A stretch of DNA of 64,000 bases from Streptantibioticus rubrisoli (GTDB taxonomy: Bacteria; Actinomycetota; Actinomycetes; Streptomycetales; Streptomycetaceae), in the NCBI RefSeq assembly GCF_024436055.1, contig NZ_JANFNH010000027.1, forward strand, positions 1 to 64,000. The letters run 5' to 3'. Position 1 is the first letter of the stretch. Every line of letters starts with the position of its first letter. Under the pieces are notes generated by a model. That model was not told where the DNA came from and ran no database searches. It was given only the letters and a program-made list of their open reading frames with translations. A program made the translations under genes and the position numbers. Shown in pieces: positions 1 through 64,000 of the stretch.

Positions 1-61
1 GGAAACGCTCCCGAAGGCGGCCGGGGCGCAGGCCGCCCCGGGCGTCTCATACGCTCGGGGC

Positions 62-3305
<3,244 letters not shown>

Positions 3306-3500
3306 CAGGTATACGTCACCCGTTCGGCGCATACCAGAAGGATGAGGGAAGCAGTGTTCCATTCGGGCAACCACGGTGGATCGCTGCCCGCGGCGGGCTT
3401 ATCCGGCCTACTGTTGAGGAGCGCTACTGCCGGGCATCAGTCCCAAAGCCGGGCGTGGCAACCAACAGGCGCAGCACCCCCGGCTGTGAGAGGGACGGGC

Positions 3501-5609
3501 ATGAAACCGACGGACAGCGCCGAACCGGCTTCGCGCCGACGGCGGTCCGCCGTGCCGCCGGTACCCCCGGCGGTGCTGCGCGGAGGGCTGGTGGCCGGTG
3601 CCGCGCTGGCGCTCACGGCGGGCGTGGCACGGATACTGGCGGACGGTCACGCGCTGTTCCCCGGCGGCGCGCCGGGCTGGGCGTTCGCCATCCTCACCGG
3701 CATCATCGTCGGCCACCTGGTGGCGCTCGGCCGCGACCGCTGGTGGGGCGGCACCGGATCGGGCGCCGCGCTCACCCTGGCGATGCTGATGCTGTACGGC
3801 TGGGTGCCGTCGGTACTGGTGAGCCTGGCCGTGGTGGTGCTGGTCGGCACGGCACGCAGGCACCGATGGCGGCAGGCGGTGCTGCACGGTGCGGTGGACA
3901 TCCTGGGCATCGGTGCGGCGGCGCTGGCGCTGGCCGTTTCCGGCAACCACCCCTCGGTGGAGAGCCCCTGGCGGCCCGAAACCTGGCAGCTGTCCGCGCT
4001 GCCGGTGGTCATCGCGGCCTCGATGTGCTACCTCGCGGCCACCCGCGCCCTGCTGTGGTACGCGGTGGCGCCGCGCGGCGGCGGGCTGCCCACGGTGGCC
4101 CGTACCGCGCTGATACGGCAGGGCCTGGTCGGGGTGGCGCTGCTGGGCATCTCACCGCTGATCGTCGTGGTGGCCGACCGTATGCCGGTGGTGCTTCCGC
4201 TGTTCGCGGTGCCGTTGATCGCGCTGGACTCCACGCTGTGGATCGCCAGGGCCCGCGCGGAGGAGCAGTTGCGTGATCCGCTGACCGGGCTGCCCAACCG
4301 TCAGTGGCTGCTGGAGCGCACTTGGTCGGCACTGGACCACGCCGAACGCAACGGTGAACGGGCGGCGTTGGTCCTGATCGATCTCGACCGGTTCCGCTCG
4401 GTCAATGACACACTCGGTCATCTCGCCGGTGATCGGCTGCTGTTGCAGATAGCCGACCGGCTGCGGCTCGCCCTGCCGCGCGGTGCGGAGGCCGCCCGCC
4501 TCGGCGGTGACGAGTTCGCGGTGCTGCTTCCCGCCTGCGACTCGCCGACCCGCGCCCAGCGGGTGGCCCGCACGCTGGTGGGGGCCCTCAGCTCACCGCT
4601 CAACCTCGACGGGCTGACGCTGGTGCTGGAGGCCAGCGCCGGGGTGGCGGTCTTCCCGGACCACGCGGTGGACGCCGAAGGGCTGCTGCGGCGCGCGGAC
4701 GTGGCGATGTACGAGGCCAAGCAGGACCGTAGCGGGGTCGAGGTGTACGAGGCCACCCGGGACGGCAACACCCCTGACCGGCTCGGCCTGTTGGGCGATC
4801 TGCGGCGCGCCCTTGACGTGGGCGACGTCAAGCTGCACTACCAGCCCAAGGTCCGGTTCGACGGGCAGGTCGCCGGGCTTGAGGCGCTGCTGCGCTGGGA
4901 GCATCCGGAGCGCGGCCGGGTCAGCCCCGAGGAGTTCATCGCGATCGCCGAGAGCTCCGGGCTGATGCCGCAGTTGACTGAGTACGTGCTGGAGACCGCG
5001 CTGGCGCAGGTGGCGCGGTGGCGGCAGATGGGGATAGAGGTGCCGGTCGCGGTGAACGTCTCGCCGCGCGATGTGCACAGTCCCGGGTTCGCGGGGGCGG
5101 TCGCCGCGCGGCTGGCGCGGCATGGAGTGCCGCCGGGGGCGCTGCAGTTGGAGATCACCGAGCACGTTCTGCTGGAGGATCCGCAGCGTGCCGCCGACAC
5201 GTTGGCCGGGTTGACCGGGCACGGGGTGAAGATGTCGCTGGACGACTTCGGCACCGGGTACTCGTCGCTGGTGCATCTGCGGCGGCTGCCGGTGAGCGAG
5301 TTGAAGATCGACAGGTCGTTCGTCGCCCGGCTGGTGGTCGACACCGAGGACGCGGAGATCGTCCGCTGCACGGTGGACCTGGCGCACTCCCTGGGGCTGC
5401 TGGTGGTCGCGGAGGGTGTCGAGGACGACGAGACATGGGAGCGGCTGCGGGACCTCGGGTGTGACGCGATCCAGGGGTGGCTGGTGGCGGCGGCGATGCC
5501 GCCGGAGGAGACGACGGCTTGGCTGCGGATCCGGGCGAAGAGCGGTTGGCACCGGGGCGACGCGGACGCGGTCGCGGAGGCGTCCTCTTCCGGCCAGCCG
5601 GTGAAGTAG
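3501..5609 (+). CDS. rmdB: Membrane GGDEF-EAL cyclic di-GMP protein, RmdB type
   Basis: 702 aa. The N-terminal half-third (about residues 25-245) holds a run of hydrophobic membrane helices; then a GGDEF domain with intact LGGDEF near residue 335 and an EAL domain with intact EALLRW near residue 460. The EAL catalytic set is complete: [24 protein letters not shown]. No RxxD inhibitory site precedes GGDEF ([15 protein letters not shown]). Position next to ligA and the architecture match RmdB of S. coelicolor (SCO5495), a c-di-GMP phosphodiesterase affecting development; equivalence is by recalled synteny and domains. Start: ATG 3501 after GAGAGGGA; the longer reading from 3342 lacks a ribosome site. 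Net phosphodiesterase activity is expected from the family. Confidence 0.85.
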
Positions 5610-5817
5610 TTCTCCCGCCCACTCGCCCCGGCACCCCACCCGCGGGCCGCGGCCCCAACCGCGCGCCGGGGCGCGCCCCGCCCTCGCGCGCGGCGCGCCG
5701 GGCCGCGTCATGCCCGTGACCGGGGGAGCCCCGGTGGTTAACCGTTTCGCGGGCGTGCGGCCCGGAGCCATAGGATTGGGCGCGGAAACTACAGACTCAC
5801 TCCCTGAGGATCGCCAC

Positions 5818-6114
5818 ATGCCTGGCATCACGCGCGAGGAGGTCGCCCACCTCGGCCGGCTGTCGCGTCTTGAGCTGAAGGACGAAGAGCTCGATCACTT
5901 CGCCGAGCAGCTCGACGAGATCATCGGCGCGGTCGCCCGCGTCTCCGAGGTGGCCGGCGAGGACGTACCGCCGACCTCCCACCCCCTGCCGCTCACCAAC
6001 GTCATGCGCCCGGACACCGTCCGCCCGTCGCTGACCCCCGAGCAGGCCCTGTCCGGTGCCCCGGCACAGGAACAGCAGCGCTTCAAGGTGCCGCAGATCC
6101 TGGGGGAGGACTGA
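5818..6114 (+). CDS. gatC: Asp/Glu-tRNA amidotransferase subunit C
   Basis: 98 aa, normal length for GatC, the small belt-like subunit that stabilises GatA-GatB. The typical N-terminus [17 protein letters not shown] and the later [12 protein letters not shown] are present. Start ATG 5818 follows CTGAGGA at 5804-5810; a longer in-frame ORF from 5710 runs through the promoter region and is not used. A possible -10 box TAGGAT lies at 5771-5776. First gene of gatC-gatA-orf-gatB, two bases from gatA. Confidence 0.95.
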
Positions 6115-6116
6115 CC

Positions 6117-7610
6117 ATGACCGACCTGACCAGGCTCACCGCGGCCGAGACGGCCGCGAAGATCGCCTCCGGCGAGACCTCTGCCGTCGAGGTCGCCCAG
6201 GCCCACCTGGACCGCATCGCCGCGATCGACGAGAAGGTGCACGCCTTCCTGCACGTCGACACCGACGGCGCGCTGGCCGCCGCCCGCGCGGTGGACGACA
6301 AGCGCGCCAGGGGCGAGAAGCTCGGCCCGCTGGCCGGTGTCCCGCTGGCGCTCAAGGACATCTTCACCACCGAGGGCGTGCCGACCACGGTCGGCTCCAA
6401 GATCCTCGAAGGCTGGATCCCGCCGTACGACGCGACCGTCACCAAGCGTCTGAAGGCCGCGGGCATCGTCATCCTCGGCAAGACCAACATGGACGAGTTC
6501 GCCATGGGGTCCTCCACCGAGAACAGCGCCTACGGCCCGACCTCCAACCCCTGGGACCTCACCCGTATCCCGGGCGGTTCCGGCGGCGGCTCCTCGGCCG
6601 CGCTCGCCTCCTTCCAGGCGCCGCTGGCCATCGGCACCGACACCGGCGGCTCGATCCGCCAGCCCGCGGCCGTCACCGGCACCGTCGGCGTCAAGCCGAC
6701 CTACGGCGGGGTGTCCCGCTACGGCATGGTCGCCTTCTCCTCGTCGCTCGACCAGGGCGGCCCGTGCGCCCGCACCGTGCTGGACGCGGCGCTGCTGCAC
6801 GAGGCGATCGCCGGGCACGACCCGCTGGACTCCACCTCCATCGACGCGCCGGTTCCGCCGGTGGTCGAGGCGGCGCGCAACGGCGACGTCAAGGGCCTGC
6901 GGGTCGGTGTGGTCAAGGAGTTCGCCGGTGAGGGCTACCAGGCCGGTGTGATGCAGCGGTTCAACGAGTCCGTGGAGCTGCTGCGCGAACTGGGCGCCGA
7001 GGTCGTCGAGCTGTCCTGCCCGTCGTTCAGCTACGCGCTGGCCGCGTACTACCTGATCGCGCCGTCCGAGTGCTCCTCGAACCTGGCCCGGTTCGACGGC
7101 CTGCGGTACGGGCTGCGCACCGGCGACGACGGCACCCGCAGCGCCGAGGAGGTCACCTCCCTCACCCGTGAGGCCGGGTTCGGCCCCGAGGTCAAGCGCC
7201 GCATCATGCTGGGCACCTATGCGCTCAGCTCCGGCTACTACGACGCGTACTACGGCTCGGCGCAGAAGGTGCGCACGCTGATCACCCGGGACTTCGAGCG
7301 GGCCTTCACGGACGTGGACGTCCTGGTCTCGCCGACCACCCCGACCACCGCGTTCCCGATCGGGGAGCGGGCGGACGACCCGATGGCGATGTACCTCGCC
7401 GACCTGTGCACCATCCCGGCGAACCTCGCGGGCAACGCGGCCATGTCGCTGCCCTGCGGGCTCGCGCCGGAGGACGGTCTGCCGGTGGGCCTGCAGATCA
7501 TCGCCCCCGCGCTGGCCGACGACCGGCTCTACCGGGTCGGCGCGGCGGTCGAGGCCGCGTTCACCGCCCGTTGGGGACACCCGCTGCTTGAGGAGGCACC
7601 GACTCTATGA
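6117..7610 (+). CDS. gatA: Asp/Glu-tRNA amidotransferase subunit A (amidase)
   Basis: 497 aa amidase-signature enzyme that releases ammonia from glutamine for transamidation of Glu-tRNA(Gln) or Asp-tRNA(Asn). The Ser-cisSer-Lys triad is visible: Lys80 in LALKDIF, Ser155 in the glycine/serine-rich [10 protein letters not shown], and nucleophile Ser179 in [12 protein letters not shown] follows GGGGGAGGA and the gatC stop by two bases. Its stop overlaps the next start (ATGA at 7607-7610), so the operon is translationally coupled. Confidence 0.97.
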
Positions 7611-7846
7611 GCACCGTGAAGAAGGTCAAGTGCTTCAAGAACTCCAGGCCCGGCACCTACCTGCAGATCGGCACCTCGCTGTTCGGTGCCGTCTCCGTGA
7701 TCAAGCAGCTGCGTACCGCGCGGAGCGAGGGCGACAAGCTCAAGCTCATCGACGCGGTGGTGGGTGCGACGGCCATCGTCACCGGCGTGGCCCTGCTCGT
7801 ACGCGATCTGCGCCGCCTCGACAGCGGCGACGTCCTCGCCGACTGA
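7607..7846 (+). CDS. Small conserved protein between gatA and gatB, function unknown
   Basis: 79 aa, not assigned to any known function. Basic N-terminus ([15 protein letters not shown]), a hydrophobic central stretch ([17 protein letters not shown]) and a second ([18 protein letters not shown]), so it may associate with the membrane. ATG overlaps the gatA stop by four bases, and gatB starts 24 bp downstream, so it is co-expressed with the amidotransferase. Streptomyces genomes keep a small gene at this position, which argues for a real protein, but a role in tRNA amidation is not shown. Confidence 0.8.
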
Positions 7847-7870
7847 CGGGTCAGAAAAGGGAAAGTTTCC

Positions 7871-9379
7871 GTGACTGTCACTGAAGACCTGGTGTCGTAC
7901 GAGGACGCGCTGGCGGCGTACGACCCCGTCATGGGCCTTGAGGTCCATGTCGAGCTGGGCACCAAGACCAAGATGTTCTGCGGCTGTTCGACCGAGTTGG
8001 GCGCGCCGCCCAACTCGCAGACCTGCCCGACCTGCCTCGGCCTGCCCGGCTCGCTGCCGGTGGTCAACGCGGTGGGCGTGGAGTCCGCGGTGAAGATCGG
8101 GCTCGCGCTCAACTGCGAGATCGCCGAATGGTGCCGGTTCGCCCGGAAGAACTACTTCTATCCGGACATGCCGAAGAACTTCCAGACCTCGCAGTACGAC
8201 GAGCCGATCGCCTTCAACGGCTATCTGGACGTCGAGGTCGACGGCGAGACCTTCCGGGTCGAGATCGAGCGCGCCCACATGGAGGAGGACACCGGCAAGT
8301 CCACCCACATCGGCGGTGCGACCGGCCGTATCCACGGTGCCCAGCACTCGCTGCTCGACTACAACCGGGCCGGCATCCCGCTGATCGAGATCGTCACCAA
8401 GCCGATCGTCGGCGCCGGTGCCAAGGCTCCCGAGGTGGCCAAGGCGTACGTGGCCGAACTCCGCGAGCTGATCAAGACGTTGGGCGTCTCCGAGGCCCGC
8501 ATGGAGATGGGCCAGATGCGCTGCGACGTCAACCTGTCGCTGCGGCCCATCGGCGAGGAGAAGTTCGGCACCCGCTCCGAGACCAAGAACGTCAACTCGC
8601 TGCGCAGCGTGGAGCGTGCCGTCCGGTTCGAGATCCAGCGGCACGCCGCCGTACTGAGCGCCGGTGGCAAGATCGTGCAGGAGACCCGGCACTTCCACGA
8701 GGAGCACGGCTCCACCACCTCCGGCCGGATCAAGGAAGAGGCCGAGGACTACCGGTACTTCCCGGAGCCCGACCTGGTCCCGGTCGCGCCGCCGCGCGAG
8801 TGGGTCGAGGAACTGCGGGCCGGGCTGCCGGAGTTGCCGCGGGTGCGGCGCATGCGCCTGCAGGCGGAGTGGGGCATCTCCGACCACGAGATGCAGTCGG
8901 TGCTCAACGCGGGCGCGATCGACTCGATCGTCGCCACGATCGACGCGGGCGCCCCGGCCGACCAGGCCCGCAAGTGGTGGATGGGCGAACTGGCGCGCCG
9001 CGCCAACGAGTCCGGCACCGACCTGGCCGCGATGCCGATCTCCGCGGCGCAGGTCGCCCGGGTCTGCGCGCTGGTCGCCGAGGGCACCCTCAACGACAAG
9101 TTGGCCCGCCAGGTGATCGAGGCGGTGCTGCTCGGCGAGGGCGACCCGGACCAGGTGGTGGAGCAGCGCGGACTGGCCATCGTCTCCGACGACAGCGCGC
9201 TGGGCGCGGCCGTGGACGATGCCATCGCGGCCAACCCCGCGGTGGCCGACAAGGTCAGGGACGGCAAGGTCGCGGCGGCTGGCGCGCTGGTCGGCGCGGT
9301 GATGAAGGCCACGCGCGGCCAGGCCGACGCCGCCCGGGCCCGTGAGCTGATCCTGGAGCGCCTGGGCGTCCAGGGCTGA
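7871..9379 (+). CDS. gatB: Asp/Glu-tRNA amidotransferase subunit B
   Basis: 502 aa, usual GatB length. It binds the mischarged tRNA and, with ATP, activates the acyl group for amidation by ammonia from GatA. The N-terminal signature [18 protein letters not shown] and the zinc Cys set (CGC ... CPTC) are present, followed by the catalytic cradle ([14 protein letters not shown]) and the C-terminal helical/YqeY tail ending [20 protein letters not shown] start at 7871 after AAAAGGGAAAG. A strong terminator follows at 9397-9435. Confidence 0.97.
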
Positions 9380-9396
9380 GGCCCGCCACAGGTTAC

Positions 9397-9435
9397 GGAA
9401 GGCGGCGATCCGGTTCCTCCGGGTCGCCGCCTTCC
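9397..9435 (+). terminator. Intrinsic terminator after gatB
   Basis: 17-bp stem (9397-9413 with 9419-9435, one G-U pair) and a TTCCT loop, 17 bp after the gatB stop. No long T tract follows, as is common in Streptomyces. Confidence 0.8.
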
Positions 9436-9659
9436 ACATACCGCCACGCATCCGCCCCGCGCCGCATAAGGCCTGGATAAGCCCCTGATGAGCGCTCGCT
9501 GAAAATTCCCGTCCAAGGCTGTGAGGAAGACCACGAAAGCCGCAAACGATCTCTTCCTGCTGCGAGAGTGGACGGCTGTACCCGGTGTTCTTTGAGGGTC
9601 TTCGGTATGAAAGATCCTTTTGATCGGGGAAGTTCCAACAAGCGCCAGGAAGCAGGGGA
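9436..9659. other. Intergenic region upstream of the MMPL transporter
   Basis: About 220 bp without a gene. It is less GC-rich than its surroundings (e.g. GATCCTTTTGATC near 9613-9625) and presumably holds the promoter for the transporter, but no -35/-10 pair is convincing. No repeat of the two families described elsewhere is present. Confidence 0.4.
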
Positions 9660-11897
9660 ATGGCCGCACTCGCCCGGTGGTGTGTGAATCGCCGCTTCGC
9701 CGTCATCGTGCTGTGGCTGGCGGCGCTCGTCGGACTCAGTACGGCGGCCTTCGCCACCGGATCCGCGTACTCCAGCGTCTACAACGTGCCCGGCACCGAG
9801 GCCGGACGGGCGGCGGCGCTGCTCAACAAGGCCTTCGCCGGCGCGGCGGGCTCCGCCGACACCATCGTCTGGCACACCGCGCACGGCACCGTGCGCACCG
9901 CCTCGGTGCGGCAGCGGATCGGCCACGCGCTGGACGAGGTCGCCAAGCTGCCCGGCGTCCGCACCGTCAGCACCCCGTACGGCCCGCAGGCCGCGGCCTC
10001 CGGTGCCGGTGGCGCGCAGATCAGCCGGGACGGGCACACCGGGTACGCCACCGTCACCTTCGACGCCGACGCCGAGCACCTCAGCGCCAGCCAGGTCAAG
10101 CGGGTGGTCCACACCGCGAAGTCCGCCGCGGCCAAGGACCTCCAGGTGGAGCTAGGCGGTGACGCGATCGCGCTCACCCAGCCGAGCCACGGGCAGCTCA
10201 GCGAGGTCGTCGGGGTGGCGGTGGCCGCCGTGGTGCTCCTCGCGGCGTTCGGCTCGCTGGCGGCGATGTGCCTGCCGATCGTGACCGCCGTGGTCAGCGT
10301 GGGCGCGGCGACGATGGGCATCCAACTGCTCAGCCACATTATGAACATCGCCGACTTCGCACCCATGCTCGGCACGTTGATCGGCCTCGGCGTGGGCATC
10401 GACTACGCGCTGTTCATCGTCACCAGGCACCGCAGAGGACTGCGGCGCGGCCTGTCCGTACCGCGGGCGGCGGAGCGCGCCATCGCCACCTCGGGACGCG
10501 CGGTGGTGTTCGCGGGCGGCACGGTGTGCGCCGCGGTGCTGGGCATGCTCGTGCTGCGGCTGAGCTTCCTCACCGGGGTGGCGATCGCCGCCGCGGTGAC
10601 CGTACTGCTGACCGTCGCCGCCTCGGTCACCCTGCTGCCCGCGCTGTTGGGCGTCATCGGCAGGTTCGCGCTCAGCAAGCGGGAACGGCGGCGGCTCGCG
10701 GAACACGGCCCGCAGCCGGAGCTGCCCACCGGGCTGGCCGCTCGCTGGTCGGGCTTCGTGGAACGCCATCCGCGGCTGCTGGCCGCGGTGGCCGCCGTGG
10801 TGATGCTGGTCCTCGCGGTGCCCACGGTGTCGATGCGGCTGGGCACCTCGGACCAGGGCAACGATCCGTCGACCTCCACCACCCGCAAGGCGTACGACCT
10901 GGTCGCCGAGGGCTTCGGGCCAGGCGTCAACGGCCCGCTGCAGTTGGTCGCGCGGACCGACGACGCGGCCGCCAAGGTCGCCCTGGACAAGCTCACCGAC
11001 ACCCTGCGCGCCACCCACGGCGTCGCCTCGGTGGCCGCCGGAGGCGCCCAGCGCGCCGGTGACGTCGAGGTGTTGACCGTCGTCCCCACCACCGAACCGC
11101 AGTCCCAGGCCACCACCGACCTGATCAACCGGCTGCGGCACGAGGTGATCCCGGCCGCCGAGAAGGGAACGGACCTGCGGGTCGAGGTGGGCGGCGTCAC
11201 CGCGGGATACGACGACTTCGCCTCCGTCATCGTCGGCAAGCTGCCGGTCTTCGTCGGCGTGGTGATCGCACTCGGCGGCGTACTGCTGTTGCTCGCCTTC
11301 CGTAGCCTGGGCATCCCGGTCAAGGCGGGGCTGATGAACCTCGCCGCCGTCGCCTCCTCGTTCGGCGTCGTGGCGGTGATCTTCCAATGGGGCTGGGGCA
11401 GCGAGCTGTTGGGCCTGGGACGGGCCGGTCCCATCGAACCCTTCCTGCCGGTGATCATGGTCTCGGTGCTGTTCGGGCTCTCCATGGACTACCAGGTGTT
11501 CCTGGTGAGCCGGATGTACGAGGAGTGGCAGGAGACCCGCGACAACCGGCGGGCGGTACGGGTCGGGCTGGCCGAGACCAGCCGGGTGATCAACTCGGCC
11601 GCGGTGATCATGATTTCGGTGTTCCTGGCGTTCGTGCTCAGCGGCGACCGGGTGATCGCGATGTTCGGCGTCGGACTGGCCGCCGCCGTGGCGCTGGACG
11701 CTTTCGTGCTGCGCACCCTGCTGGTACCGGCGCTGATGCACCTGCTCGGCCGGGCCAACTGGTGGCTGCCCGACTGGCTGGAGCGCGTACTGCCCCGGCT
11801 GAGCATCGAGCCGCCCGAGACTGAGGCGGTACCGCGACCGCCTAAGGCCCTCCCACCGCCGCAGGCGCTGCGGCCTAAGGCACCGGGCAGCGCATAG
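9660..11897 (+). CDS. MMPL/RND-family membrane transporter
   Basis: 745 aa. Classic MMPL layout: first helix (VNRRFAVIVLWLAALVGLS), an extracytoplasmic loop of about 150 residues, a block of helices from about residue 185 (VVGVAVAAVVLLAAFGSL) to 340, a second extracytoplasmic loop, and a second helix block from about residue 525 (VGVVIALGGVLLLLAF). The proton-relay-type acidic motifs GVGIDYALFI in the first half and GLSMDYQVFLVSR in the second are intact. The family exports lipids or hydrophobic metabolites using the proton gradient; the substrate here is unknown. ATG at 9660 is preceded by AGGAAGCAGGGGA. A 57-aa gene and the LAL regulator follow on the same strand. Confidence 0.9.
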   Translation: MAALARWCVNRRFAVIVLWLAALVGLSTAAFATGSAYSSVYNVPGTEAGRAAALLNKAFAGAAGSADTIVWHTAHGTVRTASVRQRIGHALDEVAKLPGVRTVSTPYGPQAAASGAGGAQISRDGHTGYATVTFDADAEHLSASQVKRVVHTAKSAAAKDLQVELGGDAIALTQPSHGQLSEVVGVAVAAVVLLAAFGSLAAMCLPIVTAVVSVGAATMGIQLLSHIMNIADFAPMLGTLIGLGVGIDYALFIVTRHRRGLRRGLSVPRAAERAIATSGRAVVFAGGTVCAAVLGMLVLRLSFLTGVAIAAAVTVLLTVAASVTLLPALLGVIGRFALSKRERRRLAEHGPQPELPTGLAARWSGFVERHPRLLAAVAAVVMLVLAVPTVSMRLGTSDQGNDPSTSTTRKAYDLVAEGFGPGVNGPLQLVARTDDAAAKVALDKLTDTLRATHGVASVAAGGAQRAGDVEVLTVVPTTEPQSQATTDLINRLRHEVIPAAEKGTDLRVEVGGVTAGYDDFASVIVGKLPVFVGVVIALGGVLLLLAFRSLGIPVKAGLMNLAAVASSFGVVAVIFQWGWGSELLGLGRAGPIEPFLPVIMVSVLFGLSMDYQVFLVSRMYEEWQETRDNRRAVRVGLAETSRVINSAAVIMISVFLAFVLSGDRVIAMFGVGLAAAVALDAFVLRTLLVPALMHLLGRANWWLPDWLERVLPRLSIEPPETEAVPRPPKALPPPQALRPKAPGSA

Positions 11898-11988
11898 ATC
11901 GGGAAGTCGCCCGATGTGGCGCACCCCCCTGGGAGACGAGGCTTGGGGCAGATCGAGAAAGCCCGAGTCACCAGTCACAGGGGGCGTC

Positions 11989-12162
11989 ATGTACTACTAC
12001 GAGTCCGAGATCCGGTCCCGCGCCGCCGAACTGCGGCAGGCCGCCTACCAGTGGCGGCAGGCCCAGGAGGCGCGCCGCGGCGGAGCCGCCGCCGCACCGG
12101 CGGCGAGCGGCCGCACGATGGCCCGGCTGCGGTCCCTCATCCACCCGCGACTGGCCGCCTGA
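11989..12162 (+). CDS. Small basic protein, function unknown
   Basis: 57 aa, not recognised. Starts MYYYESEIRSRAAELRQ, a predicted amphipathic helix rich in Arg/Glu/Gln, then an Ala-rich linker and a basic tail (MARLRSLIHPRLAA). ATG 11989 has ACAGGGGG seven to eight bases upstream; this is preferred over the in-frame ATG at 11914, which has no ribosome site. It lies between the MMPL transporter and the LAL regulator. Short hydrophilic proteins of this type are widespread in Streptomyces without an assigned role. Confidence 0.6.
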   Translation: MYYYESEIRSRAAELRQAAYQWRQAQEARRGGAAAAPAASGRTMARLRSLIHPRLAA

Positions 12163-12213
12163 CCAGCCGGTATGACCGTCACCGTGCCGGTGGGCAGTAC
12201 ACTGCGCGCCGGA

Positions 12214-12236
12214 TTGTCAGACCCCTGTGCGATGCT
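12214..12236 (+). promoter_or_regulatory. RecA-NDp-like motif placed for a leaderless LAL transcript
   Basis: TTGTCAGAC, eight bases, then GATGCT. The first eleven bases (TTGTCAGACCC) are identical to those of the motif upstream of ligA and the spacing is the same; the -10 has G instead of T at its first position. The GTG at 12244 begins eight bases after the -10, so transcription would start at or very near that codon. Confidence 0.45.
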
Positions 12237-12243
12237 CGGCATC

Positions 12244-15200
12244 GTGCAGACCCAGTCCGTGTCCCCGGTGTTCGTCGGCCGCATCCGCGAGCTGACCGAC
12301 CTCGACGCCGCGCTCGCCCGCGCCACCGCGGGCGAGCCGCAGGCGCTGCTGGTCGGCGGTGAGGCGGGGGTCGGCAAAACCCGGCTGCTTGAGGAGTTCC
12401 TGGCCCGCTGCCGCGCCGCGGGCGCGGTCACCGCCACCGGCGGCTGCGTCGAAACCGGCTGCGACGGGCTGCCGTTCGCCCCGGTGGCCACCGTACTGCG
12501 GGTGCTGCACCGGCAGTTGGGGGACGAGCTGGCCACCGCCGCCGCCGGACTGGAGGGCGAACTGGCCCGGCTGCTGCCGGAGTTGGGCGAGGCCACCCGT
12601 GAGGCGCACAACGAGACCGGTCGGGCCCGGCTGTTCGAGCTGACCGCCCGGCTGCTGGAGCGGCTCGCCGCGAGCCGTACGCTGGTCGTCGCCGTCGAGG
12701 ACCTGCACTGGGCGGACAGCTCCACCCGCGAACTGCTCGGCTACCTGTTCCGCTCGCCGCACCGCGCCCGGCTGGTCGTGGTCGCCACCTACCGCTCCGA
12801 CGACATCCACCGCCGCCATCCGCTGCGTCCGTTCCTCGCCGAGATCGACCGCATGCGGGTGGTGCGCCGCATCGAGCTGCGCCGCTTCAACCGGGCCGAG
12901 GTGCAGGCGCAGTTGGCCGGGATCAACGGCGCCGAGCCCGGCCCCGCGCTGGTCGACCGGGTCTTCCAGCGCTCCGAGGGAAACGCCTTCTTCGTCGAGG
13001 AGTTGGCGTGCAGCATCGCCAAGGGCTGCGAGAGCGGGCTCAGCGAGTCGCTGCGCGACCTGCTGCTGGTACGGGTGGAGGCGCTGCCGGAGGACGCCCA
13101 GCGGGTGGTGCGGATCATCGCCGAGGGCGGCTCCGAGGTGGAGTATCCGCTGCTCGCCGCGGTCGCCGGGTTGGGCGAGGAGCAGTTGATCGAGGCGCTG
13201 CGGGCCGCCGTCGGCGCCAACATCCTGCTGCCCACCGCCGACGGCGACGGCTACCGGTTCCGGCACGCGCTGGTCCGCGAGGCGGTGGTGGACGACCTGC
13301 TGCCCGGTGAGCGCTCCCGGCTCAACCGCCGTTACGCCGAAGCCCTGGAGGCCGACCCCGCACTGGTCCGGGCCGACCAGCGGGCGGCCCGGCTGGCCAG
13401 CTACTGGTACCACGCGCACGATCCGGCCAAGGCGCTGCCCGCCGTGCTCGCCGCCTCCGTGGACGCCCGTCGGCGGTACGCCTACGCGGAGCAGATGCGG
13501 CTGCTGGACCGGGCGTTGGAGCTGTGGGAGGAGACCCCGCCGCACATACGCCAGGCCCAGCGGCCCTTCGACTACGCGGACGTGTACCCGGCCTGCGGCT
13601 GCGACGACGAGGCGCTCAGCCACCTCGACCTGCTCGCCGAGACGGTGGTCGCCGCCCATCTGTCCGGGGAGCGCGAGCGGGCGCTGGCCATCATCAAGCG
13701 CGCGCTGCGGGCGCTGGACGACGGGCACGACCCGCTGCGCGCCGCCTGGTTCTGGACCCAGCGCGGCAAGCTGGTGGAGGGCCTGGGCCGCGGTGACGGC
13801 TGGGCGGAACTCAGCCGCGCCCAGGAGCTGGTACGCGGTCTGCCGCCGTCCGCCGTGCACGCCGAGGTGCTGGCCCAGGTCGCGGGCTGGTGCGCGCTGC
13901 ACGAGCCGGGACCGGAGGCGTTCAGCACGGCGGAACGGGCGGTGGAGCTGGCCCGGCTGGTCGGCGCCGAGGGCACCGAACTGCACGCCAGGCTCACCCT
14001 GGGCTGGCTCAAGGTGGACTCCGGAGACGTGGCGGGCGGCTTGGCGGAGATGGCCGAGCTGTGCGAGCGGGTCACCGAGATCGGCAACGTCAGTGTGCTG
14101 GGCCGCTGCTACGTCAACCACGCGCACGCGCTGGAAGGTGTCGGCCGCTCCGCCGACGCGGTGGCGGCGGCGCGCGGCGGCATCGAGGTGGTGCGGCGGT
14201 TCGGACTGTCCGACGCCGGGGCCTGGCTGTACGGCAATCTGTCCGAGTCACTGTTCTCGCTCGGGTGCTGGACCGAGGCGGAGGAGGCGGCAAGTTCCGC
14301 CCGGCGGCTGGCCGCCGGGGCCAAGCCCCGCGCCAGTGCGGTCATCAGGCTCGCCCAACTCGCCCTCGGCCGCGGCGATCTGGACGCCGCCGAGCAGGAA
14401 CTGGCCGTGGTCCGCGAGCACTACGGCATCCACGACCAGCAGCCGCAGTACACCCTGCCGGTGCTGCGCAACGCCCTCGACCTCGCGGCGGCCCGAGGCC
14501 GCATCCAAGACGCCCGCGCCGCACTGGACGAGGCGCTCGCGGTGGGCTTCCCGCCCGGTACCCAGCGGTACGCCTGGCCGCTGCTGCTCTCGGCGGCCAG
14601 CGCCGAGGCGGACGCCGTCGGGCTGCCCGCCGCCGCACCCGGCCGGGCCGAGGTCCTGGACCGCATACGGCACGCGGCGCGTCGGCTGCCCGGCACCCTG
14701 CCGGTGTGGCAGGCGTACGCGCGGCTGGTGGACGCCGAACTGCTGCGCGCCGAGGGCCAGGACACGCCCGAGGTGTGGGTCGAGGTGGTCGCCGCCTTCG
14801 AACCGCTTGACCGGCCACACCAGTTGGCGACCGCCAGGTACCACTGGGCGCGGGCACTGCTCGGCTCCGGTGCGGACGGCGCGGCTCGGCGGTGCGCGGT
14901 GCGCCCGCTCGCCCTGGCGCACTCGGCCGCCGAGCGGATGGGCGCCGGTCCGCTGCGCGAGCGGATAGAGCTGCTGGCCCGGCGGGCCCGGCTGCCGTTG
15001 GACGAGACGGCTGACGGCGACGAGCCGGACCCGGCCGAGGAGTTGGGGCTGACGCCGCGCGAGCGCGATGTGCTGCGGCTGGTCGCGGCGGGGCAGAGCA
15101 ACCGGCGGATCGCCGAGGAGCTGTTCATCTCGCCGAAGACGGCGAGCGTCCATGTCTCCAACATCCTGGCCAAGTTGGGCGTCTCCAACCGCGGCGAAGC

Positions 15201-15261
15201 CGCGGCGCTGGCGCACCGGCTGAGGCTGTTCACCCCGGAGCCCGCCCCGGCTCCCCACTGA
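12244..15261 (+). CDS. LuxR-family ATP-binding (LAL) transcriptional regulator
   Basis: 1005 aa from GTG 12244. Walker A GGEAGVGKT at residues 38-46 and Walker B VVAVEDLHWAD define the N-terminal AAA/STAND ATPase. A long TPR-like helical middle follows, and a C-terminal LuxR helix-turn-helix (LTPRERDVLRLVAAGQSN ... KTASVHVSNILAKLGV). LAL proteins act as ATP-dependent activators of pathway genes; the targets here are unknown. Start choice: an in-frame ATG exists at 12172 and another at 12232, neither with a ribosome site; GTG 12244 has the VQTQSVSPVFVGR beginning usual for this family and sits at the expected start of transcription of the promoter-like motif at 12214-12236. The 5' end is therefore the least certain part. 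Confidence 0.88.
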   Translation: MQTQSVSPVFVGRIRELTDLDAALARATAGEPQALLVGGEAGVGKTRLLEEFLARCRAAGAVTATGGCVETGCDGLPFAPVATVLRVLHRQLGDELATAAAGLEGELARLLPELGEATREAHNETGRARLFELTARLLERLAASRTLVVAVEDLHWADSSTRELLGYLFRSPHRARLVVVATYRSDDIHRRHPLRPFLAEIDRMRVVRRIELRRFNRAEVQAQLAGINGAEPGPALVDRVFQRSEGNAFFVEELACSIAKGCESGLSESLRDLLLVRVEALPEDAQRVVRIIAEGGSEVEYPLLAAVAGLGEEQLIEALRAAVGANILLPTADGDGYRFRHALVREAVVDDLLPGERSRLNRRYAEALEADPALVRADQRAARLASYWYHAHDPAKALPAVLAASVDARRRYAYAEQMRLLDRALELWEETPPHIRQAQRPFDYADVYPACGCDDEALSHLDLLAETVVAAHLSGERERALAIIKRALRALDDGHDPLRAAWFWTQRGKLVEGLGRGDGWAELSRAQELVRGLPPSAVHAEVLAQVAGWCALHEPGPEAFSTAERAVELARLVGAEGTELHARLTLGWLKVDSGDVAGGLAEMAELCERVTEIGNVSVLGRCYVNHAHALEGVGRSADAVAAARGGIEVVRRFGLSDAGAWLYGNLSESLFSLGCWTEAEEAASSARRLAAGAKPRASAVIRLAQLALGRGDLDAAEQELAVVREHYGIHDQQPQYTLPVLRNALDLAAARGRIQDARAALDEALAVGFPPGTQRYAWPLLLSAASAEADAVGLPAAAPGRAEVLDRIRHAARRLPGTLPVWQAYARLVDAELLRAEGQDTPEVWVEVVAAFEPLDRPHQLATARYHWARALLGSGADGAARRCAVRPLALAHSAAERMGAGPLRERIELLARRARLPLDETADGDEPDPAEELGLTPRERDVLRLVAAGQSNRRIAEELFISPKTASVHVSNILAKLGVSNRGEAAALAHRLRLFTPEPAPAPH

Positions 15262-15268
15262 CGGCGGC

Positions 15269-15303
15269 GGAGTCCGTGCCCACGGGGGTAGGGCACGGAC
15301 TCC
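15269..15303 (+). terminator. Terminator between the LAL gene and the aldo/keto reductase
   Basis: Perfect 13-bp stem (15269-15281 with 15291-15303) around a nine-base loop, 8 bp after the LAL stop. It lies between convergent genes. Confidence 0.8.
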
Positions 15304-15428
15304 CGCCGCGACAGGTCACCCGCGGAGCCGGGGGTTCGGGCTTGCCCCGAAAACCCAGAGCCACCCAGTGCTTGCCATGAAGCTCCAGAACTGCCGGGGG
15401 TTCGCCGGGCTCGCCCCCGAAAACAAAT

Positions 15429-15470
15429 CCGCCACAACGGCGAGCAACCTCCACGGCGGAGCCCGGCGGT
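15429..15470 (+). repeat. Intergenic repeat family 1, copy A
   Basis: 42-bp element: a 21-bp block (CCGCCACAACGGCGAGCAAC plus C), 13 variable bases, then CCGGCGGT. Same block, spacing and ending as copies at 24611-24652, 35271-35312 (minus) and 35390-35431. Its ends (CCGCC and GGCGG) can pair, giving a hairpin. Just upstream (about 15328-15357 and 15393-15424) are two imperfect, mutually similar hairpins rich in GGGGTTCG and CCCCGAAAA. The rest of 15304-15493 shows nothing else. Confidence 0.65.
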
Positions 15471-15493
15471 CCAGAACCAGCCGCAACGCACCG

Positions 15494-16486
15494 TCAGTCC
15501 CACGACCCCCGGGCGGGCGGCAACCCGCCGATCTCCCCCAAATCGGCGGTGGAAAGCCGGATTTGCGCCGCCCCCGCGTTCTCCCGGGCCCACTGCGCCC
15601 GCTTCGTACCCGGTACCGGCACCACATGCCGGTACTGGGCCAGCACCCACGCCAACGCGACCTGCGCGACCGTCGCCCCGTGCCGTACCGCGACCCTCCG
15701 CAAACCAGCGACGATGGGCTGGTTGGCGGCCATCATCTCGGCCGTGAACCGCGGATGCCGAGCCCGTACGTCATCCGGTTCGAACCCCTGGCCCGGCGTG
15801 AGCGTGCCGGTCAGAAAGCCGTTGCCCAGCGGCATCGCGGCCAGCAGGCCGACGCCGCGCGCCGCGCACCACGGCAGCAGCTCGTCCAGTGCCTCCCTGG
15901 CCCACACCGACAGCTCGGCCTGCACACAGCTCACCGGGAACACCTGCTGCGCCCGCTCCAGTTGGCGCACCGTCTCCGTGTGCAGTCCGGCACCGTTGCG
16001 CCGGTTGCCGCGCGCGCCCACCGCGCACAATCCCAGCGAGCGCACCTTGCCCGCGGCGACCAGTTCCGCCATCGCGCCCCAGGTCTCCTCGATCGGCACC
16101 TCCGGGTCCACCCGGTGCAGCTGGTACAGGTCGATCACATCGGTCTGCAGCCGTCGCAGTGAGGCGTCGCAGGCCCTTTTGACGTAGCCGGGGCGCCCGT
16201 TGGCCACGATGTGCTGGTCGCCGACGAGCAGCCCGCACTTGGTGGAGACGAAGGCGTCCCGCCGCCGCTCCCTGAGCACCCGCCCCACCAGGAGCTCATT
16301 GGTGAACGGCCCGTACATGTCGGCGGTGTCGATCAGCGAGACGCCCGCGTCGAGCGCCGTGTGCACGGCCCGCAACGAGCCCTCGCCGTCCCGCTGCGAA
16401 GTGGTGTACGCCCAACTCATCGGCATGCAACCCAGCCCCACCGCGCCCACTTCGAGGGTCGCCGCACCGATCGTCCTGCGCTCCAC
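15494..16486 (-). CDS. Aldo/keto reductase
   Basis: 330 aa NAD(P)H-dependent oxidoreductase with the TIM-barrel AKR pattern. Catalytic tetrad visible: Asp53 and Tyr58 in IDTADMYG, Lys83 in VSTKCG, His124 in LYQLHRVD. The family reduces aldehydes and ketones; the substrate is not predictable. GTG start (complement of 16484-16486) is preceded by GGGAGGACGGGG. It is divergent from the 2-hydroxyacid dehydrogenase at 16586, and the two share a 99-bp promoter region. Confidence 0.92.
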   Translation of the reverse strand: MERRTIGAATLEVGAVGLGCMPMSWAYTTSQRDGEGSLRAVHTALDAGVSLIDTADMYGPFTNELLVGRVLRERRRDAFVSTKCGLLVGDQHIVANGRPGYVKRACDASLRRLQTDVIDLYQLHRVDPEVPIEETWGAMAELVAAGKVRSLGLCAVGARGNRRNGAGLHTETVRQLERAQQVFPVSCVQAELSVWAREALDELLPWCAARGVGLLAAMPLGNGFLTGTLTPGQGFEPDDVRARHPRFTAEMMAANQPIVAGLRRVAVRHGATVAQVALAWVLAQYRHVVPVPGTKRAQWARENAGAAQIRLSTADLGEIGGLPPARGSWD

Positions 16487-16585
16487 CTGTCCCCGTCCTC
16501 CCAGCTAGCGCCCCGCGAGGCGCCCCCCAAGGTAACGCGCTGGTAGCGGACGCGGTCGTACGGGCTGTCGCATAGCCTCCTGAAC

Positions 16586-17542
16586 ATGGAGCGAAGCGCG
16601 AACACTCCCGTGACGGTCTGGCTGCCGATCGACCCGGCCACCATCGACGGTCTCCCCGAAGGGCCGCGATACCTGTGGTGGGATGGCGAGGACGAGTACC
16701 CCGCCGACCCCCGTGACATCGACTTCTACGTACCGCCGTACATGCGCGGCGCCGAGGTCGCCACCCGCCCGCTGCGGCACGGCGCCCGGCCGAGCGTGGT
16801 GCAGACGCTCACCGCCGGGATCGACCACGTACAGGACGAGGTGCCGCGGGGCACGGTGCTGTGCAACGCCCGCGGGGTGCACGATGCCAGTACCGCCGAG
16901 TTGGCGGTCACCCTCACCCTCGCCTCGCTGCGCGGCATCCCGCGCTTCGTACGCGGCCAGGACAGCGAGAAGTGGTACGCCGGGATGTATCCGGCGCTCG
17001 CCGACCGCAGGGTGGTCATCGTCGGCTACGGCGCGATCGGCGCCGCCATCGAGGACCGACTCACCCCGTTCGAGTGCGAGGTGGTGCGGGTGGCCCGCTC
17101 GGCCCGGCAGGAGGCACGCGGCCCGGTGCGCGCCATGAGCGACCTGCCGGAACTGCTGCCCCGCGCCGACGTGGTGATCCTGGTGACCCCGCTCACCGAG
17201 GAGACCCGCTACCTGGTGGACGCCGAGTTCCTGGCCCGGATGCCGGACGGTGCCCTGCTGGTGAACGTGGGGCGCGGTGCCGTGGTGGACACCAAGGCGC
17301 TGCTGGCCGAATTGGAGTCCGGACGGCTGACCGCCGCCCTTGACGTGACCGACCCGGAACCGTTGCCCGCGGGGCACCCGCTGTGGCATGCGCCGGGGGT
17401 ACTCATCTCCCCACACGTCGGCGGTAGTTCCTCCGCGTTCCCCCCGCGCGCCCAGCGCCTCCTGCGCGAGCAACTGCGCCGTTACCTCACCGGGGAGCCG
17501 CTGCGCAACATCGTCAGCGCCCCTGAGCCCCCGAAGATCTGA
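16586..17542 (+). CDS. D-isomer-specific 2-hydroxyacid dehydrogenase
   Basis: 318 aa, NAD-dependent 2-ketoacid reductase of the SerA/formate dehydrogenase superfamily. Rossmann motif VVIVGYGAIG near residue 150, active-site Arg in VNVGRGAVVD, and His in ISPHVGG are present; an acidic residue follows in VTDPEPLP. Phosphoglycerate and glyoxylate/hydroxypyruvate reductases share this pattern, so the substrate is open. ATG is preceded by TAGCCT and seven bases, the geometry of a leaderless message. Confidence 0.9.
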   Translation: MERSANTPVTVWLPIDPATIDGLPEGPRYLWWDGEDEYPADPRDIDFYVPPYMRGAEVATRPLRHGARPSVVQTLTAGIDHVQDEVPRGTVLCNARGVHDASTAELAVTLTLASLRGIPRFVRGQDSEKWYAGMYPALADRRVVIVGYGAIGAAIEDRLTPFECEVVRVARSARQEARGPVRAMSDLPELLPRADVVILVTPLTEETRYLVDAEFLARMPDGALLVNVGRGAVVDTKALLAELESGRLTAALDVTDPEPLPAGHPLWHAPGVLISPHVGGSSSAFPPRAQRLLREQLRRYLTGEPLRNIVSAPEPPKI

Positions 17543-17775
17543 CCGAAAGGCACCGGATGAACACGCTCTGAAACCGCCATCATCCGCCCGGTTACGCTGT
17601 GTAGAGGAGCTATGTCCCTGAGTGACGATTCTGGTGTATCGTCCCGATCGGGGGTGCGCCGAACCGGCCACGCTTGGCCCTGGCGCGCACCGGAGACGAA
17701 CGACGCGCACCGGAACGAGGCTGTCCGGTTGGTTGCGGACAACCGCCGGACCGGACACTTCAGGACGCGAGGGGG

Positions 17776-20745
17776 ATGACGGGCGATGTGCGGCCAATGG
17801 AGATTCTCACCGGTACGGACACACCGCCGGGTGCGGCGCCGGGCGGGCGGGTGAGCGCGTCCGGGGCGGTGCTGACCGGTCCCGCCGCCGCGGGCGGCCG
17901 GACGGCACTCGTGCCCCAACTCCTCGTCGCCGTGCTCTGCGGCGGTTACGCGGTCGGCGCCGCCCTGGGCTGGGGATCGCCCGCGCTCGCACAGTTCATG
18001 GGCGATTTCGGGCTCTCCGCCGCCGCGTTGACCGCCTGTGGGTCCTGTCTGTGGTACGCGCGTGCCGTACCCGGCCGGAACCGGCCCGCCTGGGTGCTGT
18101 TCGCCGTCTCCTCCGCGATGGTCGCGGCGGGCAACGGCGTCTGGGGCTGGTACGAGGTGGTGCTGCGGCAGCCCGTACCGCGGGCCTCCGCCGCCGACTT
18201 CTGCTTCCTGCTGTTCGCCCCACCGGCCATCGTCGGACTGCTGGTGCTCGCCAAACGCCCGGTGAACCGGGCCGGTTGGATCTGCCTCGGCCTGGACGCC
18301 TGGCTGATCGGCGGCTCGCTGCTGACCTTGACCTGGAGCCTGGCACTGGCCCGTACCGCGCAGTGGGACGGCCGCAGCACGGCCAGGATCGCGCTGTCGT
18401 TGGCCTATCCGGTACTGGACATCATGCTGGTGTCCATGGTGCTGGTGTTGCACTTCAGGCGCTCCTCGGCCAACCGCTCGGCCGTGAACACCGCGATCGC
18501 CGCGCTCGCCCTGACCGTGCTGTGCGACGCGTTGTTCACCTCGCCACTGCTGCGTGAGCACTACCGCTCCGGGCAGATCCTCGACGCGGGCTGGTTCGCC
18601 GGGAGCATACTGCTGGCGTACGCGCCGTGGGTGGGCAAGCGGGAGACCAGCCGCCGTACGGTGCCGCCGCGCGGTTCACCGGAGCCCAGGGGCGCCGGTT
18701 CGCTGGGCGCGCTCACCCCGTATCTGGCCGCCGCCGTCTGCACGTTGGGGATCTTGTACAACGTGCTCGACGACCAGAAGATCGACCGGGTGGTGCTGTT
18801 CACCGGCTGCACGGTCGCCCTGGTACTGGTGGCGCGGCAGGGCATCATGCTGCTCGACAACATCGCGCTCACCCAGGAACTGGCCCAGAAGGAGAACCAC
18901 TTCCGCTCCCTGGTCCAGGGGTCGAGCGATGTCATCATGATCGCCGCGCACACCGGCGTGCTGCGCTACGTCAGCCCCGCCGCCAAAGGCGTCTACGGGC
19001 GGGACGCCGAGCAGATGGTCGGCACCGAACTCGCCTCTCACATCCACCCGGAGGACCTCGGCAGAGTGCTGCACGAGGTGCGGAGGTTCCTCGCCGCGTC
19101 GCCCGCCGAGGAGCCCGCCACCCGTATCGAGTGCCGCATCCGCTCCGGCGACGGCGGCTGGCTCAACGTGGAGTCGTCCGTCAACCGCTACCAGGGCGGC
19201 CTGATCTTCAACAGCCGCGATGTCACCGAACGGGTGCGGCTGCAGGCCCAGTTGCAGCACAACGCCTCCCACGACCCGCTCACCGACCTGCCCAACCGCG
19301 CCCTGTTCGCCGAACGGGTACGGCAGGCGCTCGGCGGCCGCCGGGCCGACGACGGCGAGGCCGCCGTGCTCTACATCGACCTCGACGGCTTCAAGGCGGT
19401 CAACGACACCGTCGGCCACCAGGCCGGGGACGAACTCCTCATCCAGGCCGCCCGAAGGCTCCAGGAGTCGGTACGAGCGGGGGACACGGCGGCACGGCTG
19501 GGCGGCGATGAATTCGCCGCCCTCATCTGTGGCGGCACAGGCGACCGGCACGTGCGCGAGCAGCAGATAGTGGAGATCGCCGAACGGCTGCGGATGACCC
19601 TGTCCGAGCCCTACGCGGTCCTGGCGGGCACCGCCGCGCGCGGCCCGTCCGACGGCGGACGCGGCACCGCGGCCGAGCACACCGGGCCGCGGGTCGGGGA
19701 GACCACGGTACGGGTGGCCGCCAGCATCGGCGTGGCCTTCGCCGGCCCGGGCATCGGCCCGGCCGAGCTGATGCGCAACGCGGACCTGGCGATGTACCGG
19801 GCGAAGTCCGCGGGCAAGAACCGCGTCGAGCTGTACGCCCCGCAGATGCAGGCCGAGGTGGCGCACCGCGCCGAACTCGCCGAACGGCTGCGAACCGCCC
19901 TGGACAGGGGCGAGTTCACCCTGCTGCACCAGCCCGTGGTGGACCTGGAGAGTGGCGTGGTGGACGCGGTCGAGGCGCAGGCCCGCTGGCGCTCGGCGCA
20001 GGGCATCCTGTTCACCCCGGCCGAGTTCCTGCGGCTCGCCGACAACCGCCGGGAGGTGGACGAGGACCGCGCCGAGGTCAGCCGCTGGATGCTGGAGCAG
20101 GCCGTCGAACAGGCGGCGCACCGGCACCGCATGGGCCACCGGGTACCGGTGTCGGTACGGATGTCGGCGCGTCGGCTGATGGGCCGCGACCTGCCGCCCA
20201 GGACCGTCGAGTCGCTGCTGGCCCGCCATGAGCTGCCCGCCGGTGCGCTGATGCTGGCGCTCACCGGCCATGATCCGGGGATCTGCCTGGATGAGTTGGA
20301 GCGGCGGCTGCTCGCGCTGCGCCGCGCCGGGGTGACCATCGCGCTGGAGGGCTTCGGCACCGGTTACGCGGGGATGCTGGCGCTGCGCAGGCTGCCGGTC
20401 GACGTGGTGCGGCTGGACCGGGCGCTGACCGCGGACCTGGTGGAGTCGGCCCGGGTGCACAAGATCACCGCCGGGCTGCTGAGGATCGCCCGCGACCTCG
20501 GCCTGCGCTCGGTGGCCGACGGGGTGGACCGGCCGGAACAGGTCGTGGCGCTGCGCGAGATGGGGTGCACACACGGGCAGGGCATGGCGTTCGCCGGGCC
20601 GCTGGACGAGCCCCGGCTGCGCGGTTCGCTGGCCCGCGGCGGCTATCCGGTGCCCTTGTGCGCGGAACGGGACGTCGTACCGGCCGGTAGCGGGGCAGGG
20701 CTTCGGGGGGTGGCCTCTGACCAGCAGAACACCGCGTTCACATAA
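17776..20745 (+). CDS. Membrane PAS-GGDEF protein with degenerate EAL domain
   Basis: 989 aa. About ten hydrophobic helices fill residues 30-370, followed by a PAS domain (SSDVIMIAAHTGVLRYVSPA), a GGDEF domain with intact GGDEF (residues 576-580) and an RxxD inhibitory site just before it ([14 protein letters not shown]), and an EAL-like domain. The EAL part has lost key residues: EAL is EAQ, the usual LEITE is LALTG, DDFGTG is EGFGTG, and the NVS-type Asn is Arg. Expected to make c-di-GMP under product control and not to degrade it. I believe it corresponds to the CdgE-type protein encoded upstream of ilvB in Streptomyces, but give no symbol. Start: ATG 17776 directly behind GAGGGGG is close-spaced; GTG 17788 or ATG 17797 are alternatives. 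Confidence 0.85.
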   Translation: MTGDVRPMEILTGTDTPPGAAPGGRVSASGAVLTGPAAAGGRTALVPQLLVAVLCGGYAVGAALGWGSPALAQFMGDFGLSAAALTACGSCLWYARAVPGRNRPAWVLFAVSSAMVAAGNGVWGWYEVVLRQPVPRASAADFCFLLFAPPAIVGLLVLAKRPVNRAGWICLGLDAWLIGGSLLTLTWSLALARTAQWDGRSTARIALSLAYPVLDIMLVSMVLVLHFRRSSANRSAVNTAIAALALTVLCDALFTSPLLREHYRSGQILDAGWFAGSILLAYAPWVGKRETSRRTVPPRGSPEPRGAGSLGALTPYLAAAVCTLGILYNVLDDQKIDRVVLFTGCTVALVLVARQGIMLLDNIALTQELAQKENHFRSLVQGSSDVIMIAAHTGVLRYVSPAAKGVYGRDAEQMVGTELASHIHPEDLGRVLHEVRRFLAASPAEEPATRIECRIRSGDGGWLNVESSVNRYQGGLIFNSRDVTERVRLQAQLQHNASHDPLTDLPNRALFAERVRQALGGRRADDGEAAVLYIDLDGFKAVNDTVGHQAGDELLIQAARRLQESVRAGDTAARLGGDEFAALICGGTGDRHVREQQIVEIAERLRMTLSEPYAVLAGTAARGPSDGGRGTAAEHTGPRVGETTVRVAASIGVAFAGPGIGPAELMRNADLAMYRAKSAGKNRVELYAPQMQAEVAHRAELAERLRTALDRGEFTLLHQPVVDLESGVVDAVEAQARWRSAQGILFTPAEFLRLADNRREVDEDRAEVSRWMLEQAVEQAAHRHRMGHRVPVSVRMSARRLMGRDLPPRTVESLLARHELPAGALMLALTGHDPGICLDELERRLLALRRAGVTIALEGFGTGYAGMLALRRLPVDVVRLDRALTADLVESARVHKITAGLLRIARDLGLRSVADGVDRPEQVVALREMGCTHGQGMAFAGPLDEPRLRGSLARGGYPVPLCAERDVVPAGSGAGLRGVASDQQNTAFT

Positions 20746-20765
20746 ACACATCGCGCTCACATAAT
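20737..20765 (+). promoter_or_regulatory. Candidate promoter of the ilvBNC leader
   Basis: TTCACA, 17 bases, CATAAT: an acceptable housekeeping-type pair starting in the last codons of the upstream gene. It lies within a 19-bp-period direct repeat: CGCG(T/C)TCACATAA at 20733-20745 and 20752-20764. The repeat could itself be a regulator site. Confidence 0.4.
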
Positions 20766-20822
20766 GAGATGTCCGTCCCACCCACTTGACACTGATATCC
20801 AAGGGGGAGGAGGGTCGGAGCC

Positions 20823-20864
20823 ATGCGCACCCGAATTCTCGTACTTGGAAAGCGCGTCGGCTGA
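20823..20864 (+). CDS. ilvB leader peptide
   Basis: 13-residue peptide MRTRILVLGKRVG with consecutive Ile-Leu-Val-Leu codons (ATT CTC GTA CTT), preceded by a strong GGGGGAGGAGGG ribosome site. An intrinsic terminator follows 43 bases after its stop. Ribosome stalling at the Ile-Leu-Val-Leu codons when a branched-chain aminoacyl-tRNA is scarce would prevent terminator formation and allow ilvBNC transcription. This mechanism is established for actinobacterial ilvB; here it is read directly from the sequence layout. Confidence 0.85.
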   Translation: MRTRILVLGKRVG

Positions 20865-20906
20865 TCCCGGGGCCCCTGTCCGCCCCGCTGACAGCACCGG
20901 CGCGCT

Positions 20907-20940
20907 CCCCTCGCTTGCCTAACGGCACGAGGGGTTTTTT
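20907..20940 (+). terminator. ilvBNC attenuator terminator
   Basis: Stem CCCCTCG (20907-20913) with CGAGGGG (20928-20934), extended by TGCC/GGCA around a TAAC loop with a two-base bulge, then six T (20935-20940). A T tract is unusual in this genome and marks it as a working terminator. It lies 68 bp before the ilvB start. Confidence 0.85.
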
Positions 20941-21008
20941 GTTGCACTGGCACCCACCGCCCCCCATACCATTGAGCCGGGGCGGCCTCTTCGAGAAGAG
21001 AAACGCAG

Positions 21009-22862
21009 ATGACCGAGCAGGCCACTGGGGCCCACCATCCGCAGCCGCGGGCCCGCAGCGCGGCACAGGCAGCACAGCCCGTCACCGAGCACGTGACGGG
21101 TGCCCAGTCCCTCATCCGCTCTCTGGAGGAAGTCGGCGCCGACACCGTATTCGGCATTCCCGGCGGGGCCATCCTTCCCGCCTACGACCCGATGTTCGAC
21201 TCGAAGCGCGTGCGCCACATCCTCGTCCGCCACGAGCAGGGTGCCGGTCATGCCGCCACCGGCTACGCCCAGGCCACCGGCAAGGTCGGCGTGTGCATGG
21301 CCACCTCGGGGCCCGGTGCGACCAACCTGGTGACGCCGATCGCCGACGCGCACATGGACTCGGTGCCGCTGGTGGCGATCACCGGCCAGGTCAGCTCCAA
21401 GTCGATCGGCACGGACGCCTTCCAGGAGGCGGACATCTGCGGCATCACCATGCCGATCACCAAGCACAACTTCCTGGTGACCAGGGCCGAGGACATCCCG
21501 CACACCATCGCCGAGGCCTTCCACATCGCCTCCACCGGACGTCCGGGGCCGGTGCTGGTCGACATCGCCAAGGACGCGCTGCAGGCACAGACCGTCTTCA
21601 GCTGGCCGCCGCAGACCGACCTGCCCGGCTACCGCCCGGTCACCAAGCCGCACGCCAAGCAGATCCGCGAGGCCGCCAAGCTGATCGTCCAGGCCAAGCG
21701 CCCGGTGCTGTACGTCGGTGGCGGAGTGCTCAAGGCCCGGGCCACCGAGGAGTTGCGGATCCTGGCCGAGCTGACCGGGGCACCGGTCACCACCACGCTG
21801 ATGGCGCTGGGCGCCTTCCCGGACAGCCACCCGCAGCACGTCGGCATGCCGGGGATGCACGGCTCGGTCTCCGCGGTCACCGCACTGCAGAAGGCCGACC
21901 TGCTGATCGCCCTCGGCGCCCGGTTCGACGACCGGGTGACCGGCAAGGTCGACACCTTCGCGCCGTACGCCAAGATCGTGCACGCCGATGTCGACCCGGC
22001 CGAGATCGGCAAGATCCGGGCCGCCGACGTGCCGATCGTCGGTGACGCCCGCGAGGTCATCGCCGATCTGATCGTCGCCGTCCAGGCCGAGCACGAGGCG
22101 GGCCAGCGCGGCGACTACGCCGACTGGTGGGCGCAGATCGACTCCTGGCGCAAGACCTATCCGCTCGGCTACGACCTGCCCGACGACGGCAGCCTGTCCC
22201 CGCAGCAGGTCATCGAGCGCATTGGCCAACTCGCGCCGCCCAACACCATCTACGCGGCAGGCGTCGGCCAGCACCAGATGTGGGCCTCGCAGTACATCAA
22301 CTACGAGAAGCCGTACACCTGGTTGAACTCCGGCGGCGCCGGAACGATGGGCTACGCGGTCCCGGCCGCGATGGGCGCCAAGGCGGGCATGCCGGACACC
22401 ACGGTGTGGGCGATCGACGGTGACGGCTGCTTCCAGATGACCAATCAGGAACTGGTCACCTGCGCGCTGAACAACATCCCGATCAAGGTCGCCATCATCA
22501 ACAACGGTGCGCTGGGCATGGTCCGGCAGTGGCAGACCCTGTTCTACAACGAGCGGTACTCCAACACCGTGCTGCACTCCGGCCCCACGGCCGAGGGCAA
22601 GCAGCCGAACCTGGGCACCCGTACCCCTGACTTCGTCAAGCTCGCCGAGGCGATGGGCTGCGTGGGCATCCGCTGTGAGGACCCGGCCGACCTGGACTCG
22701 GTGATCGAGAAGGCCAACTCCATCAACGACCGCACGGTGGTGGTGGACTTCATCTGCCACGAGGACGCGATGGTCTGGCCGATGGTCGCGGCGGGCACCT
22801 CCAACGACGAGGTGATGGCCGCGCGCGGGGTCCGCCCGGACTTCGGCGACATGGATGACTGA
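21009..22862 (+). CDS. ilvB: Acetolactate synthase large (catalytic) subunit
   Basis: 617 aa, normal length. Thiamine-diphosphate and FAD enzyme making 2-acetolactate or 2-aceto-2-hydroxybutyrate, the first common step to Val, Leu and Ile. Visible: the activating Glu in [15 protein letters not shown], the central FAD domain, and the ThDP-binding motif [19 protein letters not shown]. Start ATG 21009 has only a weak GAAGAGA upstream. First gene of ilvB-ilvN-ilvC, under the leader-peptide attenuator at 20823-20940. Confidence 0.97.
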
Positions 22863-22902
22863 GACCAGGACCGAGTCAGGAAGCGAAGGAAGAACCGCCG
22901 TC

Positions 22903-23430
22903 ATGTCCAAGCACACGCTCTCCGTCCTGGTCGAGAACAAGCCGGGCGTGCTCGCCCGGATCACCGCGCTGTTCTCGCGCCGCGGCTTCAACATCGACTC
23001 GCTCGCCGTCGGCACCACCGAGCACCCCGAGATCTCCCGCATCACCATCGTGGTCAACGTGCTGGAGGAGCTGCCGCTGGAGCAAGTGACCAAGCAGCTC
23101 AACAAGTTGATCAACGTGCTCAAGATCGTCGAGCTGGAGCCGTCGGCGGCGGTGCAGCGGGAACTCGTCCTGGTGAAGGTCCGCGCCGACAACGAGACCC
23201 GCTCGCAGATCACCGAGATCGTCTCGCTGTTCCGCGCCAAGACCGTGGACGTCTCACCCGAGGCGGTCACCATCGAGGCCACCGGCGGCGCCGAGAAGCT
23301 GGAGGCGCTGCTGCGGATGCTGGAACCGTTCGGGATCAAGGAACTGGTCCAGTCCGGCACCATCGCCATCGGCCGCGGCGCCCGCTCCATCACCGACCGC
23401 TCGCTGCGCGCCCTGGACCGCAGCGCCTGA
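22903..23430 (+). CDS. ilvN: Acetolactate synthase small (regulatory) subunit
   Basis: 175 aa. N-terminal ACT domain (HTLSVLVENKPGVLARITAL ... RRGFNIDSLAVG) that binds valine for feedback inhibition, then the C-terminal ALS_ss domain. ATG 22903 matches the usual N-terminus of the family and has GAAGGAAG upstream; an in-frame ATG at 22855 overlaps the ilvB stop and would add 16 residues. Activates and confers feedback control on IlvB. Confidence 0.95.
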   Translation: MSKHTLSVLVENKPGVLARITALFSRRGFNIDSLAVGTTEHPEISRITIVVNVLEELPLEQVTKQLNKLINVLKIVELEPSAAVQRELVLVKVRADNETRSQITEIVSLFRAKTVDVSPEAVTIEATGGAEKLEALLRMLEPFGIKELVQSGTIAIGRGARSITDRSLRALDRSA

Positions 23431-24528
<1,098 letters not shown>

Positions 24529-24550
24529 CCGCCTCCGGCGCGGTGACCGA

Positions 24551-24575
24551 GGTCCGGGGGCTCCGCCCCCGGACC
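24551..24575 (+). terminator. Terminator after ilvC
   Basis: GGTCCGGGGG (24551-24560) pairs perfectly with CCCCCGGACC (24566-24575) around a short loop, 22 bp after the ilvC stop. Confidence 0.8.
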
Positions 24576-24610
24576 ACCACTGCTCCGTCCCGTACCCCGG
24601 TAGGAAATGT

Positions 24611-24652
24611 CCGCCGCGACGGCGAGTAACCGCGCTGGCACCACCCGGCGGT
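24611..24652 (+). repeat. Intergenic repeat family 1, copy B
   Basis: Block CCGCCGCGACGGCGAGTAAC plus C (24611-24631), 13 bases, CCGGCGGT (24645-24652). Same architecture as copies A, C1 and C2. The remaining 280 bp before serA carry the serA promoter; TACAAT at 24812-24817 is a -10-like sequence without a clear -35. No riboswitch or leader peptide was recognised there. Confidence 0.65.
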
Positions 24653-24933
24653 CGCATCGCGGCCGCGGTGCCGGAATCCGATTCGGGGTCGCCGGGCCCG
24701 GCCCCCGCGGCTGCCGCCCGTGCGGGGCCGACCGCCCGCGGTTGGCCACCTCGTACAGACCCGTCAGGGTGATCCTTACGGAACGGCGGGAGAGGATCGG
24801 TGGAGCGCCGATACAATTCGTTAACAAGCGCGTCAGGCTCACAGCGTCGTGCGTCTTCCACGCGGCATGCCATCCCTCCCTCTCTGGAGCGGCCGTACGG
24901 GACCGGCCAGCCCGAAGGACAAGTGAGGACTCC

Positions 24934-26538
24934 GTGAGCACTGCTTCATCCACCAAGCCCGTCGTACTCATCGCCGAGGAACTGTCTCCCGCCACCGTTG
25001 ACGCGCTCGGGCCGGACTTCGAGATCCGGCACTGCAACGGCGCCGACCGTTCCGACCTGTTGAGCTCCATCACCGACGTCGACGCGATCCTCGTCCGCAG
25101 CGCCACCAAGGTCGACGCCGAGGCGATCGCCGCCGCCCGCAAACTGAAGGTTGTCGCCCGCGCCGGAGTCGGCCTGGACAACGTGGACGTCTCCGCCGCC
25201 ACCAAGGCGGGCGTGATGGTCGTCAACGCGCCGACCTCCAACATCGTCACCGCGGCCGAGCTGGCCTGCGGCCTGATCATCGCCACCGCCCGCAACATCC
25301 CGCAGGCCAACTCCGCGCTGAAGAACGGCGAGTGGAAGCGCAGCAAGTACACCGGCGTGGAGCTGTCCGAGAAGACCCTCGGCGTGGTGGGCCTCGGCCG
25401 CATCGGCGTACTGGTCGCCCAGCGGATGTCCGCCTTCGGGATGAAGATCGTCGCCTACGACCCCTACGTACAGCCCGCGCGCGCCGCGCAGATGGGCGTC
25501 AAGCTGCTCTCGCTCGACGAGCTGCTCGAGGTCTCCGACTTCATCACCGTGCACCTGCCCAAGACCCCGGAGACCCTCGGCCTGATCGGCGACGAGGCGC
25601 TGCACCGGGTGAAGCCGAGCGTCCGGATCGTCAACGCCGCGCGCGGCGGCATCGTCGACGAGGAGGCGCTGGCCTCGGCGTTGAAGGAGGGCCGGGTCGC
25701 GGGCGCGGGCCTGGACGTGTTCGCCACCGAGCCGTGCACCGACTCCCCGCTGTTCCAGTTCGACTCCGTGGTGGCCACCCCGCACCTGGGCGCGTCCACC
25801 GGTGAGGCCCAGGAGAAGGCGGGCATCGCGGTGGCGAAGTCCGTACGGCTCGCGCTGGCCGGCGAGTTGGTGCCGGACGCGGTCAACGTCCAGGGCGGCG
25901 TGATCGCCGAGGACGTACGCCCCGGGCTGCCGCTCGCCGAGAAGCTCGGCCGGATCTTCACCGCCCTCGCGGGCGAGGTCGCGGTGCGACTGGACGTCGA
26001 GGTGCGCGGCGAGATCACCCAGCACGACGTGAAGGTGCTCGAACTCTCCACGCTCAAGGGTGTGTTCGAGGACGTCGTGGCGGAGACGGTCTCCTACGTC
26101 AACGCCCCGCTGTTCGCCCAGGAGCGCGGAATCGAGGTCCGGTTGACCACCAGCTCGGAGTCGCCCGAGCACCGCAACCTGGTCACCGTGCGCGGCACGC
26201 TGGCGGGCGGCGACGAGGTCTCGGTCTCCGGCACGCTCGCGGGCCCCAAGCACATCCAGAAGATCGTCGGCGTCGGCGACTTCGACGTGGACCTGGTGCT
26301 CACCGAGCACATGGCCTTCCTGCGCTACGGCGACCGCCCCGGCATCGTCGGCATCATCGGCCGCATCCTCGGTGACGCCGGGATCAACATCGCCGGTATG
26401 CAGGTCGCCCGTACCACCGAGGGCGGCGAGGCCCTGGTCGCGCTGACCGTGGACGACTCCATCCCGCAGCCGGTGCTCGCCGAGATCGCCCAGGAGATCG
26501 GCGCCACCTCCGCCCGCGCCGTCAACCTGGTGGACTGA
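24934..26538 (+). CDS. serA: D-3-phosphoglycerate dehydrogenase
   Basis: 534 aa, the long actinobacterial/B. subtilis-type SerA: substrate and NAD domains (GVVGLGRIGVLVAQRM near residue 155; active-site Arg in VNAARGGIVD; Glu in FATEPCTDSP; His in ATPHLGAST), an intervening ASB domain, and a C-terminal ACT domain (YGDRPGIVGIIGRILGDAGI) for serine feedback. First step of serine synthesis. Start GTG 24934 after GTGAGGA; the much longer upstream open frame runs through promoter and repeat sequence and has no ribosome site. Own terminator at 26561-26595. Confidence 0.96.
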   Translation: MSTASSTKPVVLIAEELSPATVDALGPDFEIRHCNGADRSDLLSSITDVDAILVRSATKVDAEAIAAARKLKVVARAGVGLDNVDVSAATKAGVMVVNAPTSNIVTAAELACGLIIATARNIPQANSALKNGEWKRSKYTGVELSEKTLGVVGLGRIGVLVAQRMSAFGMKIVAYDPYVQPARAAQMGVKLLSLDELLEVSDFITVHLPKTPETLGLIGDEALHRVKPSVRIVNAARGGIVDEEALASALKEGRVAGAGLDVFATEPCTDSPLFQFDSVVATPHLGASTGEAQEKAGIAVAKSVRLALAGELVPDAVNVQGGVIAEDVRPGLPLAEKLGRIFTALAGEVAVRLDVEVRGEITQHDVKVLELSTLKGVFEDVVAETVSYVNAPLFAQERGIEVRLTTSSESPEHRNLVTVRGTLAGGDEVSVSGTLAGPKHIQKIVGVGDFDVDLVLTEHMAFLRYGDRPGIVGIIGRILGDAGINIAGMQVARTTEGGEALVALTVDDSIPQPVLAEIAQEIGATSARAVNLVD

Positions 26539-26560
26539 CCGCCCAGTTCGTGTCACCCGT

Positions 26561-26595
26561 CGCGGCCCGCCGCCTCACCGAGGCGGCGGGCCGCG
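26561..26595 (+). terminator. Terminator after serA
   Basis: Perfect 16-bp stem (26561-26576 with 26580-26595) with a three-base loop, 22 bp after the serA stop. Confidence 0.85.
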
Positions 26596-26706
26596 GACTG
26601 TGTGTCCGCTGTGTACGGCGGACAACCAACCGCCCTCTTTCGCCGTCTATGTGTGCGACGGGCCCCGGCAACGAGCCGGAGCCGTCACGACGAGTGGGGG
26701 AGCGCG

Positions 26707-27858
26707 ATGGGATGGTCCAGGCGGGTGGCCGCGCTGGTGTCGGGGATCCTGCTGAGCGGCTGCGTCGCGACGGGGACCGCGTTCGCCGCGCCCGGGCCGA
26801 AGCTCGACGTGGAGACGTACGGCAGCGACGGCGCCCGCCCCGGGGAACTCGCGGACCTGTCCCTGGACGGGGAGCCGCGTGGGCTGAAGGCCGTGACCGC
26901 GACCTCCTCGGCGTTCTCCCGCCCGGTCACCTTCAAGTGGTCCGAGTACCGCGGCGGTTACGAAGCGGTGGCCACGCTGGGCATCTCCGACAAGCCGGGT
27001 GTGTATCCGCTCGCCGTGACGATCGGTGACCGGGTCGTGGCCCGCGACAGGATCCGGGTCCTGCCGTCCGAGCGGCCGTCGTTCAAGGTGCAGACGCTTT
27101 ACGCGCCAGTCGCGCGGCCGGGGGAGTCGGTCGACGCGGAGTTCGACGACCTGTACCCGGGAGAGACCGGTACCGACTTCACCGTGCGTTCCACCGCGCT
27201 GGCCGGGCCGGTCCGGCTCGTCCACAACAACCAGTTGGACCACTTCACCCCCCGCCTGTTCACCGCCGTGCCGCGGCTGCGCGCGGACTTGGCGGACGGT
27301 ACGTACGCCTTCGACCTGTACGGCCCGGATGGCCGCCGGATCGCCGAGAAGTCCATCACGGTGCGGGCGGCACGGCCGGGTGACAGCGACTACCTGGGCA
27401 AGGCCCGCGGCCCGGCCTTCTTCCCGCCGTTCGACATCGATAAGGCCCGCGAGCACGGCTACCGGGTTCGCGCCGGAGGAAGGGTCTACGTGCTGTGGAA
27501 GGACGCGGACCCGGACCCAGGCGAGGAGAACCGGCTGTACGCCTCCTCCCCGGCGTTCACCCAGCCGGTCAACCTCAGGCGGGATGACAGCAAGGCCGCG
27601 GACGGCGACGACCCGCGCTACTACGCCCTGGCCACCGTCCGCACCGGTCTTAGGCCCGGCACGTACCCCGTCACCGTCGTCGCGCACCACGGCCGGGTCA
27701 AGAGGACCAACTCCCTGACCATCACGGCCGGTCCGGCCCCCAGGCGCAGCGTCACCGCGGGCCCCGGCACCGGCTGGCTCGGCGCGTCCGGCGGCCTGCT
27801 GGTCGTCACCGCCATCGGCGTGTACGTCATCCGCAGGCGCCGCCACACCACGGCGTAG
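26707..27858 (+). CDS. Secreted or surface-anchored beta-rich repeat protein, function unknown
   Basis: 383 aa, no family recognised. N-terminal signal peptide (MGWSRRVAALVSGILLSGCVATGTAFA): LLSGC fits a lipobox and AFA-A fits signal peptidase I, so processing is ambiguous. The body contains three divergent repeats of about 100-120 residues, each with RPGE near the start, a middle S-x-AF-x-x-PV and a KPGVYPL or RPGTYPV strand, resembling Ig-like or immunoglobulin-fold modules. A C-terminal hydrophobic helix (WLGASGGLLVVTAIGVYVI) followed by RRRRH would anchor it in the membrane. No LPXTG motif. Start ATG 26707 after GTGGGGGAG. A stand-alone gene between serA and repeat D1. Confidence 0.75.
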   Translation: MGWSRRVAALVSGILLSGCVATGTAFAAPGPKLDVETYGSDGARPGELADLSLDGEPRGLKAVTATSSAFSRPVTFKWSEYRGGYEAVATLGISDKPGVYPLAVTIGDRVVARDRIRVLPSERPSFKVQTLYAPVARPGESVDAEFDDLYPGETGTDFTVRSTALAGPVRLVHNNQLDHFTPRLFTAVPRLRADLADGTYAFDLYGPDGRRIAEKSITVRAARPGDSDYLGKARGPAFFPPFDIDKAREHGYRVRAGGRVYVLWKDADPDPGEENRLYASSPAFTQPVNLRRDDSKAADGDDPRYYALATVRTGLRPGTYPVTVVAHHGRVKRTNSLTITAGPAPRRSVTAGPGTGWLGASGGLLVVTAIGVYVIRRRRHTTA

Positions 27859-27883
27859 CGGCCCAACTCGCCGCAGGAGTGGT

Positions 27884-28000
27884 GCCCCGAAGGGGCGCGG
27901 GGCTGTGTTCATGTGCGGCTCCGCCGCATGGGCGCGACCAGCCACAACGGCGCCGCAGACGATCGGCGAACACATCGCCGCCCCCCAGCGGAGCGCCTAG
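27884..28000 (+). repeat. Intergenic repeat family 2, copy D1
   Basis: About 115 bp from GCCCCGAAGGGGCGCGGGGC through TTCATGTGCGGCTCCGCCGC and GGGCGCGACCAGCCACAACG to CCCAGCGGAGCGC. Nearly the same sequence lies inverted at 46399-46513. It contains hairpins (CCCCGAAGGGG; GCGGCTCCGCCGC). This resembles a repeat I know as common in Streptomyces intergenic regions. Copy D1 ends next to the ribosome site of the lipoprotein gene. Confidence 0.8.
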
Positions 28001-28021
28001 CATGGAAAGGGGAGGGGCCAA

Positions 28022-28420
28022 ATGGCGTTATACGCACGGGTGGTGGGCGCGGTGGTCGGGGTCGCCTTAGCGGCCAGCGGCCTGGTGGCGTGCAACGACG
28101 TGAACCGGTCGGTGGACTGCGGCAAGTCCGCGCTGAAGATCGCCGGTGACGTGCAGGATGTGGTGGCCGCCGTCACCAACGTCGGGAACCTGGTGGACTC
28201 CGAGCGGCGCAAGCAGACCTCCGAGTCGCTCGACAGGCTCCAGCGGGACGTCAAGGACGTGGCCAGCAACAGCCACGACGTCGACCAGCGCAAGGCGGCC
28301 GACGATGTGGCCAGGGCCGCGCGGGGGGTCAAGACCGCGGCGGACAACGGCGGTTCGCCGGATGTCAAGCCGCTGGGTGACGCGGCGGCCGAGCTGTCCA
28401 AGGTGTGCGTGAAGTCCTGA
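28022..28420 (+). CDS. Small lipoprotein, function unknown
   Basis: 132 aa. Signal peptide with lipobox LVAC (Cys near residue 24), then a hydrophilic helical domain with a heptad-like SERRKQTSESLDRLQRDVKDV segment. Two further Cys (VDCGKS and KVCVKS) could form a disulfide. ATG 28022 follows AAAGGGGAGGGG. Convergent with the PucR-type regulator, whose stop lies six bases away. No functional family recognised. Confidence 0.75.
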   Translation: MALYARVVGAVVGVALAASGLVACNDVNRSVDCGKSALKIAGDVQDVVAAVTNVGNLVDSERRKQTSESLDRLQRDVKDVASNSHDVDQRKAADDVARAARGVKTAADNGGSPDVKPLGDAAAELSKVCVKS

Positions 28421-28426
28421 ACGGGC

Positions 28427-29581
28427 TCACAGCCTGGCCGACTTGAGGGCCATGTGCAGCAGCAACCGGTCCTCGCCCTCGTCCAGGTCGAGTCCGGTGA
28501 GCCGCTCGACCCGCGACAGCCGGTAGTAGAGCGTCTGGCGGTGGATCGCCAGCGCCGCCGCGGCCCGGCTCGCCTGGCCCGCGCAGTCCAGGAACACCTC
28601 GGCGGTGTGGGCGAGTTCGGCGTGCGCGGGCCGCAGCAGTTCGGCCACGCTGCGGTCGCCACCGGTCGGCAGACCGGTGAGCAGCCGGTACGGCCCGATC
28701 TGCGACCACTGGGCCACCGGCCCCAGCTTCGGCTGCGCCCGCGCCGCCCGCGCCGCGCCGGACGCCTCGCGCCAGGCGTCCGCCAACTCACCCAGACCCG
28801 AACGCGGTTCACTGATCCCGGCGGCGCCCCGGGCCGCGCGGGAGGACTCCAGCAGCCGTGCGGCGGCGGTCCGGGCGGGGGTCACCACGTCCTGGGCGCG
28901 CAGCCGCACCAGTGCCGCCAGTCCCTCGTCGCGCACTGTGCACAGCGCCGCGGTGCCCGGTACCCCGCGTACGTCCGGCAGCGCGTCGGCGTCCTCGCCG
29001 GTGTCCGCGGTGTCCCACGGGCTCACGCAGACCAGGGCGAACGGCCCGTCCGCGGCCCGGCCCAGGGTGGCGCGCAGCACGTACTCCGCGGTCTCCCGGC
29101 GCTCGCGTGGCCCGGTGATCAGCGCCAGCAGCTCCCGGCCCAGGTCGGCTCCGGCCCGCGCCTCCGCGGCCAGCAGGGTGCCGATGCGCGCGGCGACCGC
29201 CATCGCCGCCCCGAGCGGCCGGGCCTGCCCGTCGTCCAGCAGCCACACATAGCCGTAGACCACGCCGCGGTGCCGCACCGGCAGGCAGATCCGCGCCCGT
29301 ATCCCCGCCTGGGGGTCGGCCGGGATCCGTACCGGGGCCTGCGCCCGCGCGATGCCGAAGCCCTCGAACCAGGCGCGGACCTCGGCGGTGGAGCCTCGGG
29401 TGAGGATCGAACGGGTACGGATCGGGTCCATCGCGCCCGCGTCGCTGTCGTGCGCGCAGAAGGCGATCAGCCGGAAGTCCCGGTCCTCCAGGGTCGCGGG
29501 CGCGCCGAGCAGCGCCGACACCTCGTCGACGAGTTCCTGGTATTCGCTGTAGTCCCCGCGCACCGGGCCATTGTCGCTCAT
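28427..29581 (-). CDS. PucR/CdaR-type transcriptional regulator of proline catabolism
   Basis: 384 aa. N-terminal sensory region, GGDEF-like middle, and a C-terminal PucR helix-turn-helix ([20 protein letters not shown]) that defines the family. It is divergent from proline dehydrogenase and P5C dehydrogenase; in Streptomyces the regulator at this position activates those genes, so a proline-responsive activator is the best reading. Start: ATG at 29581 ([15 protein letters not shown]). GTG at 29605 would add eight residues. Neither has a clear ribosome site, so the message may be leaderless. The start codon lies inside the palindrome at 29579-29592, so the gene may be autoregulated. Confidence 0.85.
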
Positions 29582-29592
29582 ACACATGTATG
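29579..29592. promoter_or_regulatory. Candidate operator between the PucR-type gene and proline dehydrogenase
   Basis: CATAC-ACAT-GTATG, five-base perfect inverted arms with a four-base spacer, at the regulator's own start codon and about 170 bp before the proline dehydrogenase start. Assignment to this regulator is inference from position. Confidence 0.35.
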
Positions 29593-29757
29593 AGGGGCCG
29601 GTCACGGATGCGTGACAACTGTCGATAGCTCACGGTGAGGGAGAAACCTAGATTTCATGGCGGAGCCACCCGCACGATGTGGCCGCTTCGCCTGCCCCGC
29701 CGCACGTACGCCCGCTCCACGCACTTCCCTTGCTCTAAGCGCACATTGGAGGAGCCC

Positions 29758-30687
29758 GTGCTGGGTCCCGTGTTGCTCGCCGCCTCGCGCAGCGACCGCA
29801 TGCGCCGCATCGTCGCGGCCGCCCCCGTCACCCGGCCGGTCGTCGACCGTTTCGTCGCCGGTGACGAGCTGCGGCCCGCCATGGACAACGTCCGGGCGCT
29901 GACCGCCGCCGGGCTTGAGGTCACCCTTGACCACCTGGGCGAGGACGTCACCGACCGGGCCACCGCCAACGCCACCCGCGACGCCTATCTGCGGCTGCTG
30001 GACGCCATCGCCGCCGAGGGGCTCGGCAAGCGCGCCGAGGTGTCGGTGAAGCTGTCCGCCTTCGGTCAGGCGCTTCCGGTCGACGGGCACGACATCGCGC
30101 TGGAGAACGTCCGCCAGGTCGCCGAGGCGGCCACCGCCGCGGGCACCACGGTCACCCTCGACATGGAGGACCACACCACGGTCGACTCGACCCTGGCCAT
30201 CCTCGACGAGCTGCGCAAGGAGCACCCCGGCACCGGCGCCGTGGTGCAGTCCTACCTGTTCCGCACCGAGGACGACTGCCGCCGCCTGGCCACCCCCGGC
30301 TCCCGGGTCCGCCTGGTCAAGGGCGCCTACAAGGAGCCCGCCTCGGTCGCCTACCAGGACAAGCGCGAGGTGGACCGGGCGTATGTGCGCTGCCTGAAGA
30401 TCCTGATGGCGGGCGGCGGATACCCCATGATCGGCTCGCACGACCCGCGCATGATCGCCATCGGCGAGGACCTGGCGCGGCGCAACGGGCGGCAGCCCGG
30501 TGACTACGAGTTCCAGATGCTCTTCGGCATCCGTACCGCCGAACAGCGCCGCCTGGCGGGGGAGGGCGAGCGCATGCGCGTTTACGTGCCGTACGGCGCA
30601 GACTGGTACGGGTACTTCATGCGCCGTCTCGCCGAGCGCCCCGCGAACCTCGCGTTCTTCCTCCGCTCGTTCGTCCCCGGCGCCTGA
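29758..30687 (+). CDS. Proline dehydrogenase (monofunctional)
   Basis: 309 aa, normal for the short actinobacterial PRODH. FAD-dependent oxidation of proline to 1-pyrroline-5-carboxylate at the inner membrane. TIM-barrel landmarks: SVKLSAFG, LDMEDHTTVDSTL, VRLVKGAYKEP, MIGSHDPRM, and the C-terminal YVPYGADWYGYFMRRLAERP. Start GTG 29758 with GGAGG five bases upstream; an in-frame ATG at 29635 would add a basic segment not typical of the family. P5C dehydrogenase follows after 44 bp, so the two steps to glutamate are made together. Confidence 0.95.
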   Translation: MLGPVLLAASRSDRMRRIVAAAPVTRPVVDRFVAGDELRPAMDNVRALTAAGLEVTLDHLGEDVTDRATANATRDAYLRLLDAIAAEGLGKRAEVSVKLSAFGQALPVDGHDIALENVRQVAEAATAAGTTVTLDMEDHTTVDSTLAILDELRKEHPGTGAVVQSYLFRTEDDCRRLATPGSRVRLVKGAYKEPASVAYQDKREVDRAYVRCLKILMAGGGYPMIGSHDPRMIAIGEDLARRNGRQPGDYEFQMLFGIRTAEQRRLAGEGERMRVYVPYGADWYGYFMRRLAERPANLAFFLRSFVPGA

Positions 30688-30731
30688 CCGGGCGCCACCG
30701 CACCACCCAACGTAGAAGGAGACCCCCTCTC

Positions 30732-32363
30732 ATGGACGCCGTGACCCAGGTCCCGACGCCGGTCAACGAGCCGGTGCACTCCTACGCGCCGGGCAGCCCG
30801 GAGCGGTCCCGCCTCGAAGTGAAGCTCAAGGAGCTGAGCGAGAACCCGGTCGACCTGCCGATGACCATCGGCGGCGTCAAGCGGATGGGCGGCGGGGAGC
30901 CCTTCGACGTGGTACAGCCGCACAACCACGCGGCCCGGCTCGGCACGCTGCGCGGCGCCACCGCCCAGGACGCGCGGGACGCCATCGACGCCGCGCTGGC
31001 CGCGGCGCCCGCCTGGCGCGAGATGTCCTTCGACGACCGCGCCGCGATCATCCTGCGCGCCGCCGAACTGCTGGCCGGGCCGTGGCGGGAGACCATCGCC
31101 GCCGCGACCATGCTGGGCCAGTCCAAGACCGCGCAGCAGGCCGAGATCGACACCCCCTGTGAGCTGGTGGACTTCTGGCGGTTCAACGTCGCCTACGCCC
31201 GGCAGATCCTGGCCGAGCAGCCCCCGGCCAACTCGCCGGGTGTGTGGAACCGCCTCGACCACCGCCCGCTGGAAGGTTTCGTCTATGCGATCACGCCGTT
31301 CAACTTCTCGGCGATCGCGGGCAACCTGCCGACCGCGCCCGCGCTGATGGGCAACGTGGTGATCTGGAAGCCGTCCCCGACGCAGACCCGGGCCGCCGTG
31401 CTGCTGATGGAGCTGCTGGAGGAGGCGGGCCTGCCCAAGGGCGTCATCAACCTGCTGACCGGTGACGGCATCGCGGTCTCCGAGGTGGCGCTGAACCACC
31501 CGGACCTGGCCGGTATCCACTTCACCGGTTCCACCAAGACCTTCCAGTACCTGTGGAAGACGGTGGGCGCCAACATCGAGAACTACAAGAACTACCCGCG
31601 GATCGTCGGCGAGACCGGCGGCAAGGACTTCGTGGTGGCCCACCCGTCGGCCGACCCCGCGGTGCTCAAGACCGCGCTGACCCGTGGCGCCTTCGAGTAC
31701 CAGGGCCAGAAGTGCTCGGCGACCTCCCGCGCCTACATCCCGCGCTCCATCTGGGACGGCGGCTTCAAGGAGGCCTTCGTCGCCGAGGTCGAGGGCATCA
31801 CCATGGGTGACGTCACCGACCTGGACAACTTCATCGGCGCCGTGATCGACGACCGTGCCTTCGCCAAGAACAAGGCCGCCATCGACCGCGCCAAGGCCGA
31901 CCCGACCTGTGAGATCGTCGCCGGTGGCACCTACGACGACACGGTCGGCTACTTCGTCCGCCCGACCGTGGTGGTGTGCACCGACCCGGACAACGAGGTC
32001 TTCAAGGACGAGTACTTCGGCCCGTTCCTCGCCGTGCACGTCTACGAGGACGACAACTACGAGCAGATGCTGGCGCAGATGGAGTCCGTCTCCAAGTACG
32101 CGCTCACCGGCTCGATCATCGCCGGTGACCGGGCCGCCGCCCGGGACGCCATGGACAAGCTGCGGTACGCGGCGGGCAACTTCTACATCAACGACAAGTC
32201 CACCGGCGCCGTGGTCGGCCAGCAGCCGTTCGGCGGCGGCCGGGCCTCGGGCACCAACGACAAGGCGGGCGCCGCGCAGAACCTGATGCGCTGGACGTCC
32301 ACCCGTGCGATCAAGGAGACGCTGGTCCCGCCGACCGACTACCGCTACCCGCACATGGGCTGA
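30732..32363 (+). CDS. pruA: 1-pyrroline-5-carboxylate dehydrogenase
   Basis: 543 aa, aldehyde-dehydrogenase fold, the long PruA type. Oxidises glutamate semialdehyde (from P5C) to glutamate with NAD. Catalytic Cys328 in GQKCSATSRAYIP and the general-base Glu in GETGGKDF are visible; C-terminal oligomerisation segment QQPFGGGRASGTNDKAG is present. Start ATG after GAAGGAGA. Ends the proline operon; a strong terminator follows 15 bp beyond the stop. Confidence 0.96.
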   Translation: MDAVTQVPTPVNEPVHSYAPGSPERSRLEVKLKELSENPVDLPMTIGGVKRMGGGEPFDVVQPHNHAARLGTLRGATAQDARDAIDAALAAAPAWREMSFDDRAAIILRAAELLAGPWRETIAAATMLGQSKTAQQAEIDTPCELVDFWRFNVAYARQILAEQPPANSPGVWNRLDHRPLEGFVYAITPFNFSAIAGNLPTAPALMGNVVIWKPSPTQTRAAVLLMELLEEAGLPKGVINLLTGDGIAVSEVALNHPDLAGIHFTGSTKTFQYLWKTVGANIENYKNYPRIVGETGGKDFVVAHPSADPAVLKTALTRGAFEYQGQKCSATSRAYIPRSIWDGGFKEAFVAEVEGITMGDVTDLDNFIGAVIDDRAFAKNKAAIDRAKADPTCEIVAGGTYDDTVGYFVRPTVVVCTDPDNEVFKDEYFGPFLAVHVYEDDNYEQMLAQMESVSKYALTGSIIAGDRAAARDAMDKLRYAAGNFYINDKSTGAVVGQQPFGGGRASGTNDKAGAAQNLMRWTSTRAIKETLVPPTDYRYPHMG

Positions 32364-32378
32364 GCCCCAGCCGATCGA

Positions 32379-32406
32379 CGGCCCCCTGGCAACCGCCAGG
32401 GGGCCG
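32379..32406 (+). terminator. Terminator after pruA
   Basis: Perfect 12-bp stem (32379-32390 with 32395-32406) with an AACC tetraloop, 15 bp beyond the stop. Confidence 0.88.
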
Positions 32407-32638
32407 TTGGCGTGGTTGCCGTCTCAGATAGTAGGAAGTCCGAGTATTCGTGGCGACAGAACGGCGAAGTCGTCCTAGCGTTGTAAGAGCCGAACGTCTC
32501 GCTTGATCCAGCGAACGGCGGACGAGAGCCGGTGCCTTCGCGCAGGCCACCCCTGCGGCCCCCGCTCCCCGCCCCATCCGGCGCACCCGTCGCCCCCGGT
32601 ACGGGGGACCCCAGCGTCATGGTTGGAGTTGTGCTCCC
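32407..32638. other. Intergenic region with a TAGGA-type motif
   Basis: No gene seen. TAGGAAGTCCGAG at 32432-32444 resembles the palindrome before ilvE (TAGGACGTCCTAG; 11 of 13 bases the same), and CGTCCTAGC at 32471-32479 repeats its right half. The rest is GC-rich with no recognised riboswitch. It presumably holds the promoter of the 31-residue ORF. Confidence 0.4.
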
Positions 32639-32734
32639 ATGGATGAGACCGCCCGCAAGAACGCCGCCGAAGCCCTGCAGCGCGCCCTGGACCGCCGCGA
32701 CAACGGCGGTGCCACCGGACACGAGCGCCGCTGA
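32639..32734 (+). CDS. Possible 31-residue protein, function unknown
   Basis: ATG 32639 to TGA 32734: starts MDETARKNAAEALQRALDRR, strongly helical and charged, ending GHERR. A TTGGAG sequence lies about ten bases upstream. Codon third positions are almost all G or C, as in real genes here. It is not a branched-chain amino-acid leader peptide (only two Leu, no Ile or Val). It sits between pruA and leuB. Existence rests on codon bias and start context only. Confidence 0.45.
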   Translation: MDETARKNAAEALQRALDRRDNGGATGHERR

Positions 32735-32843
32735 CGACCCGTAACTCTCCCGTAGGCCAGGCGACTTGGCCGCTCGGCCAACCGGGCGTCCAGAATGTGG
32801 ATACTCCATGTCATTGACTGGGACGAGGCGTACAGTGCCCAGC

Positions 32844-33884
32844 ATGTCCCGCAGCATCAGCCTCGCAGTGATCCCCGGTGACGGCATCGGCCAGGAAGTC
32901 GTGTCCGAAGGCCTCAAGGTGCTCAGCGCCGTCCTTCCGCAGGACGTGAAGCTGGAGACGAAGACCTACGACTTCGGCGCCAAGCGCTGGCACGAGACCG
33001 GGGAGACGCTCACCGACAGCGACCTGGCCCGGCTCAGGGAGCACGACGCCATCCTGCTCGGTGCGATCGGTGACCCGTCGGTGCCCTCCGGGGTGCTGGA
33101 GCGCGGGTTCCTGCTCAAGCTGCGGTTCGCCTTCGACCACCACGTCAACCTGCGCCCCGGCAAGCTGCTCCCCGGAGTGAAGTCGCCGCTCGCGGGTGAC
33201 CGGGAGATCGACTTCGTGGTGGTCCGCGAGGGCACCGAGGGCCCGTACGCGGGCAACGGCGGTGTGCTGCGCGCCGGTACGCCGCACGAGGTGGCCACCG
33301 AGGTCAGCGTCAACACCGCGTTCGGCATCGAGCGGGTGGTGCGGGACGCGTACGCCCGCGCCCAGGCCCGGCCGCGCAAGAAGCTCACCCTGGTGCACAA
33401 GAACAACGTGCTGGTGCACGCCGGCCACCTGTGGAAGAACATCTTCGACCGGGTCGGCCAGGAGTTCCCCGAGGTCACCACGGACTACCTGCATGTGGAC
33501 GCGGCGACGATCTTCTTCGTCACCCAGCCCGAGCGGTTCGACGTGATCGTCACCGACAACCTCTTCGGTGACATCCTCACCGACCTCGCCGCCGCGATCA
33601 CCGGCGGCATCGGTCTGGCCGCCAGCGGAAACATCAACCCCTCAGGGGAGTTCCCGTCGATGTTCGAGCCGGTCCACGGCTCCGCGCCGGACATCGCGGG
33701 CCAGGGCAAGGCCGACCCGACCGCCACCGTGCTGTCGGTCGCCCTGCTGCTGCAGCACCTCGGCTACGGCGAGCAGGCCGCCCGCATCGAGGCCGCGGTC
33801 GCCGCCGACCTCGCGGAGCGGGGCGACGCCCAGCGCTCCACCAGCGCGATCGGCGACGCGCTCGCCGCCCGAGTATCCGGCTGA
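32844..33884 (+). CDS. leuB: 3-isopropylmalate dehydrogenase
   Basis: 346 aa, short actinobacterial LeuB. NAD-dependent oxidative decarboxylation of 3-isopropylmalate in leucine synthesis. N-terminus [13 protein letters not shown], substrate-loop [12 protein letters not shown], and the metal-site region [18 protein letters not shown] and [11 protein letters not shown] are intact. Start ATG 32844 is preceded by TACAGT (32831-32836) and seven bases with no ribosome site, so translation is probably leaderless. The longer in-frame start at 32766 is not supported. Terminator at 33905-33951. Confidence 0.96.
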
Positions 33885-33904
33885 CCGCCGGATCCCGACC
33901 CCCA

Positions 33905-33951
33905 AAGAGGGCCTGCCCGGCGGACATCGGTTCCGTCGGACAGGCCCTCTT
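33905..33951 (+). terminator. Terminator after leuB
   Basis: AAGAGGGCCTG (33905-33915) pairs with CAGGCCCTCTT (33941-33951); inner bases pair partly with one mismatch and one G-U. About 20 bp after the leuB stop. Confidence 0.7.
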
Positions 33952-34078
33952 GCTGTGCAACGGCGATCCCGGATGCCACCATCGACCCCTGGACCGCGAT
34001 CCGCGCCACATGTGCGAGTGGTTTTCACCCCCACCCCTCTCAGCGATAATCGGACAGAGGGCCGCACTAAGGGTGGAA

Positions 34079-34094
34079 GCTAGGACGTCCTAGC
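34079..34094. promoter_or_regulatory. Perfect 16-bp palindrome upstream of ilvE
   Basis: GCTAGGACGTCCTAGC is identical to its reverse complement. It lies 58 bp before the ilvE start and just downstream of a -10-like GATAAT (34045-34050) with TTTTCA 17 bp before it. Having no loop, it is more likely a DNA operator than an RNA hairpin. Related sequence occurs at 32432-32444, before leuB. Confidence 0.5.
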
Positions 34095-34152
34095 AACGCC
34101 CGCAGGCGGAGTACGCGGTCCGCCACTACCTCACGGTGAAGGACACGCAGAC

Positions 34153-35238
34153 ATGACGACGCCCACGATCGAGCTCAAGCCCTCCGCGCACCCGCTCTCC
34201 GACGCTGAGCGGGAGGCGATCCTCGCCAACCCCGGTTTCGGCCGCCACTTCACCGACCACATGGTCACCATCCGGTGGACCGAAGGCCGCGGTTGGCACG
34301 ACGCCCAGCTCGTCCCGTACGCGCCGCTGTCGATCGACCCGGCCAACATGACGCTGCACTACGCGCAGTCCATCTTCGAGGGGCTCAAGGCCTACCGGCA
34401 GCCGGACGGCAGCGTGGCCACCTTCCGCCCGGAGGCCAACGCCGAGCGCTTCCAGGCCTCGGCACGCCGACTGGCCATGCCCGAACTGCCGGTGGAGACG
34501 TTCATCGCCGCGTGCGACGCGCTGGTCAGCCAGGACAAGGCGTGGGTGCCGAGCGAGGGTGAGCAGTCGCTCTACCTGCGGCCGTTCATGTTCGCCGCCG
34601 AGGTGGGGCTCGGCGTGCGGCCCGCCAACGAGTACCTGTTCATCGTGATCGCCTCTCCGGCCGGGGCCTACTTCCCCGGTGGCGTCAAGCCGGTCTCCGT
34701 CTGGCTCTCCGAGGAGTACGTGCGGGCGGCGCCCGGCGGCACCGGTGCGGCCAAGTGCGCGGGCAACTACGCCGCTTCGCTGGTGGCGCAGGCCCAGGCC
34801 ATCGAGCACGGCTGCGACCAGGTGGTCTGGCTGGACGCGATCGAGCGCCGGTGGATCGAGGAAATGGGCGGTATGAACCTGTACTTCGTGTACGGGGACA
34901 AAATCGTCACGCCGGAGCTAAGCGGTTCGCTGCTGCCGGGTATCACGCGGCTGTCGCTGCTGCAGATCGCCGAGGACCTCGGCTACGAGGTGGCCGAAGG
35001 CCGGATCTCGGTGGACGACTGGAAGAACGGCAACGCGGACGGCTCGCTCACCGAGGTCTTCGCCTGCGGGACCGCCGCCGTGATCACGCCGGTCGGTTCG
35101 GTGAAGTCCACCCGCGCCAACTGGACCGTGGCGGACGGTGAGCCGGGCAAGGTGACGATGCGGTTGCGCAGGGCGCTTCTTGACATCCAGACGGGTCTCG
35201 CGCCCGACACCCACGGCTGGATGCACCGGCTGGCCTGA
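34153..35238 (+). CDS. ilvE: Branched-chain amino-acid aminotransferase
   Basis: 361 aa, class IV PLP transaminase interconverting Val, Leu, Ile and their 2-keto acids. Lys201 in [12 protein letters not shown] binds PLP; the substrate loops [13 protein letters not shown] and [11 protein letters not shown] and the phosphate-binding [10 protein letters not shown] are intact. ATG follows GAAGGA by about ten bases. Final step of the pathway whose other genes are spread over this window (ilvBNC, leuB, cimA). The paired inverted repeats at 35271-35431 separate it from the convergent permease. Confidence 0.97.
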
Positions 35239-35270
35239 CGGTTCGCCTGGCGGGTCGCGGTTGGTTCGGC

Positions 35271-35312
35271 ACCGCCGGGCTCCACTGCGGTGGTTGCTCG
35301 CCGTCGCGGCGG
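35271..35312 (-). repeat. Intergenic repeat family 1, copy C1 (inverted)
   Basis: Reverse complement of the family 1 element: ACCGCCGG, 13 bases, then a block starting GGTTGCTCGCCGTCGCGGCG. Faces copy C2, 77 bp away, between the convergent ilvE and permease genes. Flanking bases also match: GATCTTTTCA on the C1 minus strand and ATATCTTTTTCC beside C2. Confidence 0.7.
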
Positions 35313-35389
35313 TGAAAAGATCTGCCGGTGCGGCGGGAGGGAATTTGCTGCGTTCTCGCACACTCCCGTCGCAACGGCATATCTTTTTC

Positions 35390-35431
35390 CCGCCGCAGCG
35401 GCGCGCAACCACACTCAACGTGACCGGCGGT
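35390..35431 (+). repeat. Intergenic repeat family 1, copy C2
   Basis: Block CCGCCGCAGCGGCGCGCAAC plus C, 13 bases, CCGGCGGT. With C1 it forms an inverted pair whose similarity extends to about 65 bp per arm (both end in TGCCGAACC on the outside). The pair could fold as a large hairpin and end transcription from both sides; no other terminator is visible here. Confidence 0.7.
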
Positions 35432-35443
35432 GCCGAACCCACC

Positions 35444-36874
35444 TCATGTGGCCGTAACCGCCTTCTCCGGCACCGGAGTTGACGCCGGAAGCGGGTGCGG
35501 GCGGCCCGCGTTCAGGACCGCGTAGGTGACCCCCGTCACCGAAGCGGACAGCAAGAAACTGATGTCGATGCCACCGGTGAAGCGCAGCAACGGACCGCTG
35601 TACAGCGGTGTGTCAACCTCCAGCAGCCCCACCACCGAGCCGTGGGCCCAGGCGGCCACAGCCGACACGTTCCAACCGGCCCGGTACCAGTAGATCCCGC
35701 CGCGGGTACGGCGGTTGTAGACCTGTAGCGCGTCCGCGTCGTAGACCCCCCGCACCCGCCGGAAGCCCATCAGTGTGATCACCGCCCACGGCGTGCCGAC
35801 CGCGGTGAGCACCAGGACGAACGAGGTCATCGCGTCCTGCGCCGCCCACGCGAAGTGGCCGAGGTAGACCAGTGCGGTGGAGACCGCCGCCACCACGTAA
35901 GTGGCCTGCGTACGGGTCGCCTTGGGCAGGATCGCGTCCAGGTCCAGACCCATGCTGTAGAGCATCAACCCGGCGTTGCCCACCGACCCCGCGGACCCGT
36001 TGAGCAGCAGCAGCGGCAGGTACCACGCGGGCGACGCGGCCACCAGCGAGGTCGCGTAGTCGCCACCGGCGCTGACGCACAGCGCGGTGAACGTGCCGAA
36101 GAGTTGTGGCACCAACAGCCCCACGACCAGCCCGAAACAGGTGCCCCAGAACACCTTGGCCTGGCTGAACCGGTTCGGTGAGACATAGCGCGTGTAGTCG
36201 CCGAGCAACGTGATGAACGCGATCGGCCCGCTCAGCCCGGCCGAGACGGCGGACAGCAGCCACGTCGGCCAGTAGCCGCCGAGCAGATACGACGAGCCGT
36301 GCGGTGGCGCGGTGTGGAACAGTCCGAAGTAACCGATCACGCCGATGAACAGCAGCACCGTCAACGAGATGGTCAGCAGTCGGCTCAGCCGCAGCAGCAT
36401 CCGGTAACCGAACACCGCGGACGACGCGGTGGTCAGCGCCAGCACCGCGTAGACCGTCGCATAGCTCGCCGCGCCCGTGGGCAGCCCCAGCATCCGGTGC
36501 AGACAGCCCACCACCGCGTCCCCGCCGACCCACAGGGTGAGCGCGGTGTACCCGAGGGAGAGCAGCAGGCCGATCATCGACCCCAACAGCCGCCCCCGGA
36601 CCCCGAAATGCGCACCGCTGCTGGTCGACAGGTTGGTGGCGGTGCGCAGGGACACCAGCGCGAGCGGCGCCACCAGCACCGTCCCCACCAGCGTGCCCGC
36701 CACCAGTGAGGTGAACGAGCCCCACCAGCCCAGCCCGAAGGAGACCGGGAGCCAGCCGAAGACGATCACGCCCAGGGCGAGGTTCGAGCCCAGCAGAATG
36801 CTGATCACGTCCCGTGGCCCGCTGGTTCGCTCCTCCTCCGGGACGGTGTCGACGCCCCGCTGTTCGATCTGCAT
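35444..36874 (-). CDS. NCS1-family permease (nucleobase/cation symporter 1 type)
   Basis: 476 aa integral membrane protein with about twelve helices. The N-terminal sequence (TSGPRDVISILLGSNLALGVIVFGWLP) and the later Gly/Ser-rich helices fit the purine-cytosine permease (NCS1) family, which takes up nucleobases, allantoin, hydantoins or related compounds. Start ATG 36874 with AAGGAGA six bases upstream; the longer in-frame start at 36916 lacks one and overlaps the operator-like site. Divergent from the urease-like genes, with which it shares a 142-bp promoter region carrying two copies of one pseudo-palindrome. Substrate unknown; a nitrogen compound fed to the adjacent enzymes is likely. Confidence 0.85.
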   Translation of the reverse strand: MQIEQRGVDTVPEEERTSGPRDVISILLGSNLALGVIVFGWLPVSFGLGWWGSFTSLVAGTLVGTVLVAPLALVSLRTATNLSTSSGAHFGVRGRLLGSMIGLLLSLGYTALTLWVGGDAVVGCLHRMLGLPTGAASYATVYAVLALTTASSAVFGYRMLLRLSRLLTISLTVLLFIGVIGYFGLFHTAPPHGSSYLLGGYWPTWLLSAVSAGLSGPIAFITLLGDYTRYVSPNRFSQAKVFWGTCFGLVVGLLVPQLFGTFTALCVSAGGDYATSLVAASPAWYLPLLLLNGSAGSVGNAGLMLYSMGLDLDAILPKATRTQATYVVAAVSTALVYLGHFAWAAQDAMTSFVLVLTAVGTPWAVITLMGFRRVRGVYDADALQVYNRRTRGGIYWYRAGWNVSAVAAWAHGSVVGLLEVDTPLYSGPLLRFTGGIDISFLLSASVTGVTYAVLNAGRPHPLPASTPVPEKAVTAT

Positions 36875-36901
36875 ACGCGGTCTCCTTGACCAGCGACGGT
36901 T

Positions 36902-36916
36902 TAGAACGCCGCTCAA
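36902..36916. promoter_or_regulatory. Operator-like pseudo-palindrome, copy 1 (permease/ureAB region)
   Basis: TAGAACGCCGCTCAA fits the symmetric pattern T-N-GA-N-CG-N-CG-N-TC-N-A at all ten fixed positions. It lies 28 bp before the permease start. The likely ligand is the TetR-family protein encoded at 40472-41074. Confidence 0.5.
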
Positions 36917-36969
36917 TGTGGCTCACGCTGTACGGCAAATCAAGGGTTCAGTTTCAGGGGATTAATTGT

Positions 36970-36984
36970 TAGAGTGACGTTCAA
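36970..36984. promoter_or_regulatory. Operator-like pseudo-palindrome, copy 2 (permease/ureAB region)
   Basis: TAGAGTGACGTTCAA fits the same pattern at nine of ten fixed positions. It lies 33 bp before the ureAB start. Centre-to-centre distance to copy 1 is 68 bp. Confidence 0.5.
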
Positions 36985-37016
36985 ATTCTTGATCTTCCGC
37001 TGGGAGGAGGCGGGGC

Positions 37017-37706
37017 ATGCGGCTGACCCCGACGGAACGCGACCGCCTGCTGCTGTTCGGCGCCGCCGAGCTGGCGCGGGCGCGCCGGGCCCGCGGGCTG
37101 CGGCTCAACGTGCCGGAGGCCACCGCGCTGATCGCCGACACGGTCTGCGAGGCGGCCCGGGACGGCAAGCGGCTCGCCGAGGCGATCGAGGCCGCGCGCA
37201 CCGTGCTGCGGCCCGACGACGTGCTGCCCGGAGTGGCCGATGTGATCGGCGACGTCATGGTCGAGGCGGTCTTCGACGACGGCTCCCGGCTCGCCGTGGT
37301 CAGCGACCCGATATCCGGCGGCTCGCTCGGCGACGACGCGCCCGGCGCCGTACTGCCAGGCCCGGCCGACCCGCCGACCGAGCCCGCGGTGCGGCTGACC
37401 GTGCGCAACACCGCGACCGTCCCGATCTCCGTCACCTCGCACTTCCACTTCTTCGAGGCCAACCCCCGGCTGGACTTCGTCCGTTCGGCCGCGTACGGGA
37501 TGCGGCTGGCGGTGCCCGCCGGGTCCTCGGTGCGGTTCGACCCGGGCGCGGAAGTCGAGGTCGGTCTGGTGCCGATCGGCGGCGACCGGGTGGCGATCGG
37601 CTTCGCCGGTCTGGTCGACGGGCCGCTGGACGCGCCCGGCGCGAAGCGCGAGGCCCTGCGGCGGGCGGTGGCCTGTGGCTACCTGGGAGCGGAGGGGGAG
37701 TCATGA
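37017..37706 (+). CDS. ureAB: Urease-like gamma-beta fusion subunit
   Basis: 229 aa. Residues 1-100 are UreA-like (LTPTERDRLLLFGAAELA ... EATALIADTVCEAARDGK), residues 105-215 are UreB-like (VTSHFHFFEANPRLDF ... AVPAGSSVRFDPG). Such fusions occur in several actinobacteria. ATG after GGGAGGAGG. The stop overlaps the ureC-like start (ATGA), so the subunits are translationally coupled. Divergent from the NCS1 permease. No ureD, E, F or G follows, so nickel insertion would depend on genes elsewhere. Confidence 0.9.
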   Translation: MRLTPTERDRLLLFGAAELARARRARGLRLNVPEATALIADTVCEAARDGKRLAEAIEAARTVLRPDDVLPGVADVIGDVMVEAVFDDGSRLAVVSDPISGGSLGDDAPGAVLPGPADPPTEPAVRLTVRNTATVPISVTSHFHFFEANPRLDFVRSAAYGMRLAVPAGSSVRFDPGAEVEVGLVPIGGDRVAIGFAGLVDGPLDAPGAKREALRRAVACGYLGAEGES

Positions 37707-39388
37707 TCAACACCCGTGAGTACGCGGCCGTGCACGGCCCGCGCGCCGGTGACCGGGTCCGGCTGGGCGATTCCGGGCTGGTGATCCGGGTCGAGTCGGA
37801 CTCCCAGCGCCCCGGCGAGGAGTTCCTGGCCGGGTTCGGCAAGACCGCGCGGGACGGGCTGCACCTGAAGGCCGCCGCGGTGCGCGAGACCTGTGACGTG
37901 GTGATCAGCAACGTGGTGGTGATCGACGCGGCGCTGGGCATCCGCAAGGTGTCCATCGGCATCCGCGAGGGCCGCATCCACGCCATCGGCCGGGCGGGCA
38001 ACCCCGACACGCTCGACGGGGTGGACGTGGTGGTCGGCACCGGCACCACGATCGTGCCCGGGGAGGGCCTGATCGCCACCGCGGGCGCCGTCGACACCCA
38101 CGTCCATCTGCTCTCGCCCCGCGTGATGGAGGCCTCCCTGGCCTCCGGCGTCACCACGATCATCGGCCAGGAGTTCGGCCCGGTGTGGGGCGTCGGTGTC
38201 AACTCGCCGTGGGCGCTGCGTCATGCCTTCAACGCCTTCGACGCCTGGCCGGTCAACATCGGCTTCCTGGCCCGGGGTTCGTCCTCCGACCCGGCGCCGC
38301 TGGTCGAGGCGCTCGCCGAGGGCGGGGCGTCCGGGTTCAAGGTGCACGAGGACATGGGCGCACACGCCCGCGCCCTGGACACCGCGCTACGGGTGGCCGA
38401 GGAGCACGACGTCCAAGTCGCCCTGCACAGCGACGGGTTGAACGAGTGCCTGACCGTCGAGGACACCCTCAGGGTGCTCGAAGGCCGCACCATCCACGCC
38501 TTCCACATCGAGGGCTGCGGCGGCGGCCACGTCCCCAACGTGCTGAAGATGGCGGGCGTGCCGAACGTCATCGGCTCGTCCACCAACCCGACCCTGCCGT
38601 TCGGCCGGGACGCGGTGGCCGAGCACTACGGCATGATCGTCTCCGTCCACGACCTCAAGCCGGACCTGCCCGGCGACGCGGCCATGGCCCGGGACCGGAT
38701 ACGCGCCGGAACCATGGGCGCCGAGGACGTACTGCACGACCTGGGCGCGATCGGCATCACCTCCTCCGACGCACAGGGCATGGGCCGCGCGGGCGAGACC
38801 GTGCGCCGCACCTTCGCCATGGCGGGCAAGATGAAGGCCGACCTGGGACCGCTGGCGGGCGACGGCCCGGACGACGACAACGCCCGGGTGCTGCGCTACA
38901 TCGCCAAGCTCACCGTCAATCCGGCGATCGCCCACGGCCTGGCGCACGAGGTCGGCTCGCTCGAGGTCGGCAAGCTCGCCGACATCGTGCTGTGGCAGCC
39001 GCGCTACTTCGGGGCCAAGCCGCAACTCGTGCTCAAGTCCGGCTTCCCCGCGTACGGGGTGACCGGCGACCCCAACGCGGCCACCGACACCTGCGAACCC
39101 CTGGTACTGGGACCGCAGTTCGGCGCGCACGGGGCGACACCCGCTGATCTGTCGGTGGCGTTCGTCGCCGGGGCCGCCGTCGCCCGCGGGGACGACCGGA
39201 TGCCCACCCGGCGCCGCCGGGTCGCGGTGCGCGGCACCCGTGGCATCGGCCCGGCCGACCTGGTGCTCAACTCCCGCATCGGACACGTCCAGGTGGACGG
39301 CGCCAGCGGCCTGGTGACGCTGGACGGCGAGCCGGTGCGCTCCGATCCGGCCGAGCGGGTCTGCCTCAACCGCCTGTACTTCCTCTGA
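37703..39388 (+). CDS. ureC: Divergent urease-like alpha subunit
   Basis: 561 aa, close to the usual 567-573. All metal and catalytic positions of urease align: His133 and His135 (DTHVH), Lys213 to be carbamylated and His215 (FKVHED), His242 (LHSD), His268 (FHIEG), His316, Arg332 and Asp356 (SSDAQGMG). Differences fall around the active site: the mobile flap MVCHHLDP is IVSVHDLKP (flap Cys replaced by Val315, second His by Asp317), HEDWG is HEDMG, SDTLNE is SDGLNE, FHTEGAGGGH is FHIEGCGGGH. The enzyme should still be a dinuclear metallohydrolase, but substrate or pocket may differ from urea. The open frame continues upstream to 36974, but ATG 37703 gives the standard INTREYA start. Confidence 0.88.
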   Translation: MINTREYAAVHGPRAGDRVRLGDSGLVIRVESDSQRPGEEFLAGFGKTARDGLHLKAAAVRETCDVVISNVVVIDAALGIRKVSIGIREGRIHAIGRAGNPDTLDGVDVVVGTGTTIVPGEGLIATAGAVDTHVHLLSPRVMEASLASGVTTIIGQEFGPVWGVGVNSPWALRHAFNAFDAWPVNIGFLARGSSSDPAPLVEALAEGGASGFKVHEDMGAHARALDTALRVAEEHDVQVALHSDGLNECLTVEDTLRVLEGRTIHAFHIEGCGGGHVPNVLKMAGVPNVIGSSTNPTLPFGRDAVAEHYGMIVSVHDLKPDLPGDAAMARDRIRAGTMGAEDVLHDLGAIGITSSDAQGMGRAGETVRRTFAMAGKMKADLGPLAGDGPDDDNARVLRYIAKLTVNPAIAHGLAHEVGSLEVGKLADIVLWQPRYFGAKPQLVLKSGFPAYGVTGDPNAATDTCEPLVLGPQFGAHGATPADLSVAFVAGAAVARGDDRMPTRRRRVAVRGTRGIGPADLVLNSRIGHVQVDGASGLVTLDGEPVRSDPAERVCLNRLYFL

Positions 39389-39408
39389 TCCCCTAAGGAC
39401 CTGACCGC

Positions 39409-40443
39409 ATGACCGCACTGCCCGCAGCCGACGGCTTCCGCATGCCCCCCGAGTGGGCGCCGCACGACCGCACCTGGATGGCCTGGCCCTCGTCGTCCAT
39501 CACCTTCGACGGTCCCGAGGATCTGGCCGCCTCAAGGGCGGCGTGGGGCGCGGTGGCCGAGGCGGTGGCCCGCTTCGAGCCGGTGACCATGGTCGCCGCG
39601 CCCGGGGACGCGGCGGGTGCGCGCGCCGCTCTCGGTCCCGGCGTGGCGGTGGTCGAACTGCCGCTCAACGACGCCTGGATGCGGGACATGGGGCCCACCT
39701 TCCTGGTGGGTGGCGGTCAACTGGCCGCCGCCGACTGGACGTTCAACGGCTGGGGCGCGCAGGAGTGGGCGCGCTGGGACCTGGACGCGGAGATCGGCGC
39801 GCGGGTGGCCGAGCTGGCCGGGGCCCGCCGCTATCCGTCCAAGCTGGTCAACGAGGGCGGCGGCATCCACGTCGACGGCGAGGGCACGGTGCTGCTCACC
39901 GAGACCGTGCAGCTCGACCCGGGCCGCAACCCCGGCTGGAGCCGAGAGGAGGTCGAGGAGGAGCTGCACGGGTACCTGGGCACGTCCAAGGCGATCTGGC
40001 TGCCGCGCGGGCTCACCGCCGACTACGGCAGGTTCGGTACCCGCGGCCATGTCGACATCGTCGCCGCGTTCGCCCGGCCCGGGGTGGTCGTGGTGCACAG
40101 CCAGCAGGACCCGGCGCACCCCGACCACGAGGTCTCCCGCGAGGTCATCGCAGAGCTGAGCGCCGCCACCGACGCCCGGGGCCGAAGCCTTGAGGTGGTC
40201 GAGCTGCCCGCCCCCACGGTCACCGAGGCCGACGGGGAACCGGTCGACTACTCTTACGTCAACCACTACCTGTGCAACGGCGGCGTCGTGCTGTGCGGCT
40301 TCGACGACCCGGCGGACGAACGCAACGCGGAGATCTTCGCGCGGCTGTTCCCCCAGCGCGAGGTGGTCCTGGTCGACGCCCGTGAGATCTTCGCGCACGG
40401 CGGCGGCATCCACTGCATCACCCAACAGCAGCCCCGGGTGTGA
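39409..40443 (+). CDS. aguA: Agmatine deiminase family protein
   Basis: 344 aa, guanidino-group-modifying enzyme of the agmatine deiminase/peptidylarginine deiminase family. Motifs in order: NDAWMRDMGPTF, VNEGGGIHVDGEGT, RGHVDIVAAF and the C-terminal GGGIHCITQQQP with catalytic Cys336. Agmatine deiminase converts agmatine to N-carbamoylputrescine and ammonia; the HCITQQ ending is typical of that subfamily. ATG 20 bp after ureC; same operon. No N-carbamoylputrescine amidohydrolase (AguB) gene is nearby, although that is the usual partner. Confidence 0.87.
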   Translation: MTALPAADGFRMPPEWAPHDRTWMAWPSSSITFDGPEDLAASRAAWGAVAEAVARFEPVTMVAAPGDAAGARAALGPGVAVVELPLNDAWMRDMGPTFLVGGGQLAAADWTFNGWGAQEWARWDLDAEIGARVAELAGARRYPSKLVNEGGGIHVDGEGTVLLTETVQLDPGRNPGWSREEVEEELHGYLGTSKAIWLPRGLTADYGRFGTRGHVDIVAAFARPGVVVVHSQQDPAHPDHEVSREVIAELSAATDARGRSLEVVELPAPTVTEADGEPVDYSYVNHYLCNGGVVLCGFDDPADERNAEIFARLFPQREVVLVDAREIFAHGGGIHCITQQQPRV

Positions 40444-40471
40444 CCCACCCGGTACGGACTCGGAGGTCGCG

Positions 40472-41074
40472 GTGCCCGGACCCGTCCGCCCCAGGCGACG
40501 GCTGAAGCAGCCCCGGGAGCAGGTGATGGCCGCCGCGATGACGGCCATCGCCGAACGCGGCCTCGCCGAGCTGACCATCGCCGGGCTCGGCCGCGAGGTC
40601 GGCATGAGCAGCGGACACGTCATGTACTACTTCGGCAGCAAGGACGAGCTGCTGCTGCAGACCCTGGAGTGGAGCGAGGAGCAGCTCGGCGTGGAGCGCC
40701 GGGCGGTGCTGTCCCGGCCGGTCCCGGCGCGGGAGCGGCTGGACGCGTTCGTGGACCTCTACCTGCCCGACGGCCCGCGCGACCCGCGCTGGGTGCTGTG
40801 GTCCGAGGTGTGGAACCGCTCCCACCCGACCGAGGAGGCGCTGCGCCGCCAACTCGACCTCGAACTGGTCTGGCACCGCGACCTGGTGGCCCTGGTCGCC
40901 GAGGGCATCTCACACGGCGAGTTCCGCTCCGTGGACCCCGAACGCTTCGCGGTACGGATGCGGGCGCTGCTGGACGGCTTCGGCACGCATCTGGTGGTGG
41001 GACTGCCGGGGGCGGATCGCGGGCAAGTGCTGGGCCACGTGGGCGAGTTCGTGGTGGATTCGCTGGGGCGCTGA
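40472..41074 (+). CDS. TetR-family transcriptional regulator
   Basis: 200 aa. N-terminal TetR helix-turn-helix (REQVMAAAMTAIAERGLAEL ... GLGREVGMSSGHVMYYFGSK), then a ligand-binding helical domain of the BetI/TetR_C type (WVLWSEVWNRS). GTG 40472 with GGAGG five bases upstream; the open frame extends to 40190 but inside aguA. Last gene of the ureAB-ureC-aguA group, 28 bp after aguA. The two pseudo-palindromes at 36902-36916 and 36970-36984 are the natural candidates for its operator, giving control of permease and enzymes together. Confidence 0.88.
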   Translation: MPGPVRPRRRLKQPREQVMAAAMTAIAERGLAELTIAGLGREVGMSSGHVMYYFGSKDELLLQTLEWSEEQLGVERRAVLSRPVPARERLDAFVDLYLPDGPRDPRWVLWSEVWNRSHPTEEALRRQLDLELVWHRDLVALVAEGISHGEFRSVDPERFAVRMRALLDGFGTHLVVGLPGADRGQVLGHVGEFVVDSLGR

Positions 41075-41246
41075 GGCCGTACCGCAAACGGACCTTGTAA
41101 GGCCGGTAAAGCCAAGGCCAAAACTCTACGCGCGTCATTCACATGTCGACGTCCAGCCATACGGTTGTCATGTCCGCGCTGTATGCATGGGCGCGGGCGT
41201 CGCCACGATGCCGCATTGATCCTCACCCCCCACAACAGGAGGAAGC

Positions 41247-42224
41247 ATGCGCCGTAAGACCTTAGCCGGACTCGCGACGGCAACCGTCGCCGCCTCCACG
41301 GCCATCGCCCTGATCGCCCCCACATCCCACGCCGCCTCCGGCACGTACTCCCTGATCGTCCAGCCGGACCAGGGCATCCAGCCGATCTACGACCTGATCA
41401 ACTCGGCCCACAAGAGCATCGACCTGACGATGTACGAACTGGTCGACACCACCGCCCAGAAGGACCTGGTGGCCAAGGAGAAGGCGGGCGTCAAGGTCCG
41501 CGTCATCCTCGACCAGCGCAGGAAGTCCACCAACTCCAGCACGTACACGTACCTGAAGAACAACGGCGTCTCAGTGGTCTGGTCGAGCAGCACGTACTAC
41601 TTCACGCACGAGAAGACCATGGTCGTCGACGGCAGCCAGGCCGTCATCATGAGCGGCAACATGACCTCGCAGTACTACGCGGCGGACCGCAACTACAGCG
41701 TGACCGACACCGACAGCGCCGATGTCTCGGCGATCGAGAAGGTCTTCAACGCCGACTACGCGACCAAGTCCGTCACCCCCGGCGACGGCGACCACCTGGT
41801 GTGGTCCCCGACCGACTCCCAGTCCCAGCTCCTCGCGCTGATCGACGGCGCGAAGTCCAACCTGTACGTGGAGAACCAGGAGATGGGCGACTCGCAGGTG
41901 GTCAGCGCGCTCACCGCGGCGGCCAAGCGCGGGGTCCAGGTCGAGGTGGTGATGAGCAACACGGGCAACACCTACGCCAGCGAGTTCAACACCCTCACCT
42001 CAGGGGGCGTGAAGGTCAGCACGTACGCCGCCACGGCGCCCCTCTACATCCACGCCAAGGCGATCGTCGCGGACCAGAAGGTCTTCGTGGGCTCGGAGAA
42101 CTTCTCCAGCACGTCCCTGAACAAGAACCGCGAGCTGGGCCTCATCCTGGACGACGCCAAGATCGCGGGTGGCGTCCAGAAGGTGATAACCAACGACTTC
42201 AAGGGCGCGACGCCCTGGTCGTGA
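41247..42224 (+). CDS. Secreted phospholipase D-like protein
   Basis: 325 aa. Sec signal peptide (MRRKTLAGLATATVAASTAI ... SHAA, cleavage near residue 32). Two HKD motifs: FTHEKTMVVDGSQAVIMSGN and YIHAKAIVADQKVFVGSENF, each H-x-K-x4-D, which together form one active site. The size is smaller than classical Streptomyces PLD (about 500 aa), closer to HKD nucleases and cardiolipin-synthase-like hydrolases, so the substrate could be phospholipid or nucleic acid. ATG after AGGAGGAAGC. Stand-alone gene with its own terminator. Confidence 0.9.
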   Translation: MRRKTLAGLATATVAASTAIALIAPTSHAASGTYSLIVQPDQGIQPIYDLINSAHKSIDLTMYELVDTTAQKDLVAKEKAGVKVRVILDQRRKSTNSSTYTYLKNNGVSVVWSSSTYYFTHEKTMVVDGSQAVIMSGNMTSQYYAADRNYSVTDTDSADVSAIEKVFNADYATKSVTPGDGDHLVWSPTDSQSQLLALIDGAKSNLYVENQEMGDSQVVSALTAAAKRGVQVEVVMSNTGNTYASEFNTLTSGGVKVSTYAATAPLYIHAKAIVADQKVFVGSENFSSTSLNKNRELGLILDDAKIAGGVQKVITNDFKGATPWS

Positions 42225-42237
42225 CCAAGCGTTGACG

Positions 42238-42268
42238 CGACGGCCCCCGGCTGGTTCGGGGGCCGTCG
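42238..42268 (+). terminator. Terminator between the PLD gene and the minus-strand island
   Basis: 12-bp stem CGACGGCCCCCG (42238-42249) with CGGGGGCCGTCG (42257-42268) and a seven-base loop, 13 bp after the PLD stop and abutting the end of the converging operon. Confidence 0.85.
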
Positions 42269-42493
42269 CTATTGCGCGCGGACCACCAGCGCGAACGAGG
42301 TGCAGACGCGGCGGAAGGCCGCGTGGCCGGTGAGGCCGGTGTGGCTCATACAGGCCACGTCCACCGGCGCGGAGTCGTCGGCGGGCTCCGCCGTCCAGCC
42401 GCAGCGCAGGCACTCCGCCTCGAAGGTGATGTCCGTGTCCGGGTGCGGCGTGATCTTGTGGAGGACGTAGCGGAGCACCGATTTGGCGGTCAC
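42269..42493 (-). CDS. Small Cys-containing protein of Streptomyces XRE islands
   Basis: 74 aa. Contains ECLRCGW and a later Cys-His pair (VACMSHTG ... GHAAFRRVC), suggesting a small zinc-binding fold; resembles the DUF7848-type proteins of Streptomyces, a call made from memory. GTG start overlaps the stop of the preceding gene (GTGA). Last gene of the minus-strand island. Function unknown. Confidence 0.7.
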   Translation of the reverse strand: MTAKSVLRYVLHKITPHPDTDITFEAECLRCGWTAEPADDSAPVDVACMSHTGLTGHAAFRRVCTSFALVVRAQ

Positions 42494-42699
42494 CGCGCGC
42501 CCCGGCTGCGGGCGTTCACCTCGGTGAGGCGGGCCTTGAGCAACTCCTCGGCGTGGTACGCCGTTTTGTGGCGGCGGGTCAGCACGATCAGGTCCGTCTC
42601 ACGGCTCTTGTCCCGCGCCTCCCGCGCCTTGGTCAGTTCGGCGGCCAGGCTCATGCACTCACGGCAGGCGGTGCCTTCGGCTTGTGCGGTTTCGGTCAT
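42490..42699 (-). CDS. Small coiled-coil protein of the XRE island
   Basis: 69 aa from ATG 42699 (MTETAQAEGTACRECMSLAA). CRECM pair of cysteines, then a charged helix (ELTKAREARDKSRETDLIVL) likely to form a coiled coil. No strong ribosome site; an in-frame GTG at 42708 is an alternative. A tandem ATTCGC/ATTCTC motif lies 43-58 bp upstream and overlaps the stop codon of the XRE gene. Unknown function; widespread beside XRE-DUF5753 regulators. Confidence 0.7.
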   Translation of the reverse strand: MTETAQAEGTACRECMSLAAELTKAREARDKSRETDLIVLTRRHKTAYHAEELLKARLTEVNARSRGAR

Positions 42700-42741
42700 G
42701 AACAGCACGGTAAGCAGCGGGGGTTCGTGAGGCGGTGTGCG

Positions 42742-42757
42742 ATTCGCGGTTATTCTC
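42742..42757. promoter_or_regulatory. Tandem ATTCTC-type direct repeat, copy 1
   Basis: ATTCGC-GGTT-ATTCTC, ten-base period, upstream of the two small minus-strand genes. Copy 2 at 44448-44463 has ATTCTC twice at the same spacing. On the minus strand they read GAGAATAAYCG and could instead be conserved -10 regions. Confidence 0.4.
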
Positions 42758-43628
42758 GGGCGGCTTGCGTGTCTTCAGCATGATTCTCAAGTGCGTTCAG
42801 GCTTGCGCGGGCACGGGCGATGATGCGCTGCGCTTCGGCGCCGTAGACGGCGGAGGTGTTCAGGGTTTCCCAGATCTTGAGGTAGAGGGCGATGTTCTGG
42901 GCGTCGTCCAGCCAGAGTTCGGCGTGCCAGTCCTCTACTACGACGAGGCGTTCGTCGTGGATCCAGAAGTCGTTTCCCGGGGGGAGTTTCAGGCGCGCCT
43001 CGTACGGGATGATGCCGAGGGAGATGGTGTCGAGGCCGATCACGCCACTGAGCCGGTCGAGCTGGGCGGCGAGCACAGCGGGCGGGCACAGTTGCATCCG
43101 GAGAGCGGGTTCCCACATGAGGATGTGGTAGTGCTTGCCCCGCCGGTAAAGCGCCTCCTGCCGCTTGAGACGGCCTTGCACGGCGGCGTCCAAGTCGCGG
43201 GGACACTGATGCAGATCTGCGAACGCCGAGAATACGTGGCGTGCGTAGTCGGCGGTTTGCAGAATTCCGGGGATCAGCATCGGTACCCAGCCGTGCAGGA
43301 CTGTTGAACGCTCATGCTCGGTGTTGATGGCGTCCTGCACGGGCCGGTGCCCGGCCGCGAGTTGCCGCCGCCACGAGCGGGTGCGCGACTCCATTCCGCG
43401 CAGCCGCGCGACCAGCCCATTGGCGGCTTCCGGGTGGCCAGTGCTCTCGGCCCAAGCCCGGAGATCCTCAACCGTCGCGGTCTGTCTGCCGGTCTCCAAC
43501 TTGCTGACCTTGGACTGCGACCAGCCCAGAGCATCGGCCAACTCGCGTCCCGTCATGCCACTCTCGACGCGTAGCTCACGCAGCCGCGCGCCGAGAGCAG
43601 TTCGAGCGTGCTGGAAGTCAGTGCTCAC
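42750..43628 (-). CDS. XRE-family regulator with DUF5753 domain
   Basis: 292 aa. N-terminal Cro/C1 helix-turn-helix (LGARLRELRVESGMTGRELA ... GWSQSKVSKLETGRQTAT), then the DUF5753 domain (VPMLIPGILQTADYARHV, DFWIHDERLVVVEDW). This WhiJ-like class is strongly expanded in Streptomyces, normally paired with a small DUF397 protein; here the partner upstream is a DUF6879 protein. GTG start 43628 overlaps the stop of that gene by four bases; the open frame extends further upstream but only as a shadow. Confidence 0.9.
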   Translation of the reverse strand: MSTDFQHARTALGARLRELRVESGMTGRELADALGWSQSKVSKLETGRQTATVEDLRAWAESTGHPEAANGLVARLRGMESRTRSWRRQLAAGHRPVQDAINTEHERSTVLHGWVPMLIPGILQTADYARHVFSAFADLHQCPRDLDAAVQGRLKRQEALYRRGKHYHILMWEPALRMQLCPPAVLAAQLDRLSGVIGLDTISLGIIPYEARLKLPPGNDFWIHDERLVVVEDWHAELWLDDAQNIALYLKIWETLNTSAVYGAEAQRIIARARASLNALENHAEDTQAARE

Positions 43629-44377
43629 ACGTCGGACGGTACCTGAGCGATGAACTCCCTGTTCGGCGTTGCGTGATGCCAAGCGGCGTCGCGAGCCTGG
43701 CAGGCGAGGAGGACCCTCGCGGGATCCCTGATCAGCTCCACCTTGTCGCAGTCGTCGTCTTCGTCGAAGAGGAGGACCGCCATCACGCGGGAGTCGAAGA
43801 GCCAGAAGTCCTCTTCCGGAAGCTTCAGCTTCTCCGCGTCGCTCCGCCACATGTTCCGGATGTCTTCGCCAGCTTCGATGTTCGTGCGGGCGCTCTGGAG
43901 CAGATACCTTTGCCCCAGACTGGGCGGGTTATCGACAATCCGCACTCGCTCGCACCGCTTGCCCTGATCTGCTGCTTTGCGGCGGTCGACCAGCCATGAG
44001 CGGTCCGGATCCCAGCCGGGCTCCTCGCCACGGGCGAACCGACGATACGACTCCGTTTCCTCGTCCGACCGGTACCGGCGCCGGTTCTCCAGACGCCACG
44101 CTGTGTGCTTGTACGTCTCGAACATGCTCTTGAACTGGTCCCACGGGACGATTTCCCGCGCCTCACCCGCCTCCTTCGGGGCGAAGTTCACCAGCAGTTG
44201 ACGAGGTACGAGGACGAACCCCTCGTCCTCCTCGACGTTGCGCAGCTGAGCGATGTCCTCCGGGTTGGTCACCTTCTTCCCCTGGACGAGCACTTCCCCG
44301 GTGTCCATGTCCTCATAGAGCGTCGGGCAGTTGCCGTCGTCAGAGTTCGTCCCGATGAACCGCAGTCGTCGTGCCAT
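43625..44377 (-). CDS. DUF6879 protein with an extra N-terminal domain
   Basis: 250 aa. Residues 80-250 are DUF6879-like: FETYKHTAWRLENRRRYRSD ... WLVDRRKAADQGKRCERVRI ... DFWLFDSRVMAVLLFDEDDD ... ARDAAWHHATPNREF. Residues 1-70 (ARRLRFIGTNSDDGNCPTLY ... VLVPRQLLVNFAPKE) look like the separate short protein often encoded in these loci, so this appears to be a fusion. Upstream and translationally coupled to the XRE regulator. DUF6879 has no established biochemical role. Codon use is less GC-biased than in flanking core genes, consistent with an acquired island. Confidence 0.82.
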   Translation of the reverse strand: MARRLRFIGTNSDDGNCPTLYEDMDTGEVLVQGKKVTNPEDIAQLRNVEEDEGFVLVPRQLLVNFAPKEAGEAREIVPWDQFKSMFETYKHTAWRLENRRRYRSDEETESYRRFARGEEPGWDPDRSWLVDRRKAADQGKRCERVRIVDNPPSLGQRYLLQSARTNIEAGEDIRNMWRSDAEKLKLPEEDFWLFDSRVMAVLLFDEDDDCDKVELIRDPARVLLACQARDAAWHHATPNREFIAQVPSDV

Positions 44378-44447
44378 GGGCGCATCCCTTCGTCGTCGGA
44401 AAGGTCAGCCCCAGGATGGAGTGAGAACGCCCCCGCTGTCCGGCGTG

Positions 44448-44463
44448 ATTCTCGATTATTCTC
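44448..44463. promoter_or_regulatory. Tandem ATTCTC direct repeat, copy 2
   Basis: ATTCTC-GATT-ATTCTC, 71-86 bp upstream of the minus-strand DUF6879 gene start, in the divergent region shared with the cimA leader. The rest of 44378-44563 shows no gene. Confidence 0.4.
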
Positions 44464-44563
44464 ACGTCGCGTCGCTGAGCGTGAGCGCCACGATACGGAC
44501 TGCGAATCGCCCGCATCCTGAGACGCGCGTCCGCGGGGCGCGCGGCTGTGGCAGACTGCCTCC

Positions 44564-44590
44564 GTGTCCTTCGCCATGATTATTGGCTAG
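44564..44590 (+). CDS. cimA leader peptide
   Basis: GTG TCC TTC GCC ATG ATT ATT GGC TAG, eight residues (VSFAMIIG) with two adjacent Ile codons. CAGACT, -10-like, sits six bases before the GTG, so the message may be leaderless. The product of the downstream gene feeds isoleucine synthesis, so Ile codons are the expected sensor. An intrinsic terminator with T tract follows at 44667-44693. The layout matches translation-coupled attenuation. Confidence 0.75.
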   Translation: MSFAMIIG

Positions 44591-44666
44591 GCGCGCCGGT
44601 CCGCAGTGACCGTCGCTGGGCGGACCAGAGCCCGGGGGCGGCGCCGTGTCCCAGACCCGCGCGCAG

Positions 44667-44693
44667 ACCTCTCGCATCCGCGAGAGGTTTTTT
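44667..44693 (+). terminator. cimA attenuator terminator
   Basis: Perfect 9-bp stem ACCTCTCGC (44667-44675) with GCGAGAGGT (44680-44688), ATCC tetraloop, then T tract 44688-44693. It lies 77 bp after the leader stop and 107 bp before cimA. Confidence 0.85.
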
Positions 44694-44799
44694 CGTTTCC
44701 TGGACCAACCCGAACCGGGCGGCGAAGCGCGAGGGATCATTGGGGGCAAGTGGAGTTGGTTGTTCCGCTAAACCACACACTCGACAGGAGTGCACCGTC

Positions 44800-46398
44800 A
44801 TGACGCTGCCCGACGACAGCTTCCATGTGTTCGACACCACGCTGCGCGACGGCGCGCAGCGTGAGGGCATCAACCTCTCCGTCGCCGACAAGCTGGCGAT
44901 CGCCCGGCACCTGGACGAGTTCGGGGTGGGGTTCATCGAGGGCGGGTGGCCGGGGGCCAACCCGCGGGACACCGAGTTCTTCGAGCGGGCGCGGGACGAG
45001 ATCGACTTCCGGCACGCGCAGCTCGTCGCCTTCGGCGCCACCCGCAGGGCCGGGGTGCGGGCTGACGAGGACCCGCAGGTCAAAGCGCTGCTGGACTCCG
45101 GGGCGCCGGTGATCACCCTCGTCGCCAAGTCGCACGACCGGCACGTGGAGCTGGCGCTGCGCACCACGCTGGAGGAGAACCTCGCGATGGTGCGGGAGAC
45201 GGTGAGCTACCTCCGGGATCAGGGACGCCGGGTCTTCGTGGACTGCGAGCACTTCTTCGACGGCTACCGGGCCAACCCCGAGTACGCCAAGTCCGTGGTG
45301 CGCACCGCGCACGAGGCCGGGGCCGACGTGGTCGTGCTGTGCGACACCAACGGCGGGATGCTGCCCGCCCAGGTCGCCGCCGTGGTGCGCACCGTGCTCG
45401 CCGACACCGGCGCCCGGCTGGGCATCCACGCCCAGGACGACACCGGCTGCGCGGTCGCCAACACCCTCGCCGCGGTCGACGCGGGCGCCACCCACGTACA
45501 GTGCACCGCCAACGGCTACGGCGAGCGGGTGGGCAACTCCAACCTCTTCCCCGTGGTCGCCGCGCTGGAGCTGAAGTACGGCAAGCGGGTGCTGCCCGAG
45601 GGCGCGCTCGCCGAGATGACCCGGATCTCGCACGCCATCGCCGAGGTCGTCAACCTCACGCCCTCCACCCATCAGCCGTACGTGGGGGTCTCCGCGTTCG
45701 CGCACAAGGCCGGACTGCACGCCTCCGCGATCAAGGTCGATCCGGACCTGTACCAGCACATCGATCCCGAACTCGTGGGCAACACCATGCGGATGCTCGT
45801 CTCCGACATGGCCGGACGCGCCTCCATCGAGCTCAAGGGCAAGGAACTGGGCTACGACCTGACCGGTGACCGGGAGCTGGCCGGACGGGTGGTGGAGCGG
45901 GTCAAGGAGCGCGAACTGGCCGGATACACCTACGAGGCGGCCGACGCGTCCTTCGAACTGCTGCTGCGCGACGAGGTGCGCGGCGAGGCCACCCGCTTCT
46001 TCCGGGTCGAGTCCTGGCGGGCCATCGTGGAGCAGCGGCCGGACGGTGCCCAGGTCAACGAGGCGACGGTGAAGCTGTGGGCGAAGGGCGAGCGGATCGT
46101 CGCCACCGGCGAGGGCAACGGCCCGGTGGATGCGTTGGACCGGGCGCTGCGCGCCGGACTGGAGCGCATCTACCCGCAGTTGGCGAAGATGGAGCTGGTC
46201 GACTACAAGGTGCGCATCCTGGAGGGACGGCACGGCACCGAGTCCACCACCCGCGTGCTGGTCTCCACCAGCGACGGGCGCGCCGAATGGTCCACGGTCG
46301 GCGTCGGCGAGAACGTCATCGCCGCGTCCTGGCAGGCACTGGACGACGCCTACACCTACGGGCTGATCCGCGCCGGGGCCGAGCCACGGGAGCGCTGA
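44800..46398 (+). CDS. cimA: (R)-citramalate synthase (CimA; isopropylmalate-synthase family)
   Basis: 532 aa. Condenses pyruvate with acetyl-CoA to citramalate, the threonine-independent route to 2-ketobutyrate and isoleucine. HMGL-like TIM barrel with DTTLRDGAQREGINLSVADK at the start and HAQDDTGCAVANTLAAVDAG at the metal site; C-terminal LeuA dimer/regulatory domain for isoleucine feedback. Length and motifs fit the CimA/LeuA2 subfamily better than classical LeuA, and the Ile-Ile leader peptide supports an isoleucine role. Start ATG 44800 with CAGGAG nine bases upstream; the open frame extends to 44548 through the leader and terminator and is not used. Repeat D2 follows the stop. Confidence 0.9.
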   Translation: MTLPDDSFHVFDTTLRDGAQREGINLSVADKLAIARHLDEFGVGFIEGGWPGANPRDTEFFERARDEIDFRHAQLVAFGATRRAGVRADEDPQVKALLDSGAPVITLVAKSHDRHVELALRTTLEENLAMVRETVSYLRDQGRRVFVDCEHFFDGYRANPEYAKSVVRTAHEAGADVVVLCDTNGGMLPAQVAAVVRTVLADTGARLGIHAQDDTGCAVANTLAAVDAGATHVQCTANGYGERVGNSNLFPVVAALELKYGKRVLPEGALAEMTRISHAIAEVVNLTPSTHQPYVGVSAFAHKAGLHASAIKVDPDLYQHIDPELVGNTMRMLVSDMAGRASIELKGKELGYDLTGDRELAGRVVERVKERELAGYTYEAADASFELLLRDEVRGEATRFFRVESWRAIVEQRPDGAQVNEATVKLWAKGERIVATGEGNGPVDALDRALRAGLERIYPQLAKMELVDYKVRILEGRHGTESTTRVLVSTSDGRAEWSTVGVGENVIAASWQALDDAYTYGLIRAGAEPRER

Positions 46399-46513
46399 GC
46401 GCTCCGCTGGGGGTGCGGCGATGTGCTGTCGGTCGTATGCGGTGCCGTTGTGGCTGGTCGCGCCCACGCGGCGGAGCCGCACATGAACACGGCCCCGTGC
46501 CTCTTCGGGGCGC
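46399..46513 (-). repeat. Intergenic repeat family 2, copy D2 (inverted)
   Basis: Reverse complement closely matches D1 (27884-28000): GTGTTCATGTGCGGCTCCGC, GTGGGCGCGACCAGCCACAA and CCCAGCGGAGCGC are shared. It fills the gap between the convergent cimA and dehydrogenase genes and contains hairpins, so it may act as a terminator for both. Confidence 0.8.
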
Positions 46514-46516
46514 TGC

Positions 46517-47578
46517 TCACGCCGAGTAGGTCAGTATCCGCCGGGTGACCGGCTGGGCGTAGGGCAGCCCGGCGGCGTAGCGCTCCAGCTCGTCGATCGC
46601 GGCGTGTGCCAGCCGGGTCAGCTCGGTACCGAGCGATCCGGCGACATGCGGTGTGAGCAGCACGTTCGGCAGCTCGTACAGCGGTGAGTCGGCGGGCAGC
46701 ACCTCCGGCTCGGTGTGGTCCAGCACCGCGTACAGCCTGCCGCGCACCAGTTCGTCGGTGAGCGCCTCGGTGTCCACCAGCCATCCCCGCGCGGTGTTGA
46801 TCAGCGTGGCGCCGTCCGGCAGCAGCGCCAGCCGGGCCCGGTCGAACAGGTGCCGGGTGCTTGGCAGCGCGGGCGCGTGCAGGGTGACGACGTCGCTGCG
46901 CCGGGCGAGCTGGTCCAACTCCACCGGATCCGCGCCGAGTTGGCGTGCCGCCTCCCTGGTCAGGTACGGGTCGTACACCAGCACCCGCAGGTCGAACGGG
47001 CGCAGCAGCTCGATCACCCGGCGGCCGATCCGGGAGGCGCCGACCACGCCCACCGTACGGCGGAAGTTGCCCAGGGCCGGGCAGCCTAGAAGCCCCTCCG
47101 GAGGGGTGCGCCGGGCGCGGTAGGTCCGGGCGAGCTCCCAGATCCGCTTGCCGGAGAAGAGGATCGCGGCGACGGTGTACTCGGCGACCGGCAGCGCGTT
47201 GGCCGCCGCCGCGCAGGAGACGGTCAGGCCGCGCTCCCAGCACGCCTCGGTGATGTGCCCCTTGACCGAACCGGCCGCGTGCACCACGGTGCGCAGCCGG
47301 GGCATCCCGGCCAGCGCGTCGGAGGTCAGCGGCGGGCAGCCCCAGCAGGTGAACAGCGCCTCGGCGTCGGCGAGTTGGGCGGCGCGGCCGGTGAAGTCAG
47401 CGGGGGAGCTGATCAGCAGCTCGGGGTCCACGCGGGCGACGTGGCGCAGCCGGCGCAGCGCCGTGGGGTCCAAGAGCGCCTCGCGCGCCGCACGGCTTAT
47501 CGCGAGGACGGCGCGCGGACGGCGCGGGCTGCTCGGCTTCAGTGGTAGGGGCGGGGTGCCCTGCTGACCGTGCGGCAT
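46517..47578 (-). CDS. D-isomer-specific 2-hydroxyacid dehydrogenase
   Basis: 353 aa. NAD motif VGVVGASRIGRRV, active-site Arg in INTARGWLVD, Glu in DHTEPEVLP and His in TPHVAGS: complete catalytic set. ATG with GAGGAGG upstream. The beta-galactosidase gene ends 12 bp before it, so the pair is probably one operon; a sugar-acid substrate is possible but not shown. Confidence 0.9.
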   Translation of the reverse strand: MPHGQQGTPPLPLKPSSPRRPRAVLAISRAAREALLDPTALRRLRHVARVDPELLISSPADFTGRAAQLADAEALFTCWGCPPLTSDALAGMPRLRTVVHAAGSVKGHITEACWERGLTVSCAAAANALPVAEYTVAAILFSGKRIWELARTYRARRTPPEGLLGCPALGNFRRTVGVVGASRIGRRVIELLRPFDLRVLVYDPYLTREAARQLGADPVELDQLARRSDVVTLHAPALPSTRHLFDRARLALLPDGATLINTARGWLVDTEALTDELVRGRLYAVLDHTEPEVLPADSPLYELPNVLLTPHVAGSLGTELTRLAHAAIDELERYAAGLPYAQPVTRRILTYSA

Positions 47579-47590
47579 CCGGGTACCTCC

Positions 47591-49366
47591 TCAGTCGAGG
47601 TCGGCCTCGTCGCGGATCTCCACGAACCGGTCCCGCAGGCCGTCGAGTTCGAGCACCACGATCTCGTTGCGGCCCCGGCGCAGCAGCGGCCAGGGCAGAT
47701 ACAGGGTGCGCTGCGGACCGCGCTCCCAGTACCGGCCGAGACAGAAGCCGTTGACCCAGACATAGCCCTTGGCACCGCCGGGCACGGCCAGATATCCGTC
47801 GCGGGGCTCGGTCACCTCCAAGGCGGCCCGGTGGAAGACCGGCCCCGGCCGCTGACCGGCCGTGGCGGTGGCCGAGGCGGCCCACGGCAGATCGGCCAGC
47901 GGCCCGCCCAGCGGTACCGTGCGTACCGTCCAGCCGTGCACGTACTGCTGGCCGTGCCGTACCGCGGCCACCCCCTTGCGGTCGCCCAGGCGCGGCCCGT
48001 AGTTGACCCGGCCCATCGACTCCACCAGCAGTTCCAGGCGGGAGCCCGACGGGCCGACGGAGATCTGCGGAAGGTCGTCCTCCTCGTCCCGCTCCAGCAC
48101 CGCGAGCGGCTGGCCGTCCAGGTAGACGTGCGCCCGGTCCGCCAGTCCCTCCAGCACCAGCGGGTACTCCACACGCGGCCCCGGCACATGGGCCTCGTAG
48201 TGCGCGAGGCCGTGGGCCAGCCCGAGGTCCTCGAACGACGGCGGTACGGGGGAGTGCACGGCCGGGGTGGCGATGGCGTCCAGCAGGTCGAACAGCCGCA
48301 CCGAGTCGGTGAGTTCGACCCGGCTCGGCGGCAGCAGCGGGGGCAGCGGTTCGGGCTGCGGCGGCGGGGCCTCGGCGAACTCGGTGAGCACCTCGCGGAA
48401 CGCCCAGAACTTCGGCGTCGGCGCGCCGCGTTCGTCGATCGGGGCGTCGTAGTCGTAGGAGGTCACCATCGGCTGGTACGGGCCGTCGTGCGCGGGGCCG
48501 CCGCGGTTGGCCCCGGCCCAGGTGCCGAAGCTGGTGCCGCCGTGCGCCATGTAGACGTTGACCGAGGCCCCGCAGGCCAGGATCCGGCGCAGGGTGTCGG
48601 CGGCGTCGGCCGGATCGCGCAGCGCCCGCTTCTCGCCCCAGTGGTCGAACCAGCCGCACCAGAACTCCATGCACATCGGCGGGTCGTCCGGCCGGAGCCG
48701 GGCCAGCTCCGCGAAGGCGTCCTCCGGGTGGCTACCGAAGTTCACCGTGGCGATGGCGCCGGTCAGCGTGCCACCGGTGAGGGGAGCGTCCTCGGGACCG
48801 TCGGAGGTGAACAGCGGTACGTCGACGCCGCGTTCGCGCATCATCGTGCGCAGCCCGTCCAGGTACACGGTGTCGCTGCCGTAGGAGCCGTACTCGTTCT
48901 CCACCTGCATCATCAGCACGTTGCCACCGCGGGTGACCTGGTGGGCGGCCAGCCGCGGCAGCAGTTCGTCGTACCAGCGCCGCACATGCGCCAGATAGGC
49001 CGCGTCCGACACCCGCAGCCGTACCTCGCGGTCGGCCAGCAGCCACCAGGGCAGCCCGCCGTTCTCCCACTCGGCGCAGATGTACGGGCTGGGCCGGACG
49101 ATCGCGTACAGCCCGGCCTCGGTAGAGGCGGTCAAGAACGCCTCGACATCGGCGATCCCGGTGAAGTCGAAGCGGCCCGGGCGCGGCTCGTGCAGGTTCC
49201 ACGGGACGTACGTCTCCACGCAGTTGAGCCCCATGGCGCGCAGCATCCGCAGCCGGTGCGGCCACTGCTCGGGCAGCACCCGGAAGTAGTGCAGCGCGCC
49301 GGAGAGCACGCGCAGCGGGCGGCCGTCGAGTTCGAAGCCGGGCGGGACGATGCGGAAGGACGACAC
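47591..49366 (-). CDS. Glycoside hydrolase family 35 beta-galactosidase
   Basis: 591 aa, no signal peptide, so cytoplasmic. GH35 TIM barrel with LSGALHYFRVLPEQWPHRL, acid/base Glu in QVENEYGSYG and nucleophile Glu in CMEFWCGWFDHWG, followed by C-terminal beta-sandwich domains ending in the typical GYVWVNGFCLGRYW. Hydrolyses terminal beta-galactosides (plant-type oligosaccharides in this family). Start GTG 49366 (VSSFRIVPPGFELDG) with GGAG upstream; the longer frame to 49477 has atypical residues. Divergent from the malyl-CoA lyase gene. Confidence 0.93.
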   Translation of the reverse strand: MSSFRIVPPGFELDGRPLRVLSGALHYFRVLPEQWPHRLRMLRAMGLNCVETYVPWNLHEPRPGRFDFTGIADVEAFLTASTEAGLYAIVRPSPYICAEWENGGLPWWLLADREVRLRVSDAAYLAHVRRWYDELLPRLAAHQVTRGGNVLMMQVENEYGSYGSDTVYLDGLRTMMRERGVDVPLFTSDGPEDAPLTGGTLTGAIATVNFGSHPEDAFAELARLRPDDPPMCMEFWCGWFDHWGEKRALRDPADAADTLRRILACGASVNVYMAHGGTSFGTWAGANRGGPAHDGPYQPMVTSYDYDAPIDERGAPTPKFWAFREVLTEFAEAPPPQPEPLPPLLPPSRVELTDSVRLFDLLDAIATPAVHSPVPPSFEDLGLAHGLAHYEAHVPGPRVEYPLVLEGLADRAHVYLDGQPLAVLERDEEDDLPQISVGPSGSRLELLVESMGRVNYGPRLGDRKGVAAVRHGQQYVHGWTVRTVPLGGPLADLPWAASATATAGQRPGPVFHRAALEVTEPRDGYLAVPGGAKGYVWVNGFCLGRYWERGPQRTLYLPWPLLRRGRNEIVVLELDGLRDRFVEIRDEADLD

Positions 49367-49478
49367 GGGCGCTCCAGCGTCGGTCGGGTGGGTGGCACGC
49401 GCTCTGCACGGCACTCTAAGGCGGCGGCCGCCGCCCCATCCGGCACCGGCGCACCCGTGCGGTGACCAACGGCACACG

Positions 49479-49490
49479 TACTGACCAGTA
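49479..49490. promoter_or_regulatory. Short inverted repeat before the malyl-CoA lyase gene
   Basis: TACTG-AC-CAGTA, five-base arms, just upstream of a -10-like TAGAGT (49512-49517), about where a repressor would cover the -35. The regulator is unknown. The rest of 49367-49583 shows nothing else. Confidence 0.35.
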
Positions 49491-49583
49491 ACGTAACCGG
49501 GTCGCCACCCCTAGAGTGAACGCCGGATGGCGCCGCCGGGACGGGCGGCGACCCGCACCCCTCGATCCGACCAGGGAGACTGG

Positions 49584-50648
49584 ATGCGCTCTCCGAAGGA
49601 CTTCTTCCGCCCACTGGCCGTCGGTGCCCCCGCCCCGGTACGGGAAGTGCCGTTCCGGCCATCCCGGATGATCCACTTCTTCGACCCCGGCAACGAGAAG
49701 ATGGCGGCGAAGATCCCCGCCATCGCGCCCACCGTGGACGTGCTGCTCGGCAACCTGGAGGACGCGGTCGCCGCCGACCGCAAGGAGGCGGCGCGCAGCG
49801 GTCTGGTCAACATCGCGAAGACCACCGATTTCGGCGACACCCAACTGTGGACCCGGGTCAACAGCCTTGACTCTCCCTGGGCGTTGGACGACCTGATCAC
49901 CCTGGTCACCGAGATCGGCGACAAGCTCGACGTGATCATGGTGCCGAAGGTCGAGGGCGCCGAGGACATCCACTACGTGGACCGGCTGCTCGCCCAACTG
50001 GAGGCCAAGGCGCGCATCGAACGGCCGATCCTGGTGCACGCCATCCTGGAGACCGCCACCGGCGTGGCCAACGTCGAGGAGATCGCCGGAGCCAGCCCGC
50101 GGATGCAGGGCATCTCGCTCGGCCCGGCGGATCTCGCCGCCAGCCGCCGGATGAAGACCACCCGGGTCGGCGGCGGGCACCCCGGCTACCTGGTTCGAGA
50201 GGATCCGAACCCCGAGAGCGCTGCGGGCGAGGCGCGCGCCACCTTCCAGCAGGACCTGTGGCACTACACCATCGCGCGCATGGTCGACGCCTGCGCCGCG
50301 CACGGGATCCTGCCCTACTACGGGCCGTTCGGCGACATCCGGGACACCGTCGCCTGCGAGGACCAGTTCCGCAACGCCTTCCTGCTCGGCTGCGTCGGGG
50401 CGTGGAGCCTGCACCCGGTGCAGATCGAGATCGCCAAGCGGGTCTTCTCCCCGGCGCCCGCCGATGTCGCCTGGGCCCGTAAGGTGATCGCCGCGATGGG
50501 CGACGGCACCGGCGCGGTGATGATCGACGGCAAGATGCAGGACGACGCCACCTACAAGCAGTGCCAGGTGGTGGCCCAGCTCGCGGACGCGCTCGCCGCC
50601 CGCGACCCTGAGCTTGCGGACGCCTACGCGGCCGCCGAAAAGGAGTGA
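49584..50648 (+). CDS. Malyl-CoA/beta-methylmalyl-CoA lyase-type protein (HpcH/HpaI family)
   Basis: 354 aa. Begins [17 protein letters not shown] and continues [20 protein letters not shown], familiar from the Mcl1-type lyases of the ethylmalonyl-CoA pathway. Metal-binding Glu in [16 protein letters not shown] and Asp in [19 protein letters not shown] near the C-terminus. Reaction of the family: reversible cleavage of malyl-CoA to glyoxylate plus acetyl-CoA, or methylmalyl-CoA to glyoxylate plus propionyl-CoA. ATG after AGGGAGA. Followed by a second, shorter family member, then accB. Confidence 0.85.
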
Positions 50649-50656
50649 CCCGCACC

Positions 50657-51529
50657 ATGTCCAACGCGAGCCCGCGACCGCGCCGTTCGGTGCTCTACAT
50701 GCCCGGTGCCAACGAACGCGCCCTGGAGAAGGCCAAGTCCATCCCGGCCGACGCCCTCATCCTCGACCTGGAGGACGCGGTCGCCCCCGACGCCAAGGCC
50801 GACGCCCGCAAGCGGGTGGCCGCCGCCGCGGCCTCCGGCGAGTACGGCCACCGCGAGGTGACCATCCGGGTCAACGGTCCCGGCACCGCCTGGCACGCCG
50901 ACGACCTGCGAGCCGCCGCCGAGGCGGGCCCGGACGCCGTGGTCGTCCCCAAGGTGGAGTCCGCGCACACCGTGCTGGAGGTCGAGCGGGCCCTGGAGGC
51001 GGCGGGCGCTCCGGACCACACCGCCATCTGGGCGATGGTGGAGACCCCGCGCGCCATGCTGGACGCGCGCGCCGTGGCCGCCGCCAGCGAGCGGCTCACG
51101 GTACTGGTGATGGGCACCAACGACCTGGCCAAGGAACTGCACGCGGAACACGTCCCAGGCCGCGCCCCGCTGCTGACCGGACTGTCGCTGGCGCTGCTCG
51201 CGGCCCGGGAGACCGGCAAGGTGATCCTGGACGGTGTCTACAACGACGTGAAGGACTTGGCGGGATTCGAGGCCGAGTGCGTCCAGGGGCGGCAGTTCGG
51301 ATTCGACGGCAAGACCCTGATCCACCCGGCACAGGTCGAGCCGTGCAACCGGATCTTCGCGCCCTCGCCGGAGCAGGTCGAGCGGTCCCAGCGGATCATC
51401 GAGGCGTTCGACGAGGCGACCCGGGAGGGCCGCGGCGTGGTCACGGTGGACGGCAGGATGATCGAGAACCTGCACGTCGAGGAGGCCCGGCGGATCCTGG
51501 CGCTGGCCGCCGCGGTCGCCGCTCGCTGA
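50657..51529 (+). CDS. CitE-like CoA-ester lyase or malyl-CoA thioesterase
   Basis: 290 aa, CitE-size member of HpcH/HpaI. RRSVLYMPGANERALEKA, LILDLEDAV, metal Glu in AMVETPRAML and Asp in VMGTNDLAKEL, and GKTLIHPAQVEPCN are intact. Stand-alone CitE-like proteins in actinobacteria are usually malyl-CoA thioesterases or lyases and not true citrate lyase subunits. Start ATG 50657 after AAAAGGAG; a GTG overlapping the upstream stop (50645) is the alternative. Pair with the previous gene suggests successive steps on malyl-CoA. Terminator at 51619-51645. Confidence 0.87.
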   Translation: MSNASPRPRRSVLYMPGANERALEKAKSIPADALILDLEDAVAPDAKADARKRVAAAAASGEYGHREVTIRVNGPGTAWHADDLRAAAEAGPDAVVVPKVESAHTVLEVERALEAAGAPDHTAIWAMVETPRAMLDARAVAAASERLTVLVMGTNDLAKELHAEHVPGRAPLLTGLSLALLAARETGKVILDGVYNDVKDLAGFEAECVQGRQFGFDGKTLIHPAQVEPCNRIFAPSPEQVERSQRIIEAFDEATREGRGVVTVDGRMIENLHVEEARRILALAAAVAAR

Positions 51530-51618
51530 CCCCGCAACCCCAGAACCGACCCCAGTCTTCGCCGCCGGGCGCCCACCCCGGCCGGTCGGCCCGGCTGGTG
51601 CGAACGGTACAAACGGCA

Positions 51619-51645
51619 GGGCTCCGTGCGCTTCGCACGGGGCCC
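51619..51645 (+). terminator. Terminator after the lyase pair
   Basis: 12-bp stem (51619-51630 with 51634-51645, one G-U pair) with a three-base loop, followed by TTT, 90 bp after the stop. Confidence 0.75.
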
Positions 51646-51745
51646 TTTCGTCACTCCCTTCTGTTGAGATCCTCCATGAAGTCGCTCCCGACAGTGTGAG
51701 AAGTCAACGCCGTGAAAACAGGGGGGCCGCTCGTAAGGTCGATAC

Positions 51746-53329
51746 ATGACCGTTGTGGACGAGGTGCCAGCCGACGCGAACGATGCCCGCGGGCGTGTGG
51801 CGGAGCTGCACGCGATTCGTGAGCAGGTGCGGCGGGGGCCGAGTGAGCGGGCGACTGAGGCGCAGCATGCCAAGGGGAAGTTGACTGCGCGTGAGCGGAT
51901 CGAGCTGTTGCTGGATGCGGGGTCGTTCCACGAGGTGGAGCCGTTGCGGCGGCATCGTGCGTCGGGGTTCGGGTTGGAGGCGAGGCGGCCGTACACCGAT
52001 GGTGTGATCACGGGGTGGGGGACCGTGCATGGGCGCACGGTGTTTGTGTACGCGCATGATTTCCGGATCTTTGGTGGTGCGTTGGGTGAGGCGCATGCGC
52101 AGAAGATCCACAAGATCATGGACAAGGCGATCGCGGCGGGTGCGCCGTTGGTGTCGCTCAACGATGGTGCGGGGGCTCGGATCCAGGAGGGTGTCAGCGC
52201 TCTTGCTGGTTACGGTGGGATCTTCCAGCGCAACACCAGGGCTTCGGGGGTGATCCCGCAGATCTCGGTGATGCTGGGCCCGTGTGCGGGGGGCGCCGCC
52301 TACAGTCCGGCGTTGACGGATTTTGTGTTCATGGTGCGGGAGACCTCGCAGATGTTCATCACTGGGCCGGATGTGGTGCAGGCGGTGACGGGGGAGAAGG
52401 TCTCGCAGAACGGTCTGGGTGGTGCGGATGTGCACGCCGAGACCTCGGGCGTGTGCCATTTCGCCTACGACGATGAGCAAAGTTGTCTGGAAGAGGTGCG
52501 CTACCTGCTGTCGCTGTTGCCGCGGAACAACCGGGAGAACCCGCCGGTGCTGCCCACTACGGATCCGGTTGACCGGCGTGGTGAGGCGCTGCTGGATCTG
52601 GTTCCGGCCGACGGTAACCGGGCGTATGACATGCGCAAGGTGATCGAGGAGATCGTCGATGACGGCGAGTTCCTTGAGGTGCATGAGCGGTGGGCGACGA
52701 ACATCATCTGTGCGCTGTCTAGGCTGGATGGGCAGGTGGTGGGGATTGTCGCGAACCAGCCGCAGACGTTGGCGGGTGTGTTGGACATCGAGGCGTCGGA
52801 GAAGGCCGCACGTTTTGTGCAGATGTGTGACGCGTTCAACATCCCGATCGTGACGTTGCTGGATGTGCCGGGGTTCTTGCCGGGGGTGGATCAGGAGCAT
52901 GGCGGGATCATCCGGCATGGTGCGAAGTTGTTGTACGCGTACTGCAACGCCACGGTGCCGCGGATCTCGCTGATTTTGCGCAAGGCGTATGGGGGTGCGT
53001 ACATCGTGATGGACTCGCAGTCCATCGGTGCGGATTTGACCTATGCGTGGCCGACGAACGAGATCGCGGTGATGGGTGCCGAGGGCGCGGCGAATGTGAT
53101 CTTCCGTCGGCAGATCGCGGAGGCGGATGATCCGGACGCGATGCGGGCGGCGATGGTCAAGGAGTACAAGTCCGAGTTGATGCATCCGTACTACGCGGCC
53201 GAACGCGGCCTGGTCGATGACGTGATCGATCCGGTCGAGACCCGCGAGGTGCTGATCCGCTCGTTGGCGATGCTGCGTACCAAGCACGCTGATCTTCCGT
53301 CCCGTAAGCACGGCAACCCGCCGCAGTAA
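51746..53329 (+). CDS. accB: Acyl-CoA carboxylase beta (carboxyltransferase) subunit
   Basis: 527 aa. Transfers CO2 from carboxybiotin to acetyl- or propionyl-CoA, giving malonyl- or methylmalonyl-CoA for fatty acids and polyketides. Crotonase-like halves with oxyanion-hole GGs (GPCAGGAAYSPALTDF and KAYGGAYIVMDSQ). GGAYIVM has Ile where propionyl-specific PccB has Asp (GGAYDVM), matching the AccB type that accepts acetyl-CoA as well. ATG lies six bases after TAAGGT, leaderless geometry. Codon use is unusual for the window: many TTG, GGT, GAT, CAT and CGT codons. accE follows. Confidence 0.93.
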   Translation: MTVVDEVPADANDARGRVAELHAIREQVRRGPSERATEAQHAKGKLTARERIELLLDAGSFHEVEPLRRHRASGFGLEARRPYTDGVITGWGTVHGRTVFVYAHDFRIFGGALGEAHAQKIHKIMDKAIAAGAPLVSLNDGAGARIQEGVSALAGYGGIFQRNTRASGVIPQISVMLGPCAGGAAYSPALTDFVFMVRETSQMFITGPDVVQAVTGEKVSQNGLGGADVHAETSGVCHFAYDDEQSCLEEVRYLLSLLPRNNRENPPVLPTTDPVDRRGEALLDLVPADGNRAYDMRKVIEEIVDDGEFLEVHERWATNIICALSRLDGQVVGIVANQPQTLAGVLDIEASEKAARFVQMCDAFNIPIVTLLDVPGFLPGVDQEHGGIIRHGAKLLYAYCNATVPRISLILRKAYGGAYIVMDSQSIGADLTYAWPTNEIAVMGAEGAANVIFRRQIAEADDPDAMRAAMVKEYKSELMHPYYAAERGLVDDVIDPVETREVLIRSLAMLRTKHADLPSRKHGNPPQ

Positions 53330-53357
53330 TCGCGTAGTTATGGAGATGGAGAACGTT

Positions 53358-53582
53358 GTGAGCACTCCCGCAGATGCCGCTGCCGCGACCGTGGTGACCG
53401 TGCGGCGCGGGCACGCCGAGCCCGAGGAGCTGGCGGCGATCACCGCCGTGCTCCTGGCCCGCGCCGCCACCGCGCGCACCGCAGCCGCGGCCGACAACGA
53501 CATCCGAACCGTCGCCCACTGGCGCCGACTCGAGCGTGCCCAGGGCTTCTACGCACCCCACAGCTGGCAAGCGGTCGCCTAA
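53358..53582 (+). CDS. accE: Acyl-CoA carboxylase epsilon subunit
   Basis: 74 aa small basic/acidic subunit that stimulates the AccB complex in Streptomyces. Typical features: an N-terminal VTVRRGHAEPEELAAITAVL and the C-terminal GFYAPHSWQAVA. GTG 53358 with GGAG six bases upstream is preferred to ATG 53340. Adjacent to accB, same operon. The last 22 bases of the gene are repeated 72 bp downstream (53631-53652). Confidence 0.92.
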   Translation: MSTPADAAAATVVTVRRGHAEPEELAAITAVLLARAATARTAAAADNDIRTVAHWRRLERAQGFYAPHSWQAVA

Positions 53583-53630
53583 CGCGGCCGGGGGTTGCGG
53601 GGGTTGCCCCCGGGATAACGCAGCGCCCCG

Positions 53631-53652
53631 CACAGCTGGCAAGCGGTCGCCT
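53631..53652 (+). repeat. Duplicate of the accE 3' end
   Basis: CACAGCTGGCAAGCGGTCGC plus CT occurs at 53559-53580 inside accE and again here; each copy reads HSWQAVA and runs into a stop (TAA, TGA). Preceding codons also resemble APHS. Between them lies a G-rich hairpin (around 53588-53613). It looks like a remnant of a partial duplication. Confidence 0.75.
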
Positions 53653-53668
53653 GACGACATGACGCAAA

Positions 53669-53702
53669 AAGGCCCCCGACTCCCTTCGGAGTCGGGGGCC
53701 TT
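53669..53702. terminator. Bidirectional terminator between accE and the conservon
   Basis: Perfect 15-bp stem (53669-53683 with 53688-53702), CTTC tetraloop, with five or more A on its left side that serve as a T tract for the minus-strand cvn operon. Confidence 0.9.
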
Positions 53703-53717
53703 GGCGCTTGACCGTGC

Positions 53718-54296
53718 CTACCGCAGCCGCGCCATCAGCGCGTGCTCGACCAGCGTGATCAGCGTGCTCTTGGCCTCACCGCGCATCCGCGCGTCGGTGG
53801 TCATGATGGGCGTCTCGGGGCCGATCTGCAGCGCCTCGCGGACCTCTTCCGGGCTGTACGGCTGGTGGCCGTCGAAACCATTCAGCGCGATGACGAACGG
53901 CAGCCCTGAGTTCTCGAAGTAGTCGACCGCCGGGAAGCAGTCCGCCAGCCGCCGGGTGTCGACCAGCACAACCGCGCCGATCGCACCGCGCACCAGGTCG
54001 TCCCACATGAACCAGAAGCGGTCCTGGCCGGGGGTGCCGAACAGGTAGAGGATCAGGTCCTCGTCGAGCGTGATGCGGCCGAAGTCCATCGCCACGGTCG
54101 TGGTGGTCTTGTCCGGCGCGTGGGTCAGATCGTCGATCCCCGCGGAGGCGGAGGTCATCACGGCTTCGGTGCGCAGCGGGTTGATCTCCGATACGGCACC
54201 GACGAACGTGGTCTTGCCCACGCCGAAGCCGCCCGCCACCACGATCTTCGCGGAGGTGGTGGAGCGGGCTGCACCGCTAGAGCTTGCGAAGTCCAC
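53718..54296 (-). CDS. cvnD: Conservon GTP-binding protein CvnD (second conservon)
   Basis: 192 aa Ras-like GTPase of the MglA/CvnD group. P-loop GGFGVGKTTFVG near residue 23, G2/G3 region with FGTPGQDRFWF, and LNGFDG in place of the usual NKxD. Expected at the membrane with CvnA-C as a signalling complex resembling a eukaryotic G-protein system. Overlaps the end of cvnC by 20 bases. By position next to accE it should be the cvn2 set of S. coelicolor. Confidence 0.92.
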   Translation of the reverse strand: MDFASSSGAARSTTSAKIVVAGGFGVGKTTFVGAVSEINPLRTEAVMTSASAGIDDLTHAPDKTTTTVAMDFGRITLDEDLILYLFGTPGQDRFWFMWDDLVRGAIGAVVLVDTRRLADCFPAVDYFENSGLPFVIALNGFDGHQPYSPEEVREALQIGPETPIMTTDARMRGEAKSTLITLVEHALMARLR

Positions 54297-54837
54297 TGAG
54301 CACCCTTTCGAGCAGTGTCACATCTGGCTGGCCACCGGCGGCTTCATCGCCACCGGGCTGGTGGATGGCGACGAGTCCGGCCTCCGCCAGGTCGGCTACG
54401 AGGATTCGGGCGACGCCGAGGGGGATGGAGAGAAGTGCCGAGACCTCTGCCACCGACTTGATCTCGCGGCACAGATGGCAGATCCGCTGGTGTTCCGGGA
54501 GTTGGCCGCGCAACCGCTCCGGATCGGCGGTCGTGGAGACCAACGCCTCGATCGCCAGTTGGTAGCGCGGCCGGGTCCGCCCGCCGGTCATGGCGTACGG
54601 CCGCACCAGCGGCTGCTGGTCGGAGCCGAGCGGCGTACGGCCCCGTACGCCGCCACGGGAGCGCGGCGGTGGCCCCTGCGGCGGCATGTGCGCCTGGATC
54701 CGCGGCGCGGGCTGCTGAGGCTCCTGCCGTACCGGTTCCGGCGACGACTGCAGCTGTGGGCTGGGCGCCGAGGGGAAGTTGAATCGCTTCAGCTGCTGCT
54801 GTTGCGGATCGCCATATCCGCCTGGGGGCGTTGCCAC
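54277..54837 (-). CDS. cvnC: Conservon DUF742 protein CvnC (second conservon)
   Basis: 186 aa. Low-complexity Pro/Gln N-terminal 70 residues, then the DUF742 winged-helix-like domain (LVRPYAMTGGRTRPRYQLAI ... LPEHQRICHLCREIKSVAEV ... PLGVARILVADLAEAGLVAI). Its N-terminal extension is longer than that of the other CvnC here (136 aa). Overlap with cvnD start is 20 bases. Role in the complex is not known; it may interact with CvnD. Confidence 0.9.
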   Translation of the reverse strand: MATPPGGYGDPQQQQLKRFNFPSAPSPQLQSSPEPVRQEPQQPAPRIQAHMPPQGPPPRSRGGVRGRTPLGSDQQPLVRPYAMTGGRTRPRYQLAIEALVSTTADPERLRGQLPEHQRICHLCREIKSVAEVSALLSIPLGVARILVADLAEAGLVAIHQPGGDEAAGGQPDVTLLERVLSGLRKL

Positions 54838-54979
54838 GGTTCCTCCTCCAGCTGGGCGGGGTGCCCTTCACCGTCTCCGCCGCAGGGTTGCCGATGCGTT
54901 AACGCACCTTACGGTCCGGTGACGCATCGGCGCACGCCTGTCCGGTAGTTGGGGCCAGACGGCCGTAGAGCCCTTCAGG

Positions 54980-55402
54980 CTAGCCCAGCAGGCTGCCCTG
55001 CAACTCGGCTCGCAGATCAGGGGTCAGAACGTTGCCCGCGCGATCCACGAGCAGCGCCATCTCGTAGCCCACCAGACCGATGTCGCACTCCGGGTGGGCC
55101 AGCACGGCCAGCGAGGAACCGTCGGAAACGGACATGATGAACATGAAGCCGCGTTCCATCTCGACGACCGTCTGGTTGACGCTGCCGCCCTCGAAGATAC
55201 GCGACGCGCCCGCGGTCAGCGAGGTCAAACCGGAAGCTACGGCGGCGAGTTGGTCGGCCCGGTCCCGAGGGAAGCCCTCGGACATCGCGAGCAGCAGACC
55301 ATCGGCGGAGACCACCACCGTATGGGAGACACCTGGGGTGTTTTCCACGAAGTTGGTGATCAACCAGTTCAGGTTCTGTGCCGCCTGGCTCATCGGACTC
55401 AA
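54980..55402 (-). CDS. cvnB: Conservon roadblock/LC7 protein CvnB (second conservon)
   Basis: 140 aa roadblock/LC7 (MglB-like) protein, partner and probable GTPase-activating protein for CvnD. QNLNWLITNFVENTPGVSHT starts the fold. TTG start (complement of 55400-55402) with AGGAG six bases upstream and immediately adjacent to the cvnA stop; the next ATG, three codons in, is too far from that site. Nearly identical in sequence to the first-conservon copy. The 142-bp gap before cvnC shows no gene. Confidence 0.92.
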   Translation of the reverse strand: MSPMSQAAQNLNWLITNFVENTPGVSHTVVVSADGLLLAMSEGFPRDRADQLAAVASGLTSLTAGASRIFEGGSVNQTVVEMERGFMFIMSVSDGSSLAVLAHPECDIGLVGYEMALLVDRAGNVLTPDLRAELQGSLLG

Positions 55403-58400
55403 CTAACGCTCCTGGTGGTTGGGGCCGAGGCCCTGGCTGTCAGTTGGGGAATCAGTTCCAGCGTTGCGTCCCTGCTGGATGCCGCGGCGCAGGTTACTCA
55501 ACCTGCCGCGTACGTCCTCGGGGGCGCGGGAGACCTGTGGGCCACCCTGCGGGGTCTGGTGTGCGGCGCCGGGGACGAGGTTCGCCTTCGGCACTCGCCG
55601 TGGCAGGCCGGAGCTGGTCACTCCGCCAGCCTTGGGCACGCGGACCTGCTCGGCCCGCTGCCAGTGCTCATCGTTCGCGGAACGCCAGTCCTCGGCGTTG
55701 CCATCGCCTCCCTGCTCCCGCACGGGGCCGTCCGCGAGCGCGTTGTCCTGCCGCTGCGGTGCGGCCGGTTCAGGCTGCTGCCACTGCCGGTTGCGACGTG
55801 GCAGCCCCGCGTCGGTCAGCGAAGGCCCGCTCGTCGGCTCGGCTTCCGGTGCGTCGTAGCCTACGCGCTCCGCGGCTCCAAAGGAGGAGCGCGAATCCGA
55901 ACCCGGTGCCGACCAGCCGTCCTGCTGGTACCCCGGCTGCCACTGCTCGGAGGTGGACTCAGCCTCCTGCTGGTAGCCGTGCGCGGGCTGCTGGGGGGCG
56001 TTGTACTCCCCGGTGTACTCGTGCGGCACCGGTGACACCGGCTGCTCGAAACCGGGATACGACGACTCGGGGTCGTACGACGGCTGCTGTTGGTACGCCG
56101 TTTCGGGCTGGTACGACGACTCGGCGTCGTACGAGGGTTCCGGTCGCGGGTACGGCTGCTGCTCGGGCTGGGCGGCCGGGGCCACCTCGTCGCGGAACAG
56201 CGGCCGCGGCTCGGCCTGCTGGCGCTCGCTGGCGGCGGCCTCCAGGGCCGCCCGGCGCTCCTCGCGCCGCATCTGGCGGCTGATCGGGTCCAGCGCCCGG
56301 GCGTCGTCCGGGACTTCGTAGGCCCGGTCGTCGAAGCCGAGCTCCGCGGCGGTGAACTGACCGGAGTGGAAGTCGTCCGTCTGGTGCTCGGGGACGATCC
56401 GGGAGACGGTGAAGTCGTCGGGCGCCGGTTCCTCGCCGCCACCACCGTGGGTGATCGGCTCCGGCAGCATCACCAGCGAGGTGGTGCCCGCCTGCTCGCC
56501 CGAGGGGCGCAGCTGGACGCGGATGTTGTGCCGGTCGGCCAGGCGGCCCACCACGAACAGGCCCATCCGCTGGGAGACCGAGGCGTCGACCGTCGGCGGG
56601 TCGGCCAGCTTGTGGTTGATGTCCGCGAAGTCCTCGGCGGTCAGGCCGATGCCCTTGTCGTGGATCTCCACCATGACGCGGCCGTCCGGCAGCCGGGTGG
56701 CGGTGACCCGCACCTTGGTCTGCGGGGAGGAGAACGTGGTGGCGTTCTCCAGCAGCTCGGCGAGCAGGTGGACCAGGTCGGTGACGGCCGCGCCGTGGAT
56801 CTCCACCTCGGGTATGGAGGTCAGCTCGATGCGCTCGTAGTCCTCCACCTCGGCGGAGGCCGCGCGCAGCACGTCCACCAGCGGCACCGGCTGGTTCCAG
56901 CTGCGGCCGGGCTCCTCGCCCGCGAGGACCAGCAGGTTCTCACCGTTGCGGCGCATACGGGTGGCCAGGTGGTCCAACTGGAACAGGTTCTCCAGCTGGT
57001 CCGGGTCGGCCTCGTTGTTCTCCAGCTCGGTGATCAGCGACAGCTGGCGCTGGATGAGGTCCTGGTTGCGCACCGACAGGTTGGTGAAGATCGCGTTGAC
57101 GTTGCCGCGCAGCAGTGCCTGCTCGGCGGCGAGCCGTACCGCTTCCCGGTGGACCTGGTCGAACGCCCTGGCCACCTCGCCGATCTCGTCCCTGGTGTTG
57201 ATCGGGATCGGCGTCACCCGGGTGTCCACCCGGCCGGGATCGGTTCGCGAGAGCTGGTCGACCAGGGCCGGAAGGCGCTGCTCGGCCACCTCGAAGGCGG
57301 AGGTGCGCAGCTTGCGCATGCTGCGGCTCATGGAGCGGGCCATCAGCGCGGCCACCACGAAGGCCAGCAGGACACCGGCGAGCACGGCCGCGGAGTTGAC
57401 GATCGCGTTGTTCTTGGCGTCGGAGGCCACCGCGGCGGCGTCGCTCTCGGCCTGGTTGGCCAGCGCCGACTCGATCGTGCGGTAGGCGTTGAAAGCCAGC
57501 GTGGAGGAGGCCCACCAGCTCTGCGGCGTGATGCCCTGGGCGCGCAGCGCGGTCAGCGACTCGCCGGAGGCGATCGCCTTGACCATGGTGACGCGGTCCG
57601 GCGGGGCGACGAACGGCAGACCCGCGGCCTGCGCCTGGGACTTGGCGTCCGCGAGCTGCTGCTTGCCCTGCTGCTGCGCCGCGTCGTTGGCGTCCTGGAG
57701 CCGCTGCATGTCCTGCGGGGTGCCGCCGCCCTCGTACTCCTGCAGCGCGATGTTCTCCAGGTACGCGTAGGAGGACAGCGCGGTCAGCTGGAGCCTGCGC
57801 TCGGACTCGGGGACCTGGCCCTCGGACATCACGTGCATGCCGATGGAACGGGTCAGCGACTCGGCGGCCTTGGCGAGCGAGATGGCGTACAGGGTACGGC
57901 CGTAGCTCGTCATGTTGTTGGTGCCGAAGCCCAGGTCGTTGGCGAACTCCATCAGCGGGTGCTGGACCTGGACGTAGCCCTCCTCGGTCTGCACGGCCGG
58001 CAGCTTGCTGGTGTACGCGGCCTGGCGCAGCGCGGTGAGCTTGGGCTCGACCTGGCGGAAGGAGGCCAACCGGCGCTTCAGGTCCGGCGCATCGGGCATC
58101 TGCGCGACGGCGGCGTTGAACGCGTTGGCGGCGGCGTCGGTGGTGGCCCGGGCGGCGACCACGTCGGAATTCTTTGTGTCACCTTTGAGGAGTGGAACCG
58201 CCGAGCGGTCCCGCTCGTCAATCAATGCGTGGCTATAGGCAGACGCGGCGACGACCAGCTTCGCGGTGCGTTCCGCGTCGTCGGCCTGCTGGTAGCGGTC
58301 CACCGAGTCCTTGACGTTGAAACCGCCGACCACCAGGGCGACCAGCACGGGGATCAGCAGGATCGCGTTCAGCCGGGTCCGCACTCGCCAGTTGCTTGGC

Positions 58401-58531
58401 GAGAAGCGGCTGCCTGTGGGTTCGGGCGGGACGGCTTCGTCGACCGACAACCCGCCACCGCGGCCCGGCGGCGTGAAATTGCCTCGGGCCGGTTGCACGG
58501 TGTCAGGCCGTGTCCGCGTCGTATTCCTCAC
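55403..58531 (-). CDS. cvnA: Conservon sensor-kinase-like CvnA (second conservon)
   Basis: 1042 aa from GTG 58531. Cytoplasmic N-terminus, membrane helix near residues 55-75 (LNAILLIPVLVALVVGGF), extracytoplasmic nitrate/nitrite-sensing-like helical domain, second helix near 385-405, HAMP, and an ATPase domain with N box LLENATTFSS near residue 594 and G1 box DKGIGL near 623. The usual H box is not obvious, so it may bind ATP without phosphotransfer. The C-terminal about 350 residues are Gln/Tyr/Pro/Glu-rich and disordered. The frame continues to 58849, but that part has no coding character. Confidence 0.88.
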   Translation of the reverse strand: MRNTTRTRPDTVQPARGNFTPPGRGGGLSVDEAVPPEPTGSRFSPSNWRVRTRLNAILLIPVLVALVVGGFNVKDSVDRYQQADDAERTAKLVVAASAYSHALIDERDRSAVPLLKGDTKNSDVVAARATTDAAANAFNAAVAQMPDAPDLKRRLASFRQVEPKLTALRQAAYTSKLPAVQTEEGYVQVQHPLMEFANDLGFGTNNMTSYGRTLYAISLAKAAESLTRSIGMHVMSEGQVPESERRLQLTALSSYAYLENIALQEYEGGGTPQDMQRLQDANDAAQQQGKQQLADAKSQAQAAGLPFVAPPDRVTMVKAIASGESLTALRAQGITPQSWWASSTLAFNAYRTIESALANQAESDAAAVASDAKNNAIVNSAAVLAGVLLAFVVAALMARSMSRSMRKLRTSAFEVAEQRLPALVDQLSRTDPGRVDTRVTPIPINTRDEIGEVARAFDQVHREAVRLAAEQALLRGNVNAIFTNLSVRNQDLIQRQLSLITELENNEADPDQLENLFQLDHLATRMRRNGENLLVLAGEEPGRSWNQPVPLVDVLRAASAEVEDYERIELTSIPEVEIHGAAVTDLVHLLAELLENATTFSSPQTKVRVTATRLPDGRVMVEIHDKGIGLTAEDFADINHKLADPPTVDASVSQRMGLFVVGRLADRHNIRVQLRPSGEQAGTTSLVMLPEPITHGGGGEEPAPDDFTVSRIVPEHQTDDFHSGQFTAAELGFDDRAYEVPDDARALDPISRQMRREERRAALEAAASERQQAEPRPLFRDEVAPAAQPEQQPYPRPEPSYDAESSYQPETAYQQQPSYDPESSYPGFEQPVSPVPHEYTGEYNAPQQPAHGYQQEAESTSEQWQPGYQQDGWSAPGSDSRSSFGAAERVGYDAPEAEPTSGPSLTDAGLPRRNRQWQQPEPAAPQRQDNALADGPVREQGGDGNAEDWRSANDEHWQRAEQVRVPKAGGVTSSGLPRRVPKANLVPGAAHQTPQGGPQVSRAPEDVRGRLSNLRRGIQQGRNAGTDSPTDSQGLGPNHQER

Positions 58532-58780
58532 TCGACCAACAACCTCTCGGCGCCGACACACCGACGTGCCGTGTCTACTCGCTGGTTCAACGAATTCCAG
58601 CACGTCACGGCGGTCCTTTCCAAACGTCTGGACAGAGTTCGCCAACCGCCAAGACAGGACTGCTAAAACGGGCATAAGCGCTATTCGGCGGCAAATGACG
58701 GGCGCTAAGTGAGCGCTGTGGAACGGATCGTATGCGGGGGGTGTCCGCCCGCCGGCGATTCTCTGTCGAAACGTTATGAA
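58532..58780. other. Promoter region of the second conservon
   Basis: About 250 bp without a gene. It is less GC-rich than the coding sequence and precedes cvnA on the minus strand. No convincing -35/-10 pair. Because a terminator lies just beyond it, the two conservons are probably separate transcripts. Confidence 0.4.
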
Positions 58781-58822
58781 GGAGCGGGTCGGCCGTGTCA
58801 TAAGACACAGCCGACCCGCTCC
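58781..58822 (-). terminator. Terminator after the first conservon
   Basis: 19-bp stem with one mismatch (58781-58799 with 58804-58822) and an ATAA loop, 31 bp beyond the cvnD stop. Confidence 0.85.
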
Positions 58823-58852
58823 GAGGCGATCACAACTGGCAAGATCCAACGG

Positions 58853-59500
58853 CTACTTGAGTCTGGCCAGCAGCGCGTGCTCCACCAACGTGATCAACGT
58901 GCCCTTGGCGTCCGCCCGCTGGCGGGCGTCGGTGGTCACGATCGGCGCGTCGGAACCGATCTGCAGCGCCTCGCGGACCTCGTCCGGCGTGTACGGCTGC
59001 TTGCCCTCGAAGCCGTTGAGCGCGATGACGAACGGCAGACCCGAGTTCTCGAAGTAGTCCACCGCGGGGAAGCAGTCGGCCAGCCGACGGGTATCGACCA
59101 GGACAACCGCACCGATCGCGCCGCGCACCAGGTCATCCCACATAAACCAGAAACGGTCTTGTCCTGGGGTGCCGAACAGGTAGAGGATCAGGTCGTCATC
59201 GAGGGTGATGCGGCCGAAGTCCATCGCCACGGTGGTGGTCGTCTTGTCGCTGACCTGGCTAAGATCATCGATCCCGGCCGAGGCCGCGGTCATCACCGCC
59301 TCGGTGCGCAGCGGATTGATCTCCGACACGGAACCGACGAATGTGGTCTTGCCGACGCCGAAGCCACCCGCCACCACGATCTTGGCGGAGGTGGTGGAAC
59401 GCGCCGTCTGCTGCCCGTAGGCCGCGCCGTGCTGGGGCAGCCCGCCCGCACCCGGTGCGTACGGGTCGGTGCCCTGCGGCCTAGAGCTTGCGAAGTCCAC
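58853..59500 (-). CDS. cvnD: Conservon GTP-binding protein CvnD (first conservon)
   Basis: 215 aa. Same GTPase as the copy at 53718 (GGFGVGKTTFVG, FGTPGQDRFWF, LNGFEG) with a 23-residue longer Gly/Gln-rich N-terminus. Long stretches, including the segment around DLVRGAIGAVVLVDTRRLAD, are identical between the two. Overlaps cvnC by 20 bases, the same overlap as in the other conservon. Probable cvn1 set by position. Confidence 0.93.
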   Translation of the reverse strand: MDFASSRPQGTDPYAPGAGGLPQHGAAYGQQTARSTTSAKIVVAGGFGVGKTTFVGSVSEINPLRTEAVMTAASAGIDDLSQVSDKTTTTVAMDFGRITLDDDLILYLFGTPGQDRFWFMWDDLVRGAIGAVVLVDTRRLADCFPAVDYFENSGLPFVIALNGFEGKQPYTPDEVREALQIGSDAPIVTTDARQRADAKGTLITLVEHALLARLK

Positions 59501-59891
59501 TGAGCACCCTCTCCAGCAGCGTCACATCGGGCTGTCCACCGGCCTCGCCGCTGCCCGGCTGGTGGATCGCCACCATCCCGGCCTCAGCGAGGTCCGCCAC
59601 CAGGATCCGCGCCACACCGAGCGGGATCGCCAGCAGCGCGGAGATCTCCGCGACCGACTTGATCTCCATGCACAGGTTGCAGATGCGCTGGTGCTCAGGG
59701 AGCAGACCCGCGTACAGCGACGGGTCCGCGCAGGTACTCACCAGCGCCTCGATGGCCAACTGGTATCTGGGTCTGGTGCGACCACCGGTCATGGCATAGG
59801 GCCGCACCAGCGGTTGTTCGCCCTCGTCGGCCTCGTACGGCAGGTGGTGGGAAGCACCGTACGGGTCGGATGGGGCGGGTGGCGGGGTCAT
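59481..59891 (-). CDS. cvnC: Conservon DUF742 protein CvnC (first conservon)
   Basis: 136 aa, typical short CvnC. DUF742 landmarks LVRPYAMTGGRTRPRYQLAI, LPEHQRICNLCMEIKSVAEI and PLGVARILVADLAEAGMVAI. N-terminal linker only about 30 residues. An 81-bp gap separates it from cvnB. Confidence 0.93.
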   Translation of the reverse strand: MTPPPAPSDPYGASHHLPYEADEGEQPLVRPYAMTGGRTRPRYQLAIEALVSTCADPSLYAGLLPEHQRICNLCMEIKSVAEISALLAIPLGVARILVADLAEAGMVAIHQPGSGEAGGQPDVTLLERVLSGLRKL

Positions 59892-59972
59892 GTACGTCGT
59901 CCTCCGAGCGAAGCAGAAGCAGAAGCAAGCTGGTCCGGGTCATTGCGGGGGGAGTACTGCAAAGAGCGAGGA

Positions 59973-60395
59973 TCAGCCGAGCAGGGTGCCTTGCAGCTCG
60001 GCGCGCAGGTCGGGGGTGAGCACGGTTCCCGCCCGGTCCACGAGCAGGGCCATCTCGTAGCCCACCAGGCCGATGTCACACTCCGGGTGCGCCAGTACGG
60101 CGAGGGAGGAACCGTCGGAGATGGACATGATGAACATGAAGCCGCGCTCCATCTCCACCACGGTCTGGTTGACGCTGCCGCCCTCGAAGATACGCGAGGC
60201 GCCCGCGGTCAGCGAGGTCAACCCGGAGGCGACGGCGGCGAGTTGGTCGGCCCGGTCGCGCGGGAAGCCCTCGGACATCGCCAGCAACAACCCATCGGCG
60301 GAGACCACCACCGTATGGGACACCCCGGGCGTGCTGTCCACGAAGTTGGTGATCAACCAGTTCAGATTCTGTGCCGCCTGGCTCATCGGACTCAA
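59973..60395 (-). CDS. cvnB: Conservon roadblock/LC7 protein CvnB (first conservon)
   Basis: 140 aa, differs from the second-conservon CvnB at only a handful of positions (for example VDSTPGV against VENTPGV). TTG start with AGGAG six bases upstream, directly abutting the cvnA stop, exactly as in the other set. Predicted dimeric roadblock partner of CvnD. Confidence 0.93.
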   Translation of the reverse strand: MSPMSQAAQNLNWLITNFVDSTPGVSHTVVVSADGLLLAMSEGFPRDRADQLAAVASGLTSLTAGASRIFEGGSVNQTVVEMERGFMFIMSISDGSSLAVLAHPECDIGLVGYEMALLVDRAGTVLTPDLRAELQGTLLG

Positions 60396-63300
60396 CTAAC
60401 GCTCCTGCTGGTGAGAAGTGCCGGTACCGAAGCCGCGCCCGTCCGTCCGGCCGGAGCCGGCGCTGCGGCCCTGCTGGATTCCGCGGCGAAGGTTGGTGAG
60501 TCGCCCGCGCACGTCGTCGGGCGCCCGCGAGACCTGCGGACCGGCGTGCTGGGTCTGCTCCGCGGTGCCCGGGACGAGGTTCGCCCGCGGCACCCGGCGC
60601 GGCAGGCCGGAGGAAGTTACCCCGCCGGAGGCGGGCTCGCGTACCTGCTCGGCGCGGCGCCACCGCTCGTCGTTGGGCGACGGCTGCCACTCCGGGGTCG
60701 TCTCGGCGGACGGCGCGGGCTGCGTGGGCTGCGCCGGGGACCGCCGCGGGCCGCCGGTCAACGGCGGCTGCTGCCGCTGCTGTTGCGGTGCGGCCGGGAG
60801 GTCGCGCTCGTCCTGCTGGCGGAACCAGTCGGACTCCAGCGACTCGAAGATCGGCGAGCGGCCGTCGCCGGGGGAGTCGGCGGGCGGCAGCGCCATCGGC
60901 TCGACGGCGGGCGGGAGTTGGGGCTCCGCGCGCCGCTGCCGCTGCGCCCGCGGCGCGTCGTTCACCGCCGGGAACTCGGCGGTCGCCTCGTACCCGGCGG
61001 GCTCGGCGGCCGGACGCTGCTGCCGCGGCGGCGGCACCTGACGGCCGCGCGGGCCGAAGACGTCGGAGCCGGAACCGGCGGGCTGACCGCCGAAGAAGTC
61101 GGTGGCAGGCGCCTGTTGGGGCTGCCGGTACTCGCCGGTGCTGGCGTTGTCGTAGCCGGGCTGCCGGTACTCGCCGGTGCCGGAGCCGTCGTAGCCGGGC
61201 TGCCGGTACTCGCCGGTGCCGGAGCCGTCGTAGCCGGGCTGCCGGTACTCGCCGGTGCCGGAGCCGTCGTAGCCCGGCTGCCGGAACTCGCCGGTCGTGG
61301 CGTTGTCGGCGTACCCGGGCTGCTGCGCCATCGGGAACTCGCCGGTGCCCTGGTCGCGGTAACCCGGTCGCTGGGCGCCGGAGTTGGCCGCCGACCGGGT
61401 GTCCGGGAACGCCGGGCGCTCGAACTGGGCCGTGGACTCCACGTCGTCGTGTCCGCGCGGGGTGTCCGCGCCCTGCTGGGCGGCCCAACTCGGCGCAGGC
61501 CGCTCACCCGACGCCGCCGGGGTGGGCGCCGCGGGCCGCTGCTGCTGCGGGTTGGCGGGGGCGCCCGGGTTGGCCGTGCCAGCCCGGGTCGGCAGGCCCG
61601 AGGGGGTGCGCTGCTGAGGGCGGTCCTGCCCGGAATCCTGGTTGCCGGTGAGCGCGGGGCGCGGGCCGACCGGGGGCACCTGGCCCTTGGGCTGCGGCCC
61701 CGGCTGGGCACCGCGGCCGACCTGGCCCGCCCGGCGCACCCCGCCCTCGGGGGAGGCGCCGCGGGCCGCCGCGATGTCCCCGGCGGTGGTCCTGCCGCCC
61801 GGAACCGGGGGTATGACGCCGCCGCGCTTGCCCTGGCCCTGGCCCTGGCCAGCGGCGGGCTTGGCGCCGCCCTGCGTGAGGTCCACCGGCAGCATGACCA
61901 GCGCGGTCGTACCGCCGGAGTCCGACGGGCGCAGCTGGATCCGGATGCCGTGCCGCAGCGACAGGCGGCCGACCACGAACAGGCCCATGCGGCGGGAGAC
62001 GGACACGTCCACCGTCGGCGGGTTGGCCAGCCGCTCGTTGATGTCCGACAGGTCCTCGGGGGACAGACCGATACCGGTGTCGTGGATCTCCACCAGCACC
62101 CGGCCGTCCGGCAGCGCGTGACCGGTGACCCGCACCTTGGTCTGCGGGGAGGAGAACGAGGTGGCGTTCTCCAGCAGCTCGGCGAGCAGGTGGACGAGGT
62201 CGTTGACGACCCGGCCGGCGACCTCGGTCGGCGGGACCGCGGTCAGCTCGATGCGCTCGTACTGCTCCACCTCGGACGCGGCGGCACGCAGCACGTCCAC
62301 CAGCGGCACCGGGCGGGTCCACCGGCGTCCCGGTTCCTCACCCGCGAGAACCAGCAGGTTCTCACCGTTGCGGCGCATACGGGTCGCCAGGTGGTCCAGC
62401 TTGAACAGGTTGGACAGCTGGTCCGGGTCGGCCTCGCGGCTCTCCAGCTCGGAGATGAGCGACAGCTGGCGCTGGATCAGCCCCTGGCTGCGCCGCGAGA
62501 GGTTGGTGAACATCGCGTTGACGTTGCCCCGCAGCAGCGCCTGCTCGGCGGCGAGGCGGACCGCCTCGCGGTGGACGTCGTCGAACGCGCGGGCCACCCG
62601 GCCGATCTCGTCGCGGGTGTTGATGCCGATCTCTTCGACGGAGGTGTCCACGTCCTGCGGGTCGGACTCGGACAGCTGCTTGACCAGCTCGGGCAGGCGC
62701 CGCTGGGCTGCGTCGGTCGCCGCGTCCTGCAGCCGCCGCAGCGAGCGGATCATGGAGCGGGCCACCACGAACGCGCCGACCAGCGAGACACCGAGGACCA
62801 GCAGGATCAGCGCACCGTTGATCAACGCGTCCTGCTGTGCGGCGGAGCGCAGCTTGAGGGCCTGCTGCTGCATCTGGTCCAGGAGCTCGGTCTCGATGCG
62901 GGACATCTCCTGCATCTTGGTGTCGGCCTGGTCGTACCAGTCCAGGTACGACTTGGGCTCCTGGGCGATGCCGTTCTGGGTCTGCAGCACCCGGTCGCGG
63001 TACTGGTCGGCCTGGGTGATCACCACGTTGCCGCCGTCCAGCGCCTTCATCAGCTCGGCGGAGCCGGGGCCGTAGATCTCGGAGAACCGTTTGATCTCCG
63101 AGTTCTCGCTGTCCGACGCGGTCTGCGCGTACAGCCGGTCACTGTTGGACAGCTGCGGGCCGGAGGGGTTGGCGAGCGCGGCACTGATGACCGCGCGCTG
63201 GATCGACTCGTACTCCTTGGCAGCCGTGAACGCGGCGAGCGCCCGGGTGCTCTTGATCATGTCGGAGTTGCTGGTCGCCTGCGCCATGTCCTGGGAGAGC

Positions 63301-64000
63301 GAGAGCAGCGAGTTGATCAACTGGTCGTAGCCGCTGACCGTCTGCGAGATGTACTGCGGCTGGTTGTAGGCGTCACCGCGGATCTGCTTGAGGCTCTGCA
63401 ACTGCCGGGTGATGTCGATGATGGTGCTGCGGACGCCGACCAGCGAGCTGTCGTTGGTGTTGATCCCGGCGGTGGCGTCCTGGAAGCCCTGGATCTGCTG
63501 GTCGGTGGCCTGCCGGGCGGCGACGACGGCGTCGTCGTTGGAGTGGTGGCTGGTGATCGGACCGGCCGAGGAGTCACGCTCGTTCTGCAGGGCGTCGGCC
63601 AGCTTGGTGGCGTGACCGGTCATCTCGGTCAGCAGCTTCATGTGGTCCAGCTGGTCGACGTTCTTCAGCTGGTCCTGGATGCGCAGCACACCCAGTGTGG
63701 TCGCGGCGACCACGGGGAGGGCGAGCAGGGAGACCAGACGGGTCCGGATGCTCCAGTTGCGCATGGACATCCGGGAGGCGTGCTTGCCCTGGCTGCCCGA
63801 GGGGGCCGGGGGCTGCACGTCGCCGCCCGATGCGGGCAGGGCGCTGGTGGCTGTGTCCTTGGCGGACTTGCCGTCCTTGGCGTCCCTGGCGGGAGCGCCC
63901 GGCAGGGCTGGGCCCTTCGGGGACGCGCCCTTCACGGAGGCGCCGCCCTTGGGGCCGGGCTGGCCGGTGGCCGGAGTGCCCGGGCTGCCCGGGTCGGTTG
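60396..64000 (-). CDS. cvnA: Conservon sensor-kinase-like CvnA (first conservon), 5' end beyond the window
   Basis: At least 1179 codons from a GTG at 63935, but the frame stays open with coding-like Gly/Pro/Lys-rich sequence to the window edge, so the true start is probably outside. Layout from the N-terminus: disordered GAPARDAKDGKSAKD-type region, first membrane helix (63690-63740), nitrate/nitrite-sensing-like domain, second helix (62760-62830), HAMP, ATPase domain with LLENATSFSS and DTGIGL (about 61890-62220), and a long disordered C-terminus. The tail holds a 39-bp tandem repeat (61122-61319), unit GEYRQPGYDGSGT. Confidence 0.9.
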   Translation of the reverse strand, partial: TDPGSPGTPATGQPGPKGGASVKGASPKGPALPGAPARDAKDGKSAKDTATSALPASGGDVQPPAPSGSQGKHASRMSMRNWSIRTRLVSLLALPVVAATTLGVLRIQDQLKNVDQLDHMKLLTEMTGHATKLADALQNERDSSAGPITSHHSNDDAVVAARQATDQQIQGFQDATAGINTNDSSLVGVRSTIIDITRQLQSLKQIRGDAYNQPQYISQTVSGYDQLINSLLSLSQDMAQATSNSDMIKSTRALAAFTAAKEYESIQRAVISAALANPSGPQLSNSDRLYAQTASDSENSEIKRFSEIYGPGSAELMKALDGGNVVITQADQYRDRVLQTQNGIAQEPKSYLDWYDQADTKMQEMSRIETELLDQMQQQALKLRSAAQQDALINGALILLVLGVSLVGAFVVARSMIRSLRRLQDAATDAAQRRLPELVKQLSESDPQDVDTSVEEIGINTRDEIGRVARAFDDVHREAVRLAAEQALLRGNVNAMFTNLSRRSQGLIQRQLSLISELESREADPDQLSNLFKLDHLATRMRRNGENLLVLAGEEPGRRWTRPVPLVDVLRAAASEVEQYERIELTAVPPTEVAGRVVNDLVHLLAELLENATSFSSPQTKVRVTGHALPDGRVLVEIHDTGIGLSPEDLSDINERLANPPTVDVSVSRRMGLFVVGRLSLRHGIRIQLRPSDSGGTTALVMLPVDLTQGGAKPAAGQGQGQGKRGGVIPPVPGGRTTAGDIAAARGASPEGGVRRAGQVGRGAQPGPQPKGQVPPVGPRPALTGNQDSGQDRPQQRTPSGLPTRAGTANPGAPANPQQQRPAAPTPAASGERPAPSWAAQQGADTPRGHDDVESTAQFERPAFPDTRSAANSGAQRPGYRDQGTGEFPMAQQPGYADNATTGEFRQPGYDGSGTGEYRQPGYDGSGTGEYRQPGYDGSGTGEYRQPGYDNASTGEYRQPQQAPATDFFGGQPAGSGSDVFGPRGRQVPPPRQQRPAAEPAGYEATAEFPAVNDAPRAQRQRRAEPQLPPAVEPMALPPADSPGDGRSPIFESLESDWFRQQDERDLPAAPQQQRQQPPLTGGPRRSPAQPTQPAPSAETTPEWQPSPNDERWRRAEQVREPASGGVTSSGLPRRVPRANLVPGTAEQTQHAGPQVSRAPDDVRGRLTNLRRGIQQGRSAGSGRTDGRGFGTGTSHQQER
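61122..61319. repeat. 39-bp tandem repeat inside cvnA
   Basis: Five units: 61122-61160, 61161-61199, 61200-61238, 61239-61277 (39 bp each) and 61278-61319 (42 bp, diverged). Units 2 and 3 are identical and unit 4 nearly so. Each encodes 13 residues (GEYRQPGYDGSGT on the minus strand), keeping frame. Copy number is likely to vary between strains. Confidence 0.9.

Follow-up and report, generated by a model that had tools for sequence, protein, structure and literature searches.

A gene cluster of Streptantibioticus rubrisoli that encodes a urease-family enzyme, an agmatine-deiminase-family protein and a permease is, judged from comparative sequence analysis, likely to be a regulon for the breakdown of agmatine or of a closely similar guanidino compound, in which the urease-family enzyme would act as a hydrolase of N-carbamoylputrescine or another ureido compound. 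Agmatine deiminase (AguA) produces N-carbamoylputrescine, a mono-substituted urea that is normally split by AguB. Urease, the classic nickel enzyme, is described as tailored to urea and as needing a set of chaperones. In the proposed pathway the NCS1 permease would import the substrate, the AguA-type deiminase would free ammonia and leave a mono-substituted urea, most likely N-carbamoylputrescine, and UreAB-UreC, a non-canonical urease, would hydrolyze this ureido product to putrescine, CO2 and ammonia, a role suggested by partner swapping, through which it would fill the place of AguB or AguY of other phylum members. A TetR-type protein is predicted to control both transcription units via paired dyads. 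A broader proposal, which we hold tentatively and with less than even confidence, is that the urease fold has shifted from urea to N-carbamoylputrescine, with a UreDFG-free, self-loading metal pair (perhaps not nickel). The enzyme would then join AguB and AguY as a third, non-homologous N-carbamoylputrescine amidohydrolase and form one branch of a larger clade of ureases that lack accessory proteins and act on ureido compounds. If true, this would show, in a widespread relative of urease, how substrate choice and metal loading can change, would call for re-annotation of many Streptomyces “ureases”, would complete an actinobacterial agmatine route and would give polyamine metabolism a third way of carrying out this reaction.

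Organization of the locus

The window analyzed comprises positions 1-64,000 of contig NZ_JANFNH010000027.1 (assembly GCF_024436055.1), and the locus lies at 35444-41074 of it, with the following features:

35444..36871, minus strand: NCS1-family permease (PF02133, 258.8 bits, Pfam), divergent from ureAB-ureC-aguA-tetR; probable importer of a putative guanidino or ureido substrate
36901..36916, no strand: operator-like dyad 5' of the NCS1 gene, TTAGARYGNCGYTCAA, 0 mismatches
36969..36984, no strand: operator-like dyad 5' of ureAB, 68 bp from the first dyad, 0 mismatches
37017..37706, plus strand: ureAB, fused urease gamma/beta subunit (NF009671, 316 bits against a cut-off of 243)
37703..39388, plus strand: ureC, divergent urease alpha subunit, proposed N-carbamoylputrescine (ureido) hydrolase (626.1 bits against the urease_alph cut-off of 680)
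39409..40443, plus strand: aguA, agmatine-deiminase family (PF04371, 379 bits), catalytic residues kept, placed by the tree in a clade common to AguB- and AguY-linked deiminases
40472..41074, plus strand: tetR with a BetI-type C-terminal domain (PF00440 and PF13977), probable regulator of the locus

The earlier note had described ureAB-ureC-aguA-tetR as co-directional with overlaps or gaps of at most 28 bp and the NCS1 gene as divergent, and the coordinates confirm this: ureAB and ureC overlap by 4 bp (ATGA), ureC is separated from aguA by 20 bp, and aguA from tetR by 28 bp. Its report of no UreF, UreG or AguB nearby is borne out by a translated search of the 64-kb window with canonical UreC, UreB, UreF, UreG and the genome's AguB-like nitrilase as queries, which gave no match beyond ureAB-ureC. 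The NCS1 reading frame remains open as far as a TTG at 36916. Neighboring gene calls outside the core genes derive from codon composition and can be wrong, and Tat-like signals were judged by eye.

Paired dyads precede the NCS1 gene and ureAB, 67-70 bp apart, in 11/11 loci with NCS1, the pattern having been drawn from 18 loci that include 10 of these 11; 13 loci without NCS1 lay outside the drawing set. The window's dyad pattern, drawn from its own two sites, had 0 matches in 100 shuffles. Where tetR is detached from aguA (L129 and L132), tetR has a dyad 64 bp upstream. The dyads are absent from the loci of one family, which we take to be Streptosporangiaceae. That dyads are common to the permease and urease sides supports the earlier view of the permease as part of the system. 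An NCS1 gene (27-28% identity) also adjoins aguA in two AguY-type loci, L109 and L111. We know of no NCS1 carrier of agmatine.

Pairing with the deiminase and exchange of its partner

The survey that the earlier note had suggested, of whether ureAB-ureC-aguA co-occur without aguB, was made across 121 genomes of a family placed as Streptomycetaceae by the named loci among at least 80 (a sample) found in a pattern scan for related loci. Divergent UreC is present in 81 of these genomes, all 81 of which carry an AguA of the locus type, and 35/121 have neither, with the UreC and AguA identity classes assigned among the matches listed. Presence and absence were taken from per-genome tables, each genome search scored a limited number of first-look candidates, and the co-occurrence values are raw genome counts that ignore phylogeny. 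For 78 of 86 aguA genes, ureC lies directly upstream on the same strand. AguA without divergent UreC occurs in 5/121 genomes, in four of which aguA lies close to the end of its contig or right at it: one has a piece of ureC adjoining, one (G104) carries an AguB of the L107 type elsewhere with no urease found, and in G341 and G347 no urease, AguY or L107-type AguB was found. The exception with an uncut locus, G299, has AguY. AguY also occurs alongside the divergent urease in 10/81 genomes, as does L107-type AguB in G321 and G324, and two divergent UreC (L130; L177 from Nonomuraea aridisoli) have no adjoining deiminase.

AguB above the family cut-off was found in 0/121 family genomes. The nitrilase of the window genome scores 259 bits against the AguB-model cut-off of 410.25, and such nitrilases (best TIGR03381 E ≤1e-60) occur in 80/86 genomes with AguA and 32/35 without; we dropped it as the AguA partner because it adjoins a dihydropyrimidinase gene and does not track AguA. 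An aguB elsewhere, which the earlier note had named as evidence against urease in this role, is not clearly present: none scores above the cut-off, although the lower-scoring nitrilase, present in most genomes, could act as AguB.

In other genomes of the same phylum, deiminases of the same clade have AguB- and AguY-type neighbors. An AguB-like nitrilase adjoins the deiminase in L104, L105, L107, L110 and L112, and L107 also carries a GABA transaminase and an SSADH-like gene, a putrescine route; in L106, L108, L109 and L111 the neighbor is an amidase of AguY's length and place. In Microterricola gilva, AguY has been proven to be an N-carbamoylputrescine amidohydrolase, according to the accessible part of the paper on it (PMC12283126). 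Because one AguA clade pairs with AguB or an AguY-like amidase elsewhere, the urease would stand in AguB's place. The clade (34 rows, SH-aLRT 100) holds 24 urease-linked, 5 AguB-linked and 4 amidase-linked deiminases in a quick-search tree with SH-aLRT support alone, reduced from 83 to 63 rows by removing 20 Streptomycetaceae or duplicate rows.

The locus AguA is the genome's sole PF04371 match. Its 318.8 bits fall below the TIGR03380 equivalog cut-off of 381.8, a score that we dropped as the sign of a different deiminase because its AguB- and AguY-linked relatives, at 198-285, also lie below. The window AguA keeps Cys366, His224, Asp226 and Asp94 (catalytic/guanidine-binding) as well as Asp89, Trp91 and Trp125 of the agmatine deiminase substrate channel. 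Roles of these residues follow the accessible text of PMC6447857, which prints residue 94 as Asn and residue 226 once as Asn, against Asp at both positions in the sequences. Asp220, which holds agmatine's amine in plant AguA, is Gly in the window AguA and in the AguB- and AguY-linked members apart from L110, which has Ser; a loop insertion makes this column approximate. Because position 222 varies within the clade (Arg, Leu, Gln, Asn or Ser), Arg222 was dropped as a pointer to a carboxylate substrate.

The divergent urease and alternative readings

Ureases, as far as is known, show high specificity for urea. The fold of the divergent UreC is clear because it matches solved ureases over its full length (540 bits), and it is 46% identical to the canonical UreC of the same genome. 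All 49 divergent rows (49/49) retain the di-metal ligands His137, His139, carbamylated Lys220, His249, His275 and Asp363 (S. pasteurii numbering) together with flap His323, Asp224 and Arg339. The UreC pocket keeps H215, D217, H316 and R332. Flap Cys322 is replaced by Val or Ala in 48/49, leaving the Cys322-His323 flap pair incomplete, the urea-binding Ala170 loop falls 4 residues short of the urease pattern, and Ala366 is Gly; roles of the loop, Ala170 and Ala366 in urease are given in the accessible text of PMC7433671. The flap Cys is also missing in two canonical-type rows (L036 and L242), and Gly is found at 366 in certain ureases that have a ureG close by (L138 and L101). The UreC tree covers 44 of 76 rows, from a quick search with SH-aLRT support only and the root position not fixed. 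With dN/dS of 0.07-0.12, below leuB in 3/3 comparisons, divergent UreC is by this measure under purifying selection.

The window genome has a canonical ureABCFGD cluster elsewhere (UreA by eye), with UreD, UreF and UreG on another contig, and neither UreF nor UreG was found at the divergent locus. UreG above the cut-off is missing in 7/81 divergent-urease genomes. Four of these seven, G356, G306, G378 and G396, keep the divergent UreC although UreD and UreF gave no match in them either, and in G356, G378 and G396 canonical UreC was not found; G162 has solely a UreD remnant below the cut-off. This independence of UreC from UreDFG, seen as their absence in several genomes, suggests that the metal may load without them, and the metal may be other than nickel. 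Opp-type ABC genes of a second cluster type were rejected as nickel importers: the one substrate-binding protein scored reaches 114 bits, where the NikA-type cut-off is 600.

Rather than urea itself, the probable substrate of the divergent urease is the product of the deiminase. The earlier proposal that this enzyme takes AguB's role finds good comparative support in the 81/81 pairing, the AguB/AguY swap on one deiminase clade and the shared dyads, with substrate and activity still predicted. Purifying selection, and the persistence of the enzyme in genomes that have lost UreDFG, weaken the simpler reading offered beside it, a second, poorly active urease. A second true urease acting on urea, beside an unrelated deiminase by chance or for nitrogen supply, would fit the 540-bit match, the identity to the canonical UreC, the intact metal ligands and the listing of ure(AB)C among functional urease clusters in the accessible text of PMC5489568; we nevertheless judge it improbable given the complete co-occurrence, the partner swap, the altered loop and flap Cys and, in G356, G378 and G396, persistence without either UreDFG or canonical UreC. 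A catalytically dead or structural UreABC, to which the sub-threshold urease_alph score and the lost flap Cys might point, is the least probable reading of all, since metal ligands and flap His, Arg and Asp persist in all 49 divergent rows and the low dN/dS speaks for constraint.

Other readings keep the two steps and change the substrate. The whole clade has lost Asp220 and differs from plant AguA at other loop positions; this, together with the Pfam text for the permease family, which names bases, thiamine and allantoin and not polyamines, would suit a deiminase acting on another guanidino compound (4-guanidinobutyrate or a modified agmatine) and a urease on its ureido product. This is the strongest of the alternatives and still an unlikely one, because AguY- and AguB-linked clade members have the same changes, M. 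gilva AguY acts on N-carbamoylputrescine (PMC12283126, accessible text), and the variable position 222 offers no conserved carboxylate-binding Arg. Deimination of free guanidine or methylguanidine, followed by urease action on the resulting urea or methylurea, would account for a urease partner and a small-substrate transporter; it seems very improbable, given that AguB and AguY, which take the urease's place, are N-carbamoylputrescine amidohydrolases (for AguY, the same accessible text) and that the channel residues Asp89, Trp91 and Trp125 are retained. Cleavage of N-carbamoylputrescine by the urease-family enzyme is the reading we prefer.

Relation to known systems

The component genes have been met before. 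In the accessible text of PMC3293853, SCO5525-SCO5527 of S. coelicolor (ureAB, ureC and an aguA homologue), which correspond to the window genes by names and gene order only, are named as urea-utilizing genes and an ADC-pathway homologue, and neither SCO5525-5526 nor SCO5527 responds to arginine or ArgR. The occurrence of ure(AB)C without accessory genes was already noted (PMC2492869; PMC5489568; both in part), and the accessible portions of these three papers do not join urease and deiminase into one pathway. Our claim of novelty follows from a literature search, with most subscription papers outside its reach, that found no paper joining urease with agmatine in Streptomyces.

Relative to the AguA-AguB pathway, the locus has a deiminase of the same clade, with the nitrilase replaced by ureABC. 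The AguA-AguY pathway (PMC12283126, 2025) likewise involves non-homologous replacement beside aguA, and neither “urease” nor “Streptomyces” occurs in the accessible text of that paper. AguY is an amidase, whereas the enzyme here has a di-metal urease fold, and the AguY likeness of the amidases at other loci is one of length and place, not drawn from the M. gilva sequence. The iron urease UreA2B2 of Helicobacter is also a second urease beside a nickel enzyme, with another metal (PMC11541087, accessible text). UreA2B2 is a urease, whereas the divergent UreC is proposed to act on a ureido compound. We know of no deiminase link for the Helicobacter enzyme. With the canonical nickel urease (UreABC with UreDEFG) the divergent enzyme shares subunit make-up, fold family, di-metal ligands including the Lys, and flap His; it differs in a divergent locus without accessory genes (none in several genomes), the lost flap Cys, a shorter loop and the exchange of Ala366 for Gly.

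The locus, its conservation and its putative regulon

The gene row claimed in the earlier note, ureAB-ureC-aguA-tetR opposite an NCS1 permease, was confirmed, with a 4-bp overlap and gaps of 20 and 28 bp.

Genes of the window-type (type-I) locus
35444-36871, - strand: NCS1 permease, divergent to ureAB
37017-37706, + strand: ureAB, urease gene; its stop overlaps the ureC start by 4 bp
37703-39388, + strand: ureC, divergent urease alpha subunit; 20-bp gap to aguA
39409-40443, + strand: aguA, agmatine-deiminase family; 28-bp gap to tetR
40472-41074, + strand: TetR gene, last of the row

The claim that no UreF, UreG or AguB lies near the locus was borne out within the window, where a translated search found no UreF, UreG, canonical UreC or AguB-like gene. 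The home genome (7.26 Mb, 103 contigs; the window belongs to contig C24) carries a canonical ureABCFGD cluster on contig C16 and a single PF04371 match, the window's AguA. Its AguB-like nitrilase on contig C8 (259 bits; AguB-model cut-off 410.25) adjoins a dihydropyrimidinase scoring above cut-off, a neighbour that points to a beta-ureidopropionase. Elsewhere in the window (53718-60395) lie two adjacent gene sets with near-identical starts (e.g., 54980-55402 and 59973-60395), which we take to resemble duplicated conservon operons.

In a 296-genome draw of the phylum, UreC of at least 87% identity was detected in 9 of 12 genomes belonging to the window's family, against 0 of the 284 others, the next-best matches lying at 54% identity or lower. 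Among the matches listed, the ureC-aguA pair is found in many named genomes of Streptomyces, Kitasatospora and Streptacidiphilus, and also in Thermoactinospora rubra (L179) and Thermocatellispora tengchongensis (L184), which we take to be Streptosporangiaceae. The co-occurrence that the earlier note proposed to survey was counted in 121 family genomes: 81 carry divergent UreC (77 in full, 4 as pieces only) and all 81 carry AguA, while 5 have AguA alone and 35 neither (Fisher 2e-25, a statistic that ignores phylogeny). An AguB of the type at locus L107 was found in three of the 121 genomes (G104, G321 and G324) and accompanies the urease in G321 and G324. The aguA gene lies 3' of ureC on the same strand in 78/86 cases, at about 4-486 bp by match ends, and the pair is retained also away from the leuB-ilvE neighbourhood. 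In one locus (L157 7824-9729, G296:C73) type-I ureAB and ureC are only fragments adjoining a full-length aguA; this genome additionally has the second cluster type described below and AguY.

The dyad TTWGARYGNYGYTCWAA precedes both NCS1 (at 36901-36917, with one mismatch) and ureAB (at 36969-36985), and a tighter pattern drawn from these two sites occurred 0 times in 100 window shuffles. Two boxes 67-70 bp apart were present in 11/11 scanned type-I loci with NCS1, 10 of which had partly furnished the dyad pattern; the 13 without NCS1, which are independent of it, all have at least one box, which lies upstream of ureAB in 12 and, in L129 and L132, precedes the detached tetR. None was found in 33 other loci, including the Streptosporangiaceae pairs L179 and L184. 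The shared dyads tie permease, urease and deiminase, and probably TetR, into one putative regulon in the window's family.

The divergent urease and its accessory proteins

Along its length the window UreC aligns with solved ureases (540 bits), and it shares 46% identity with the home genome's canonical UreC. In S. pasteurii numbering, with residue roles from PMC7433671 (in part), it retains both DTHVH histidines, Lys220 (K213), His249 (H242), His275 (H268) and Asp363 (D356), as well as His222 (H215), Asp224 (D217), His323 (H316) and Arg339 (R332); Cys322 is replaced by Val (V315) and Ala366 by Gly (G359), and the Ala170 loop is 4 residues shorter. In urease the Ala170 and Ala366 carbonyls hydrogen-bond the urea NH2 and one urea nitrogen points to the channel (PMC7433671, in part), so that the shortened loop and the new glycine may fall at the places where a substituent on one nitrogen would have to be accommodated. 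Cys322 is absent in 48 of the 49 divergent rows among 76 distinct UreC rows, and also in canonical-type rows L036 and L242, hence an imperfect mark; Gly at 366 is likewise seen in some ureases that have ureG close by (L101, L138). Two divergent UreC keeping the flap Cys (VSCHGL), L130 and L177 (Nonomuraea aridisoli), are also the two found, in uncut stretches, without an adjoining deiminase gene.

Of the 121 family genomes, 14 lack UreG above cut-off, and seven of the 14 belong to the 81 that carry divergent UreC (G162, G306, G356, G376, G378, G390 and G396). UreD and UreF were searched in these seven and in four positive controls, all of which yielded both. G378 and G396 yielded neither, nor did G356 and G306, each of which is a single contig. 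G162 has a UreD remnant below cut-off, no UreF and a stop in its canonical ureC (decayed canonical urease cluster, G162:C1:445167-448935), while its divergent ureABC-aguA stays open. UreD is partial in G390, UreF lies at a contig start in G376, which looks like an assembly gap, and in G306 aguA is broken by a frameshift. Four or five genomes thus keep the divergent urease after loss of the known nickel chaperones; its metal may be nickel, iron, as in Helicobacter UreA2B2 (PMC11541087, in part), or another.

In a UreC tree of 44 rows, a branch with SH-aLRT 99 sets 20 canonical rows apart from the divergent rows and 7 further ureases, near which no ureG was found. An AguA-family gene adjoins ureABC in two of these seven (L098, L100) and in L099, whose cut ureC is outside the tree. 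In L146 (4536-10217), genes for a polyamine-type ABC transporter, PotA (scoring above cut-off) and a PotB-like permease, come after a ureABC without accessory genes. The window's family also holds a second cluster type (L095/L096 in G285:C19, L123, L126, L128, L131, L163, L193, L204), which combines ureAB-ureC (UreC 81-88% identical to the window's) with TetR genes and other deiminases, some of which have a Tat-like signal as judged by eye. Most of these clusters also include an Opp-type ABC transporter; perhaps the type serves extracellular deimination, then import and ureido hydrolysis. L169 (G299:C6) and L175 (G375:C97) show this same deiminase/Opp cluster with no urease gene in the fetched stretch. 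Another accessory-less urease type (L141, L142, L241; also L235 and L247) is followed in the first three by an amidohydrolase-like ORF, that of L141 having no NCBIfam match at 1e-40, and in L241 by a transporter-like ORF as well; it is the sole urease type of G395, where UreG is absent.

Exchange of partners around one AguA clade

The AguA tree, built on 63 of 83 rows, contains a clade of 34 rows (SH-aLRT 100). Twenty-four are urease-linked, all from the window's family; five adjoin AguB-like nitrilases (L104, L105, L107, L110, L112), four an amidase (L106, L108, L109, L111), and the remaining row is L097 (G104). The AguB of L110 (425.9) and L112 (452.8) exceed the TIGR03381 cut-off of 410.25, and that of L107 (188) falls under it. 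Also in the L107 row are an APC-type permease, a 4-aminobutyrate transaminase that passes its cut-off and an SSADH-like dehydrogenase that does not; together they may lead from agmatine to succinate. The L104 AguA (7747-9711, G284:C37), whose genome belongs to another family and has lower GC3, falls among urease-linked rows yet has AguB as partner, likely a transfer with a change of partner.

Five genomes have AguA alone. In G335 a 3' piece of ureC adjoins aguA at a contig start, so the state is an assembly cut. In G341 and G347 no more than 25 bp separate aguA from a contig end, and genome searches found no window-type UreC elsewhere, no AguY and no L107-type AguB. G104, with aguA at a contig end and divergent UreC looked for but not found, carries an AguB 65% identical to that of L107; G299, with aguA inside a contig and without urease, has AguY on a different contig. 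A known kind of replacement is therefore present in the uncut case, G299, and in one (G104) of the trio G104, G341 and G347. Of the 121 genomes, 11 have AguY at 73% identity or above, every one with AguA (10 of the 81 urease genomes, and G299), a count that leaves out G382 (50% identity) and takes in G366 (two pieces).

Since one AguA clade swaps among three partners, and two of these count as N-carbamoylputrescine amidohydrolases through their family or a tested relative, the most economical reading is that the divergent urease is a putative N-carbamoylputrescine amidohydrolase. The alternatives are a dead enzyme, a plain urease, and action on guanidine or another guanidino substrate. Against the first speak ureC dN/dS values of 0.07, 0.12 and 0.11 in comparison with three relatives, lower than leuB in 3/3 comparisons and than ilvE in 2/3; the second has the retained metal ligands in its favour, and the shortened Ala170 loop and the lost flap Cys against it. 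Window AguA was compared with the Arabidopsis and Enterococcus agmatine deiminases (Arabidopsis numbering; residue roles from PMC6447857, in part): it retains Cys366, His224, Asp226, Asp94, Asp89, Trp91 and Trp125, and has Gly for Asp220, which holds agmatine's amine (PMC6447857, in part), in a loop that is longer in the clade. The AguB- and AguY-linked rows of the clade have Gly or Ser there, and the substitution hence does not tell urease-linked deiminases from AguB-linked ones.

Putrescine, the product on the amidohydrolase reading, would have an outlet, as S. coelicolor is reported to grow on it as only nitrogen source (PMC5403932, in part). For S. coelicolor, PMC3293853 (in part) counts SCO5525-5526 among urea-utilising genes and names SCO5527, along with SCO6414, as an ADC-pathway homologue. 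It reports no response of any of these to arginine or ArgR, a result with no bearing on whether agmatine is an inducer. A probable counterpart of the amidase partner has been characterised: AguY is an amidase adjoining aguA in Proteobacteria and Actinomycetota, and the Microterricola gilva enzyme converts N-carbamoylputrescine to putrescine with a kcat/Km above that of Pseudomonas AguB (PMC12283126, in part). The L108 amidase scores 1037 against NF005127 (cut-off 575), those of L106, L109 and L111 are 61-81% identical to it, and this type is likened to AguY by its length and place.
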